Source: Zygnema cylindricum (lineage: Eukaryota; Streptophyta; Zygnematophyceae; Zygnematales; Zygnemataceae). From it: a DNA stretch of 64,000 nucleotides. The notes under the pieces are model-generated. The model saw only the letters and a list, made by a program, of their open reading frames with translations, made no database searches and was not told where the DNA came from. Location of the stretch: contig JBBHKE010001606.1 in NCBI GenBank assembly GCA_037447655.1, forward strand, positions 49,224 through 113,223, written 5' to 3'. Made by a program: the position numbers and the translations under genes. Below are positions 1 to 64,000 of the stretch, piece by piece. Numbering within the stretch: position 1 is the stretch's first letter; each line of letters begins with the position of its first letter.

Positions 1-32
1 GGGATGGTTATAATGTATGTTAGCTACTACCA

Positions 33-81
33 ACTCTCTCTTTCTCTCTCTATCTCTCTCTCTCCTCTCTCTCTCTCTGTG

Positions 82-112
<31 letters not shown>

Positions 113-121
113 TTCTCTCTC
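33..121. repeat. (CT)n microsatellite
   Basis: An almost pure CT/TC tract with a few T, A or G interruptions. No gene is seen beside it; 122-384 holds only short chance frames. Confidence 0.9.
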
Positions 122-384
122 AACCATCATCGATTGTATGTAATATTGGTAGGGAGAAATAAAGTTTCACGTTTATAGTGTGTTACGAGGAGTTTTGAGA
201 CTTTCTACTGTTTGTGGTTGTACTTTGTACGGCGCTGTAATGTTTGAAACTATTTTGTACAAAATTCTCATGTGGTTTAGTGCGTTCTATCATTCGGAAC
301 CGCACGGTATTTCCAAAACGCAAAAGTTACGTACTTTGACTTCTTTAGGGCACTTTCTCATGTAACCCTAATTTAGTCTTGTTA

Positions 385-690
385 ATTTATTTTTTAGCGA
401 AGATTTCACGTACTACTTTCAAAGCGTTCCGCTGTAAAGTAATGAAATTGTTACTTTAAACTGTGACGGATCTAGACGTGGGTGTAATTTGTGACGGTTG
501 TAGACTACTACAAAACTTGCGACGATTGATGATGTTTACAAAATAGCGACGAGGTAATTTTTTGTGACATTTGTAGATGTTTAGGTTGTGACATTTTGAC
601 GTCACGCTCACTTATGATAACGTCGACGTCATTAATTCCAAAACTTTCCACCATGGTTCTTGATTTGTTTTTCCGTTTTTCTTCACTCTA
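385..690 (+). repeat. Unclassified dispersed repeat R1, copy 1
   Basis: This stretch matches the reverse complement of roughly 34680-34960. Shared blocks include TGTAGATGTTTAGG, a TGACGTCACG core, a second GACGTCA a few tens of bases later, and a CCATGGTT block before a T-rich tail. No coding frame is conserved between the copies, so it is called a dispersed repeat of unknown class. The paired TGACGTCA palindromes are the best preserved part. Confidence 0.55.
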
Positions 691-699
691 CTTGCCATT

Positions 700-1684
700 A
701 AAATACGTTGAAAGGTAGTCGAAATGTTATATTTTTCAGAGGATTTTCATTTGATACCATTATTGCCGTTTTTCATTGCAAACAATAGTGAAATAGACGC
801 AGTAATGGGCGAGGGAGAGAGAAAGAGACGCCTTCATGGACTTCGCTTTTTACGAAATGGCTTATGTTGGTTGAACCCCTCCACGGCCCCTGCTTGTAAA
901 AAAATGTGCACGCGACGGGAAAAAGTGCACGGAAAAAAAGTGCATGATAAATAGTAGCAAAAACTGAAGACTGTTGGTTTTTTTTTTTTTGTACTCCGCG
1001 CAGAAAAGTTTTCAAAAACCTCCAACACTTGCGACAACGTTTGCTTATTCATTGACATCATGAAACTTTAATTAAAATCAACTTACAAGGTGATTTGAGT
1101 AGACGTATTAAGCTGAGCTGAAAGACGTGAATGTGGGTCGAAACGCGCTAGACGACAAACTGCAATACATGTAAAGTTTCAAGCTGACGCAAATTGTACC
1201 GTGTTAATTTCACTTTTTTTGTATGGCTGTGGTTTTTCTCGTTGCGGGTTAAGTTTTGGAAGAAAACATAAATGTCTCATGCGCATAAAACACACGCATG
1301 AAACGACAAAAAAAGAACGAATATGCGCATGTAACAAAGTTCAAAATTTTTATAATGCATTGACCGACTTTGACTCCATACTAAAAATAAAAATTAGAAA
1401 ACAGTAGAATATTTAATTGATAACGAAAAATACGATGACAACTTAATCAAAATTCCAAAAGTTCTAAACAAAAACCAATGACGAAAGTCACTTCGCTGGA
1501 CGCTGAACCTACAACCAGCGATCAGACTGTCACGTCGCCAATGACCAGACTGCCAAGGCCTCGGCGCTGGACTCGTCGCGAGCGCCGACGCCCTATCAGC
1601 GCCGGCGTCTTGCCAGCGCTGTGTCGACGCCAAGTCTGCGCCAACGCCCTCCCCATGCCGGCGCTATTACAACATGTCAACATA
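700..1684. other. No gene seen; short GC-rich patch
   Basis: Only short overlapping frames without recognisable motifs occur here. At about 1495-1670 there is a GC-rich, GGCG/CGCC-rich patch unlike the AT-rich flanks. A T run lies near 980-990. No RNA gene or regulatory element can be supported. Confidence 0.5.
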
Positions 1685-2150
1685 AACAAATTTACAATTG
1701 AAGCAAAAAATAACCATTTCGGTATTACAAATTGAATAATGACAAAATCATAATTGAGAAAAAAAATCCATCATATCCTTTTGGAGCCTTAACATGCTCC
1801 CACTCTGCTCCTCGAGGCTTAGACATGGCTGCCTGTGAAGAGGTTCGTGGAAGCTTTTAGTGTGGCTTCAATCGAGCCTTCAATGTCAGATTCCATGGCT
1901 GCTTCGTTGTAATGATGAACTGTACAAATTTCTTTCAAACTTCGCGCGCTGAAATGAAACGTCACTTTTTACAAATTTCCGTATATCCGTACCGTACAAA
2001 TTTCTTTCCAACTACGCGCGCGGAAATAAAAGTCCGTACATAATACCCGTATGTTTTATCCGTACGAAAAGTATTACGAAATATTCAAAATCTAAAAAAA
2101 TTAACAAAATTTCGTAAAAATGTCAAAGTCACTTCGAATGAGACATCTAT
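1685..2150. repeat. Direct repeat copy 1
   Basis: The segment from about 1690 to 2010 recurs at about 2665-3015. Both begin with AATAACCATTTC and continue through a CATGCTCCCACTCTGCTCCTCG-like block, a TTCGTGGAAGCTTTTAGTG block and a GCGCGC-containing block. No protein family is recognised. The distal part (2010-2150) is AT-rich without a gene. Confidence 0.7.
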
Positions 2151-2160
2151 GAAAATAACC

Positions 2161-2661
2161 ATAGTTCAAAAGTAGGTGAAAGTAGGCCCATACAATATGC
2201 CTATTGTATGTAAAACATACAATATCTCCTTAAGACCCATATTGTATTGGTCGCAAAATGAAAAAAATTAGAAACAGGGTTGAGTTGCACATCGATCAAT
2301 AGAGAATTAAAAGTCATGTCTAAATTTTGAAAACATTCAGACAAAAAAAAAACTGTGAGTTTTGAGGTTTTTTTTATTTCAACCGTCAGATTTGGAAGAT
2401 CGGACGGTTGCTGATCAAATTAGCGATTTAAGAGAATCACATGAAAAGCCCATAACACAACTCATCCTACGCCATGTTAGTTCGCAAAAAAAATTCGTCT
2501 GGCGGCATGCGTTGTACTACGATCATACGTCATATTCGTAAGTTCGTACAAGAGTGTGCACAAACGCACACACATACAGTATGCCTACTCTACGCGAGTT
2601 TTGTGCCAAGTTTTGTGCGCCTACCAAAGGCCTACCATAAAAACGCCTAATTTTGAACTAT
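2161..2661. mobile_element. Mutator-like MITE (501 bp)
   Basis: The element starts ATAGTTCAAAA and ends TTTTGAACTAT, an 11-bp perfect terminal inverted repeat that extends imperfectly inward (TAGGTG against CGCCTA, then GTAGGCC blocks). It is flanked on both sides by GAAAATAACC (2151-2160 and 2662-2671), a 10-bp target duplication, which fits Mutator-like insertion (typically 9-11 bp). No transposase frame is inside, so it is non-autonomous. Confidence 0.75.
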
Positions 2662-3020
2662 GAAAATAACCATTTCTGTATTACAAATAGAATAATGACA
2701 AAATCATAATTGAGAAAAAAAATCCATCATATCTTTTTGGATCCTTAACATACTCCCACTCTGCTCCTCGAGGCTTAGACATGGCTGCGTGTGAAGAGGT
2801 TCGTGGAATCTTTTAGTGTGGCTTCAATCGAGCCTTCAATGGCGGATGCCTGTAAAGAGGTTCGTGGAAGCTTTTAGTGTGGCTTCAGTCGAGCCTTCAA
2901 TGGCGGTTCCCTGGCGGCTTCGTTGTAATGATCAACCGTATATATTTCTTTCAAACTTCGCGCGCGGAAATGAAACGTCACTTTTTAAAAACTTTCGTAT
3001 GTCCGTGCCGTACAAATCAG
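2662..3020. repeat. Direct repeat copy 2 with internal 61-bp duplication
   Basis: This is the second copy of the 1690-2010 sequence. Within it the unit beginning AAGAGGTTCGTGGAA is tandemly duplicated with a 61-bp period (2794-2854, 2855-2915), which is absent from copy 1. Short frames here are repeats of each other, not genes. Confidence 0.7.
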
Positions 3021-3099
3021 TATATAAATAAGGGAACTGCGTTCGCCCCTCTGCAAAACCTTATATAGGCGTAGGCGGTGTGTCTGTCTTCGATTTTTT

Positions 3100-3670
3100 C
3101 TGTCCGTCCGCAGTACGGACAGGCGTACAGCTGACACAATGTCACGCTCCCGTGCGACCGTCCGCAATACAGACCACCGTACCGCTGGCACAATGTAACG
3201 GTGCCGCCCGTACTCCCGTACGGATGTCGTAATCTTACATTGCCAGTTGTCAGTGTGCAAACCACCGTACGGCCGGCATACTTTAACATTGACAACCGTC
3301 GCTGTGCAAAGTGTCGTACGGTTGGCAAAACCTAACGTTGCCACCCGTCGGTGTGCAGAACGCCGTACAGTTGGCGTAATCTAACATTGCCAACCGTCGA
3401 TATGCAGACCGCCGTACGGTTAGCGTAACCTAACATTGCCAAACATCGGTGTGCAGACCGCCGTACGGATGGCGTAATCTAACATTACCAACCATCGGTG
3501 TGCATGTTGGCACAATGCAACGTTGCCGTGCGTCGCGGTACAGACCGACGTACGACTAACACGATGTAGCGTTGTCGTGCGTCGCGGTACAGACCGTCGT
3601 ACGGCTAGCATGATGTAGCGTTGCCGTGTATCATGTTACAGAACGCCGTATTGTTGGCACGATGTAGCGT
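3100..3670. repeat. 49-bp minisatellite array
   Basis: About eleven or twelve diverged units, each with CCGTACGG(T/A)TGGC, then ACATTGCCAACC, then GTGTGCAGACCG. Two neighbouring units begin at 3370 and 3419, giving a 49-bp period. Divergence rises towards the ends. Several open frames on the minus strand are by-products of the period. The array abuts the A1 LTR at 3675. Confidence 0.8.
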
Positions 3671-4541
3671 TTTCTGAAACTATGTGTGCTCCATTGCCCA
3701 CACAAATCGCAAATCCAAAAGAAGCTAATCTAGGTAGTGCCGACTCCAACTTGATATAAACTCAAATGATTGACCTTTGACAATCAGAACCTCGATATAG
3801 ATTCGACCCTGTGAAATAAGACTTTCTGTGTGCTTAGTTCCACCACATAATGCAAAGTTAGAATATGAGTTTTGGACACATTCACCCACTTTGACTTTCC
3901 CTTAGAAATACAGCCACCCTGGCAGGCAAAAACTCTCACTGAGTACACCCATGTGTAGCCTAGACTCCCCTGAGTCCGCAGCAAAAAGAATCACTAAAAT
4001 TGGTCAAACGAATTGATAGTTATGAATGGTCAAAGATGACCTTTTGTACAAGAGCTCTCTTGGAGAGAGGCTGCTACCTACTAAATTTTCTAAGTCCTAT
4101 TCCCTCTCTAAAACTATATCTGTTGACGTACGGCACCTATCAAATTACTGTGTTGTACAGAAAAGTACATGTGACGATGTACTTTCAGTACGGCCATCGT
4201 ACAACATGGCCAAAATGTCGACACGTGTCCAATCGGGATTTGTTCCCCTAATCTCCAAAGTTGCGGCAATCCAATGTCATCACGCCACGTGTCACGTAAC
4301 GTGGCGATGACCGTAAAACGCCAAAAGTACCTCTTCTATGATCGTGACGCCTATCGTGGCCGTCCAATCACAACCGGCTATAAATCTAGTCGTTGAAATT
4401 AGACGCGCGGTATTTGTTTCGCGGTCGAAACAAATGCGCGATATCCGTTTCATAAAATACATTGAAACCGTACTCCGTACTATCTAAACTTGTATCCATG
4501 CACTACGTAATTATTCCTTGTTAAACGAATTAGTCTACGTG

Positions 4542-4545
<4 letters not shown>

Positions 4546-4632
<87 letters not shown>
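4546..4632. repeat. (AT)n microsatellite inside A1 LTR
   Basis: Pure AT alternation of about 87 bp; the other A1 LTR has only about 20 bp at the same point (about 7722-7738), so it expanded after insertion. Confidence 0.95.
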
Positions 4633-4634
<2 letters not shown>

Positions 4635-4696
4635 ATCAAACCTCATATACCTTAGCACTGGTCTTAGACCTAACGGACAAAGCTAACGGCTATTCT

Positions 4697-4735
4697 GACG
4701 AACCACAGGTACCAGGATTAATTTCTAGGTCCGTC
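4697..4735 (-). other. LTR hairpin, A1 left copy
   Basis: GACGAACC pairs with GGTCCGTC with one mismatch. The same hairpin, perfectly paired, is at 7802-7840 in the other LTR, and differently spelled versions lie in other A LTRs. Confidence 0.5.
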
Positions 4736-4942
4736 AATAATTTTAGTAAACCTATCTGTTTTTGCTACTTGTCTCTCTATAAAGCTTTAGGCAGCCATGG
4801 CTCTATCTCCCTACCCAACCTTCAGTGACTACAACAAGTGTGGGGGCTTGGAGAAGGGAGTTAGAGGCAGATTGCCCTCTACCTTTTTCTTATCATAATA
4901 CAGACCTAGAAAATACTCAAATATCAACACTCCCCTTATCTT

Positions 4943-5552
4943 CTAGTATGGTTTCATTTCGACTCCCTCACACAAATAAACAAACACGCTCTCTCCTTCT
5001 TTCTTTTTTTTATTTTTTTTCCTTTTCTTTTCATAAAACTTTACAAAAATACTCTCGCATTTGAAACAGTGCTTTAGATGAACCGAAATAATAATTGCAT
5101 AACACATTTTATTTAGCATCCCACTTTTCATAAATTCGAGCAAAGATTTTATCCACCTCATCTCTTTTCCATCCACACTAAACCCGATTTCCCTCTTGCA
5201 ATTCAAGCAGCCAACCCCATCTCCAATCTGCAACACACACCCACCTTGGTGCTAACCCTTTTACAGGCACACCTTCATAAATACCATCACTCCCTTCAGA
5301 GATGTCATACCCATTACCCCCAAAAATTAAACTTTCCTCACTCTCTCCTTTTAAATTTATTCCCAATAAATATTTCTCCTCCCCTAAACCTTTAACTAAA
5401 TATTCTCCTTCTCCCCTATCCTTTAAAGCCCCTTCTAGTTTCACTTCTCCCCTTTCCTCTGAATGCGTTGAAGTCTCCCTTTCCCACCTGTTTTCTGTTT
5501 CCAAAATATCTATAAAATTATCCTCATTATTTTTATTTTTTCCCATTTTCAA
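4943..5552 (-). pseudogene. pol: Collapsed copia pol remnant (RT end and RNase H end)
   Basis: Translated on the minus strand this region contains a degenerate match to the copia block KDLGEAKYILGIQVERD (here GLGEEKYLLGINLKGE) and, after frame changes, a match to the RNase H tail (KEMRWIKSLLEFMKSGMLNK against KELMWVKSLLGELGHLKSGV in element A2), ending in a lysine-rich stretch. Integrase and the RT catalytic core are absent. It sits between the gag of A1 and the 3' LTR, so the element lost most of pol by deletion. Similar tails occur at 12950-13180 and 33066-33415. Confidence 0.55.
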
Positions 5553-5679
5553 TTATGGATCCTAGATCTGACTTTCTCATTTCTAAGTCATACATTCTAC
5601 ACTCCTTGAAATCCTCGTCATGTCTAACTCCCTCAAGTACCTCCCTTCCCTTTACTTCCCTTATACCTCCGAAAGCACA

Positions 5680-6867
5680 CTATTCCTTTCGTGAAATTTC
5701 TGTGTGTTTTTCTCTCTTCTCTATTCTATCGATGCGGAGAAGCTCCAAAAAATCTTCATCCTCTTTCTCCTCTTCCCCTTCTTCTTTCTCATCAATATTC
5801 CAACTTCTAAGTTCTTCCAAACAAGGGCATTCCTCCATATAATGACCGGGTTCCCTACAAAAGAAGCAAACTTTTTTTTTCAGAGTTCCCCTTTCTTTTC
5901 CTCTCCCTCTCTTTCCACCAAAGTTCCGATAAGATTTTCCTTTGTCTTTCTCCCTCTCATCACGCTTCCGCTCGTCACCGCCTTTCCTCTCATCACGCTT
6001 CCACTCGTCACCGTCGTTCCTCTCATCACGTTTCCGCCAGTCACCACTAGTTGTTAGTGCATTCACCCTGTCACTTCCCCTACGAAGCACCAAAGTGCTT
6101 TCCCTCACAAGAATTATCCCCATGGTAATGCTCCAAGTCCATCAGGAGCCATCCATTTCCTGCATACGGCTAATGATGTTTTCGTACTCATTTGGGAGTT
6201 TCATGATTAATGTGTTAATCTTTCTCTCCTGAGATTCTACATATCCCGCACTAGCAAGCTCAACATATAACGTAGCAATATCATTGCAAAATTCTATCAT
6301 GCTACCATCTTTATAAACATAGGCCTTTATTTCGTGTTCTATCAACTGCTGCCTTTGTATAGTCTCACTCTTATAAATCTGACTAAGTACTTCCCATATC
6401 TTTGAAGACTTGGTTAAATTTATAAGAGTGATAGCTATAGACTTAGATACGTTTCTAAGTATGAGATGTTTTTCTATGGTGTTTTTATACTCCCATATTT
6501 TAATGTCATTTTCTTCAGTTTTAGTTGTAACCCCTACAAGTGGAACCACAGTCGAGAGCTTAGCTCCCGTCACCATCGGTGTTCCTTTTCCCTTCTCCCA
6601 TTTTTCCCCTTCCATGGCAATGATTTTCCCTTCACCTTCCTTTGCATCTGAACTCCGGTTGGTTTTCTGAGCAGCCCCAGATGATTCGCCATAGTGAGTT
6701 CCTCCAAAGCTCGGTGGAGGACACCTCACTTGTCCCGAAACCATTCCCTATAATTGCTTCTCGAACAGCAATCCCTCCATCATAAATCCCAAATAAATGA
6801 AAACTGTTCCATCAAACATAGGCACCCTAGATGGTGGGCCCATAACCTGAAACTCTGTGTGCTCCAT
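5680..6867 (-). pseudogene. gag: Copia Gag of A1, with in-frame stops
   Basis: The frame opens at ATG 6867-6865, inside the LTR and 20 nt before its end, and reads through the primer site into a typical copia Gag start (VPMFDG near residue 15). It is broken by TAG at codon 32 counted from the primer-site ATG and by TGA at 6142-6144, with no frameshift. The middle carries the UBN2-type Gag region. Near the end a CCHC knuckle, CFFCREPGHYMEEC, lies after a run of charged KRDER repeats. The product would package element RNA in cytoplasmic particles. The charged repeats are an expansion not seen in A2. Probably non-functional unless the stops are read through. Confidence 0.8.
6832..6847 (-). other. 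Primer-binding site, initiator tRNA-Met anticodon arm
   Basis: Sense sequence GGTTATGGGCCCACCA directly follows the LTR end TTTCA. It is the complement of the anticodon stem-loop of plant initiator tRNA-Met (known sequence, from memory), as in Drosophila copia, which primes with a 5' half tRNA. The ATG in it is the complement of the CAU anticodon. Confidence 0.8.
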
Positions 6868-8034
6868 TACCCACAAAAATCGCAGATCTAAAAGAAGCTA
6901 ATCTAGATAGTGCCGACTACAACTTGATATAAACACAAATGATTGACCCTTTGACAATCAGAACCCCATCATAGATTCACCCTTGTGAAAAAAGACTTTT
7001 TGTGTGCGTAGTTCCACCACAGAATGCAAAGTTAGAATATGAGTTTTGGACACATTCAGCCACTCTGACTTTCCCTTAGAAATACAGCCACCCTGGCAGG
7101 CAAAAACTCTGATCGATTACAACCCTATGTAGCCTAGACTCCCCTAAGTCCACAGCAAAAAGAATCACTGAAATTGGTCAAATGAATTGATAGTTATGAA
7201 TGGTCAAAGATAACCTTTTGTACTGGAGCTCTCTCGAAGAGAGGCTGCTACCTACTAAATTTTCTAAGTCCCATTCCCTCTCTAAAACTCTATCTATTGA
7301 CGTACAGCACCAATCAAATTACTGTGTCGTACTGAAAAGTACAAGTGTCGATGTACTTTTTGTACGGCCATCGTAGAACATGGCCAAAATGTCGACACGT
7401 GTCAAATCGGGATTTGTTCCCGTAATCTCCGGAGTTGCCGCAATCCAATGTCATCACGCCACGTGTCACGTAACGTGGCGATGACCGGAAAATTGCCAAA
7501 AGTACCTCTTCCATGATCGCGGCGCCTATCGTGGCCGTCCGATCAAAACCGGCTATAAATCTAGTAGTTGAAATTAGACGCGCGTTATTTGTTTCGCGGT
7601 CGAAACAAATGCGCGATATCCGTTTCATAAAATACATTGAAACCGTACTCCATACTATCTAAACTTGTATCCATGCAGTACGTAATTATTCCTTGTTAAA
7701 CGAATTAGCCTATGTGTAATTATATATATATATATATCTATCAAACCTCATATACCCTAGCACTGGTCCTAGACCTAACGGACAAAGCTAACGGCTATTC
7801 TGACGGACCACAGGTATCAGGATCAATTTCTAGGTCCGTCAATAATTTTAGTAAACCTATCTGTTTTTGCTAATTGTCTCTCTATAAAGCTTTAGGCAGC
7901 CATGGCTCTATCTCCCTACCCAGCCTTCAGTGACTACAACAAGTGTGGGGGCTTGGAGAAAGGAGTTAGAGACAGACTGCCCTCTACCTTTTTCCTATCA
8001 TAATAAAGACCTAGAAGTAACTCAAATATTAACA
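6848..8034 (-). repeat. A1 5' LTR
   Basis: The partner of 3675-4929. The sense start TGTTAATATTTGAG is at 8034 and the end TTTCA at 6848. It contains the hairpin at 7802-7840 (GACGGACC with GGTCCGTC) and the gag start codon 20 nt before its end. Confidence 0.85.
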
Positions 8035-8117
8035 AAACTCCCAATAAATGAAGTTGCTCCATGAAACGTAGGCACCCTAGATGGTGGGCCCATAACCTGT
8101 AATTCTATGGGCTCCAT
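8035..8117 (-). pseudogene. gag: Gag start fragment of an A3 element
   Basis: The minus strand from ATG 8117-8115 reads MEPIELQVMGPPSRVP and is cut off at 8035 where the A1 LTR begins. The first 20 nt lie in the A3 LTR, and the primer site GGTTATGGGCCCACCA occupies 8082-8097. It shows that A1 landed in, or recombined into, the 5' end of another element's gag. Confidence 0.75.
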
Positions 8118-9281
8118 CCTCCCCCCCATAGAATTTGCACATCCAAAGAAGCTTATCTAGCAAGTGCCGACTCCAAGTTGATAAAAACCCAAATGACTGA
8201 AACCGTGACAATCAAAAACCCAATACCGATTCACCCTTGTGGAATAAGACTTTCTGTGTGCTCAGTTCCCCCACAGAATCCAAAGCTAGAATATGAGTAT
8301 TTGGACACATTTCCCCACTTTGAATTTCCCTTAGAAATCCAGTCACCCTGGCAGGCAAAAGCCTTGACCGACTACACCCTTGTGTAGCTTGGACTCCCTT
8401 GAGTCCGTAGCATAAAGAATCACTGAAAATGGTTAACTGAGTGAGTTGATATTAAATGGCAAAGTTTGCCGATTTATACACATTCTCTTTGGGAGAGAGG
8501 CGGCTACCTACCAAAATTTTATAAGTCCTAAAACCCTTCTCTAAGCCCCCTAGTGCTGAGGTACGAATCAATCATATGACTCTAACGTACATAAAGTACA
8601 GGTGCCAAAGTACTTTTTGCACGGTCCTTGTATGGCATCGCCATAATGTGACATTTTTCGCATCTAGACTTGTCATCTCGTGTTTCGGAGATCCCGCAAT
8701 CCTCTGGGATATTGCCACGTGTCGTTCGGAGTGGTGATGCACAAAAACGCCAAGGTGGCCATCTAAAATCCTGGCTCGCACCACGACTGTCGATTCAAAT
8801 CAGCTTTTTGTTCAGACCGTCGAAATAAATGTTCGCATCATTTTTTTCGTGCGGTATATAAAGTACATTGGGTTCTATGCTTGAAGGTCCCGTTCTAGTG
8901 TTTAAATGGAATCTTTGGCGTGTACATATGTATATATTTATCGTACCCAATATAGATCAACATTGGTCCCAGGCTATAGGATAAAGCTATCGGCTGTAGG
9001 TGATTTGACGGACGGTAGGTACCATGATAAAATTATGGGTCTGTCAAATCCCTTTTGGTAAATCTACTCAGAATTTGCTACCTGTCTCTCTAGACAGCTT
9101 AGGCAGCCATGACTATAGCTCCCTCTCTAGCCTTCAGTTACTGCGGCAATTGTGGGGGCTAGAGAGAGGAGTTAGATGCACACTGCCTCCGCTTCTTTTC
9201 TATTTCAACCTAGAAAAATATCCAAAAGAAAAACATTGTTTTATACATAATACAAACCTAGAAAATACAGATATTTCAACA
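8098..9281 (-). repeat. A3 LTR
   Basis: Same LTR superfamily as A1 (shared blocks for the CAGGCAAAA and GGCAGCCATG regions) but a different subfamily. Sense start TGTTGAAATATCTG at 9281, end TTACA at 8098. A hairpin TTTGACGGAC with GTCTGTCAAA spans 9004-9048. To the right it abuts the middle of a plus-strand protease region, so the junction is a rearrangement or a nested insertion. Confidence 0.8.
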
Positions 9282-9638
9282 TGCATATGCACACGTGTCG
9301 CAGTCGCCATCTATTTGAGAGGATTCAACCTACCTCTCCTGTCAAAATTTATTTCAGTGATGATACTTTTGTTGAGTCTATAGCTAAGGGGAGGGTGTCA
9401 CTGATGTTGAACGTAGAAGGAAAACTGTAAAAAGGGTAAAAGGATTTTTTTCTCTACATTAGTGGTAGAAAGAAAGGTTTTAAAACTATGTCCGAGAATG
9501 GGAAGAAAAACATTAGTAAGAATGGGAAAATAGTTTTAGAGGATTTCCGGAGGGAACAACTTGTACGGCCGAGTCTTGCAAATGATAATGAAAATGATGT
9601 TATGAACTCCAGTGTAATCAATGATTGTGATTTATAGC
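9282..9638 (+). pseudogene. pol: Copia protease remnant (element C)
   Basis: Conceptual translation gives a degenerate form of the block that follows the copia protease active site (PTSPVKIYFSDDT and SIAKGRVSL, comparable with IPTRRIYYADDS and MAKGSVEL in element F). The active-site DSGAS segment itself is missing because the A3 LTR junction cuts it off at 9282. Several stops are present. Confidence 0.55.
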
Positions 9639-10390
9639 ATAAACGTTTAGGACATGTGAATTACAATAGATTAGAAAAGATGGTAAATCACAAAATGGTG
9701 GAAGGTGTAAAAATTAGTCAGAAATCATCATCAAATGTATGTGATGGTTTTGTAATGGGAAAACTTCATAGGTTGCCTTTCCCTTTGCAAACTGATCATA
9801 GAAGTAGCAAGGTGCTAGAACTAATGTATTCAGATGTATGGGGGCCATCTAGGTATCTTTCTGTGGGAGGTGCTAAGTTTATGTTTACCTTTACAGATGA
9901 CTATAGTAGATTTACAACAATTTTTTTTTTGAAAGGTAAGGATGAAGTCTTTGCAAAATTTAAGGAGTATAGCACTTGGGTTGAAAATTTGCATGATAGA
10001 AAGATAGCGGGATTTAGATGTGATAATGGAGGGGAGTACATTTCTAATGAGTTTGCATAATTCTTAAAATTGCATGGAATAACAAAATGGTGTTTCAGAG
10101 AGGTTTAGTAGGACCATATCTAGGACAATGATGGCTGATATGGACATAAATTTCAAATTTTGGGTAGAGGCTATGAATTTTGCAGCTTATGTGAGAAACA
10201 GGCTAGAAACAATGGCATTAAAAGATAAAACTAAGTACGAAATGTGGACAGGACAAAAACCAGATAAAAATCACTTCAAGGTTTTTGGATGTAAGATATT
10301 CATGTTAGATAATGATCCGCAAAAATGGAAATTAGAGCCAAAAGGCATACCAGGATATTTCTAGGGTATGATGATCATGCCAAGGGTTAT
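9639..10390 (+). pseudogene. pol: Copia integrase (element C)
   Basis: HKRLGHVN and then CDGFVMGKLHRLPF correspond to the HHCC zinc-binding domain, with the first cysteine pair degraded (CDGF instead of CDGC). Then come MYSDVWGPS (first Asp), FTDDYSR (second region) and CDNGGEYIS, the DNGGE block preceding the catalytic Glu. Stops at 10058-10060 (TAA) and 10362-10364 (TAG) break it, and the sequence between them is deleted and shifted. It would insert element cDNA into chromosomes if intact. Confidence 0.8.
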
Positions 10391-11600
10391 AAAGTATATG
10401 ACATTAAGAGAAATAGAGTCATGGTAGCCAAAACATCATAGTGAAAGATGAGGGAAAAGGATTAGATGTATTTAGTCAGCGTACAGATGAAAAGAAAGAT
10501 CGCAGTGTTGATTATATCTTTTTGGAGGAAAATGCTATGTTTTTTAGAAACAATATAGAAAATGCATCTACATCAACTAAAAGTGACTTGCAATCATCTC
10601 CTTTACCAAAAACAGGAATTGTTATGCCTGAAAGAGTTACAAACTCTCCTCTACCTCAAGCTGAAACTGAATCACAAGAAGAATCACATATATCGAGGAG
10701 GAGGACTCAACCGTCTATACCAACGACACAATTTCCAAATGGAGTTAGGCGAAGTGCGCGACTCAGGGGAGAAAATGCAGCCTTTGCTCACTCATCACAC
10801 AAAAGAGCCTCTAACGTTGATAAAAGCCTTTCGAGTAATGAAAGGGAACACATGGTGGAAGCAATCAACGAAGAAATGAAGTCCATCATGTAGGCCCAAA
10901 CATGGGATCTGGTGGAACTTCCTCCAAGAAGAAAGGCTATTGGAAATAAATGGGTGTTTAAATTAAAATTGAACCGAGATAATACCATAGAAAGATAAAA
11001 GGCTAGCTTGGTTGCTAAAGGATATAATCATATGGAGGGATGATTAGAAGAAATTTTCACCCAGCCCATCTGTCCATCGCTTACAATGCTGCATAGAGGA
11101 TTTGTCCACGAATGATGCAAACCCCACAGCATGTATTCACTGCGGCAGTTCAGAGTAACAAACCCGAAATCTCCGGCGGCCGGTGCAGCTTAGCGTGAAC
11201 AAAAGTTATTTGAGTTCTTGACAAGATTAGATTTACCGAGTTAGTCAATATTCATTTATGGATGCGGGCGATAATCTGATGAAAGATATTCCATGATGTG
11301 GATGATCTGCTACTAATCAGTCGAAACAAATAACGAATTGCTAAAGTAAAACACGCTTGTAATTCACAATTTGAAATGAAGGATTTGGGTGAGGCAAAAT
11401 ATATCCTTGGAATACAAGTTGAAAGAGATAGGGAAAAAAAAAGCATTAGGCTAACTCAGAAAGAAGCGATAGAAAACAAGTTGGAAAAATCTGGCTTGGT
11501 TGATGCCAAAGGTTGTGCAACTCCTATGGAGATTAAGCACAAACTTGAAGGAAATGACCATGAGTTTAGAGTCATAATAGATGAGTAACTCAGTCCAGAA
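10391..11600 (+). pseudogene. pol: Copia linker and reverse transcriptase (element C)
   Basis: A low-complexity linker (about 10441-10860) leads to the RT start (AQTWDLVELPP, KWVFKLKLN, LVAKGYN), which carries a TAG at 10891 and a TAA at 10996. From about 11040 to 11250 the RT palm is replaced by sequence without clear RT similarity. DVDDLLLIS, the catalytic YVDD box, reappears near 11300 and KDLGEAKYILGIQVERD near 11376. Inactive. Confidence 0.75.
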
Positions 11601-12287
11601 GACCAAAAGTTTATGTCCCAAGTACCCTACAGACAAGTAGTAGGAAGTTTGATCTAAGTCATAAATTGCACTAGGCCCGATATAGCTGCAGTTGTTGGTG
11701 TATTGAGCAGAAGTCTACAAAATCCATGAAGGAGAGATCGGGAGGCATTAAAAAGGGTCTTAAAAAATCTTGTTGGGACCAGAAATCTTTGGCTTACTTT
11801 GGGAGGGGATAAGGTTGGCATTAATACTTGGAGCGATGCTAGCTATGGGGATGTGCCTAGCAGGAAATCTACAAGTGGGTATGTCATTCAGATTGGAAGT
11901 GGAACTTGTAGTTGGAGCAGTAAACTTCAAAAAGTCACGGCTCAATCCACTATGGAGGCCGAATATATGGCTGCGAGGGCAGGCTTGAAAGAGATACTTT
12001 GGATTAAGGCATTTTTCAAGAATTCGGTTTTACACAACACAAGGTACATATAATATCGTGCAACAATCATGCAACCATTTTTGTGGCTACAAACCTAAGT
12101 CACCATTTTAAGAGTAATCATATGGACACTCAGTTACATTTGGTATGATAGAAAGTATTTGCAAGAGTGGTCAAACTTTGTTATTTGCCTGATGAGAAAA
12201 TGGTTGCGAACATGTTGACAATAGCCCTTCCAGCTCCTAAGTTGGAGTAATACAAAAAACATGTGGTCTAAATGAGAGTGTCTTCTA
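11601..12287 (+). pseudogene. pol: Copia RNase H (element C)
   Basis: Contains NCTRPDIAAVVG-like sequence after a TAA, then TWSDASYGD (first catalytic Asp), STSGYVIQIGSGTCSWSS, AQSTMEAEYMAA (catalytic Glu) and KEILWIKAFF. The CDNQAA block is degraded near 12060. The C-terminal MLTKALPAPK-like tail lies near 12210-12240. The end leads straight into the polypurine tract. Confidence 0.75.
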
Positions 12288-12302
12288 AAGCGTAAGGGGA
12301 GT
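12288..12302 (+). other. Polypurine tract of element C
   Basis: GCGTAAGGGGAG lies directly before the LTR start TATTGG (a decayed TGTTGG). It matches the GGGGAG tracts of A1 and E. Confidence 0.7.
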
Positions 12303-12935
12303 ATTGGAAAGTAAGCTTTCGTCATTCTTATAAATTGGAGTCTAAGACCTAGAATATTTTTTATTATCAACTGTTCAATATTTACCACATTTAGTGTCAA
12401 TGATTTTTGTAGTATCTACCGAAATAGTTGTTCAGCTAAGTTAATGCATACGGCCGCCAATGAATTTGGACGTGAAACTTATCTCTCGGATATTTAGGGT
12501 ATAGATATTGTGACATAAAAAATTGGTCCAAGCACTTAGATTTTTGTCAGTAGATTTTTAGGTGCACCCTGTACAGACGTTTTAGATTTTTTTTAGATCT
12601 TTAGAGTATAAAGTTCAATTAGAAATGATCAGTTGATACAGAATGTACATTCTACACAGAGTTAAGGAAATGAGAGCACTAAGTGCAGTTTAAGTTGTTT
12701 TGTGTTCATTGTTTTTGATTTGCTTGTAGTATAAGTTTGTGTGGTTGAAAGACCTCTTTCATTTGTAGTTACATATCTTATAATAGTGATCTAGTCTTAT
12801 AGGTATTCCTCTTTGGGTTTGCTTTTGCTAATATGTCTAACAATGGCTCAACTCTTGCAAGTGCTCTTATTGGCCCTAGTGCTCCACCCGCTTCTCCATG
12901 GACGAATATCCCAACTGGTGCAAGTGTGACGCAAA
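12303..12935 (+). repeat. LTR C, 3' copy carrying a gag start
   Basis: It begins TATTGGAAAGTAAGC after the polypurine tract. The first 380 bp recur inverted at 13953-14325. Near its end (about 12832) is an ATG followed by a Ser/Thr/Ala/Pro-rich frame like the LTR-encoded gag start of element E, so this family too seems to start Gag inside the LTR. The exact 3' end is uncertain because the downstream sequence changes to another family. Confidence 0.65.
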
Positions 12936-12949
12936 GTGCAAGTTGATCG

Positions 12950-13182
12950 CAGCACAATCAATATGCTTGCTCCATGAGCTCGGATCTATGAAAAGTGGCA
13001 TGCAAAATGTAATGTGTGACTAACAAGATGCAATGCTTATTTCGGCTCATCTAATACACTTCTTTAAACACGAGGGTATTCACTGAACGTCTTATGAAGG
13101 GAGAAAAAAAAAGAGAAAGAAAATAAGAAAGATGTTTTTTTTTTTTTTGGTTGAAAAGAAAGTAGACTAGGAAATAAGGGAG
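12950..13182 (+). pseudogene. pol: RNase H tail remnant of an A3 element
   Basis: Fragments of translation match the A-family RNase H end (MKSGMQNVMCD, ISAHLIHFFKHEG, followed by a lysine-rich run), close to 33200-33390. Stops are present. A degraded polypurine tract (AAATAAGGGAGG) lies at its end. A T run is at about 13134-13148. Confidence 0.6.
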
Positions 13183-13952
13183 GTTAAAGGTAGGTATTTT
13201 CTATGTTCTATTGTAGAAACAAATGTTTTTTTTTTTAGGTTGAAATAGAAAAGAAGCGGGGGCAGTCTACCTCTAACTCCTCTCTATTACCCCCACACTT
13301 GCCGTAGTCACTGAAGGCTAGGGAGCTAGAGTCATGGCTGCCTAAGCTGTCTAAAGAGATAGGGAGTGAAATCTAAGTAGATTTACCAAAAGGGATTTGA
13401 CGAACCCAAGATTTGATAGTGGTACCTACCGTCCGTCAAATCACCTGCAGCCGTTAGCTTTATCCTATAGCCTAGGACCAATGTTGAACTATATTGGGTA
13501 CGATAAATATTTAGATATGTACACGCCAAAGATTCCATTTAACAACTAGAACGAGACCTTCAAGCATTTAACCCACTGTAATTCATATACCGCACAAAAA
13601 TAATGTTGCGAACATTTATTTCGACGGTTCGGACAAAAAGCCGATTTGAATCGACAGCCGTGGTGCCAGCCAAGATTCCGAAATCGTCGCCTTGGTGTTT
13701 TCGGGCATCGCTATCCCGGATGACACGTGGCAATATCCTGGAAGATTAGGGGATCTCCGGAACACGAGATGACAAATCTGGATGTGACAAATGCCATATT
13801 ATGGCGATGCCATACAAGTACCGTATAAAAAGTACTCTGGCACCTGTACTTTCTGTACGGTACAATCATATGATTGATTCGTTCCTCCGTAGTAGGGGGC
13901 TTAAAGAGGGGTTTTAGGACTTAGAATATTTTGGTAGGTAGCCGCCTCTGCT
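13183..13952 (+). repeat. A3 LTR, 3' truncated
   Basis: It runs in the opposite orientation to 8098-9281, with shared GGCAGTCTACC, CTGAAGGCTAG, CCGTCCGTCAAAT and GTAGCCGCCTCT blocks. It stops abruptly at 13952, where inverted LTR C sequence starts. The hairpin TTTGACGAAC with GTCCGTCAAA is present with one mismatch at about 13396-13441. Confidence 0.75.
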
Positions 13953-14325
13953 CTCATTTCCTTAACTATGTGTCGAATGTACATTTTGTATCAAACTCGT
14001 CATTTCTAATTAAACTTTATACTCCAAAGATCTAAAAAAATCTAAAACGTATGTACAGGGCGCACCTGAAAATCTATTGACAAAAATCTAAATGCTTGGA
14101 CCAGTTTTGTCTGTCACAATATCTATACCCTAAATATCCGAGAGATAAGTTTCACGTCCAGATTCATTGGCGGCCCTATGCATTAATTTACTATAAACAA
14201 CTATTTAGGTAGATACTAAATCATCCACACTAAATGTGGTCAATATTGAACAATTGATAATCAAAAATATTCTAAGTCCTATGCTCCAATTTATAAGCTT
14301 ACTAATGCTTACTTTCCAATAGCCA
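13953..14325 (-). repeat. LTR C fragment, inverted
   Basis: The reverse complement matches 12303-12690 closely, including CGTGAAACTTATCTCTCGG and the TTTAGATTTTTGTC block. With the upstream copy it makes a head-to-head pair about 1.3 kb apart. Confidence 0.8.
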
Positions 14326-14480
14326 TAAGCTTTAAACAGATGACGTTCACATCCACCGTATTGAAAGCATTGGAAACGTCGACGTGAAGTACAAACCAAT
14401 CCGAATTTACATCGAAAGCCAACCGGTGGACCACGCCTCACAACCGATCTTGGGCTACCCAAACCCGATGAGAGAGAAAT
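14326..14480 (-). pseudogene. Non-LTR-type RT fragment with catalytic motif A
   Basis: The minus strand reads GVVHRLAFDVNSDW and then VLHVDVSNAFNTVD, a good match to RT motif A of non-LTR elements (hhhDhxNAFN) and to the conserved block ahead of it. It probably continues the RT at 15502-16640, the two parts being separated by the LTR fragment at 14585-15490. Frames on either side are broken. Confidence 0.6.
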
Positions 14481-14584
14481 AATCATAAAAAGTGGTTAGA
14501 GCCGAGACGTTGATTTTGGAAAGTCAGCGCCTCCAGAAATTAGTGTGATCGAGAAAAGATACTAAATGAAGCGTAAAGGGACAC

Positions 14585-15490
14585 GCGTCGTCACTTAAGA
14601 ACAGAACAAGCATTTTCGGGATGGCACCGACATCTACATACGCGTGTGACACACTGAACGGAATAACGTAACTGCGACGCAGATGGGACAAAGCACCTGC
14701 GGCGCAGATGGGTCAAAGTAGCTGCGACGTAGAGGGGAAAAAGCAACTGCGACACAGAGACAGGACAAAGCAACTACGACTATTTTGGAAATGATTCGGT
14801 ACAAGACGAGGCAGCTGCGACGAAGCTGCGGTGACGTTGAATATGATCCAAAACGGGACATCGCAACTGCGGTTGATATGAATCGAGTTAATGGACGAGA
14901 TTCATAAAAGGATCACATGTGATTTGCTGGCAGGTGTTTTCGCAACATTTGAATGGACGTATCCGGACAATTATAACTAAGCCGGCGGCAATTAATTGTA
15001 CAATCACTTAGTGGTGATCTCTTAGTAATATTGGTTGTACTGTGATAGATTAACTTTAGCATGATTAGGAGTACTTAGATCTTAGTGGCAGTTTGGTTCT
15101 TGGACATATCTCTCAAAAACACTTGTATAGTAGGTACAACACTATGTTATAGGACAAATAGGAGTAGAAACTCACTACGAGTATAAGAGTTAGGACGTAG
15201 AACATTTTGTGTATCCTGACTTCCAGACTGTGTACTCTGCAACTTGTTTTTGGGAAACTTCTGAGTTGCATATCTTTTTGTTCTTTGGATCAATTGAGCT
15301 GAAACTTTGGGAGTTGTTATTCTTTGTGATATTCTATTTTGTGGTATAATTTGAAGATGTTTGGATAGTTGCATCAGATTTAGTGAGCTGTAGAAAACAG
15401 CTGTTTGGTAGGATTATTGGTTAGCTTCTATGAGTGAATTATGTCTACTTCTACTACTACTGGTGCACCCCCTTCTCCAATGCTCCAATG
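14585..15490 (+). repeat. Copia LTR fragment (B/E type) with gag start
   Basis: Contains several GCAGCTGCGACG-like units as in LTR B (27600-27760), then AAGAGTTAGGACGTAGAACATT as in the 3' part of LTR B, and ends near TTGGTTAGCTTC and an ATGTCTACTTCTAC start, matching the LTR-borne gag start of element E. Sequence then changes to the non-LTR RT. A short GCACCCCCT.CTCCAATGCTCC duplication sits at the junction (15466-15512). Confidence 0.6.
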
Positions 15491-15501
15491 GGCAGCACCC
15501 C

Positions 15502-16866
15502 CTACTCCAATGCTCCAGTGGTCCTAGAACAACAGAGACATATCGCACGAGCCACCAACCTATATAAAACCTCTCCCACGGCAATAGGGCGGATCCCTCC
15601 ATTAGGTTTGGCGACCGCCACAAGGCGAGACGCCATGAGAAGATCACAAATCCGAGGGGGAACATTCCCACTAGTAATAAGAGAATATACTCGAAAAAAT
15701 ACATAAAAGCCCCGAGCACCCGATTCAGGGGGCAAAACATCGCAAAACAACTCATACTCTGTGCTCGAGGCCCTGGTTGAAAAGTGAGGAGAAGAGCTAA
15801 GGGCCTTAATGAAAACCTCCCTATTTAAAGTAAAACTTTTAGAAGGCTCAAAGGCGTGGATAGAAGGGGGTAAAGGGGAAGGTGCAGGGGGGTGATTAGC
15901 TCGAAAGACCTCAATAGTGGAAGAAGATGGGGGGGTAGGAGTGAATGGTTGTAGGGCCTGAACTGCTCGAGAAAGCTCACCAACACAGCCTAAATAAAAA
16001 TACTCGACGATAACAGGCTGGGACATGTGACTGCCTAGATGGGCCACGCGGTGTGAAAGAGGCGCTCGATACCCGATCCTCATGTTCGGCGTGGAAGGCC
16101 TTCCAGTCATCACAAAGGAATCGGCGACAACGCGCCATAGTCTCACTAGCCCTACTACCCCCTCCGCGACCAAGAAGGACTAGGACCCAGAGAGAACACA
16201 TAAGAAGAAGGTGCAAGGAGATATGTTTGCCGGATTTGAAGGAATGTGGGACAAGGGGAGGTAGAGGGCATCTTGTACTATTGTCCGCACAACCTTAAGA
16301 ATACGGGTGTATAACCGCGGGCGGGGGGCTCCCAAATCATAAGCCCCCAAAAGATCTAAGTCACGGACAAAGTTCCAGTCCGCATCTGTGGGGTCGGACA
16401 TAAGTGTGGTCGATGATGGTTGAGGAGAGGAGATGGACGAAAGACCACTAAAGGCTATATAATGTCGACAACTCCGTGTATGACGAGCAAAACCGACACT
16501 AGCAGCAAAAAGGTTGTGACACCCAGGACATTCCAGGCGCGTAAAGGCTGGTTTACGAGGTTTGGGTGGAGGTGGGGGAGGGAAAAGGGGAAAAGAAGTG
16601 TTTTTGGACATGGTCAATAAATCAAAGAAGCCATACGAATTGAGAGTGGGAGGAAGAGAAAATGTGGGAGAGGAAAAGGGACCATGTGTGATGGATGGTG
16701 AAAATGGTAGTGGGCCAAAAAAGAACATGAAGTTTGATACTGAAAAAGAGAGAGATGTCAAAATAGTGCAGCATGACAGCATAGCAGTGTACGCTGCATA
16801 TTGTATTCGTATTGCGTTGCGATGTCGACCTAGCACAGCGTAGCAGCACAGCAGTACACGCTGCAT
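15502..16866 (-). pseudogene. Non-LTR-like RT ORF with N-terminal zinc finger, broken
   Basis: The likely start is the ATG at 16611 after a proline-rich leader. Around 16500-16545 it has CPGCHNLF followed by an HTRSC pair, a CCHH/CCHC-type finger. Downstream, frames shift twice (near 16200 and 16170). VAKPNGGIRPIAVGEVLYRL near 15560 is the block before RT motif A found in non-LTR reverse transcriptases of this type. The reading ends where copia LTR sequence begins (15490), and motif A is found separately at 14330-14480. No endonuclease domain is visible. Sequence 16640-16866 is probably upstream of the true start. Confidence 0.6.
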
Positions 16867-16964
16867 ACTGTATTCATATTGCGTTGCGAACTAGCGTAGC
16901 GTAGCAACATAGAATTACACCATGCATATTTTTATAGGTGCACGAAACTAAATTTTCGGGGGAG
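16740..16964 (+). repeat. Diverged minisatellite and polypurine tract before LTR B
   Basis: Two or three units of about 75 bp contain GCTGCATA(T/C)TGTATTC and TATTGCGTTGCGA. The same kind of array precedes the other LTR B at 27170-27360. It ends AATTTTCGGGGGAG, a polypurine tract directly before the LTR start at 16965. Its presence upstream of the 5' LTR suggests that another B element once lay to the left. Confidence 0.6.
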
Positions 16965-17539
16965 TGTTGTTTTGAAAAGTTTGTTTCGTGCGTATGCGAC
17001 AGTTCGTACACTATGGAATTTAATGTGGAGGTTTGAATGGATTCATGGAGTGGGGGAGCGAACGAACGAATATAATTTAAGTGATGTAAAAGACTCATTA
17101 AGTGGCGTGTAGAAGCATTGACAAATGGATGGCGGATCGCGAAGCGATCCGATGTGGAATAAACGAAATGTTGAAACAGGCACTGCCGGTACGGCGCTGT
17201 TGTGACGCAGACAGGACAACGCAACTGTGGTTATTTTGGATGAATATGCGTCGCTAGTACGGAGCAGCTGCGACGCCGACGAGTCAACGCAGCTGCAGTT
17301 ACCTTGATATGATCCGTACGAACAAAGCAGCTGACGCAGCTGCGGATAATGTAACTAGTATAGTTTTTGAGTAATGATATTTGTTTAGTGATTACTTAGT
17401 GGTAGCTTGGTTTTTGACGTACAAAGATTATGGAGATGTCGGTGTAAATATTATGTACAATATAGGTTTGTCTTTTTGCTAATTAGTTATTAGTGTAGAT
17501 TTGTTCGGTCTGACATACCTCGAACTATTCGGGTATACT
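16965..17539 (+). repeat. LTR B, 5' copy, left part
   Basis: It begins TGTTGTTTTGAAAAG after the polypurine tract and matches 27383-27975. It is interrupted at ATACT (17535-17539) by element A2 and resumes at 24027. Contains repeated GCAGCTGCGACGC units. Confidence 0.85.
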
Positions 17540-18595
17540 TGAAACTATGAGACCTCCATAAGTCCTCAGAGTGGACAGCTTCCAAGAAGCCTCTAGGATA
17601 ATCTGACCCCTTTGTGTTTCAGCGAAAACAACTGCCTCCCTGGCAGACAAAATCTCTGACCACGTGCACACATGTGAAGGCAAGACTCCCCTAAGTCTAT
17701 AGCAAAAAGAATATCTGAATTTGCTCCCCTAAGCAGTAAGTTATGGAGGGTCAAAGTTGACATTTTCTACAGAAGCTCTCTGGGAGAGAGGGTCCTATCT
17801 CCTAATTTTTCTAAGTCCTATCTCTCTCACAGACTCTATCTTCTGATGTACGGAACCAATCAGGATACAGTTCCGTACGAAAAAGTACAGCTGCCGGTGT
17901 ACTTTGTGTACAAACATTGTACGATATAGCCTAAATGTCGACACATGTCATATCTGGATTCGATGCCATAATCTCCGGAGATTCCACGATCCAACGTAAT
18001 TTTGCCACGTGTCATCCGATGTGGTGATGGCCACAAACCGCCGAAATCTTATTTCGCGATCTTGGCGCTAATTTCGGCCGTCCGATTAAATTCGGATTTA
18101 ATCGTAGCCGTAATAAATACATGCGCGGTATTCGTTTCACTTACGAAATAAATGCGCGGTATTGATTTCTTGTTCGTACCGAAATCCGTACTTTATATAT
18201 TACCGGGTCTATGTATCACGTAATCCATTACAGTTAAATGATTTAACGTACGTATACATATTTAAATAAATATCAAACCCTATAGTACGTAACACTAATG
18301 TTAGACTTAACGGCTAAGGCTACCGGCTACTTCCAGTCTGCCGGCCGATAGGTACAAAGATCAAATCCTATGGCCGGCATATTCTTTTTTATAAATAAAC
18401 CCCTAACTAATATAAATTTCCCGTAAACCTCTGGATAGCCTAGGTAGCCATGGCTCTAGCTCCCTCTCCAATTTCTCAGTGACTGCGACAAGTTTGAGAG
18501 TTTGGAGAGAGAAGTTAGAGGTAGACTGCCTCGGCTTCTTTCTATATTTCTATTTAGACCTAGAAAATACTAAAAATGGACCATTAATTTCTACA
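17540..18595 (-). repeat. A2 3' LTR
   Basis: Matches 22972-24026 end to end. Contains the hairpin TGCCGGCC (18339-18346) with GGCCGGCA (18372-18379). Its relic of the gag start reads ATGGAGGTCTCATAG, a stop where the 5' copy has CAG. Confidence 0.88.
18339..18379 (-). other. LTR hairpin, A2
   Basis: Perfect 8-bp stem TGCCGGCC/GGCCGGCA with a 25-nt loop, at the position where A1 has GACGGACC/GGTCCGTC and A3 has TTTGACGGAC/GTCTGTCAAA. Both arms change together between subfamilies. Confidence 0.55.
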
Positions 18596-18612
18596 GGGGG
18601 GGGAGGGGGGGG
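18596..18612. repeat. G-tract where the polypurine tract should be
   Basis: Directly inside the A2 3' LTR the plus strand is a G run with a single A. In the element's sense direction this is a polypyrimidine run, opposite to the purine tract expected at this site. Confidence 0.7.
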
Positions 18613-18647
18613 ATGTCAATATGAAATATGTTATTTTATATTTCCCG

Positions 18648-18649
<2 letters not shown>

Positions 18650-18686
<37 letters not shown>

Positions 18687-18731
18687 GTGTGCGTGTGTGC
18701 GTGTGTGTGCGCGTGTGTGCGCGTGCGTGCT
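18650..18731. repeat. (GT)n/(GTGC)n microsatellite
   Basis: GT alternation that turns into GTGTGC repeats, located between the RNase H end and the 3' LTR of A2. Confidence 0.95.
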
Positions 18732-19260
18732 GTACTCTAAACTGATTATTTTGTTTTCTACTTTCTCTCTGACAAAGCTGAGTCTGATGTCCATGTGTTT
18801 GGCTTTAAAATGATGTTTAGGATTGGCAGAAATAGCGATTGCTGCCTGATTATCACAAAATATTTTCTGCACACCACTCTTAAGGTGACCAAGCTCACCA
18901 AGCAAAGACTTGACCCACATCAATTCTTTTACAGCAGAGCAAGAGGCCATATACTCAGCCTCCATAGTTGACTGAGCAATAACCTTTTGTTGTTTGCTAC
19001 TCCAACAGCAAGCCCCATCACCCACATATAATACATATCCAAAAGTGCATCTCCTCATCGGAGCATCACCATAACTGGCATCACTCCAAGTAGTGATGTC
19101 ATGTCAGTATTCTCCCCACCCAATTGCAACCATAGATCCCTAGTTCCTATCAAATATCTAAGGACTCTCTTAGCTGCCTCCAAATCCTTCTTAGTGGGAG
19201 CATTTAGACTTCTACTCAGCACTCCTACAACTGTAGCTAAATCCGGTCGGGTACAATTCA
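18732..19260 (-). pseudogene. pol: Copia RNase H of A2
   Basis: Reading from the RT junction: NCTRPDLATVVG, then a short shift, then FGYVLYVGDGACCWSS, AQSTMEAEYMAS (catalytic Glu), KELMWVKSLLGEL, CDNQAAIAISANP (catalytic Asp) and [10 protein letters not shown]. One frame change near 19055 and another near 19258 separate it from RT. It would remove RNA from the RNA/DNA hybrid during reverse transcription. The GT microsatellite replaces the extreme C-terminus. Confidence 0.85.
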
Positions 19261-20118
19261 TAAAATAGATTTACTTCCCACTACTTGCCTATAAAGAATA
19301 GTCTGCATGAACTTCTGTTCTTCAGGAGATAATTCTTCTTCTAAGACTATGACTCCTTCTTCCTCACTCCCCTCACTTCCCTTCTTCAACTCCATTGAAG
19401 TTGTACAACTATTAGCTTTATCCATTTGAAATTTTTCAAGCATGTTCCCTATTGCTTTCTTTTGAGTCAGTCTTATAATTTTCCTTTTTCGGTCTCTCTC
19501 TACTTGAATTCCCAAAATATATTTTGCTTCCCCCATATCCTTCATTTCAAATCTCCCCTTAAGATCAGTTTTTAGTTAATTACCTTTTTCCATTGATTTA
19601 CTTAAAACAAGCAAATCATCAACATAAATTGTATTAAATATCAAATCTTCCTCATCTTTGAAAACATAGATTGAGTAATCTGAGCTGATCCGAATATATC
19701 CCAGACCGGTAAGAAACTCATCAAGCTTCTTATTCCATTGTCGAGGCGCCTGTTTCAAACCATAAAGAGATTTAATTAGCCGACATACCTTACTCTCCTC
19801 TCCTTCCTCCACAAAACCTCCGGGTTGTCGCATGAAGATCTCCTCTTCCAATTATCCATGGAAGAAGGCTGTCTTGATGTCCATATGGTGCACTTCCATG
19901 TCTTCCGCTGCTGCTAAAGTGAGAAGTATACGGACGGAGGGAAATCTGACCACCGGGGCAAAGGTTTCCTCGTATTCAATTCCCTCCTTTTGTGTAAATC
20001 CCTTTGCAACTAATCTGGCCTTGTAGCGCTCGATTGTGTTATCTGGGTTCACTTTTAATTTGAAAACCCACTTACATCCGATTGGTTTTCGGTTAGGTGG
20101 ACAATCCACCAGCTTCAA
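19258..20118 (-). pseudogene. pol: Copia reverse transcriptase of A2
   Basis: Starts with KPIGCKWVFKLK and RLVAKGFTQKEGIEYEETFA, then HHMDIKTAFFHG (first catalytic Asp), [20 protein letters not shown] (catalytic pair intact), and GEAKYILGIQVERD. TAA codons at 19852 and 19576 interrupt an otherwise continuous frame. Catalytic residues are preserved, so decay is recent relative to C and A3. Confidence 0.88.
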
Positions 20119-20436
20119 GTATCGGCTGCCATGATTGAGGCCATCTCCTCATAGATGGCTGCCTTCCACCGGTTTCTTTCTGGAGAAGTCATCGCCTCTC
20201 CATAACTTTGAGGTCATCTTGATGAGATAGTTTAGTTACCTTGTTATTAACCAGTTTTTCTTGCAGTCTTTTGCTACTTCTGCTCCCCCCCTCAAAATTT
20301 GAGGCCGGAATAGATGGTTCTCATGGATTCTTTCGAACAAACTCGGCTTCTCCCCTATCCCTTGATTCCGAATCAATTTCCACCACGTCTTCCGCTTCGA
20401 GTAGAGTTGTCACTGGAGTTTCCACAGCCGAGTCCT

Positions 20437-21510
20437 TTACGGTCTGATTTGTACCTGCAAGAATGTCATCTTCTCTAAAACCTGGATAGTTAGGAAGCTC
20501 AAAGTCATCGGAATTTTCTGACTCAAATCTGATTTTTTTTTTACTGACTTCGTATATTTGAAGGGATCCACAGACTTTCCTTCATCCATAACTACTAGAT
20601 GCTTTACTAAGATTATATCTTCCCTTTTTAGATCATAAACTCTATATCCTTTAACATCCTCATCATATCCTAATAAGTATCCCGGTTTTCCTTTAGGATC
20701 TAGCTTCCAATTGGACCGATCAGTATCTAGACTGAATACTTGACTGCCGAAAACCTTTAAGTGAGATATGTGTGGTTTTTGGCCTGTCCATCTCTCATAA
20801 GGTGTTTGATCTTTTATAGTTGAAGTAAGAACTATATTTTTGAGGTAATTAGCACAATTCATTGCTTTTGCCCAAAACCTTTTTCCTATCTTCTTATCTG
20901 ACAACATACTTCTAGCACTATCACTTAGTGTTCTATTTAACCTTTCAGCTACCCCATTTTGTTCCGGGTTTTATGGGACTGTCTTTTGGTGTTGGACCCC
21001 ATCTTCCCTCAGAAAATCCTCAAACTGGTTAGAAGTATACTCTCCACCATTGTCACTCGGTATTCTCTTGATTGGAGTTTCATGGAGGTTTTCGCTCCAT
21101 GCTTTGTATTGTCTAAAACAATCCTGAGCTTTGGACTTGTTTTTCAAAAAATACACTCGGGAATACCGAGACCAATCATCAGTGATAGTCATCATAAATC
21201 TCTTCCCCCCCGGTGAGGGTACTTTTGCCGGTCCCCAAATATCTGTGTGTACTAGATCTAGAATTTTTTCTCCCTTATAGGTGGTTGTTTTAGGAAAAGG
21301 TAATCTGTGTGTTTTACCTTGAGCACATCCACTACAATCACTTATATTATCATTCTCACTGAACTTAATCCCTTCCACCACTCCCATCTTTTTCATTTCT
21401 CTTAACTTGTCTAGATTAACATGCCCAAGCCTCTTATGCCACATCATAATATCATGAACACCAGCATAATAAAGTTTCTTCTTTTCATTACTTAAAACTA
21501 GCCTAAACAT
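20437..21510 (-). pseudogene. pol: Copia integrase of A2
   Basis: HKRLGHVNLDKL and CSGCAQGKTHRLPF form an intact HHCC domain. VHTDIWGPAKV, TDDWSRYS, and SDNGGEYTS supply the first Asp and the region of the second, and PEQNGVAERLNRTL supplies the catalytic Glu region. A TAA at 20971 falls where related proteins have Tyr. The GKR-motif region (SHLKVFGSQVF) and an acidic linker follow, continuing to about 20240. Confidence 0.88.
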
Positions 21511-21559
21511 CCCATGGCTACCTTTCTCAGCAATGAAATAGACATCCTCCTCAAAGCTA

Positions 21560-21875
21560 GCAGTAAAGACTCCTTCCCTAGTGCTAGTAAAAAAACCCTT
21601 ATCATTTAATACGGATGTAGAGATGAGGTTTTTGTTCAGCTACGGAATAAACAATACATCGAAAAATGTTACTATGGATGTCTTTCCTTCTACTAACACT
21701 TTCAAATCTACCGATCCTACAAGAGTAGTGGTGACTATCCTCCCATCCCCGTACTCTATCTCTACGGTGGGAATATTTCTTATCTTAGTGAACAGGTGCC
21801 TATCCTTACACATGTGCATGGAGGCACCTGAATCTACAGTCCAGCCTACTTCACCTTTGAATCCACCGTAAGCAC
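21560..21875 (-). pseudogene. pol: Copia aspartic protease of A2
   Basis: The minus strand reads GWTVDSGASMHMCKDRHLF, the copia protease active site (DSGAS), followed by a beta-rich region ending NLISTSVLNDKGF. One stop is seen near 21640. The protease would release Gag and Pol parts from the polyprotein. Confidence 0.75.
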
Positions 21876-21879
21876 ATTT

Positions 21880-22991
21880 CTACCTTCGTGGAATTTCAAC
21901 CTCATTTTTCGCCTCCAACTCCTCATCCAAAAGGAGCTCATCGTCCTCGTCCTCGGATTCCGCCTCATGTACTTGTGTCAAAAGGGCCTTTTTCTTTCCT
22001 CTTGGGGTACCACCAGTCTCCCCCTCCCTTAATCGAAGCTCGGTTATCTTAGTGCACTCTGCCATATAGTGCCCAGGTTTATTACAAAAATGACATAAAC
22101 CTTTGGGAGCCCTTGGTCCAAACTCGTCGGTCTGATTTTTCTGCTCCCTCTCCCCATAGTTTCCGACCGGTGTCCGAGAATCCTTGATCTTCCAATCGGT
22201 CGCAGTTGCCAAGGCTTGACCACTCTTTCCTCCCCTTTGGATCTCAATCGTATTCTCCCGAACGAGAATCATCCCTACCACTGAGTTCCATATCCACCTT
22301 AAGTCCGGCAAGTCCTGCACACGGTTGACTATGTTCTCGAACTCATCGGGTAACTTCATCAGTAAACAGTTAACCTTTTCTTTTTCACTAAAATCTTTTC
22401 CCGCACTCTCTAGCTCCATGAAGAATGTAGCAAGCTCATTGCAAAAATCCAACATACTTCCCCCTTTGTATACATACTCCTTAACATTCTGATCAACCAA
22501 CTGTTGTTGCTGAATCGTACCACTTCGGTACATCTCTATGAGAGCCATCCAAAGATCGGATGCCCTTTCTACCTGCAAATGAGGACATGCAAGTCCTTGA
22601 GTGAGATGGCGTAGGATGAAGTGCTTTGCCGCCATGTTGTTGAAGTTCAGGTTTCAGTATCATTCTCCTCATTCCTCGGAATAGGTGACATGAATGTCGA
22701 ACCAGTTGCTATTGGTGTGGTCGTCTCCTTCTCCTTTCCTTTGTCCACCACCTCTCCTTCTTTTGTTTCCTCCGTTGAAGGTGGATCCTCTTTTCTAGTG
22801 AATCTACTTCCTCCAAACCCTGGAGGAATTCGAAGACTTGATGGACGCCTCAACCGTCCACTCACTATCCCTCAAAACCTTTTATTGCATAGAGCTCCTA
22901 TCATCATACTTTCCCAGTATATGAAGCCAGTTCCATTAAAGATTGGTACCCTAGAGGGTGGGCCCATAACCTGAAACTGTGAGACCTCCAT
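21880..22991 (-). pseudogene. gag: Copia Gag of A2
   Basis: The frame opens at ATG 22991-22989 inside the LTR and continues through the primer site. A TGA is at codon 32 counted from the primer-site ATG, exactly where A1 and A5 have TAG, and a frameshift lies between 22690 and 22635. The UBN2-type Gag region (LMKLPDEFENIV near 22340) and a CCHC knuckle, CHFCNKPGHYMAEC near 22080, are intact. The end is acidic (EDEDDELLLDEE), leading into protease. Confidence 0.85.
22957..22971 (-). other. Primer-binding site of A2
   Basis: GGTTATGGGCCCACC directly follows the LTR end TTTCA at 22972, 15 nt complementary to the anticodon arm of plant initiator tRNA-Met. Confidence 0.85.
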
Positions 22992-24026
22992 AAGTCCTCA
23001 GAGTGGACAGCTTCCAAGAAGCCTCTAGGATAATCTGACCCCTTTGTGTTTCAGCGAAAACAACTGCCACCCTGGCAGATAAAAACTCTCACCACCTGCA
23101 CCCTTGTAAAGGCAAGACTTCCATGAGTCTATAGCAAAAAGAATCTCTGAATTTGCTCCCCTGAGCAGTAAGTTATGAAGGGTCAAAGTTGACCTTTTGT
23201 ACAGAAGCTCTTTGGGAGAGAGGGTCCTATCTCCTAATTTTTCTAAGTCCTATCTCTCTCACAGACTCTATCTACTGATGTACGGAACCAATCAGGATAC
23301 AGTTCCGTACGCAAAAGTACAGCTGCCGGTGTACTTTATGTACGAACATTGTACGACATGGCCTAAATGTCGACACATGTCATATCTGGATTCGATGCCA
23401 TAATCTCCGGAGATTCCACGATCCAACGTAATTTTGCCACGTGTCATCCGATGTGGCGATGGCCACAAACCGCCGAAATCTTTTTCCGCGATCGCGACGC
23501 TAATTTCTGTCGTCCGATTAAATTCGGATTTAATCGTAGCCGTAATAAATACATCCGCGGTATTCATTTCACTTACGAAATAAATGCTTTGTATTTATTT
23601 CTTGTTCGTACCGGAATCCATACTTTATATATTACCGGATCTATGTATCCCGTAATCTATTACAGTTAAATGATTTAACGTACGTATACATATTTAAATA
23701 AATATCAAACTATGTACAATGTAACACTAATGCTAGACTTAACCGCTAAGGCTACCGGCTACTAACTGTCTGCCGGCCGGTAGGTATAAGGATCAAATCC
23801 TGTGGCCGACATACTCTTTTATATAAATAAACCCCTAACTAATATACATTTTCTGTAAACCTCTTGATAGCCTAGGTAGCCATGGATTTAGCTCCCTCTC
23901 CAATTTCTCAGTGACTGCGACAAGTTTGAGAGTTGGAGAGAGAAGTTAGAGGAAGACTGCCTCGGCTTCTTTCTATATTTCTATTTAGACCTAGAAAATA
24001 CTAAAAATGGACCATTAATTTCTACA
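22972..24026 (-). repeat. A2 5' LTR
   Basis: Sense start TGTAGAAATTAATGG at 24026, end TTTCA at 22972. The right boundary abuts the ATACT duplication and the continuation of LTR B. Hairpin arms at 23771-23778 and 23804-23811, with one mismatch. Confidence 0.88.
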
Positions 24027-24576
24027 ATACTTACAATAGTTTAGGTAGATGGTAGATACCGTACGGCTGGTATGCCTCCGTACATTCAGTAGTGAACTCT
24101 CCGAGTATAACTTGTAGGACTTATAATATTTTGAGATATTTTGATTATCACAGTCAAGTTTATCAAAGCAATGGCAAACTGTTTTTTGTATCTTTGACCT
24201 GTTGGTGTGATCACTCTGTTTTGTGATTTCATGTGAAACTTTGTGGAGGTATTCTATGATATTAAATTTATATGTGTGTGAAGTTTCACTGTATTCCAGT
24301 ATCTCTGTAAGATTCTGTGAGCAGTCTAAGGGGTTAGTTTGTGAAGCTGTCAACTGTTTTTTCTGAAACTCTGGAGCTTATATCGTCTAGATGCATTGGT
24401 GGATTTTCTGTAACTTTGGGAGTTTATAGTGTTTATGGTATACTGCATATTGGTGCAGTTTGAGGTGATTTTGTTTATTGTGGAGTAATCTGTGCTGTCT
24501 GAAACACAATTGTTTTTGAGGTAGTCTGTGGGTGTTTCCGTGAGTAATCCATGGCTGAAATAGGCTATGGACAACA
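24027..24576 (+). repeat. LTR B, 5' copy, right part
   Basis: Resumes after A2 with ATACTTACAATAG, as in the uninterrupted 27972-28055 copy. The end is placed at CAACA (24576), just before AGTTATGGGCCCA, by analogy with A and F elements. The gag ATG (24551) therefore lies 26 nt before the LTR end. Confidence 0.7.
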
Positions 24577-25447
24577 AGTTATGGGCCCACACCCATGGCT
24601 ACCCATATTTGATGGATCAAAATATCACTACTGGAAGGATGCACTCGAGAGCTACTTTGAGATGATGGAGCTAATGGATGTGGTGGACGGTACCTTGGGC
24701 GAAAAATCAAATGGATGGAAAAGAAAAAATCATAAGTGCCTAATGGTTATGAAGAACTCCTTGACTGAGGATTTGGTAATGTCATACCTAAGTTTTAAAA
24801 AGGCATATGAATTATGGAAGTGCTTAGAATGTATGTATGCAAAGACTTCTTTACATCATTGGCTTAGCAGTGTTACCAAAATAGTTAAACACAGGTATGT
24901 AGGAGGTAGGATGGAGAAACACTGTATTGACTTACAAGTATTATTTGCATAAAATGATTTGGCAAGAGGAAACTTTACAGATGCCCAACAAGCTATATTG
25001 TTAATGAGAAGTCTACCTAAAGAATATAAGAGTGCATTAGATCGATTGACTTTAATTGATAAAAGAGATTACAGCTTAACTGTAGCAACACGTGTTGTTC
25101 TAGATGAAAAGGCTAATAGAAAGGTGTTATCAAGTCAGACGAATATAAAGGAATCTAAGTCTTCGTTTCAAAAAATTAAAAAGAATAGCGAGTTTGGAGA
25201 TCGGCCAAAGAATTGTTTTTATTATAATGATTTAGGACATACCTTCAGGGTATGTCCGTCGTATAAAAGTGCATGTGTTATAGGGAATTTCAGAGATAGA
25301 TGGGACAACAATCTAGTTCGACCCTCAACACGAAGAGAATCAAGTGCTTTCGTGAGTGAGAGACAAGACTGGACCAATGACAAAAGGGATACACCGTGTG
25401 TTGACGAATTTATTTACTTACCGACCTTCTATGTTTTTTCGAAATGA
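24551..25447 (+). pseudogene. gag: Copia Gag of element B
   Basis: ATG at 24551 starts within the LTR. The frame reads GQQVMGPHPWLPIFDGSKYHYW (W for the Gag fold), VVDGT, and then a TAA at 24950-24952. It continues in frame with DAQQAILLMRSLPKEYKSAL and a degraded knuckle CFYYNDLGHTFRVC, in which the second Cys is Tyr. Ends with TGA at 25445-25447. The Gag core is well preserved, but the knuckle would not bind zinc normally. Confidence 0.8.
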
Positions 25448-26258
25448 GAAGCAAGAGGTGATAGAAAAAGATTTCGTGTCTGTCCCTTTTCTCGACGACA
25501 GATTGGTGAGTAACAAAGAGTAACAGGAGGAAGAATTTATTGAAGTAAGAAAAAATGGAGGTAGTGAAGGTCAATTGGAAATGGAAGCCGGAAAATTCTT
25601 AAACATAAAGACTAATAAATTTAACCCAGTTTTTAAGGAAGGACCGGGCGAAGATATGAAGAAAATCGAAATTAGGAATGACGTGTATAATGTGGAAACA
25701 GGTGGAAGGAGTTATGTCACCGAAGATAGTGTGGTGAAGGACGAAAGAGAGAAGGACACGATTTTTGTGACCTTATCAGATGACAAATCGGTGAGTGAAA
25801 ATTGCTTACAAGAGAGTTTGTCAACTGAAGTAAGAGGAGTTGAAGGAAGAGATGGACACTTAGAAGCAGAAACCGGAAATAAGGTGGATGTGGAAATTGG
25901 TGAACTAGGAGAAGAAGAAAGAAAAAATGTTCAGAAAATTGGAGTGAGAAAAAAAAATTGTGAGAGTGAAAAATGTAATAGATATGCAAAAGTTAGAAAT
26001 AAATGAAAGGAAAATAGGAAGAAAAGAGTGCAGCTGAAAAGAAGAAGAATCAAAATTAAAATTTCTCACATGAATGAAGTTAATGGGAGTAGCAAATCTA
26101 TGGAGAAAAATATAAAGGTAAAACAGAAAATTAATACTTTTGACATTAAACGAGTAGAAAATTATGACAGAAATGTAAATTGTCAGAAAAGACAAAGGAT
26201 CAAAGGCAGAAGAAAACATGTTCAGAAAGTGATCAAGAGAAGAGAGCAAGAGAAATGA
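25448..26258 (+). CDS. Unfamiliar charged ORF region in place of pol
   Basis: Two frames (25575-26006 and 26028-26258) follow Gag where protease would be expected. The first is acidic, with two related blocks of about 45 residues (DDRLVSNKE...EGQLEMEAG and DDKSVSEN...DGHLEAETG), so it arose by internal duplication. The second is strongly basic (LKRRRIKIKI, RIKGRRKHVQKVIKRREQEK), as in nucleic-acid-binding tails. I recognise no family. TAA at 25522-25524 and TGA at 26004 lie between the pieces, so an intact protein cannot be shown. It could also be a spacer shaped by purine bias alone. Confidence 0.35.
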
Positions 26259-27085
26259 TTTTCAGGAGGACATTTTTGAAGAACGTGAATTTAGAGAAAT
26301 CTTAAATTTGGAAAAACTTTTATTACATGCATGTCTTATAAAGACAACAACTTTTGACATTCGATATTTTTGGTAGGATTTAAGATTTGGTGTTATTCCT
26401 TGTTGAGTTAGTTGAAAAGAAACAAAAAGTTTCATTTATATATTTTTGAAGACGAAGAACGCAGCGAAAGCAGTGGTAAATCATCGGAAGCAGTTCACGT
26501 CGCGAAACAACGACGCAACACAGATTGGAAAGATAGGCGTGGAAGTATTTGTTAGGGGAGGAAGTACAACAATTGTTTGATGAAAGTGTGTAGAAGATAG
26601 ATTTTCGACAAATCTGATAATATGGCAGTGTGACGAATACGAGTGGAAATTCGGATTTACAGGAGAGGTGTTATAGCATTAGTAAAACGACAATTTGGCC
26701 ATTCATGGCATACAGGGAGTTGTAAGAGGATGATATTAATTCTGTATGAATGTGTAGAATCTGCACTGAAACCAAAACAAAGAGGGTACAAAAAGGCAAC
26801 AAAACAATGTATATTCAAAAACAACGGATTTTGCAAGGAGGCAGTTAACGAAAGTCGAATGATGGAAGACATGGAAGGAAGCAGCAAAAACAGTGGTGAC
26901 GTCAGCAGAAGTAGTAAAGTTGTGATTGTTTGTGTAAAGTCTTGAATGTTTAGCAGTGGAGGTTGTGAGAGAAATTTTTTCAAAAGATGAATATTATATA
27001 CATTCTTGCTTTTTGTATGTACGTCTATTGGGGTCTAAATGTTTACAGACATAATGAAGTACTGAGTCTAAAGCTTTAGGGGAGT
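26259..27085 (+). other. Internal region of B, short basic frame only
   Basis: Mostly non-coding. A 100-codon frame at 26643-26945 is Lys/Arg/Ser-rich with a few Cys and no known motif. Nothing else is supported. Confidence 0.35.
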
Positions 27086-27382
27086 GGTGTTTTGAAAGCT
27101 TTAGTCCTCAGTAGATGAGGTTGTGAGGAGAGAGTTGAGAGTAGAATGGAGCAGCTGCTACGGCTGCGATGTCAAAGTAGCGCAGCATGGCAGCATAACT
27201 ATATTACACGCTACATATTGAAGTCAAACTAGGCTGCGGTGTCGAAGTGTTCAAGTAGAGCAACATAGCAATGCACCGTGCATATTGTATACAAACAGGG
27301 TTGCGATGGCAAACTAGCGCAGCATAGCATTTCACGCTGCATATTGTACCCGGGGTGCACCAAACTAAAATTTTCGGGGAAG
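27086..27382 (+). repeat. E-type LTR start and minisatellite before LTR B
   Basis: CTTTAGGGGAGTGG followed by TGTTTTGAAAGC and GAGGTTGTGAGGAGAG mirrors the polypurine tract and LTR start of element E. After about 60 bp this gives way to GCAGCATAGCA-type units like 16740-16950 and to a second polypurine tract (TTTTCGGGGAAG) at the real LTR B start. A mosaic of two families. Confidence 0.5.
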
Positions 27383-28055
27383 TGTTGTTTTGAAAAGTTT
27401 GTTTCGTGCGTACGCGACATTTTGTGCGCTTGTGACAGTGTGTGCGCCATGGAATTAAATGTGGAGGTTCGAATGGATTCATAGATAGGGGGAGCGAATG
27501 AACGAATATAATTTAAGTGACGTAAAAGACTCATTGAGTGACGTGAACAATCATTGACAAATGGACGGCGGATCGCGAAGCGATCTGATGTGGAGTAAAC
27601 GGAATGTTGAAATAGGCTCCGCCCGTACAGCGCAGCTGCGACGCAGACACGACAACGCAGCTGCAGTTATTTTGGATAAATACGCACCGCAGGTACGGAG
27701 CAGCTGCGATGCAGACAAGTCAACGCAGCTGCGGATAATTTGATATGATCCGTACGGGCAAAGCAGCTATCTCACCTGCGGATAATATGAATATTTAGAC
27801 TCTAAGTAATTATATTTGTTTAGTGGTTGCTTAGTGGTAGCTTGGTTTTTGATGTACGAAGATTGTGGAGATATCGGTGTAAAAAATCTGTACAACATAG
27901 GTTTGTCTTTTTGCTAATTAGTTTGTTAGTGTAGATTTGTTCAGTCTGACATACCTCAAACTATTCGGGTATACTTACAATTGTTTAGGTAGATGGTAGA
28001 TACCGTACGGCTGGCATGCCTCCGTACATTGAGTAGTGAACTCTCTGAGTATAAC
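27383..28055 (+). repeat. LTR B, 3' copy, truncated
   Basis: Starts TGTTGTTTTGAAAAG and matches 16965-17539 followed by 24032-24113, with 4 mismatches in the last 80 bases. It ends at 28055 where the D1 LTR begins. Confidence 0.85.
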
Positions 28056-29521
28056 TGTCAAGCTCATGTGCTTCACAGGCACCCCTTTTATCTTACCAAG
28101 GATTCTCGGGCCTTTTTTCCTCTATACGGTCCTTAAAGTACAAGGAAAGGAGCGCAATCAGCGTGACCACATTCTTCTATTTTCCTAACTGAACGGAACG
28201 CACTTTATTTCGCGCCTAACGGAGGCCGGAAGACAAAGTTACTCCGTTCCAAAGATTACCATCCTGTTACATGTGACAAGTTGCCAACTGTCCTATTGGG
28301 GGCTACATTGTGGAACGCCACGTAACTTTTGGGATAGTCTGGTAGATTTTGCTGTTGGCTATCAGTAGGAGGTTAGTTCAGGTCCTCCAGCCGAATAGAG
28401 CATTTATTAATGTGAGTCAAAGTTAGGCGTTTCACGTCAATTTAGAACTTTGTTGCTCAAAATTGTGTCATAGAAAACCACGTGGCTTCTAATCTAGCCG
28501 GAGATAGTCGCCTAACTTTTTGCCCCGAGTGTAGTACCACCTGTTTTGTCTTATGTCCGTACGATAACAATTCCTGGCCGGTGATTGGCTCCTAGTATTG
28601 CTTTGACTTTGGTACTTTCGGTAGACAAACTTGGCTTGTATAAGGCACTTGGGGCCGAAGGAGACAGGTTGTTGTTTCAGTACTGTCTCCTGAGAAAAAC
28701 CATAGAAATTCCAGCAAACTTTCTTGTGGAGAACTTTTGTTTTGCTTCTGCTTGTGACCCTATTGCCATCTTTGTTTGCATCCGTCCTTTGTGGAAATCG
28801 TAGTCCGGTTGGGTGGTTGGCACCGTCTTTCCTGTTTTGGGCGGTTTGGGGACTGGTGTTTGTTGGAAATCAAGAAGGGTCTTGCCGGTTCCGGGTCGCG
28901 GAAACCGAGGAGTTAAGGAGGCCCTACCTGTCCGGGGTTTTCAGGGGGAGATTTTGTCTCCTTTTGGTTGTCCACGTTACGTTTTGGGGGTAGGTTGAGC
29001 TCGCTTGCTATTATTCCACATCCTAACTTTATATCTCTATTTTCTAAAGGCAAGGTGATATTATTAATTCTGAGACAACATTTTTTTATTTCTATTCTTT
29101 CATTTTTTTCTGAGTGGAAGCATCTTGGTTCTCTCTTTGGTAGTCCTTTTTGGGGCTTTGGTCGGGTTTCTTCCGGGGTCGATTACCAGAATCTTTTGTA
29201 CCAGAATAGTGGATTTTGAGAGGATTTTTGTTAGGCTTCCAACAGATAGTCACAAATCAAGGACCAGGCTCCACCTCTAAGGATTCCCTCCTTTCCTCCG
29301 GCCAGGAGGGGAAAGGAGAGGGGGGGGGAGGGGATATCTTTCGCCCTCCCCAAGCACTCATCCCCACCTTTGCAGGCATGCTCACAGGAACAAGGCGGGC
29401 AGCATTGAGCACAAGCATGGTTGTGGGGAGCATTCTCATTCTGGGGAAGGGTGTTTGCATGACTCCAATGCCAATTACCCGGGCAGTGGGCCCTCCTCTG
29501 ATGTTTCCGGCACGCTCGACA
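28056..29521 (+). repeat. Solo LTR of the methyltransferase family (D1)
   Basis: Begins TGTCAAGC and ends GCTCGACA. The first ~1.1 kb matches the reverse complement of 57610 to about 56430, the 5' LTR of D2. Shared blocks include GTTAGTTCAGG, AAAGTTAGGCG, CACTTGGGGCCGAAGGAGACAGG and CAAGGTGATATT. The last ~0.5 kb matches 57720-58256. TAAC flanks both ends (28052-28055, 29522-29525), a likely short target duplication. No internal coding. Confidence 0.75.
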
Positions 29522-29559
29522 TAACTCACTTACAAGCTGGCTTTTTAACTTAGCCGTAG

Positions 29560-29905
29560 AAATCAACCTTAAGATCTAATTCGAGAAACTTAACATTGAA
29601 CTTAGATGTAAATTAAAGAACGACTTGAAATTGAAACAAACGAAACTAGTATAAATACTCAACGGAAAACTTAACTCGGATGAGAAGAAACGAAATAAAC
29701 CATTTGCAGGAAACAAAACGTACACGCCCAAAATTACCAATGAAACTAAATGAAACAAAATGCGTGAAATGACGCTTGACAAGAATGAACCACACTATCT
29801 ACAAACCAACAATACTAGATTGACATTGACATTTGTTTAAACATTGTTAACTATTCACAAACCAGCAATACTAGATTGACATTTATATTGACATTGGTTT
29901 AAACA
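29560..29905 (-). repeat. Diverged single arm of the palindromic repeat
   Basis: GATGAAACTAAATGA-type sequence, then CCACACTAT(C/T)TACAAA(C/T)CAACA, matches 46330-46430 in the 1.6-kb palindrome. A short direct duplication (AACCA(A/G)CAATACTAGATTGACAT) occurs at about 29817 and 29864. Confidence 0.45.
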
Positions 29906-31005
29906 TTAGGAATCTTAACAAGTATCACAACAACTATGTTATTTTTTCAGCACTTTAACGTAAAGCAATTTTTGAGACTCCATCTTGTAGCTCTTGTGTC
30001 CAATGTGGTTGAACTTTGACATGCTGTAAGAGTGTGATAGAAGCGGGACTGTGGTCAAGTGTCAAAGTCTAGTGAATTAAAGATTAGCCAAAAGATTTGA
30101 CTTACACACCGTATGATGACATGTCGTTTGATCACAAAGAATGTTTTTCAAAAGTAATGTTCAATCCAAATGGATCAAAAGAGATCATTAGCTCGATCGA
30201 GTGATTGAAATAATGACATTGTACGAAGGTATGCATTCCCTTCATTTAATGCAGCTTTGCTACCACAAGAGAAAAATACATTATGTGGTCACCCTTACGT
30301 CACGTGTGTCTACACAATGATAACCCTAAAATTTTGGCAATTTTTTGACATTCGTCACAAATAGCGAATGCGCACTTGAATATTTTCGAAGGACCCAAAA
30401 CCCCTCAATACCAGCGGGTACAAGTGTTGTTTGTTGGTGATCCTTTACCCATAACCGATATATAGTTTTTGGGGTCTGCCATAATTTATACATCACCATA
30501 TATATCGTTTATCATACAAAACGGCAATATAAGATAAATGACAGTTGCCAAAACCCGATGTATGTTAGGTTATGTTGTTTTTGATGTGAAATTTGTAGTT
30601 CTTTCAGCGGAGATGTCGTGGGACCGCTCTGGGCGCTTTGATTGTGCCAAGTGGCGAATGAATCTGTGACGCGAGTCTTCAGTTTGTAAGTCTTCTCTAG
30701 CACACGGTAGACGGTTACGCATGGCAAATCATTATTTGCAATTTGTACACACGCAGGCATTTAGCCGTAGTACAAACAAGTATAGCCTATTTTACTTTAA
30801 GTGAGTCATTCTATAGTATCGAATCGGAACAACCAATTTTGGTTTTTTAGAACTGGCACTGCCTGTTCGAGTAGAATGGACAATATTTAGAGCACACTGC
30901 TTTTTTGATTGATATTTTATTTCAGTTTCAGGTTCATAAAACCTCTCTTCTCTGTTCAAAATGATACGCATAGACAATTTATTCCTCTCAAAAACTAGTA
31001 AAACT
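29906..31005. other. No gene seen
   Basis: AT-rich sequence with only short frames. No repeat partner in the window was recognised. Confidence 0.5.
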
Positions 31006-31230
31006 GTCAAAAATTTGCAAAATCTGGGGGTCAATGTAGGAGCATCCCATGACACGGTTAAGTGAGCCTCGAATCTAGGTGTCAATGTGGGGGCATCTAA
31101 TAATAAGGAAAAGCGAGCCCACTAGATAACTAAAGAGAGACTTTAGTGTGGTAACCACTGCGCCACCACCCCAGACCGAAATTGACAGGTCAATGTGTTA
31201 ACATATCAAGTGTCAGCGAAACTGTCCATA
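31006..31230 (-). repeat. tRNA-derived SINE-like unit, copy 1
   Basis: The minus strand contains GGTGGCGCAGTGGTTAC, a tRNA A-box-like block, and GATTCGAGGC some 70 nt later, which resembles a B box. The same order of blocks occurs at 31356-31535, so this is a repeated unit. Confidence 0.5.
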
Positions 31231-31355
31231 CTGTAATCATCGAGTGTGGGCGAAACCACATCCCAATATTAAAAGACACCTCTTGTCGATTTCAACACCA
31301 CCTCGCAAGAGGTAACTGGTCAAGATTCACGATTCCGGTGGCTTTGATGACATGT

Positions 31356-31535
31356 AAAGATTCGCAAAATTTGGGAGTCAATGTGGAAGAATCCCGGGAA
31401 AGGGAAAAGTGAGCCAGCTAAGGCCTAAATCTGGGACCTTTGAAGAGAGACTTCAGTGCGCTAACCACTGAGTTACTAGACTCGATACCGGAATTGGAAT
31501 GTCCATATTGTAATATATCAAGTGTGGGCAAAACA
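31356..31535 (-). repeat. tRNA-derived SINE-like unit, copy 2
   Basis: The minus strand has TAACTCAGTGGTTAGCGCAC, very close to the canonical tRNA D-arm (A box), then AAAGGTCCCAGATT, a decayed B-box region. The flanks (CATTGACTCCCAAATTTTGC and TTGATATATTACAATATGG-like) match copy 1. No poly(A) tail was identified. Confidence 0.5.
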
Positions 31536-32040
31536 ACACCAAGTATTGAACGGCACATCTTGCTGATTTCAGCAGAAACGCTAAGAATCTAGCCTTAAAA
31601 GCTAAAACCTGACAAAAAACCTAAAACATTTAAAAAACATTAGGAAACCCTACAAAACCTTAGAAACCTTAAAATACTCTTAAAAAAGAGGCTAAAAACA
31701 AAATTATATGTCAAGTACTCATTTCGGTTGAAAACCGTGAAAAAAACAGAAAAAAAAGATGTGTAGTTCTTTTCGCCTTTATAAAATATATAAACTGGCA
31801 ATATAGCATACCGAAAAATAGAGAACACCCTATCAATTGTCGATTATTGTATAGGTACCGCATTGGATTGTATTACTAAAATTTCACTAATTTCACTATT
31901 TATTTTTCTAATACGATATGTAAAACTACATTACTCCATAAAAAATTAAGGGTTTATGAACACTTATAGTCGAAATACATTTGTGGTTTAGTACCGATAT
32001 GACCGGCTACCTAGACCGATCTGTGTCATGTAGCGTGACG
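31536..32040. other. No gene seen
   Basis: AT-rich. Includes a degenerate AAACCTTAAAAA-type purine-rich patch at 31590-31690. No coding support. Confidence 0.5.
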
Positions 32041-32059
32041 ATGAACCTCTTATGGCAAT

Positions 32060-32170
32060 TTTTTCGTATGGTAACAAAGGTACATGTAAATGTTTACTGT
32101 ATAAGATTTTTCGTATGGTAACAAAGGTACATGTAAATGTTTACTGTATAAGATTTTTCGTATGGTACCA
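32060..32170. repeat. 47-bp tandem repeat, about 2.3 units
   Basis: TTCGTATGGTAACAAAGG and its continuation repeat with the C of TTCG at 32065, 32112 and 32159. Confidence 0.9.
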
Positions 32171-32256
32171 AAAGTAGGGTACCTTTGTAATGTATCCAAA
32201 GTCGTACAGTTCAATCGTTTGATCAACTTTTGATCAATAGTGTAACGACTTAACGC

Positions 32257-32306
32257 TACACCGTGTATCGCTATTAGTGTTAACACAAAAAGCGATTCAC
32301 GGTGTA
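32257..32306. mobile_element. Minimal MITE: two TIRs back to back
   Basis: TACACCGTGTATCGCTATTAG is followed within a few bases by AAGCGATTCACGGTGTA, the inverted terminal motif of the MITEs at 44707-47953. It looks like a copy reduced to its two ends. Confidence 0.5.
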
Positions 32307-32309
32307 GTG

Positions 32310-33060
32310 TAATAAGTGATTACAGTAAGAATTTGTTTGAAAATGTTCTCCAGGAACTCTGAGCCTATAGAAGTCTTGTTTGGGTTTGTACTTAAGGTTT
32401 TTGTTTCTCTGCCGTATAAATTCAATCCATTTTCTCCAAACGCGCGATTAGAATTGCATAAAGTAGATGTTTTATATTTTCCATCATATATAATATAAAA
32501 AAAATATAAACTTCTGATGCTAGTGTTGAATACGAGACGAATAGGGTTTTGCATTTGCCGAATATTCTTTTGCGAATCTGTCCAAATGGAGGATATTCTT
32601 AAAACAAATGCGGTGATTCTGAAAATAGCTGATGTAGTCTTGTTTCGACACAACTTGATTTTGGTTGTTGGCATAGAATATGAAAATAACGAGGTATGTT
32701 AAATGACATCTATTACAGGTCTTTGCTACACTAACATGAATGTCATATGTTTTTCCTCTCCATGTCATGTCACAAATCACGTTTAGTCCACAATAATTCC
32801 TGTGCGTCTGTCCCATTCAATGTTCACCAATGGCAATGTGCAACATTATTCGTGTTCATGTTGGTGAATTTCCTTTTCATTATTAGTAAACCCTTGGTAA
32901 TGAGTTCCTTCCAACACAAGTTTAACATCAACATTATGTTAGGATACAATGTTTGAGTAAGGGATTGAGATAATATAGTATTATTTTCTTGAGTTTTCAA
33001 TTTGCCTCTATCTTGGATTATGAGTTTTCAATGTGTTTGTAATGTTTATGTGTCTGTAAA
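32310..33060. other. No gene seen
   Basis: AT-rich sequence with frames of up to 125 codons on the minus strand (32297-32674) that lack any recognisable motif and overlap other frames. Not called as genes. Confidence 0.45.
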
Positions 33061-33065
33061 AGGGT

Positions 33066-33415
33066 TATCATCTGGGTCATCTGGGTCATCTGGGTCATCT
33101 GGGTCATCTGGGTATGTATTGCAGATTGGAAATGGGGATGGGCTGGTTGTTGGAACTGCAAGAGGGAAATTGGATTTTGTGTGGATGAAAAAGAGATGAG
33201 GTGGATAAAATCTTTGCTTAGATTTATGAAAAATGGCATGCTAAATAAAATGTGTGATCAAAAAGATGCAACATTTATTTCAGCTCATCTAATACACCTT
33301 TTTAAATATGAGGGTATTGACTTAAAGATTTATGAGGAGAAAAGAAAGAAGAAAAAAGAAAGAAAAAATATATATCTTGGTAAGGGTTGAAAGAAAAGTG
33401 GACTAGAAAATAAGG
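33066..33415 (+). pseudogene. pol: RNase H remnant with (SSG)n expansion
   Basis: SGYVLQIGNGDG corresponds to the RNase H block SGYVLQIGNGTC. Immediately before it the 9-mer TCATCTGGG is repeated five times (33068-33112), giving Ser-Ser-Gly repeats. Then EMRWIKSLLRFMKNGMLNK and ISAHLIHLFKYEG match the RNase H tail, ending in a lysine-rich run and the polypurine tract before the LTR at 33420. Several shifts are needed to read it. Confidence 0.65.
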
Positions 33416-33419
33416 TGAG

Positions 33420-34665
33420 TGTTGAAATGTATGTATTTTCTATGTCTGTATTGTGTACAAGTGTAGAAAATAATGTTTTTCTTTCGATATTTTTCTAGGT
33501 TGAAATAGAAAATAAGCATTGTGTAGAAAATAATGTTTTTCTTTCGATATTTTTCTAGGTTGAAATAGAAAAGAAGCGGAGGCTGTCTGCCTCTAACTCC
33601 TCTCTAACCCCCACCCTTGCCATAGTCACTGAAGGCTAGAGAAGGAGCTAGAGTCATGGTTGCCTAAGCCGTCTAGAAAGACAGGTACCAGAATCTGGGT
33701 AGATTCACCAAAAGGGATTTGACGGACCTAGGATTTGATCCTAAAACCTACCGTCTGTCACATCGCCCGTAGCCGTTAGCCTTATCCTATAATCTACGAC
33801 ATATGTTGGGATATATAGGGTACGACAGTTATTTAAATAGTTACACTAAGACATTTTCATTTAACAATTGAAACGTATGGTAGAACATAGAACTAGTTGA
33901 ATATTATAGTACAGCACGAAATAAATGGTGCAAACATTCATTTCAACGGCTCATTTTAAACGCCGGTCTAATCAGACAGCCGTGGTAAGCACTGGCATCG
34001 CGGGAATGACATTTTGGCGATTTTAGAACGCCGCCACTCCAGATGACACGTGGCAACATCTTACGGGTTTACGAAATCTCTGGAAGGCACAATAGCAAAT
34101 CCAGATGTGACAGATGTCACCGTTTTGCCTATGCCGTACAATACCGTATAGAATATACTCCGATACTTGTACTTTTTGTGCGGTACAGTTCTATGATTGG
34201 TGCGTACCACACTACTAGGGGGTTTAGAGAGGGCTTTGGAACTTAGAATATTTTGGTAGGTAGCCGCCTCTCTCCCAAAGAGCATCTTTATAAATCGGCA
34301 AACTTTGTCATTGAATAACAACTCACTCGGTTGGCCATTTTCAATGATTCTTTTTGCTACAAACTCAGAGGAGTCTAAGCAACACAAGGGTGTAGTCGGT
34401 CAGAGTTTTTGCCTGCCAGGGTAGCTGCATTTATAAGGGAAAGTCAAAGTGGGGGAATTTATCCAAGTACTCATATTCTGACATTGCATTCTATAGGGGG
34501 AACTGAGCACACAGAAAGTCTTCTTTCACATGGGTGACGTTGTATTGGGGTTCTGACACTCAGGGTGTCAGTCATTTAGGTTTGTATCAACTTGGAGTCA
34601 GAACTATCTAGATAAGCTTCTTTGGATCTTCGATTTCTGTGGGGGAATGGAGGGAATGAATTTCA
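33420..34665 (+). repeat. A3-type 3' LTR
   Basis: Starts TGTTGAAATGTATG after AATAAGGTGAG and ends AATTTCA. It contains a 60-bp tandem duplication (33461-33520, 33521-33580) and the hairpin region at about 33718-33766 (TTTGACGGAC with a decayed partner). An LTR-end ATG (34647) is kept but its phase is off by one from the other copies. Confidence 0.8.
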
Positions 34666-34679
34666 AGTAGAGTAAGAAA

Positions 34680-34960
34680 GGACTAAAAAACACAATCGGA
34701 AAACCATGGCGGAAATTTTTAGAATTTGTGACGTCAGCGCTGTTATAGTTGAACGTGACGTCATAATATCACAAACCCTAAACATCTACAATGCCTCCAC
34801 GTCGACAATCTGGCGTACAAACATTACAAAGTGACAAAAACTGTACAGCGTGTAGGTAGACGTCTCAAATTCAAGCCGAGTGGAAGTTTTGCAACATTTG
34901 TGTACCGTTAATCTGTCAAATGTTTCGTACACGTCTACGCTTGTCACTTTTTGAAGTAAC
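34680..34960 (-). repeat. Dispersed repeat R1, copy 2
   Basis: Reverse-complement partner of 385-690, keeping TGACGTCACG, a second TGACGTCA, TGTAGATGTTTAGGG and GCCATGGTTTT. The two copies are about 34 kb apart in opposite orientation. Confidence 0.55.
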
Positions 34961-35619
34961 AAGTTATTTGCGATTACATCGGAATGCTCATAAAGATGTA
35001 CGGAGAATCTTCGGTAGAAACAAAGTTACAAGATTAAAGTTTCGGTTACATGGGAAATTGCCCTTAATGTTATCATATCAATTAGCGACGGACAGTGTAC
35101 TGTCTAAACGGTTTTCTGTACTTTACTGTCAGCGTAAAATACATCTGTACTGTAAATAAAAAGTACATGTCAACTATTAAACAGTTTAAACTGTACAAGC
35201 GTTCAGGATACGGTACACCGTATTACATAACTGTACTATACCGTACAGTGATGTGAAATCACACACGTGCGATCTCCATAGCTCCTTGCTGCTTCTTCTC
35301 CTCTCCTCGTCCGCCCTTCCTCTCGTCTTCTCAAACTTCTCGTGATTCTTTCACTTTCCGTACATCGTCCGTACATTCTCGCTGCTCTCTCTCCACATTT
35401 CTTACCGTTGACTTTCCGTTGCTCCGTTTTCCTCCCATCCTCCTCCCATTGTCTTGACATCGTCCCTTCGTTTCCCTCGCTGTCCTCACATCCTCCGCCC
35501 AGTCCGTACACTGTCCGTACTCTATCCGCCCTCTCACTGCCCGTCCGTGCACCGTCCTTCCGTACACTTTTGTCGTTTTCTGCCTAGAGCGAGAGAGAGA
35601 GGGAGAGGGAGAGGGAGAG
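34961..35619 (+). promoter_or_regulatory. Upstream region and 5' UTR of the NDUFB4-like gene
   Basis: From about 35280 the plus strand is pyrimidine-rich (TTCTTCTCCTCTCCTCG and similar) and then has a GAGAGAGGGAGAGG tract just before the ATG at 35620, as is common in plant leaders. A TATA-like ACTATACCG lies near 35233. The exact transcription start cannot be read from sequence alone. Confidence 0.4.
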
Positions 35620-35787
35620 ATGGCCGGAGGACTCGACGTGCACAAAAACGTCCACGTGGAGGAGTGGGCGACGAAGAGAGAGAATCTGGAGAAGGTTTTT
35701 AAGTTCAGTCGGAATACTTTGCCGAAGGCGCTCATCTTCGGACTGGCGGTGCCCGCGCTCGTGTATGTCGGATGTGTGGCGGAATTT
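35620..35787 (+). CDS. NDUFB4: Complex I subunit B15/NDUFB4-like, first exon
   Basis: The first 56 codons give a short protein start with an EEWATKRENLEKVFKFSR segment and then one hydrophobic helix (about residues 34-53). Both the order and the length match the roughly 70-residue plant B15 subunit, an accessory membrane-arm subunit of mitochondrial NADH dehydrogenase. The reading stops being protein-like after GAATTT, where GTGAGT (35788-35793) forms a splice donor. Family members have about 15 more residues with an acidic stretch and a basic C-terminus, so a second exon is expected. I could not find it downstream, and copia element E begins 65 bp after the donor. This is the only convincing host gene in the window. 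Confidence 0.65.
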
Positions 35788-35852
35788 GTGAGTGTGCTTT
35801 TTTAGGGTTTCTGTTATCATTGTAAATGTATTTGTAGGATATTCAGTATTTG

Positions 35853-36748
35853 TAATTCCCCAACTGGTTTCTATGTATCCTATTTGTAATTCCGTTAATC
35901 GGATTAGTTGTCTATCTATTGCTTAAATAGCTGTCGAGCCCTATGTATCCTAACGGACTACTACGACAGAGTGGTAAGGGTTGACGGCTATGCCTCGCCT
36001 TACCGGTCGGAGGTTCGAGTCTTGTCGGACTCAACCCTTTTGATTGAGAGTGACTTAGGTCACTCTTAAGCCCTGCCTATGAAGCTAGGGCAGCCATGGT
36101 TCCACCGCCCTCTCTCTCCTTCAGTGACTGCAACAAGTATGGGGGCTAGAGGGAGAAGGTGGAGGCAGACTGCCTTTGCTTTTCTTTTCATTTTTATATT
36201 AATTAACAACTAGAAAATATCTCCCATAAATCTAGTGATTTCAACAAACTTAAATTCACCAAACTCTAGAAACCGTTTGTTCAGGTTTTTTTCATTTGGC
36301 GCCATACACACAATGTTGCTGCTTAATCAGCAGTAGTCAATTAAGTCCAACTGGCTGTGGTTAATCTTGTACGAATATTTGGAGTGCTTACGAAGTATTT
36401 CATAACCTGTGGTCCACACTCAAATTGTAACCGTAAGTTCAGTTCAAATCGACGTCATGTATTTATTCTTCACAATGTTTTTTCCAGATGTCCGGTATTC
36501 CTTTTCGTCCGTCGGATGCGCCGGTTCGACTTCTTTCGATGTGTTACATGTGTCAAGATTCATTCCAATTTCTCTATTGTCCCTCATACTGACGCGTGTC
36601 CATCAGACCGTACACTACACTCAGAGTTACTCATCCACCGTCACACTATACAAGGTAAGTATTACAACTTCAAGGACCCAAAAATATTCTAAGTTATAAA
36701 CCTCCCCTCACAACCTTATCTTCTGAGGATAAAGCTTTGAAACCAACA
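35853..36748 (-). repeat. E 3' LTR, truncated, containing part of A4
   Basis: Sense start TGTTGGTTTCAAAGC at 36748, after polypurine tract CTTTAGGGGAG (36749-36759). Positions 36247-36748 are E-specific and 35853-36246 are the first part of the A4 LTR. It matches 41959-42854 with a constant offset of 6106. The frames at 36357-36692 and 42463-42798 are duplicated only because the LTR is. Confidence 0.88.
35955..36034 (+). other. tRNA-like A/B-box sequence inside A4 LTR (left)
   Basis: GACAGAGTGGTAAGG (A-box-like) is followed about 40 nt later by GGTTCGAGTC, a near-consensus RNA polymerase III B box. The T-arm pairs poorly, so it is not called a tRNA gene. It is repeated exactly at 42061-42140 and occupies the LTR hairpin position of the other A subfamilies. 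Confidence 0.4.
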
Positions 36749-36771
36749 CTCCCCTAAAGGTTTAGACTCAG

Positions 36772-37330
36772 CTATTCACTCAAACCAATAGCTTGTTTAC
36801 ATAACTGAAATTTAGGTGCAGGTAGAGCTTTAGTAAGCATGGCTGCAACCATGTTTTCATCAAGCAAATAAGACAGTTTTATGACTCTAGCAAGCACCTT
36901 CTCTTTGAAAAAATGAAGTTTGACATCCATATGCTTACTCTTGAAGTGGTGGGTGGGATTGGAGGCGATTGTAATTGCTGCCTGGTTGTCACACCAGATC
37001 ACCTGTGGACCAGTTTGCATGTATCCCAATTCCTGCAAAAGTGCCTTCACCCAAAAGAGTTCCTTGAGGGCAGAGCTTGCTGCCATATATTCTGATTCCA
37101 TTGTTGACTGAGCTGTGACCTCCAACAGCAAGTTCCATTTCCAATCTGCAAAACAAAACGCGTAGTAGATTTTCTGCTAAGCATGTCACCATAGCTTGCA
37201 TCGCTCCAAGTTTGCAGTTTTACTTCCCCTCCTCCAAGAACAAGCTTGAGATTTTGAGTTCCTGCTAGGTATCTCAGAACTCTCTTTGTTGCCTCCCATT
37301 CTGCCTTTTTCGGATTTTGTAGACTTCTAC
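36772..37330 (-). pseudogene. pol: Copia RNase H of E
   Basis: Reads TWSDASYGD, LSRKSTTRFVLQIGNGTCCW, then a small deletion, then TAQSTMESEYMAA, KELFWVKALLQELG, CDNQAAITIASNP, HHFKSKHMDVKLHFFKEKV and an AMLTKALPAPKF tail ending in TAG at 36772. The catalytic Asp, Glu and Asp are all present, but the deletion at about 37110-37130 shifts the frame. Confidence 0.85.
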
Positions 37331-38300
37331 TTAAAGAGCCAACAACAGCTGCGATGTCGGGCCTCGTGCAGTTCATTAAATATATGAGGCTACCGACTAC
37401 CTGCCTGTATGGTTTTGATGCCATAAAGTCCTCCTCCCCTAACTCTAGGCTCTCAGTGACTAGAATTCTTGATTCAGAGTCACTTCCCTCTAATTTCTGC
37501 CGGAATTCCATAAGAGTTACACACCCTTTTACTTCCTTCATTTCAAATTTTTGAAGCATGGAACCTATGGCTTCCTTTTGAGTTAGCATTATCTTTCTCT
37601 TATTTCTATCTCTCTCTACTTGTATCCCTAATATATATTTGGCTTCACCAAGATCCTTCATCTCAAATCTGGAGTTTGAGGCTCCCTTAATACGATTTAT
37701 TTCATCCATAGATTTGCTGATAAGCAGCAGATCATCTAGATATACAGCAATATAGAGTATCCCATCATTTCCTTGTAAAACATACACAGAATGATCTAAA
37801 AATAATCTTTTAAAACCTAGTCCAGTTAGGAACTCATCCAACTTCAAGTTCTATTGTCTAGGGGCTTGTTTCAGCCCATACAAGGATTTTAGCAGTTTAC
37901 AAACTAGTCTTTCCTTTCCTGTCTCTTCATACATTTCTGGTTGCTTCATATAGAATGTTTCTTCAAGCTCTCCATGAAGAAAAGCTGTCTTAACATCCAT
38001 TTGATGAACTTCCATATTTTCAATTGCAGCTGGACTTAACAAAATTATGTCTGTTGGAAACCTTACCACCGGAGAGAAGTTTCCTCAAAATGAATTCCCT
38101 CCTTCTGATTGTAACCCTTTGCCACAAGTCTGGCTTTGTATCTCTCGATTGTTCCATCCGGATTTAACTTAACTTTGAACACCCATTTGCTGCCAAAAGC
38201 TTTCGCGTCCGGAGGAAGATCAACTAACTCCCACGTTTGAGCCTCCATTATCGATTTCATCTCGTCATTTGCTGCCTCAATCCCATGAGTTCTTTCGGTT
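37047..38300 (-). pseudogene. pol: Copia reverse transcriptase of E
   Basis: From the N-terminus: [35 protein letters not shown], a one-base shift near 38065, [16 protein letters not shown] (first Asp), [10 protein letters not shown] followed by TAG (37851-37853) where relatives have Trp, then VYLDDLLLIS (YLDD instead of YVDD) and GEAKYILGIQVERD. Catalytic residues persist. Confidence 0.88.
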
Positions 38301-39804
38301 GATGAGAAGGCCTCCCGGATGGTCAGAGGTTCTCTTGAAGTTGAAGTAAGTGCAAAATGGGAACCTGATTGCAGACAGCTGCTAGATCTCTTTCCCCCCG
38401 GAAATTTTGAGGCGGAGATCGATGGCTGTCGTGCGTTCTTTGGTTGTCTTGTAATTTGTTGTTGCTGCTCCTGCAGCATCTCAGCCTGCTCATGATGAGG
38501 CTGTACATGATCCTGTTGATCAGAAGAAACTTGCTCTGCAATAGGTTGCTTGACCACATGAAAGTAAGTGGTTTTGAGAATATCAAAAATGACATATTCT
38601 TGAGATTTCATTTCAGCCTGCTTGTCAGTCAATGTAAATAAGTTTGTTGAATCTCCTTCATCTTTTACAATAACATTTGTGGACACCACAATCTTGTCTT
38701 TTTTTAGAACATATATCCTATACCCTTTTGAATAATCATCATACCCCATGAGGATTCCCGGTAACCCTTTTGGCTCCATTTTCCACGTAGACTGAGAAGT
38801 ATTTAAGATAAAGCATTTACTCCCAAACACTTTAAAATGACCGACCTCGGGTTTTCTACGTGTCTAAAGTTCAAAAGGTGTTGTGCTAACCGATTTCGAC
38901 CCAAGTCTATTTTTGATATACACTGCACAATTTAGGGCCTCAGCCCAAAATTTCATATCTACACTTTTATCAGCAAGCATAGATCTAGCACACTCTCTAA
39001 CTCTTCTATTTAACCTCTCTGAAACACCATTTTGTTGAGGTGTGTAAGGAACAGTCAGATGATGACTGATGCCTTCATCCAAAAAAACTTTTTAAATTCA
39101 TTTGACATATACTCGCCTCCATTATCCGATTTGAGTTCTAAAATCGAAGTACCATGTAGCTTTTCCGCCCAAACTTTGTAGTGTTTGAAGTGTGAAAAAA
39201 CCTCATTTTTCTCTTTCATGAAATATACTTTAGTATATATGAAAAAATCATCAGTAAAAGTTACCATGAAGCGGACCCCCCCAGCACATGGTATCTGAGC
39301 CGGGCCAAACACATCAGAATGAACGAGCTGTAAGACCTTCGTTGATCTTTGCTCCGATTCTTGTGGAAAAGGCAGCTTGTGAATCTTTCCCAAAGAGCAG
39401 CCATCACATGTTTTAACTGGCTGATCTGTTAGAGAAACACCTTCTATTTTGCCAAATTTCACCATTTTGCTCATGCTATCATAATTAACATGACCTAGCC
39501 TTTTATGCAATAATTCATTCTCAAACAATACACTCGAGTAAAGAACATCATTTTCTTTAGAATCAGCCATATCCATGCAATACATTTTTCTTTTATCTCT
39601 AGTTCATGTAACCGCTACTTTTCTTAGCTTGCTTACAACCTGTCTACCCCCCTTAAGGGTCACTTCAAAGCCTTTGCTTTCAACTAGAGACGTAGACAAC
39701 AGATTCTTTTTGAAGTCGAGAACATACAATACATTGTGTAAGGTTCTTTCAACCGACTTGCCTCCTATATCAACCAGCAATGAAACATCACCCTGAGCAT
39801 AAGT
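38301..39804 (-). pseudogene. pol: Copia integrase and linker of E
   Basis: LHKRLGHVNYDSM and CDGCSLGKIHKLPF (HHCC domain intact), VHSDVFGPAQI, FTDDFFIYTK, SDNGGEYMSNEF, a shift in a T run at about 39090, then PYTPQQNGVSERLNRRV with the catalytic Glu. A TAG (38864-38866) replaces the Trp of the PFELWTGRKP block. TGA is at 39604-39606. A Gln-rich linker (about 38440-38560) leads to RT. Confidence 0.88.
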
Positions 39805-40947
39805 CTAGACACTCATGCCACAAGCATAGTATATATTCTTTGCAGGTGTAGTCTTTAGAGTAGTAAAAAGGCGCTTGTTCCAACACATGTGAGCCGATGC
39901 TCCTTTATCCATGATCCACCCGGCGTCCTTTGATCCTTCCAACGCTGCCGCCATTGCAAATAACTCCGATGTATACTGCTCATCGAAATCAGAGGACTCA
40001 TCTTCTTGAGTTACAGAAGAAGAAAACAAGGAATTATTTTGTAAACGATTACCAGAAAAGCCCTGATTAAACTGACTTTGCTGCAACCCTGGCCTATATA
40101 AACCAGTTTCATTTGCCTTCTTGAGCTTATGACAGTACCTAAATCCATGGCCTTTCTCTGAACAGTAAAAGCATGTAGTAAAAGACTGCCTATTTTGCCC
40201 TTGATTAAATTGATTAAACTGGCCTAGATTCCTAGGACCTTGATTTCTAAGCTGATTAAACTAATTCTTTGACTGATTAAACTGACCTCTTCTGTCAAAA
40301 TCTGTGTTAAAAGCTTCTACTTGTTTTACTCCATTTAGCATTTTTGAGGTAGACTCTTCTTCCAAAATAATATTGATAGCTAACTAAAGTGTCCAACAAG
40401 ACTTATCATGCTTTTTCAATTCAGCAGATGCATCTTTCATACTGCTAAGAAGACCTCTAATGATTAAAGAAGCCTGCTAAAACTCTGGGAAAGAGACACC
40501 AGCACACGCATGAGAATCAATAAGAGTTCGAATGTTATCAATAGATTCCGCCATCGTTCCCCCCGAGTATTTGTAATCCCAGATTTTTCTTGCCAACAAA
40601 AGCTCCCTCTGAACATTCGCCTTCTCATAAGACGATTTGAGGGAAGTCCAAATATCAATCGCCTTCTTCATTTTGATTCGAGACATAACCATGTTCTCCG
40701 AAAGGCAAAGCTTCAAAGAGTTTTGAGCTGACAAATTTTTCTTTGCCCATGATGGATCTACTTCATCAAGAGATCCATCTATAACCTAAAGCAAACCTGC
40801 AGTTTCAAAATATGACTCAACCATATCCGCCCAGTAAGCATACTTCTGCCCATTAAAGACTAGTATTCTTGGAGACAGGCCCATAACCTATTGTTCTATG
40901 ACTATCGTTACACGTGGAGCTGCAGCAGTAGTGGTAGAAGTAGACAT
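39805..40947 (-). pseudogene. gag: Copia Gag and protease start of E
   Basis: ATG 40947-40945 lies in the LTR, 56 nt before its end. The frame runs without indel to 39805 and beyond but is interrupted by TAG at 40888, 40786, 40477, 40384, 40261 and 39805. Visible parts are a Ser/Thr/Ala-rich start, the Gag core (FNGQKYAYW, ARKIWDYKYSGG), a Gln/Asn-rich stretch with a knuckle CFYCSEKGHGFRYC near 40165, and a protease site WIMDKGASAHMC, in which the usual Ser after Asp is Lys. Confidence 0.82.
40878..40888 (-). other. Primer-binding site of E
   Basis: GGTTATGGGCC sits three bases after the LTR end AACA. It is shorter than in A1 and A2 (11 nt of complementarity) and directly follows an in-frame TAG. 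Confidence 0.65.
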
Positions 40948-42854
40948 AACTTACACAGAAGCTAACCAAGAAACCAATCAAACACTGATGTTTCACTCAC
41001 TATAAAACCTGATCCACAGGTACAAATTACACCAAATTCAGCATAAAATATCACCAGCATACACATTCTCAATTCCCAAAATTACAGCACAATTGAACTT
41101 GTAAACCATAAGATATGACATTTGCAAGTTTCACAAAAACTGCATTCACATTTGCATTATCTCAAAACTGGTTAACAAAATGTTTCTAAGTCCTAGACTT
41201 TAATACACTGAGTGTCTATCTACTGATCCTTTTGACCAATGAGATTGTATTATCTGAATAGTTGTAATGTACTATAGTACGACGGAGTACCTAATGTACT
41301 TCCAAAAAATCGCGTTTGCCATTAATCTAAATCAAGCAGTGTCACACTAAATTTTGCAATTCTGTGTCCTCCATTTAGACCAAGAATGAGGAAGCCTCTA
41401 GGTAGTTTTTGATTAACCCACTTTCAACGAGAGCAAATGCTACCGTAGCAGATAAATAGGTTACTTGACTGCACCCTTGTACAGATTGGACTACCCTGAG
41501 TCCACAGCAAAAAGAATCACTGAAAATGCCTTACTAGGCAATTAATTATCAAGTGGCAAAGATGCCAATATATATACAAGCTTGTTGGGAGAGAGACGGC
41601 TACCTCCTCAATCCTCTAAGTTCTAAACCCCTCTCACAACCCCTATCTACTGATGTACGAACCAATCAAAAGACTGTTCAGTACAGACAAGTACTATGGC
41701 CGATGTACTTTCTGTACGGCTAGTGTACGACAAGGCCATGGAGTGGACGTCTGTCTCCTTTGGACTTGCCCATATGCTCCCCGGGATTCCCGCTTCTCAA
41801 TGATATCTTGCCACATGTCGATAGGTCATGTTACATCCGCAAACCGCCAAGCCGGCCATTCCGGGATCCCGGTGATAGTGCGGGCCGTTGGATCCAAACC
41901 GGCTTTAATTCCAAGCCGTTGAAAAACAAATGTCCGGTACATTTGTTTTGTGCGCACTTAATTCCCCAACTGGTTTCTATGTATCCTATTTGTAATTCCG
42001 TTAATCGGATTAGTTGTCTATCTATTGCTTAAATAGCTGTCGAGCCCTATGTATCCTAACGGACTACTACGACAGAGTGGTAAGGGTTGACGGCTATGCC
42101 TCGCCTTACCGGTCGGAGGTTCGAGTCTTGTCGGACTCAACCCTTTTGATTGAGAGTGACTTAGGTCACTCTTAAGCCCTGCCTATGAAGCTAGGGCAGC
42201 CATGGTTCCACCGCCCTCTCTCTCCTTCAGTGACTGCAACAAGTATGGGGGCTAGAGGGAGAAGGTGGAGGCAGACTGCCTTTGCTTTTCTTTTCATTTT
42301 TATATTAATTAACAACTAGAAAATATCTCCCATAAATCTAGTGATTTCAACAAACTTAAATTCACCAAACTCTAGAAACCGTTTGTTCAGGTTTTTTTCA
42401 TTTGGCGCCATACACACAATGTTGCTGCTTAATCAGCAGTAGTCAATTAAGTCCAACTGGCTGTGGTTAATCTTGTACGAATATTTGGAGTGCTTACGAA
42501 GTATTTCATAACCTGTGGTCCACACTCAAATTGTAACCGTAAGTTCAGTTCAAATCGACGTCATGTATTTATTCTTCACAATGTTTTTTCCAGATGTCCG
42601 GTATTCCTTTTCGTCCGTCGGATGCGCCGGTTCGACTTCTTTCGATGTGTTACATGTGTCAAGATTCATTCCAATTTCTCTATTGTCCCTCATACTGACG
42701 CGTGTCCATCAGACCGTACACTACACTCAGAGTTACTCATCCACCGTCACACTATAGAAGGTAAGTATTACAACTTCAAGGACCCAAAAATATTCTAAGT
42801 TATAAACCTCCCCTCACAACCTTATCTACTGAGGATAAAGCTTTGAAACCAACA
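40892..42854 (-). repeat. E 5' LTR interrupted by an A4 LTR
   Basis: Sense parts 42854-42353 and 41354-40892 are E sequence (about 965 bp together), split by the A4 LTR at 41355-42352. The 3' part ends with the gag start codon and AACA before the primer site. Confidence 0.78.
41355..42352 (-). repeat. Solo A4 LTR nested in LTR E
   Basis: Plus-strand ends TGCAATTCTG and TTTCAACA, 998 bp, sharing the A-family blocks (TACTGATGTACG, CTGAGTCCACAGCAAAAAGAATCACTG and others). Flanks are AATTT and AACTT, a 4-of-5 match compatible with a decayed 5-bp duplication. Confidence 0.75.
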
Positions 42855-43450
42855 TGTTCGTACATTTTTGCACCTTTTAGGGTTATTTAAGGGATTTTTA
42901 GGGCTTTAGAGTACATTTCCTTACATTCCGTTTGTGTGAGTATAACTGGCCCACGCTTTTCATATATGTACGTACATCGTCCGTATTTTCCGTACCTTTT
43001 AGGGTTATATATTCTAAGGTTTGTATGGTACATTCCCGTACATTCTCGTATATTTCAGTACTGTTGCGCTACACTTTTCCTACACTTGCTACACTTTTCG
43101 TACAGCTACGTACATTAGTCGTACATTTTTGTACATATTAGGGTAATTAAATGGGGGGTTTTAGGGTTTCTACTTTCTAAGGTACATTGCCGTACTTTCC
43201 TTTATATTTCAGTACGGCTACCCAAGATTTGCCGTACCATTCGGTTATGTAGGGTACAGTTTTCGTACACTTTGGTACATTTCTGTATTTTTCCGTACAT
43301 TTTAAGATTTTTTAAGGATTTTCTATGATTATGTTTTTCGTACGTTTTCGTACATGTTCGTATAGCGAAAACTAAACGAATTTTACGAAATATATAAAAG
43401 ACGCGATTAGTGCATAAAAATCGGAAAAAATTACAAATTCGTACGATTAG
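42855..43450. repeat. GTAC-rich degenerate repeat
   Basis: Short variants of CGTACATTTTCGTACATT and GGGTTTTAGGG recur throughout without a fixed period. No gene. Confidence 0.5.
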
Positions 43451-44706
43451 GACAACTGGGGACGCACCCTTAGGCAGTACGGCGCTAGGTTTTACTGGAA
43501 AACGACAGAAAGAAAACCCTTACTTATGCACATGGGGTATACCGTTATATGGTCTAAACTTTGGAAATTAACTCAACGGTTTAACAAGTGAAACAAATGG
43601 ACCACAACTAAAGATGTTTAGACAATATAAAACCGTAAATAAATATATGAGCGTTTATTCTAACACTGGTATAAGCCCACAACTGTCGGAAAACATTGCA
43701 TTTGTCATTTGTGTGTTGTCGTGTAGCCTAACTTTATAAACCCGCAATAATAAAAAATGGTTAACGCTTCCGGCGTGTCGCTCTGTCATAGCAAAAGCGA
43801 ATTAAATGGAAGCATGTTCTGACAAAAAATAATCCGCTAAAAGTTGGACTTTCCCATAAGAAAGCCCAACGCGCTGCGCCACCCGCCGCGCCACACGGCG
43901 CATATAGACGATATCCATAGTTTTGATCTTTAGTTGGGTATAGTTTGAGGGTTTAGCGTCTAGGTTAATTTGTAGTGTTTCCACAATTTGGTTTTGTTGT
44001 ACTTGCTTTCTTTCTTTCCTTTTAGGCTTTTCACGCATTTTTGTTGTGTTTTTAGTCTTTTAGGATTTTGGTCTTTAAACTTTGTTGGTCATCAATACTT
44101 TTTAGTGACAATCATGTTTTGTTCTTTGATGGTATAACCATCGTGTTCTTGGAAATAAAATCTTATTTTTTCCCATCATCATGAAAGTCGTTTGTTTCCT
44201 GCATACAGTATGTATTCGTAGCAATCCGTACGCTAAATTAATTGTTCACAGTCTTGGAAGATTCTCCGAAGGTTCAATATCAGACATGGACCGCTCGATT
44301 TCGTATTACATTTTGCATCCACAAGGCGTTCGCTCCATTGAGCCAGTGGAAGACAACCGTCGCCAGAGCGAATTTCCCACTGACACCGAATGAGCTCTCC
44401 AAGTGGCGCTTGATGACAAGTGCCAGAAAGGGCCGCTCATCAGACTGAGTGGATGCAAAAACACAATTTCGAGGGGGAGCAATTGAAGTTGACCTTCCAT
44501 CAACATTAAAATTGAACTGGTACGTTTTGAAAAGAATAGAATTTTATTGCCAAAAACGTTATGGTATGACCATCGCAGTACAAAACATGATTGTAACTAA
44601 AAATAGTTGATGTCCATCGACTAACGAGATGTGCCCATATAATCGGTACTTAGAATAATTGTTTTGGGGAATTGCTAATCGCATGACAATTTTTGTTGCG
44701 CGCAGG
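43451..44706. other. No gene seen
   Basis: A minus-strand GGCGCAGCGCGTTGGG stretch near 43860-43890 resembles a tRNA D-arm but has no B box. Frames at 44181-44506 carry no known motif. Confidence 0.45.
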
Positions 44707-45167
44707 TACACCGCGAAACGTTATTAGTGTCAATGACTCTAATTTGGGTTCTTAAACTTTTGATTTTTTTTTCAAATAGGATACATGATTTTAATTTTTC
44801 ATTTGCGTTAATTAAGATACCGTACAAAATAGCGTAAAGCTCGAAAGTACAATAAAATCTAGATAGTGTGGTGTACGGTCGATATCAGACCGTAAATTAA
44901 TGTACTTTTTCAAGTGAAAATTACAAAAAATTGAATTAAATCAGAAGCGCACGCATATGAACGTGCGCTAAAAAAAAACGGGATTAGTCTGACACGTAAA
45001 TTAGTGTGGCATGTATGGATATTATAAATTCGAGGCTTTCTAATATTTTTTACGGATGCATATATTAATAAATATAATCGTACGGCGAATACTCCATTTA
45101 GCATCAAGTAAGGTAAATTTTCTACAACACTATTTAAACTTTGACACTAATAATGATTCGCAGTGAA
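44707..45167. mobile_element. TIR MITE, copy 1 (461 bp)
   Basis: Begins TACACCGCGAAACGTTATTA and ends with the inverted counterpart (TAATAATGATTCGCAGTGAA). No coding capacity. It abuts the palindrome at 45168. Confidence 0.65.
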
Positions 45168-46783
45168 GTTGTCAAAAATTGTATATTTGAAGTACAATAT
45201 AGTACAAGTTACATACCTTTGACTTCAGAATTAACGATCAATCCGTCGAACAACTTTGACTGGCAAAATATTGTAACGACGTTTAAAAAAGTGTCGCGCT
45301 TGCGAACGTCGATCGTCATAAAAAAAAACATCAATTCATACGGCCAGCCAAGGTTTGCGGTAACAAAACTGCGGCAACCACATGGAAATAAATTAACTGC
45401 CGCATGTAGTTTCTCACTTCACGTGAGCTCCACTATGAAAGCACATGTTGGCATTTAAGTGTGTACTATATTTTGTTTATATGTGCGCATTTTACTTTTT
45501 CCGTGAATGTGAATCAATGTGAACTACGTTGTCAACGTAGGAATGTTGATTTTTAAATAGTGTGGCTTCATTTGGTCGCGCGTGACGACGCGCTTTTTTA
45601 TCATTTAGTTTCATAGATATTTTTAGGCCGTTACGCTTTTTTATCTTGTACGAAGTTTATTTCGTTTCGTGCGAGATAATTTATACATATGACGTCGTCC
45701 TTTAATTTGTGTTCAAGTTAGCTTAACGGTTCGCCATTAGATTCCATTTTTGCAGCTAGAGGTATGGTTACATCAGACAAAAAGTGAGGTTTAATACATA
45801 ATTTTGAACTTGTCCTTACCATGCCCTACTATATTTTCGTGGAGTTTCGTAAAAACAACATTACACAAAATAAGGTTACAATTCTCCAAGTATCCGGGAG
45901 AAAACATTGACTGTCCGATTACATTTTGGTTTTCATCTGCGAAGCAATCCCGCTATTTGCCCGAGGTGGGTTCACTAATACACAGGCGGATGGAGCGATT
46001 GCTTCGCAGATGAAGACCAAAACGTAATTGGACGGTCAATGTTTTCTCCCGGATACTTGGAGAATCGTAATCTTATTTTCTGTAATGTTGTTTGTAAGAA
46101 ACTCACAAAAATATAGTACGGCATGGTACGGACAAGTACAAAATTATGCATTAAACCTCACATTTTGTCTGATTTAACCATACCCTTAGCAGCAAAAATG
46201 GAATCTAATGGCGAACCGTTACGTTGAACTTGGACACAAATCAATGGACGACGTAAAATGTAAAAATTATCTTGCACAAAACGAAATAAACTTCGTACAA
46301 GATAAAAAAGCGTACCCGTCTAAAAATATCGATGAAACTAAATGATAAAAAAAACGCGTCGTCACGCGCGACCAAATGAAGCCACACTATTTACAAATCA
46401 ACATTCCTACATTGACAACGTACTTCACATTGATTCACATTCACGAAAAAAAGTAAAATGCGCACATAAAAACAAAATTTAGTACGCACTTAAATGCCAT
46501 TATGTGCTCTCACAATGGAGCTCACGCGAAGTGAGAAACTACCTGCGTGCAACCATTTTATTTACATGTGGTTGCCGCAGTTTTGTTACCGTAAACCTTG
46601 GCCGGCTATGTGAATTGATGTTTTTTTTTATGACGATCGACGTTCGCAAGCGCGACACTTTTTTAACCGTCGTTACAGTATTTCGCCAGTCAAAGTTATT
46701 CGACAGATTGACCGTCAAATTTGAACTCAAAGGTACGTAACTTGTACTAGAGTGTACTTCAAATGTACAATTTTTGAAAACTA
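45168..46783. repeat. 1.6-kb near-perfect palindrome
   Basis: The left arm (45168 to about 45955) and right arm (about 46000-46783) are reverse complements with few differences and a spacer of about 45 bp near 45956-46000. Shared landmarks are GTGTCGCGCTTGCGAACGTC, TCACGCGCGAC, and TCTCCCGGATACTTGGAGAA. The frames at 45141-45458 and 46539-46730 are mirror images and show no known domain. It could be a foldback transposon or an inverted duplication. Confidence 0.8.
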
Positions 46784-46854
46784 CCAGCGCGCATCAAAAA
46801 TTTTCTTGCGATAAGCAATTCCCTTATTTTGGATTTCATGAACATTCTACGAAC

Positions 46855-47410
46855 TACACCAAAGATTGCTATTAGTGTTTAGAAATTATTAGTGTTAATA
46901 ACTAATTAGTGTAATAATGCTAATTTGATTTTTACAACATTTCAAAAAAAATGTTTAATTCTAATTTATCCATATGCTGATTTAGGTACACCGGATTTAG
47001 TGTAATTATATATACAGTAAAATAGTTAAAAGTACAAAATATGACAATCCGTACAACATCGCGTCCTTTTACTATAATTAATCTTTAATTCTAATTTGGC
47101 TTTGCGAACGCGTTTGTCGCAAGCTCGACTTCACGTTTATTCTAAGCGCATTTCTGTATGCAACCGACATAAGTTAACTACATTTTTCGTACGATTTTTC
47201 CGTAACAAAGTACATTGTTGTACAAGTAAACATCTTCCGTACAACACACTATTCAGGAAATGCGTACGTCATAATTGTTAATGCTAATTTACAAGAACTG
47301 TAATTAACGTTAAAGAAAAATTAGTGATGTTAATTCTATTTCAGGTTTCGTTGTCAAAAGTTGGGGACACCGATATAGAGTACATAAGGCTAATAACGAT
47401 TCACGGTGTA
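46855..47410. mobile_element. TIR MITE, copy 2
   Basis: Starts TACACCAAAGATTGCTATTA and ends TAATAACGATTCACGGTGTA, the same terminal motif as copy 1. Non-coding. Confidence 0.6.
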
Positions 47411-47413
47411 TTG

Positions 47414-47953
47414 TACACCGCGAATCGCTATTAGCGTATAAGATTAAATAGCGTATAAAAATAATTAGCGTCTTAAACACTAATTGGGAATTTGAAAATT
47501 AAAAAAAAAAACATATATCCTAATTTTTTATTAATGCTTATTTGGGATTTTCAAAAAAATAAAAAAAAACCCTAAACATGCTTACACTATTATAAGTATC
47601 CGTACAAAAACTTTGAAATCACGTCACTTAATTTTAGCGGCCGTACTTGTTAGACTATTTTATGTCAATTATAATTTTCACTTTCTTCCAGTGCACATTC
47701 ACATGCGCACCCTCCTATGTTAAATTATTTTAAATTCATTTTCACTTAGAAAGGAACAATTGTGTACGGTCTAAAACTGAAAGTACACCACACTATTTAA
47801 ATCGCAGTGTACTTTCGATATTAATGCTAATTGGAACAAAACCCTAAAAGGCGTAAAGAAAAAAAAAGAATAAGTAATGCTCTTTAAGAATTTGGGTCAA
47901 ATTTTGGGGGAATCAAATTAGCGTTCGTTACGCTAATAGCGATTCACAGTGTA
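47414..47953. mobile_element. TIR MITE, copy 3 (540 bp)
   Basis: Starts TACACCGCGAATCGCTATTA and ends TAATAGCGATTCACAGTGTA. It is separated from copy 2 by only TTG, so the two inner ends form a near-perfect 40-bp palindrome. Confidence 0.65.
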
Positions 47954-48264
47954 CTGAAGTTTTCTCCACCTTCTTGTTTACAATTTTCAACGGCCCAAGC
48001 TTTTTATTTTATGCTCAATCGATCAACATCCGTACAACATTTCGGAACTTTAAATCAAAAATGATGTCGGCAAATGATGCCGGCAGGGTTCAAACCAGGA
48101 TACAGAGAAATAGATGTTCCCATATGAGTCTGGGCGTCTACATCTACATCTGACGTAAGAACCTGCCTTACGTCTTCCTTACGCTTTAGTCTGCGACGAT
48201 TCTTCATGCGACCCGAACCTCACGCCTCGTAAAATGGTTATCTCGGAAGTACAGTACGGTATGC

Positions 48265-49440
48265 TACACCGCGAATCGTTATTAGCGTGTAAGTTTTTTT
48301 AGCTAATAAAAATAATTAGCTTTAGGTACGCTATTTAAGAATTTGAAAATTTTGGAAAAAATCAAACATTCTAATTGTTTGGTTATGGTAATTTGGATCT
48401 TTACCATAATGAAATGTAGGTTGTAAACCTGCTTACAGTAATAAAAATAGCCGTGCAATTTAATTCAGATCGTACCCCATCACGTAACACCATAAATCAT
48501 TCTTACGTACATGTCAAAATATTTCACCGCAGTTAGGCGTCATGTATTCGCCGTTAAGTATACAATTTTGATACAGTTGTACGGAGTGTAATTTCTACGC
48601 ATGTATCGATTACGCAACGCTTATTGTTTCAACGGTTGGTCGCTTTTCCGTTTTACGTCGACAATGTACGGTAATAAGGGTTCTTTACTCTAATAATGTC
48701 GCGACGTTTGTTTAATTAGCGTGAATTTATGCTAAAATGTGTGTTAATTCTAAAATGGATGCATTTTCGTTTGTCTCACTAATTTGTGACCGGTATTAGC
48801 GTTAATGTAATGACGTAATAGAGTAAACTCCTATTCTAAATTGGTCCCAACTGTATAATCTCACCAACCACCTCGTCTCAAGCGTTTCGTGATTGGTCGC
48901 CCAAATTTACACGTGGACAATTTTATATCCACGCAAGCATTACAGCTCCAACATGACGTGACACCAACCGCATTTCATACCCGTTGCCATTACAAGTTGA
49001 TCCGTAGGTACGTCAAGAAGCAGGCAGTTACCATGGCTCTTTCATAAAAATCGTCGGTCGCTTATCACGTGCATACCCCGTCTCAAAATTGACGAAAAAT
49101 TTGAAACTTTCCCGCCTTCTTTGTGTCGTCAAAAATATTTGGACAACTTGCTGTCACGCATAATATTAAAATTTAAATTTTGACGACCGAAAGTAAAGGG
49201 AATGGTTTCCCTCCCTTTTTCCCACAATTGGGTTATATATTTGGTATTATTATCTGGCGTTTGGTCCAACAATGACACTGTCTTTCCGCATCCTTCAGTT
49301 ACCTTGACTTTTGTTTCTCTATTATTTGCTTTGTATCATCATTTGGACAAAAAGTCAGCTCTATTAATCGCAAAATGTGGCCTATTACTTCCCATATTAC
49401 CACTTTTTTTGCAGTGAAAAACACCGCTACAACGGGTTTA
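48265..49440. other. Possible MITE end, otherwise no gene
   Basis: TACACCGCGAATCGTTATTA at 48265 is another left terminus of the MITE family, but no matching right end was found. The rest is AT-rich; a 71-codon hydrophobic frame at 49202-49417 has no supporting context. Confidence 0.4.
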
Positions 49441-49523
49441 TTACCACCCCTAACTGAACAGGACATGGATTGTACAGAAACCCAAGGACCAGACCCACGG
49501 AACGATGAAGTGGATCACCAGAC

Positions 49524-49752
49524 GTGGACCCCCTCGTGGAAGGCGCTGTGACCGAAAATTTGGACCCACCGTGTGATAAATACGGGAACGTCCGGATGAC
49601 GACCCAAAAAGTTCAGCAAGTGTCAACGAAGGTTACTCGACTTCGAGTAATCAATTGGATGATTGCTGATTGTCACGCGAATGGAAAGGATCTGCTCATC
49701 CCGAGGACTGTCAAGAAGTTTCCGCAACATTTTTCGGGGGGGTATCGTAAAA
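49524..49752 (+). CDS. Possible exon of an unknown gene
   Basis: The frame contains QQVSTKVTRLRVINWMIADC and then PRTVKKFPQHFSGGYRKS, which has the look of an N-terminal helix-turn-helix-like segment seen in some transposon-associated proteins; that resemblance is from memory and weak. It is followed by AAA and GTAAGAG, a good splice donor at 49753. A basic frame at 49941-50126 could be a later exon but is unproven. Upstream, the frame may extend back from the first ATG to about 49470. No family is claimed. Confidence 0.35.
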
Positions 49753-49859
49753 GTAAGAGTTTTATCCATTGTCCTTACCTTTATGTAGCAACCCTCGATT
49801 GCTTATTTTTTGTGTCGTTGTTTCCCATTGTTTGTAATTGAATTTTACATATTCAATAA

Positions 49860-50400
49860 TTTATAAATTGTTTATGTCCCCCTCGTATTGCATGTTTGTC
49901 CATGCCATATTCTTCCCCCTAACCATCTCGTGTATTTACGATGGTTTTTATACAACGTCGTCCAATTGCTCTTTGCTTTGTGTTGAAACGTATGTACCGG
50001 CGACGACATAGTGTCGTTGCCGGTATGCGTGAATTTAAGTGTACTACATCTGAGTTTCGGCAATGTTGGAGAAATCAAAAAGCAACGACAATGCGTCGTC
50101 GCTTGAACGTTGGAAATTTCCAATGAAAACGTCGTCCGGTTAATCATCTAGGCGACAATACAACTTAACGTCTAACAAATGTTGCATACGTGACGACGTC
50201 CAATATTGAACCCGCGTGGTAAGTGAAACGTGGGATTCATTTTGTTTTATCGTCGCCCCACCGTTGGAATTTTCAAACGCATCGGATAGGGTTTGAAGTA
50301 ATTTCGTGCATGGCCATTCGTAATGTAAGTATCCCTCGCACGAAATAGTTTATTTTTACGTAATAAAAGTAGGGTTTTATGTCTGTATTGTTTACTGCAC
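49860..50400. other. No gene seen left of the methyltransferase element
   Basis: Contains an inverted CGACGAC/GTCGTCG pair near 49990-50030 but no LTR of the D family, so the 3' end of D2 is missing here. Confidence 0.45.
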
Positions 50401-50410
50401 CCTCCACTCT

Positions 50411-51331
50411 TCATAGCCAAGCGTGGCTATTAGGAAAAGATACCAGAGTTGGGAGGGCCCTCAGTAGATACCCAGGCTTATTACAACAGAAGAAGGGTGC
50501 TTTGTCGGCTATGATCACCGGTGTGGCCATTCGCCCCGGACCGAGGATCTGTTGGACCGTTATGTTGGGATTTGTAACCTGTGTTCTCAACAGCTGTTGG
50601 AGGATTGGAAGAGGAACCAAGTTGGTCCAATATGCCCGAACTCTGTGGGCTCTTGATCCGATCTGAGCTGCATCAAAAACTATGGGAGTCCCTAGAACCT
50701 TGGTCACTTGGTTCCAGCTGCTGACCACCTGTTTTCTCTTATCATCTGTGGGGTGAACGTTTTCCAAGACGTACCCCACTGGTGTGTCCTGGCGTTCCTG
50801 TAACCGTGTTATTAGTCTGGTCATTTGAAAGAAATTTCTGCTACGGACGTCCTGGTGTCCTCGGCCCTGTCCTGCTAACGAATACCCCTGGCATGGCCAT
50901 CCAACGACCACCAGGTCTACCCTTCCGAGCTTTTCCAGATGAGACTCTGTGATATCATCCACATTCTGGGGAAGCGTGCGATGAGAGTTAGACATGGCGG
51001 ACACCAGAAGTTGTTGTGGGTAAGGTTCGTGCAGCTGTTGCAGGCGGTACTCACTGACTGCACGGGCGTCCGGGTCTATCTCGAATGCCGAGTAAGTTTC
51101 TATTTGGTATCCAGCTTTCAGGACGGCTTCCAGATCGGAACTAATGCCAGAAAATAGGGATAAAATCCTAAGTCCTGAAAGCGGGATTTGTAGTGACATC
51201 ATTTGTCGATTAAATTCTTTCCCTTTTTTAGGAACCGTTGGTAGTTCCGACCGGGGGACTTTTGCTGCTCCGGGTGATATTGTAGCCAAGCTCCTGTCCA
51301 CTTCCCGCCGAAGTGTGGCCATCTGTACCAA
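50411..51331 (-). pseudogene. DNMT3-type cytosine-5 methyltransferase domain, truncated
   Basis: Motifs in order: ILSLFSGISSDLEAVL (motif I, AdoMet binding, about residues 56-71), DLVVVGWPCQGYSLAGQG (motif IV, catalytic PCQ at 146-148), VLENVHP (motif VI, ENV), and FDAAQIGSRAHRVRAYWTNL (motif VIII). The AHRxRxYW form is typical of DNMT3-like enzymes. It would transfer a methyl group from AdoMet to cytosine in DNA. The frame ends at LPTLVSFPNSHAW (start of motif IX), so motif X, which completes the AdoMet pocket, is missing. The printed 5' end is not a true start: the frame continues upstream to the UAG at 51377-51379 and beyond into protease. A bacterial restriction-system origin is unlikely given its fusion to Gag and protease. 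Retroelement-encoded relatives have been described in algae. Confidence 0.88.
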
Positions 51332-51376
51332 TCGGTTCTGATACTCCTTTTCCCACCGCTTGGAAATAGGGAATTG

Positions 51377-51991
51377 CTAGATAGAATCAGCGATATCGTT
51401 GGAGTATTTGAACAGCTCCGAGGGGGTTGAGGCAGAGTAGACGCGATAGCATCTAGACACCGGAACAGTCGTTTTTCCCCGGTTCCACAAATCCAAGGGG
51501 ACCACCACTTTTGTTCCTTCCGGATCCTCAGGGTCTGAGAATCTAACTTGTTCTTTCCATACGCTCAACTCCATGTTCAACCTTGTCCACGTAGCCATAC
51601 CCAGCAAAATTTCAAATTGCTTACCTTCCACCACTAGGAAGGGAAGCCGAATCTGCACGTGCTGGCCTGCGTCGTCAGCAAATTCGATTTCCATGGCTTT
51701 TATGATCCCATATACGGGTTGGCTGCCACTGCTGACTGTGCTCAAGCATATGTCACTTGGACTGATTTTTGGCCGGAGTTCCTCGTGCATTTGTTGTAAC
51801 GCTGATGTAGTTATTAAGTTTGGAAGAGCTCCGGTATCCACCACTGCATCCTGGTACCCGCCGTATCCATTAAGTTTAAAATCTCCCGTCCTGTTGAGAA
51901 TAAGAGCCACCGAAAGGGCCTTATAATCCCTATTTGCCATAGACGTTTTTGGTTCTACCGACATGAAGACTGTCTTGGGCGGTTCTGCCAA
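51377..51991 (-). CDS. Retroviral-type aspartic protease of D2
   Basis: AVVDTGALPNLIT at about residue 50 carries the catalytic Asp-Thr-Gly, and EILLGMATWTRLNMEL at about residue 127 is the second conserved region (ILLG). Length (about 200 residues) suits a retropepsin domain with a linker. It lies in the same frame as Gag upstream, from which it is separated only by the UAG at 52034-52036, and as the methyltransferase downstream, separated only by the UAG at 51377-51379, which is followed by CAATTC. It has no ATG of its own near the start, so production by read-through or reinitiation is implied. Confidence 0.82.
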   Translation of the reverse strand: MAEPPKTVFMSVEPKTSMANRDYKALSVALILNRTGDFKLNGYGGYQDAVVDTGALPNLITTSALQQMHEELRPKISPSDICLSTVSSGSQPVYGIIKAMEIEFADDAGQHVQIRLPFLVVEGKQFEILLGMATWTRLNMELSVWKEQVRFSDPEDPEGTKVVVPLDLWNRGKTTVPVSRCYRVYSASTPSELFKYSNDIADSI

Positions 51992-52033
51992 CGCGACCCT
52001 TTTCCTCCTAGTGTGAATTTCTTCCCCTAATGC

Positions 52034-55000
52034 CTAAATGAGGGTTTCTTCGTGCAGATTGTGGGAGGAAGCCAGCGTTTTGATATGCGTCAAGGCGTAG
52101 GGCATTAAGTGTCGTACTAGCATAATTGCCGGTTTCGAGGAAGGAGGGAGAGCTTTGGGCGATGAAATGGGTGAGTCCTCGTCTTCCGATTTCTCCTGTC
52201 CCCCCCCCCCTGCTTCCTCACTCTCTGCGTCAGAATTCCCCGTAGGAGGTGTAACTGGCGGATCTGGGGACGGTCTCTCAGCCATGTATCTGTCAAACCA
52301 CTCCTGATCTGTTTCAGTGGTTGAAGTGTTTTCTTTTGACTGTGTCTTCTTGTATTCTTCAAAACCGGGAGGAAGTTTCTTCGGAGCCGGAGGAGGCGGG
52401 TTAGTCGGCTTGAGTCCCAGTCCAACGTTACTCTTTAGAAGTACTGCTCGCGGGGTAAAGGATAAGGGGCCGGTGGCTTTGCGACTGTGGTCCTTTTGTT
52501 CCATCGGTTGTTTGTCTTTTCTTTGGGAGGACGTTGTAGAGCGCAGTTGCCTGCGACTGTCCCCTACACCAACGTTCCATGCTCCGGACAGAAACGTCCT
52601 AGCATGCTGAGCCTTTGGAGGCTCCATATCCCAACCCATCGGGTCATCCTCATATCCACCCAACGTGGTCTGCTGCTCCAGCTCCGCTAGCTTTTGTAGT
52701 AGTTCTTGCTTTTGTTCCTGCAGTTTCTGAGCCGGCGTAAGAGGTTGAGGTGTGCGGGCAGAGGATCTCAGTCGGAGAGCGGCCAGTTCTGTTGCCAAAG
52801 CGGCCAACTGAGTGCTCTGTTGCTGAATGATATGTTCCGGTGTCAGTCTGCTGGGCCGCGGTTCATTTGGAGATCGTCCCCATGGATACAAAAGTTGCAG
52901 TGGCAGAGGATTAACGACAGTTTCCCCTTCGCCTGTAAACAATGCATACTGCGTCATTTCCTTCGGAACCCCATTTTTCCGAAAGCATTGCTCTTCTTTG
53001 TGGCCCATGAACCCACAAGCTTCACATTTTGACCCTTCAGTAGTATACTTCCCCCTGAGCTCATTAGAGATTTGAGCGTCATCGAATTTCGGAAGTCTGA
53101 TTTGTCTCAACGGGGATTGAGACATTTTGGCGGTTTCAGAGCGTGGAGTAGGTTTATAGGTTTCCTTAGTGACCGGGGTTCGGTCTCCTCCTCCGCCTCC
53201 TTGCTTGCGTTCTTGTTGTTTCCTTGTTCTTTCCGCCCGCTCCCTTTCAAACTCCTTCTGCTTGATGGCGAGTTCTGGTTTGAGCTTTCGGGGGCACCTC
53301 TTCCATCCGTGACCTGGCTGGTTACAGTTCAGGCAATCGTAAAGAAAAACCTTTTCATCTCCCCCCATTGCAGGTTGTGGGCGGGCCTCCGCTTCTTGTT
53401 TCCCCTTAAGCTTCCGCAAAGCTTGCAATTCTGTTTGTTCGTCATGGCTGAGCGGTGTTTCCCCGGCGAAACCTGCAAAGTTGGCTCTGGATTTCCCGGT
53501 AACAGCCTTTTCTCGTGCCTCGCTATTAACAAAATGATCATACAATTTCATAGCAGCCAATGAAATTTCTTGAGCTGTGGGATTCCGATCGTGTATAGCC
53601 TGACTGGCGCTCCAATTGTCCAGGGCTGCCTGTCCTGTTGGCCCGAAGGAATTTCGAACAGCGACATAATATTTGGTGGCCATAGCTGGTGTTTCGATGG
53701 TGGACAGTTTGGTCTTCTGGCAGAGGCTGGAGAGGCGGTTGAACAACGTCTGGGGAGTTTCATTCTTCAAACAGCGGAAGTCTGTGAACTCCTTGATTGC
53801 AGTTTCGTTCCTTTCGGTGTAAAGGAGTCTCCAAGCGTCCAGAAGAGTGGTACAGGGATTAGGATTGGCAACCATCCTGGTGGCTGCTTCGGCTTCCTGT
53901 ACCGCCTGCAGGTGGTTGACATAGGCCCTGCCTTGGGCCTGAAGTTTCATATCCATGGTGAAAGTGGCGGTGAGAGGAGCTGCGGCTGCGGCAGCCAAGT
54001 CGGCTGCTGCCTGAAGAGCCTCGGCGTCCAGAACCGGATCCGATATTTTGATACTGGGGGCCATTAACAAAGGTTGACGCTCCTTATAATCGGCCAAAGC
54101 TCCTCCGGCTAGATAATTTACCATCATCGGAAACAGGGTTGTTTCAAAATCTGCTGGAATGGCCCCTCCCCTGTATTTGTTAATTTCGGACTGCGTGAAG
54201 GATTTCCACAGCAGCTCAAAATCAGAGAAGGCAATTCCCGAGTTGTCCCCGGTGAAGATCCGGACGTCTCCCATTTCTTTTTCCTCCTCTGCAAGGTTGG
54301 TGAACTGTGAAGAGGATGGTCCGGTTGGGCTAACAAACTGGACCGGTGAAATTACCCCTAGATCTGCGTTGTCTGGCTCGGGCCCGCCTCCTTCTCCGGT
54401 AGAGGGAGCGGTCTGACGAGAGATGGCACTCCCCCCCACTGAGGAAGTTATGGTTACGGGTGGAATAGTGAGATGACCAGTATCTCCTGGGAGTTGGCCC
54501 TTGGGAAACGAGGAGCTTATCACCTTGGGAAAAGCTGCCCGAAGTCCTGCTCCTCTATACCCAGGAGAGGCCCGTTCCTCCCGTTGAAGTTTTTCCACCG
54601 AGGGAATGTGGAGAATGGGTTTAGTCACCGGTGGTCGTTGAGGGATTGGTGGAGATGACGGAGGGCTACGAGGTAAAGGTGTCTGTCTCCGTGTACGTTT
54701 TGTGGAGGTTTTTGGGGGAGGAGTTCCTTTGCTAGAACCGGGAGAACATCGGTGAGGAGGAGAGTAGGCAGGAACGTCGTACTTGTAGGGTAAGACGGGT
54801 GGTCCCGGTGACCCACGGACTGCAGCGGGCGGAGTAACAGAAGGCGAAGGAGAGGATGCCTGAGGTGGCGATGGAGGAGGAGTAGTAAGTCCGAGGGAAA
54901 TGTGTAGTCTCCGGTCTGGTTGTAGCTGCACCACGGCCTCCACGGTAGAAAATCCTTTGACCGAGACAAATGTGGGGAGATCTGTAGCTGCGGCGACCGG

Positions 55001-55309
55001 ATCACTCGGCAAATCTGCACCCAACCCCTTTTTGTTAGGCCCTGTTGTTTCCTCCCCTTTTCGCTGAAGAGGAGATTCTGGTCTTCGTTTGCTGGAAGTC
55101 CGGGGATCTCGCGTGACAGGGGGAGTTGCCTGATCCAGAGGTGGTAATTCCGCCGCGGGACCTGTTCTACGGGGAGGTGCTACCTGTCCACTAAGGATTC
55201 CCCCAAATCTCCGTCTAGCCTCCCGTATCAGGATCAGCTCCTGTTCGAATGCTTTCTTCCTTTCCTCTTTAAGGGCATCCCAATTTATTGCGACGGGTCC
55301 GGCCCCCAC
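52034..55309 (-). CDS. gag: Gag of D2, main part with two zinc knuckles
   Basis: A 1091-codon open frame. The first ~300 residues are Pro/Ser-rich and disordered-looking. Residues about 340-640 form the capsid-like region (FTGDNSGIAFSDFELLWKSF to about AREKA), with an alanine-rich helix near 430. Knuckle 1, CLNCNQPGHGWKRC, is at about 655 and knuckle 2, CEACGFMGHKEEQC, at about 762, separated by a lysine/arginine-rich coil. A leucine/glutamine-rich coiled coil follows (about 830-890), then an acidic C-terminus. It would coat and package element RNA. It ends in UAG with the protease in the same frame. An uninterrupted 3.3-kb frame suggests that selection or recent insertion has kept it intact. 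Confidence 0.85.
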   Translation of the reverse strand: MGAGPVAINWDALKEERKKAFEQELILIREARRRFGGILSGQVAPPRRTGPAAELPPLDQATPPVTRDPRTSSKRRPESPLQRKGEETTGPNKKGLGADLPSDPVAAATDLPTFVSVKGFSTVEAVVQLQPDRRLHISLGLTTPPPSPPQASSPSPSVTPPAAVRGSPGPPVLPYKYDVPAYSPPHRCSPGSSKGTPPPKTSTKRTRRQTPLPRSPPSSPPIPQRPPVTKPILHIPSVEKLQREERASPGYRGAGLRAAFPKVISSSFPKGQLPGDTGHLTIPPVTITSSVGGSAISRQTAPSTGEGGGPEPDNADLGVISPVQFVSPTGPSSSQFTNLAEEEKEMGDVRIFTGDNSGIAFSDFELLWKSFTQSEINKYRGGAIPADFETTLFPMMVNYLAGGALADYKERQPLLMAPSIKISDPVLDAEALQAAADLAAAAAAPLTATFTMDMKLQAQGRAYVNHLQAVQEAEAATRMVANPNPCTTLLDAWRLLYTERNETAIKEFTDFRCLKNETPQTLFNRLSSLCQKTKLSTIETPAMATKYYVAVRNSFGPTGQAALDNWSASQAIHDRNPTAQEISLAAMKLYDHFVNSEAREKAVTGKSRANFAGFAGETPLSHDEQTELQALRKLKGKQEAEARPQPAMGGDEKVFLYDCLNCNQPGHGWKRCPRKLKPELAIKQKEFERERAERTRKQQERKQGGGGGDRTPVTKETYKPTPRSETAKMSQSPLRQIRLPKFDDAQISNELRGKYTTEGSKCEACGFMGHKEEQCFRKNGVPKEMTQYALFTGEGETVVNPLPLQLLYPWGRSPNEPRPSRLTPEHIIQQQSTQLAALATELAALRLRSSARTPQPLTPAQKLQEQKQELLQKLAELEQQTTLGGYEDDPMGWDMEPPKAQHARTFLSGAWNVGVGDSRRQLRSTTSSQRKDKQPMEQKDHSRKATGPLSFTPRAVLLKSNVGLGLKPTNPPPPAPKKLPPGFEEYKKTQSKENTSTTETDQEWFDRYMAERPSPDPPVTPPTGNSDAESEEAGGGGQEKSEDEDSPISSPKALPPSSKPAIMLVRHLMPYALTHIKTLASSHNLHEETLI

Positions 55310-55358
55310 CGTAGCCTTATTCGCGATCGCAGAATCTCAACCAATTTCTGGGTGCTGC

Positions 55359-56333
55359 TCACCACACCCGAGAGATCCGCAATCCCGAAACCGGGTACCT
55401 CTGGGTCCGTAGGCCTTGAACGCCATAGTCTTTCGGATGGTCGGACAACTGGTGCGGAAGGAGACATGAACTTGGGGAAATTGAGGCAAAAGGAAAGAAC
55501 AACTCTTCTTTGACTAGGGGAGCAAATCGACCTTTGCTATCCTTATGGTTGAACCGGAAATCTCTCTTAGGCTCAGGTATCTTCCGCTTGCTACTCCCTT
55601 CCCTGGTCCGGCCCCGAGAAGTTGCTCTGCCCCTAGAAAGTCTACTGGTAGCAATTTCCTGAGATATGGTGGGCTGTTGTCGTGCAGTAGACGGCATCTC
55701 CGGTTGCTCTCGGGCTGAGATGGGAGAGCCACTCTCGGACGAGCTACTCAAGATCTCCACTACTCCTCCCACTGGGCGTATGATCCGGGCTCGGTCGCTT
55801 CTGGCAACCCGCTGCACCAGCTCCTTCTTAACCTTCAACTCATGAATATTGTGAAGGGCTAGAATCTCCTTACGACCGGATCGGTTAGGATCCGACAAGA
55901 GTTCAGGATCCATGTATGTCTCCACTATTGGAGCCTTGGATGTGGTATAACGTACCACCTCGGGGGGGTGGCCTGGGACCGCTTCCTTGTGAGTCAAACC
56001 CTTTCTACGAGATCGGGGAGATAAAGGTTGTCTTTCTACCTTCCCAGTGGCCCTAGCCCTAGCGGCCTCGGACAACGTCGGAAAGTTTTCAGGGGAAAAG
56101 ACTGGAGGAGGTGGAGGTGAGGGTCGCCTCTTTGTCGGCCTCGGAGGAGTCCCGACGACAACCGGCTGGGGCATCATCCCCTTAAGAAACTGTTCAATGT
56201 TCAAAGCAGAGGTGAAAGGGACCGATTCCTCAGGCACCTGGGACTCTTCCTCTTGTGCCACCCCTTCTTGTCTTTCCTGTTCTTCCGGACTAACACCGGA
56301 AGGATCCCTATCCGGAGATTCTCCTCCTCCCAT
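55359..56333 (-). CDS. gag: Gag N-terminal part of D2 (separate frame)
   Basis: ATG 56333-56331 is the first good start after the LTR. The 324-codon product is Pro/Glu/Ser/Arg-rich with no fold recognised, containing a basic GRTREGSSKRKIPEPKR stretch. The next protein-like stretch, 55285-55467, is in a second frame and the main Gag in a third, so two shifts separate this start from the main Gag. They may be mutations in a formerly single Gag, or one may be a programmed site. Role inferred only from position. Confidence 0.6.
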   Translation of the reverse strand: MGGGESPDRDPSGVSPEEQERQEGVAQEEESQVPEESVPFTSALNIEQFLKGMMPQPVVVGTPPRPTKRRPSPPPPPVFSPENFPTLSEAARARATGKVERQPLSPRSRRKGLTHKEAVPGHPPEVVRYTTSKAPIVETYMDPELLSDPNRSGRKEILALHNIHELKVKKELVQRVARSDRARIIRPVGGVVEILSSSSESGSPISAREQPEMPSTARQQPTISQEIATSRLSRGRATSRGRTREGSSKRKIPEPKRDFRFNHKDSKGRFAPLVKEELFFPFASISPSSCLLPHQLSDHPKDYGVQGLRTQRYPVSGLRISRVW

Positions 56334-56429
56334 GACTTACACGAGCAAAGGAGCTAGATCTCTCGGATAAAATACACCACCCTAAGCAGCTTATCCTCTT
56401 AAACAAAAGGGGACAGGTCGGCTTTTCAG

Positions 56430-57610
56430 TACTGTGCTCCTCCGCTGGAAGCCCACTAAATGCCACACTCCCAGCTACTCTCCAAAGAATAGGAAGGAAA
56501 TGAGAGTCGTCCGATCCTTTCCGCAAAAACTCCGGACAACCCCAAAGATGACCACAAGAGTGTGCAAATAACTCCCACGCAGAAATATAGAAATAATAAA
56601 TATCAGCTTTTCAGATTAAACAATATCACCTTGACCCAGAGAATGAAATTAAAGATAGAAATGAATGATAATGGTGAAGCGAATTCACATACCTCGGAGT
56701 GCAACGATGGCCAAACTCAGCAGAAGAAACCTCTCCCAATGGCCCCGAAGACCGGTATGAGTCTCCGTCAACCCTCCCGGTTCCACCGCAAGGATCCGAC
56801 AAGACTCTTCTTAGTTTCAAACAGCGAAAGTCCAAACCGCCCAAAGAGGGGATAGTGCCAACTACCCACCCGTGCTACTGTCTCCACAAAAGACAATCCA
56901 AAACAAAGATGGCAATAGAGTCCACGACACAATACAACCGTTCTCCAACAGAAAGATTGATTATAATTATCTGGGGGTTTTCTCAGGAGACAGTACTGAA
57001 AAGCAACCTGTCTCCTTCGGCCCCAAGTGCTTTATACAATTTGAGTTTGTCCTACTGCAAGTTCCAAAGTCAAAGCAATTTAACAAGCCAATCAGCGGCC
57101 AACAATTGTTATCGTCCTGACATAAGACAAAACAGACTGTACAACACTCAGGGCTAAAATATAGACGACTGGTTTCGGCTGAATTGGCGGCCGAAGGTCC
57201 TTCTATAATACACAAAATGGAAACAAAGTTCTGACTCGACGTGAAACCGCCTAACTTTGTCCCTACGTCATAAATGCTTTGCCCGGTGGTTGGGCCTGAA
57301 CTAACATCCTACTGACAGCTAACAGTAAGATCTACGGGATAATCCCAAATGTGACGTGTCGTTCTCTAAGGTATCCCTCTGCTAGAGCTACATAGAACAC
57401 ACACTATAATGGATCAGACACTTGGCACCGGACTAACTCCTCAGATCGACCTCCGTTTAAGGGGAACTAAAGTGCGTAGTGTTCCAAGATGAAAATAGAA
57501 AGATCTGATGGTCCTTTTCCTTCTCAGTACGCTAGAGTCCGTACAAAGTGGAATGAAGCCCCGGAACTCCTGGGAGTGCAAATGTGCCGAAGATGCACAC
57601 GCGCTTGACA
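56430..57610 (-). repeat. D2 5' LTR
   Basis: Sense start TGTCAAGCGCGTG at 57610. Matches D1 (28056 on) through GTTAGTTCAGG, AAAGTTAGGCGG, CACTTGGGGCCGAAGGAGACAGG, TTGCCATCTTTGTTT and CAAGGTGATATT. The inner end is uncertain: similarity to D1 fades near 56430 and no clear primer site was found. Confidence 0.7.
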
Positions 57611-58256
57611 AAGCTGCGGACACCGAAGGTTCCACTAGTACCATACCTTTTGACGATACTATCGGGAGAGGGGTCGCCTTTTTCTAATTGTCATCGTTGA
57701 TTCATGGGGTATGTTAATCTTGCTTTGCTACATTTCACATTTTCTATCTTTTATTCTCCATTTTGGGGCAAGGAGATATTATTAAATCTGGAAAGCCAAT
57801 CATATTGATTTATATATATCTACGTGGTAGTGCATTTGTGTCTTCCTCTAGAGTTCTCTTTGCTTTGGAGTGACAGATCTGGAGTAAAGTGAAACCCCCT
57901 GGATCAGGACAGTGGGTTTTGAGGCAACACGTGCGATAGACTTCCCGTAGACAACGCACTAATTGGGATATCAGCCCGATTACAAAGACCCAAATCCATT
58001 TCCCGGGCCAAGGGGGGGGGGGGGGGGGGGGAGGGAGGGGGAGGGGATAACTTTTGCCTTCCCCTTGCGCTCATCCCTATTCCATGTCCAAGTATCTCCC
58101 TTGTTTTGCATGCATATCTATGGGAGGGATGTGGGCAGCAGTGGGTATGATCATCATTTTGGGGAGCATTCGCATTCCGGGTTTATTTGCAAGAGTCTAA
58201 TGCCAACGACTACGGGCTGTGGGCCCTTCCCTCACCTTAATCAGGCATGCTCGACA
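57611..58256 (+). repeat. D-family LTR fragment D3, inverted relative to D2
   Basis: Matches the last part of D1 (about 28900-29521) and ends GCTCGACA. It contains a G run at about 58013-58031. Lying head to head with D2, it lacks its own first half. Confidence 0.75.
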
Positions 58257-59066
58257 AGGGTATGATAGATATTTAAACAAATACACGCCGAATATTCCAT
58301 TTAACTACATTATATACCGCACGAAAAAAAGGATACTGACACTTATTTCGACGATCGGTATCAAAAGTCAACATTGATCGACGACTGTGGTGCGAGCCAA
58401 GATTTCGCAATGGCGGCTTTGGCGTTTTTGACGCCGCCACTCCGGATGACACGTGACAATATCTTAGAGGATTGCGGGATCTCCGGAATGCAAGATGACA
58501 ATTCCAAATATGACAAATGTCAAATTATGACGATGTCGTACAAAGACCATACACGAAGTACTCCGACACCTGTACTTTTTTGTATGGTACAGTCATGGAA
58601 TTGGTGCGTACCTCAGTACTAGGAGGTTAAGAGAGTGGTTTACGACTTAGAATATTTTGGGTAAGAAGCCGCCTCTTCAAAGAGCACATTGTATGAAAGG
58701 CTAACTTTGAGTAGCCATAACTATAAACTCAGTTGACCATTTTTAGTGATTGTTTTTGCTGCCGTCTCAAGGGAGTCCATGCTACACATGGGTGTAGTCC
58801 GTCAGAGTGTTTGCGTGCAAGGGTGGCTACATTTCTAAGGGAAATTCAAAGTGGGAAATGTTATCCAAAACTCATTTTTAAAATTTTGCATTTTGAGGTG
58901 GAATTGAGCACACAGAAAGTCTTATTTCACAAGGGTGAAGCTGTAATGGGGTTTTGATTGTCAAGAAGTTAACCATTTGGGTTATATAAATTTGGAGTCT
59001 GCACTATCTAGATTAGCTTCTTTGGATCTGCGAATTGTGTGTGGCAATGGAGCCCATCGAATTTGA
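58257..59066 (+). repeat. A5 5' LTR, left-truncated
   Basis: Picks up in mid-LTR (GGGTATGATAGATATTTAAAC) and keeps the A-family blocks to TTTGA at 59066. The ATG for gag (59047) lies 20 nt before the end. The primer site AGTTATGGGCCCACCA follows at 59067-59082. Confidence 0.75.
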
Positions 59067-59818
59067 AGTTATGGGCCCACCATCTAGGGTGTCTTTGTTT
59101 GATGGAACAGACTTCACTTATTGGGAGTTAATGATGAAAGGATTTCTTTTCGAAAATTACTTATAGGGATTTGTTTGGGGACAAATGAGGTGTCCGCCAC
59201 CGAGCTTTGGAGGAACTCACTATGGAGAATCATCTGGGGCTTTCCAAAAAACCAATCGGAGTAAGGATGCAACATAAGGTGAAAGGAAAATCATTACCAT
59301 AGAAGGGGGAGAAAAGGAGAAGGATAAAGGGACACAGATGGTAAGGGGAGCTAGGCTCTCGGCTACGGTTCCACTTGTGGGAATTATAACTGAACCAAAA
59401 ACTAAAAAAAATTACAAAACAAAATTGGGAATATAAAACCACTATAGGAAAAAATCTCATACTTAGATATGTGTCTAAGTCCACAGCTATCACTCTTTTA
59501 AATCTAACCAAGTCTTCGGAAATTTGGGAAACACTAATTGAGATATATAAGAGTGAGACTATACAGAGGAAGTAGTTAGTTAAACAAAAAATCGTGGCAT
59601 ATATTTATAAAGGCGGTAGCATGATAGAGTTTTGCAATGATATTGTTGCATTATATGTTCAACTTGTTAGTGCAGGTTATGTAGAATCTAAGGTGAGAAA
59701 TATTAACACAATAATCATGAAACTTCCAGATGAGTACGAAGACATAATTTACCGTATGCAGGCAATGGGTTGCTCTCATGGACTTGGAGCATTAATACGA
59801 GGATGATTATTGTGAAAG
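59047..59818 (+). pseudogene. gag: Copia Gag of A5, truncated
   Basis: Starts MEPIEFEVMGPPSR across the LTR boundary. A TAG (59164-59166) falls at codon 32 counted from the primer-site ATG, as in A1. Sequence then matches A1 Gag (RCPPPSFGGTHYGESSGA), with later stops and shifts, and recovers at KGGSMIEFCNDIVALYVQL and IIMKLPDEYEDIIYRM. The knuckle is lost because LTR F starts at 59819. Confidence 0.8.
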
Positions 59819-60577
59819 GTGTTATTAACTTTAGTAAGTTTGAGTGAAGATAAATTGACGAGGACATGATTTAGTGAGTATGTAACTCCAATGGGAGTAC
59901 ACAAAATCGGTGCACTTTAGGCACACGTGTCGATCCGTGAGAAAGTCAAGATTGATTGCTCCAGAAGAAGTACAGTTTCAATTGAGGACTGAACTTACAC
60001 GTGGAGGTTTATCTTTGGTGATGCAGGAATACGTGGAAGGCAAACAAAGTCTGCCGTCATTTTTGGAAGAGAAATATTCACTATACCGTCATTTCAGCGG
60101 ACGAACTTTGACTGCGTACTCTTTTCATTTTAGAGGCTGTCTGATTGGTGAAAACATTTATGTACATTCGACAGTGTGAGTTTGTTGATGAAAAGTAGTG
60201 TACGGATCGACCACAGTAGTTGTGGTACAGCGTGATCAGTTGTAGGCTCACTTGTCTATATAGGACTTAGATTAATTTAGGAAAGTAGGATTTTTGTATG
60301 GAAAACTGCGAAGCAGTTTCTGAGTGTTTTTGAATTGTAAGATCTTTGTGATATTTTGGCAGAACCTTGTGGAATTCTTCATGTTTTTTCCTTGGTGTAT
60401 ATTTTATATTGTGGCAAATTTGCAGACCTAGTGTGTGTCTAGTTTGCTTAGGGCTTCATTGTGAAGCTGGTCTTTTGTGGGATTTCGTGAGAGTTGCCTC
60501 TTTACATATTTCATTGTCATGACAACTCTCGATGCTTCTTCATCTTCTTCAGTGGCTCCACTTGCCTCAAATCAACA
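59819..60577 (+). repeat. F 5' LTR
   Basis: Placed from TGTTATTAACTTTAG to AATCAACA by analogy with the other families: the right end abuts a decayed primer site (GGTCACGAGCCC, 60578 on). The left end is less sure. Leader blocks resemble the 3' half of LTRs B and E. Confidence 0.5.
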
Positions 60578-61290
60578 GGTCACGAGCCCTCCCTCACGGA
60601 TCCCGGTGTTTAATAGGCAGAAGTATCTTTATTGGGTTGATTTGACTAAGTCTCACCTGAAACAAGTGAAATTATATGATGTGATTTCTGGTAATCTTCC
60701 TGACACTTATCAGGATTTTGGAAAGGAAATTGAGGATGCATTGCATATTTTGAAGTTACTTCTTTCAGAAGATCTAAACATGACATATATCAATATCTAT
60801 ACCGCATCTGAAATATGGACGGCTCTTAGTGAATCTTATGTTTTAGCCGGTGAGCAGAATGAGGTTCTAACTGCTGGAAAAATTTGGGACTATAAGTATA
60901 CTGGGGGTGACATGAACTCATATTGTAATGGCTTAAAGCTTCTATTGTCGGAGAATGCATGCTCTGGGGGGAGATTTCCTCCTTATCATCAAGCTATGAT
61001 TCTAATGAGAGGGCTTCCTACTGAATATAAAGGAGCTGCGGAGAAGTTAAGAAGGTTAGACAAGAGTAAATGGAATATAACTGTAGCTCAGGCGTATATA
61101 TTAGATGAAGAGGCCACTCAGATAGCCTTAAATGGTGGTCAGTCAGTGGTAGCTTACAATGCACAGACATATATGCCGGCTGGATTTACTGGAAATTGAA
61201 ACTTTACCCCCAATCAAAATTATAGGCAATAGGATAGGTGTGTCTATTGCTTTGGTCAATGTCATGTTTTCCGGTTGTGTTCGGCATTTA
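60519..61290 (+). pseudogene. gag: Copia Gag of F
   Basis: ATG 60519 lies 59 nt before the LTR end. SSSSSVAPLASNQQV leads into SPPSRIPVFNRQKYLYW, WTALSESY, AGKIWDYKYTGGDM and MILMRGLPTEYKGAAEKL, a complete Gag core. TGA at 61197-61199 and TAG near 61230 interrupt it before a knuckle CVYCFGQCHVFRLC, in which the Gly is replaced. The frame itself is not shifted. Confidence 0.82.
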
Positions 61291-61915
61291 TAAAAGCGTT
61301 TGAAACAGGAATTTATCGTACGGGGTGGAGGGTGCAGTCCGAGTACTCACCATCAAAAGTGGCGGCATCAAAACTGTCTGTTAAAAATGCGGCGTTCCTT
61401 GCATTTGATGAGACATCACAATACAAAGGGTCAGTGGAAAAGAAAGACGTGGTCAAATTTCCGCAATCGGATGATGATGAGTTTTTTGCTCTTGCAAAAG
61501 ATCTCATGGAGGGACCCCGAGAGAACGGGTGGATTATGGACTACGGATGCTCGTCTCACATGTGCGGCAATCGGGCTTACTTCAAAACGCTTACTCCAAT
61601 TCCCACTCGTCGGATTTATTACGCGGATGACAGCAGTATGGAGGCTATGGCAAAGGGAAGCGTGGAGTTAGCATGTGACATCAATGGTCAAGTTGTAAAA
61701 AGGACATTGCATGATGTTCTCTATATCCCAAAGTTTACAAAAAAATTGTTTTCCACTTCGGTGGCGGAAATGAAAGGTTTTGAAATTTTACAAAAAAATG
61801 GAAAAAAGGTAGTAAGCGAAGATGGGAGAGTAGCTTTGGTAGGAACTAGAGGCACAAACTTGTTGTACCGGATAGACTTGGCTAATGAAATTGACTTTGC
61901 ATACTCCAGTGTCCT
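61291..61915 (+). pseudogene. pol: Copia protease of F
   Basis: WIMDYGCSSHMCGN is the active site, with Tyr instead of Ser/Thr after the catalytic Asp. RRIYYADDSSMEAMAKGSVEL and VLYIPKFTKKLFSTS follow, matching the copia protease fold. In frame with Gag and integrase. Confidence 0.75.
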
Positions 61916-62700
61916 TCCGGAAAATGTTTTGTGGGATAAGAGGCTCGGTCATGTCCATCATGAAAGGCTTAATAAAATATTAAAGCAAAATATGATAGAT
62001 GGTGTTAATTTAGGCCAAACAGATTCTCATGTATGTGATGGGTGTGCTTTGGGAAAGCTTCATAAGCTGCCCTTTCTTTAGACAGCTCATAACTCGACAA
62101 CGGACTCGCTGCAAATTATTCATTCAGATGTATGGGGACCGTCAACAGTTCCTTACCTCAGTGGCAGCAGGTTCTTGGTCACGTTTACAAATGATTTCTC
62201 AAGATATAACAAGGTTTACTTTATGAAATAAAAGAGTGAAGTGCTCACTCACTTTAAACACTTTCGGGCATGGGCCGAAAAACTTCATGGGAAACCGATC
62301 CTTTCCCTTTGGTCCGACAACGGAGGGGAATATGTTTCTCATGCATTCTCGGACTATTTGAAAGAAAACGGCATTTCTGGACAATTAACAGTTCCTTATA
62401 CTCCTGAACAGAATGGAGTATCCGAAAGACTGAACCAAACTCTAACGGAAAGTGCAAAATCTATGTTACTAGATAAAAGAATAGATTTCAAATTTTGGGG
62501 AGAGTCTCTCTCGTGTGCGTCGTATATTAGGAATAGAATAGAGAATAGAACAATGAAAGACAAAACACCATATGAGGTGTGGACAGGAAGAAAACGAAAT
62601 GTCATCATTTCCAAGTTTTTGGGATTAAATGTTTTATATTGGATAATCTCCAAATTTTTAAGCTTAGTCCGAAATCGATTCCCGAAAGGGATATGATGGT
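61916..62700 (+). pseudogene. pol: Copia integrase of F
   Basis: LWDKRLGHVHHERL and CDGCALGKLHKLPF (HHCC), then TAG (62079-62081), HSDVWGPST, TNDFSRYN, TAA (62229-62231), SDNGGEYVSHAF, PYTPEQNGVSERLN with catalytic Glu, and WGESLSCASYIRNR. After PYEVWTGRKRN the frame is lost at about 62600. Confidence 0.85.
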
Positions 62701-63236
62701 GAATCTCTAGGCTATAGAATATTTAATACGGATAGGAATACTCTTCAGACTCCAAGAAATATTCAAGTTAAGGAAGAAAGTCGATCGATAGATGTTTTTG
62801 GTATGACAAATGTTGAAAAAGATTCCAAAATCAAATAATATGTTATTTTTGAAAGTGTTCCTCTCAATTCTTCTAGTCCCATTTTGGACCCTCTAGCTAG
62901 TACACGTGTGGAGAATCCTCATCCTCCTCCTCTTCCTCCTCCTCCTCGGCGGCAACCTACGGATCCAACAATTTCAGCCTCAAATTTTCCGGGGGGAAGA
63001 AGGCAAAGCAGTAGGCTGCGAAACTGCGAAGCTGCTCTCTTTTCTGTCAGCATGTTGGAACCAAGTGAAAACTGCGATGCTGCAAAGTTGCAAAGCTACG
63101 AGGCTGCTGCGAAGCTACGATGCTGCGATGTTGCGAAGCTGCGAAGCTATGAAGCTGCGAGGCTTTTGCGAAGTTGCGAAGCTGCGATGCTGCGAAGCTA
63201 CAAAGCTGCGAGGCTGCTCTATCATCTACTTACACG
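62701..63236 (+). pseudogene. pol: F linker with GCTGCGAAG-type repeats
   Basis: Degenerate integrase/RT linker with a PPPLPPPPRR run (about 62925-62955) and SASNFPGGRRQSSRL. About 63020-63215 is a tandem array of GCTGCGAAG/GCTGCGATG/GCTACGA units that interrupts the linker and changes its frame. Confidence 0.6.
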
Positions 63237-64000
63237 ATGGAACCAGTCACAATACAGGAAGTTTTTTCTGCTCGAGAAAAGGATCAATGGATCTCCGCAG
63301 TTAATGATGAAATGCGATCGATAATGGAGGCTCAAACCTGGGAGCTTCTGGAGCTTCCGCCGGATAGAAAGGCCATCGGTTGTAAGTGGGTCTTTAAAGT
63401 AAAATTGAAACCAGATAACTCTATTAAAAGATATAAAGCTAGACTAGTTGCTAAAGGCTATAGGCAGAAGGAGGGAATTGAATATGAAGAGCCTTTCTCT
63501 CCGGTTGTCCGTTTTCCAACCGTTAGAATTTTGTTGTCTTTAGCGGCCATTGAAAACATAGAATTACATCAAATGGATGTTAAGACAACCTTTTTGCATG
63601 GAGATCTAGAGGAAGTAATTTATATGAAGCAACCTGAAATGTATGAAGAGACGGGAAAAGAAAATATGGTCTGTAAACTGTTGAAATCTCTGTACGATCT
63701 GAAGTATGCTCCACGTCAGTGGAATTTGAAACTATATGAGTTTCTAACCGGTGTTGGATTCGTTAGGATCAGCTCAAATCACTCAGTGTATGTTATGGAA
63801 GAGGATGATGAGATCATTTACATTGCAGTATATGTAGAAGATTTGTTACTCTTAAGCAAATCATTAAATGAGATTAACAAAATCAAGGCAGCATTGAATT
63901 CAAGATTTGAAATGAAGGATTTAGGTGAGGCAAAGTATATTATTCGAATTCAAGTAGAAAGGGATAGAGATCGGACGACAATTCATCTAACGCAGCGGGA
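63237..64000 (+). pseudogene. pol: Copia reverse transcriptase of F, open to window end
   Basis: An uninterrupted frame from MEPVTIQEVF to the last base (254 codons): KAIGCKWVFKVKLKPDN, RLVAKGYRQKEGIEYEE, HQMDVKTTFLHGDLEE (first catalytic Asp present), LYDLKYAPRQW, YVEDLLLLS and GEAKYIIRIQVERD. The catalytic box is YVED where YVDD is expected, which replaces one metal-binding Asp by Glu, so activity is doubtful despite the open frame. RNase H would follow outside the window. Confidence 0.85.

Follow-up and report, generated by a model that had tools for sequence, protein, structure and literature searches.

A probable decayed LTR-type retroelement with a DNMT3-like methyltransferase in its polyprotein

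Why would a selfish element carry the tool of its own silencing? A 2018 study of methyltransferase-bearing retroelements raises this puzzle and, in its passages on the subject, leaves it open (PMC5890265). A locus of Zygnema cylindricum (contig JBBHKE010001606.1), in which an earlier note had read Gag, protease and a cytosine-5 methyltransferase behind a long terminal repeat, poses it again in a form that can be broken down: does the enzyme belong to the retroelement, what class is it, and does the repeat belong with the coding region? We analyzed a window of 64,000 nucleotides, the whole stretch of DNA considered here, and conclude that the element is very probably a decayed LTR-type retroelement, preserved in its 5' part, that encoded a Gag-protease-DNMT3-like methyltransferase polyprotein.

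A minus-strand coding unit

The coding features are as follows.

55359..56333, minus strand: upstream ORF with an ATG at 56333, in a frame other than that of Gag, without a Pfam match
52034..55336, minus strand: Gag-like ORF, 1100 aa, with CCHC knuckles at 53294-53335 and 52985-53026
51377..52033, minus strand: aspartyl protease ORF, 218 aa, with VVDTGA at 51827-51844 and ILLGM at 51596-51610
50411..51376, minus strand: DNMT3-like cytosine-5 methyltransferase ORF, 321 aa, ending in TGA at 50411-50413
51134-51172, minus strand: methyltransferase motif I
50879-50902, minus strand: methyltransferase PCQ (motif IV)
50753-50767, minus strand: methyltransferase ENV (motif VI)
50627-50665, minus strand: methyltransferase motif VIII

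The Gag-like, protease and methyltransferase ORFs (55336-52034, 52033-51377 and 51376-50411) succeed one another in that order, in a common frame and with zero gap, which bears out the single minus-strand unit described in the earlier note. From 55336 to 50411 this frame runs for 1642 codons with just three stops: two internal TAGs, which part Gag from protease (52034-52036) and protease from methyltransferase (51377-51379), and the final TGA. The other two minus frames contain 55 and 76 stops over the same interval, and in 500 single-base shuffles of the unit the emptiest of the three frames always had at least 48. We call the first ORF Gag-like from its zinc-knuckle pattern and its position, Pfam giving no Gag match for it; its first in-frame ATG lies at 54272-54274. 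The protease matches Pfam Asp_protease_2 with E = 1.7e-4; its 22.7 bits fall short of the curated threshold of 24.3. With the ORF at 56333-55359 off the Gag frame, this copy has a break in its 5' coding part.

The methyltransferase matches Pfam DNA_methylase (E = 1.6e-12). Its ORF begins directly past the protease stop, with the first ATG at codon 19, and the reading stays open, intron-free and unpermuted through motif VIII; the four motifs named earlier (I, IV, VI and VIII) are all in place and conserved. Could the enzyme nevertheless be a separate host gene, or a retrocopy of one, whose landing behind a Gag-protease fragment was accidental? The single copy seen, the TAG between protease and enzyme and the missing reverse transcriptase (RT) would suit such a landing. 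Against it, the enzyme shares the protease's frame with no gap, continues for 321 open codons past the stop, has no ATG of its own at the start and agrees with Gag in codon usage (correlation 0.66, versus -0.17 to 0.20 for the six copia ORFs of the window), and we regard a chance landing as very improbable. By the same measure the protease fits the unit poorly, correlating at 0.15 with Gag and 0.28 with the methyltransferase but at 0.40 with one of the copia ORFs, figures that are noisy at 218 codons. G+C content in 200-bp bins is 0.47-0.59 over the coding unit; of the eight bins immediately below, one stands at 0.51 and the other seven at 0.35-0.44. There is good support for a retroelement whose polyprotein includes a DNMT3-type methyltransferase.

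Class and completeness of the methyltransferase

Among the eukaryotic classes compared (DNMT1, DNMT2, CMT and DNMT3), the methyltransferase appears clearly closest to DNMT3 by sequence. In blastp it scores 80 bits with DNMT3A versus 34, 43 and 23 with segments of DNMT1, DNMT2 and CMT, the CMT segment being the shortest. Of the nine other sequences compared, DNMT3A matches best, and it also leads the PDB chains at 9e-15, with HhaI the first chain outside DNMT3 at 4.5e-5. A signature in motif VIII, R-x-R-x-x-W-x-N, is common to the element's enzyme, DNMT3A and four of four phage DNMT3-like enzymes and is absent from DNMT1, CMT and two DNMT2 segments. Between ENV and motif VIII the element has 37 residues, which is nearest to DNMT2 (38); DNMT3A and the phage enzymes have 30-31, and DNMT1 and CMT both have 41. 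The DNMT3 class therefore gains no support from this spacing. A short motif VI-VIII spacing in common, apparent from the alignment, was dropped as an argument after residues were counted.

The phage enzymes raise the alternative that the element acquired its domain from a DNMT3-like methyltransferase of phage or bacterial origin and not from a host DNMT3 gene. Four of them score 69-78 bits, near the 80 of DNMT3A, whose segment is slightly favored as the stretch previously aligned to the element's methyltransferase; tblastn matches occur in 250 of 50,697 phage records. A tree, proposed earlier as a check, was built from nine sequences and left unrooted: it joins the enzyme to DNMT3A with a support of only 53. 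The pairing speaks against phage capture, but the tree does not settle the position. The first rank of DNMT3A in blastp and among PDB chains also points away from capture, as does the description of the enzymes of KnitGypsy-Dnmt3 and SymbioDIRS-Dnmt3, two known retroelements, as Dnmt3 (PMC5890265). We consider phage capture unlikely. The DNMT3-type label given before thus stands against DNMT1, DNMT2 and CMT and is less secure against phage enzymes.

The enzyme is cut off ahead of motifs IX/X, where the element ends at 50411; the DNA beyond turns A+T- and CpG-rich. The cut had been placed within motif IX and falls before it, by a motif order that we take to hold here (compare the phage enzymes), and motif IX/X, sought across the window with a simple pattern in six frames, was not found. 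A structure predicted for the methyltransferase by itself reached a mean pLDDT of 35 and was set aside. Because motifs IX/X and RT are absent and two in-frame stops precede the enzyme, we expect this copy to be non-functional, as had been supposed.

Terminal repeats and missing parts

Three pieces of one repeat family lie in the window.

56522..57610, minus strand: left terminal repeat, LTR-like, starting TGTCAAGC at 57610, collinear with 28056-29175 of the solo copy
28056..29521, plus strand: solo repeat copy, 1466 bp, TGTCAAGC...GCTCGACA, with TAAC at 28052-28055 and 29522-29525
57611..58256, plus strand: 3' part of a further repeat copy, in opposite orientation, with the GCTCGACA end, adjoining the element's left end

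The terminal repeat is real, its solo copy having TG...CA ends and a TAAC target duplication. The earlier note had recognized this copy at 28056, and we correct its extent to 29521. From it and the fragment at 57611 the note had concluded that the family was active: the solo copy does show that the repeat family moved once, which proves nothing about movement of methyltransferase-bearing copies. The fragment was rightly assigned to the family and is its 3' part, in plus orientation, reaching 58256. It is likely a nested insertion; a local inversion, the other explanation considered for the head-to-head pieces at 57610/57611, was judged less likely because the break sits exactly at the element's TG start.

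That the coding unit lies behind an LTR had been stated outright. A repeat does start at 57610, and this left start is the one repeat end present in the element itself: the final ~300 bp of the family repeat, including its CA terminus, are missing, no right-hand repeat was found, and a search of 46000-50500 for the rest of the repeat gave nothing above five shuffles. Beside the left repeat we found no primer binding site of the plant initiator-Met type, which we take to be the relevant pattern, with up to two mismatches allowed; the junction may have been deleted. Since the repeat end is missing and the primer site unrecognized, it is by adjacency and orientation that repeat and coding region are linked, and the link is weaker than stated. 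These same two gaps, together with the oppositely oriented fragment at 57611, could mean that the left repeat stems from another element and became the unit's neighbor by nested insertion or deletion. Its orientation nonetheless agrees with that of the coding unit, its TG start sits at the expected outer end, and repeat similarity ends roughly 90-190 bp from the first ORF, and we think a foreign origin of the repeat rather unlikely. If the repeat is divided into A and B, the element's left end has A without B, the solo copy has both, and the right end is absent; the missing ~300 bp may reflect either an A-coding-B-A-B arrangement, as in KnitGypsy-Dnmt3, or a deletion, which explains the layout equally well.

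The element does not match the features of a DIRS element: it has an aspartyl protease, and its solo repeat has a 4-bp duplication; the 3' part, in which a tyrosine recombinase would be sought, is lost. To our knowledge, neither a target duplication nor an aspartyl protease is expected of tyrosine-recombinase (DIRS) elements.

The window showed no RT, RNase H or integrase belonging to the element; RT and integrase would be expected downstream of the methyltransferase and have presumably been lost. Of the 141 other window ORFs of at least 85 aa, 57 were scanned with Pfam; these gave copia-type domains, with rve in one and RVT_3 in one member, and no RVT_1. Rfam gave no matches and ARAGORN no tRNAs. 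Searches for relatives returned no confirmed match, either in viral contigs, where the methyltransferase, Gag and protease served as queries, or in genome contigs, where the query was the methyltransferase, and the element is known here from a single copy. Its surroundings are copia-rich and 40% G+C, which we take to be unlike the small genome of Klebsormidium nitens.

Possible mode of action and known systems

In an intact relative, the enzyme would be made within the Gag-Pol chain, would enter the virus-like particle and could methylate CG sites in new cDNA before or at integration, so that the cDNA might be protected or the new copy placed in a methylated state that the host tolerates. We put this mode of action forward tentatively, as a real possibility short of a probable one; the explanation as a whole we consider likely.

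A further reading, which we hold to be improbable, is that of a split-repeat lineage (A-coding-B-A-B) that integrates with target duplication and meters its methyltransferase by two UAG readthroughs. In such a lineage Gag might be abundant, Gag-protease scarcer and Gag-protease-methyltransferase-Pol rare, the enzyme being rationed per particle for methylation of the element's own cDNA. After the second TAG comes CAATTC, a weak agreement at five of six positions with what we take to be the tobamovirus-type readthrough context (by our own arithmetic, either of two stops would show this much agreement by chance in ~5% of cases), and no signal of RNA structure was found downstream of either TAG (z 0.33 and -1.04). 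Both in-frame TAGs, like the order of the repeats, merit following: if full copies retain two TAGs and split repeats, they would reveal a new means by which a retroelement doses an accessory enzyme. A further family with the enzyme just past the protease also helps to ask whether the enzyme rides the particle and marks cDNA.

A stop codon between Gag and downstream enzymes recalls Candida Tca2, in which gag and pol are described as split by an in-frame UGA followed by a potential pseudoknot (PMC2194720); the element differs in having two UAGs without a structure signal. The phage DNMT3-like methyltransferases (for example those of Justusliebigvirus PD06 and Bacteroides phage BU2-2) resemble the element's enzyme over motifs I-VIII at 28-30% identity and in the R-x-R-x-x-W-x-N signature, but they are phage genes outside retroelements, with 30-31 residues from ENV to motif VIII in place of 37.

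The earlier note had cited algal and dinoflagellate precedents in general terms, and such precedents exist. One article mentions DNMT3 within Copia and DIRS elements, citing the 2018 work (PMC12344493), and another, citing the same work, places DNMT3-bearing elements of the Gypsy and DIRS clades in several algal groups and not in tracheophytes, as its passage on them has it (PMC6338049). SymbioDIRS-Dnmt3 of the dinoflagellate Symbiodinium, whose enzyme is described as having de novo CG methylation activity in yeast (PMC5890265), likewise carries a DNMT3-class domain in a retroelement polyprotein; unlike that tyrosine-recombinase DIRS element, the present one has an aspartyl protease, and its solo repeat has a 4-bp target duplication. 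The closest known element is KnitGypsy-Dnmt3 of K. nitens, published in 2018 by de Mendoza et al. (PMC5890265), and it lowers the novelty of the present one. It is described there as the same kind of fusion, with Ka/Ks < 0.2 in K. nitens and repeats said to follow the DIRS layout, A-coding-B-A-B; methylation by its enzyme was undetected in yeast, a result that the authors call inconclusive (PMC5890265). Set beside it by description, our element is likewise LTR-type, with an intron-free, unpermuted DNMT3-like domain within the polyprotein, and the A-coding-B-A-B layout would fit a left end without the last part of the solo repeat. Unlike KnitGypsy-Dnmt3, it has two TAG codons between Gag, protease and methyltransferase, and it has no RT, RNase H, integrase or right end, which makes Gypsy membership only a candidate assignment. 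Such elements being known already, the one described here is not a first discovery but another DNMT3-bearing LTR-type retroelement, in decayed form.

Coding unit and internal stops

The element, a minus-strand retroelement remnant at 57610-50411, carries three open reading frames (ORFs) that lie back to back in a common frame, in the order that the earlier note had read as one unit.

Open reading frames of the element, stop to stop
55336-52034, minus strand, Gag ORF
52033-51377, minus strand, protease ORF
51376-50411, minus strand, methyltransferase ORF

The frame 55336-50411 holds three stops in 1,642 codons (codons 1101 and 1320 are TAG, and the last is TGA), against 55 and 76 in the other two minus frames and at least 48 in the emptiest of the three frames in all of 500 single-base shuffles; it is therefore protein-coding rather than a product of chance. 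The Gag ORF has two CX2CX4HX4C knuckles and no Gag match in a Pfam search, while the protease ORF carries VVDTGA and ILLGM and matches Asp_protease_2 at 1.7e-4, slightly under the cut-off of that family. The methyltransferase ORF matches DNA_methylase at 1.6e-12, and its reading ends at 50411, ahead of motifs IX and X, where the earlier note had put the truncation in motif IX. The methyltransferase-bearing retroelement is real, though truncated, and adds a new member to a kind already described in 2018. Searches of viral and genome contig collections returned no relatives, a result of little weight since these collections hold viruses and prokaryotes.

Codon usage of the methyltransferase correlates with that of Gag at 0.66, with six copia ORFs of the window at -0.17 to 0.20, with an upstream ORF (56333-55359, minus strand) at 0.20 and with the short protease ORF at 0.28. 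The highest correlation of the protease is with a copia ORF (0.40), so the codon test gives no support for its place within the unit. Of the eight 200-bp bins below the coding unit, seven have a G+C of 0.35-0.44, against 0.47-0.59 across the unit. The CpG observed/expected ratio is 0.71 in 50411-57610 versus 1.49 in 44000-50400. Comparison with the terminal repeat revealed no right-hand copy in 46000-50500.

Each of the two internal TAGs separates one domain from the next; CAATTC comes directly after the second, and no folding signal was found downstream of either. In Candida Tca2, a stop is likewise described between gag and pol, in that case UGA (PMC2194720). Translational readthrough is a tentative explanation, and decay through point mutation in an old copy is at least as likely. 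The upstream ORF lies in a different frame from Gag and the join between them is interrupted, so the present copy is damaged in any case.

Class and proposed role of the methyltransferase

Against 177,635 distinct PDB sequences, with matches listed up to E = 10 (56 sequences), the enzyme ranked DNMT3A first (9e-15), followed by DNMT3C, DNMT3B, HhaI (4.5e-5) and DRM2 (0.0044); DNMT2 chains gave E values of 0.038 to 2.1, and none of the 56 was a DNMT1 or CMT chain. In a blastp comparison with nine other enzymes, the cellular ones entered as segments, it scored 80.1 bits against DNMT3A, 68.6-78.2 against four phage enzymes, 43.1 and 17.3 against DNMT2, 33.9 against DNMT1 and 23.1 against CMT. The motif VIII signature R-x-R-x-x-W-x-N is common to the enzyme, DNMT3A and all four phage enzymes, and missing from all four DNMT1, CMT and DNMT2 segments compared. 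The DNMT3 type proposed in the earlier note thus draws support from scores and signature, but the ENV-to-motif-VIII spacing (37 residues) is closer to DNMT2 (38) than to DNMT3A (31). A tree of nine sequences over 152 columns, with CMT left out as partial, pairs the enzyme with DNMT3A at a support of 53, too low to decide. On score and signature, "DNMT3-like" is the right description, but the term would cover descent from a host DNMT3 and a phage-type source alike. The phage scores are near that of DNMT3A, and one phage enzyme (PD06) has DNMT3A as its own top PDB match.

Domain order, together with the 2018 findings on SymbioDIRS-Dnmt3 and KnitGypsy-Dnmt3, the closest known element, from Klebsormidium nitens, suggests that the likeliest of the possible roles of the enzyme in this family would be to methylate the element's own cDNA, within the particle or upon leaving it. 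SymbioDIRS-Dnmt3 domains are reported to confer CG methylation in yeast, where KnitGypsy-Dnmt3 gave no signal, an inconclusive outcome; K. nitens copies have Ka/Ks below 0.2, and for the DIRS case the same paper, in its discussion, puts forward methylation of the cDNA (PMC5890265). According to another published proposal (PMC6338049), which could also be extended to this family, such an enzyme would protect the host cell from DNA viruses.

Repeat copies and neighboring features

The left end of the element starts with TGTCAAGC at 57610. A plus-strand copy at 28056-29521 starts with TGTCAAGC, terminates in GCTCGACA and has TAAC on each side, and is therefore a solo repeat, as the earlier note had it. 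The fragment reported there at 57611 also holds: 57611-58256 (plus strand) is the 3' part of a further copy with the same GCTCGACA end, in the orientation opposite to the element. Most likely, the element inserted into an older repeat copy, of which this is the remnant.

Several other features were observed. An 86-bp repeat (24027-24112 and 27971-28056, 95% identical) has its second copy ending at 28056, exactly where the solo repeat begins; no empty-site continuation was found for the pair. A near-palindrome of ~1.6 kb at 45167-46782 (arms of ~800 bp, divided into six pieces with 88-95% complementarity, around a 23-nt center) is probably a foldback element, and around it, in 42500-50400, CpG observed/expected is at least 1.2 in 12 of 16 half-kb bins. 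A copia element at 35853-42854 has 896-bp LTRs that enclose minus-strand pieces of reverse transcriptase and gag-pre-integrase; with the two LTRs 99.8% identical, it inserted very recently. Tandem units of 49 bp with a CGTACGG core occupy 3217-3510, and words resembling CGTACGG and CGTACA also occur in other parts of the window. At 15505-16890, two neighboring minus-strand ORFs begin in the manner of a zinc finger and include a segment, KPNGGIRPIAVGEVLYRLVAR, that on visual inspection resembles reverse transcriptase; Pfam gave no match. Immediately past the truncated methyltransferase, a CpG-rich plus-strand stretch at 49276-50410, with exon-like open frames, is possibly the start of a host gene, for which Pfam gave no evidence.

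The left repeat and known repeat architectures

We compared repeats in 120-bp steps, with the maximum of 30 shuffles as threshold and the solo repeat scored as far as 29475, 46 bp short of its end. The element is collinear with the solo repeat over 28056-29175, and steps 29156-29275, 29256-29375 and 29356-29475 rise nowhere above the threshold in 57610-50411; the fragment 57611-58256 scores 102, 213 and 236 on them. The whole 3' piece of the repeat scored 231 against 56500-50000, under a shuffle maximum of 281. The left end thus has the front portion of the repeat (A) and lacks its final ~300 bp (B).

In a normal LTR element, such a left end needs a deletion. DIRS repeats are described by de Mendoza et al. 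as arranged A-coding-B-A-B, and KnitGypsy-Dnmt3 as having Gypsy domains yet a repeat structure as in DIRS (PMC5890265). This arrangement predicts an A-only left end, and recombination between its two A copies would leave a solo A-B; the left end and the solo repeat, in the single copy at hand, would fit the arrangement of KnitGypsy-Dnmt3 and a deletion in a normal LTR element equally well.
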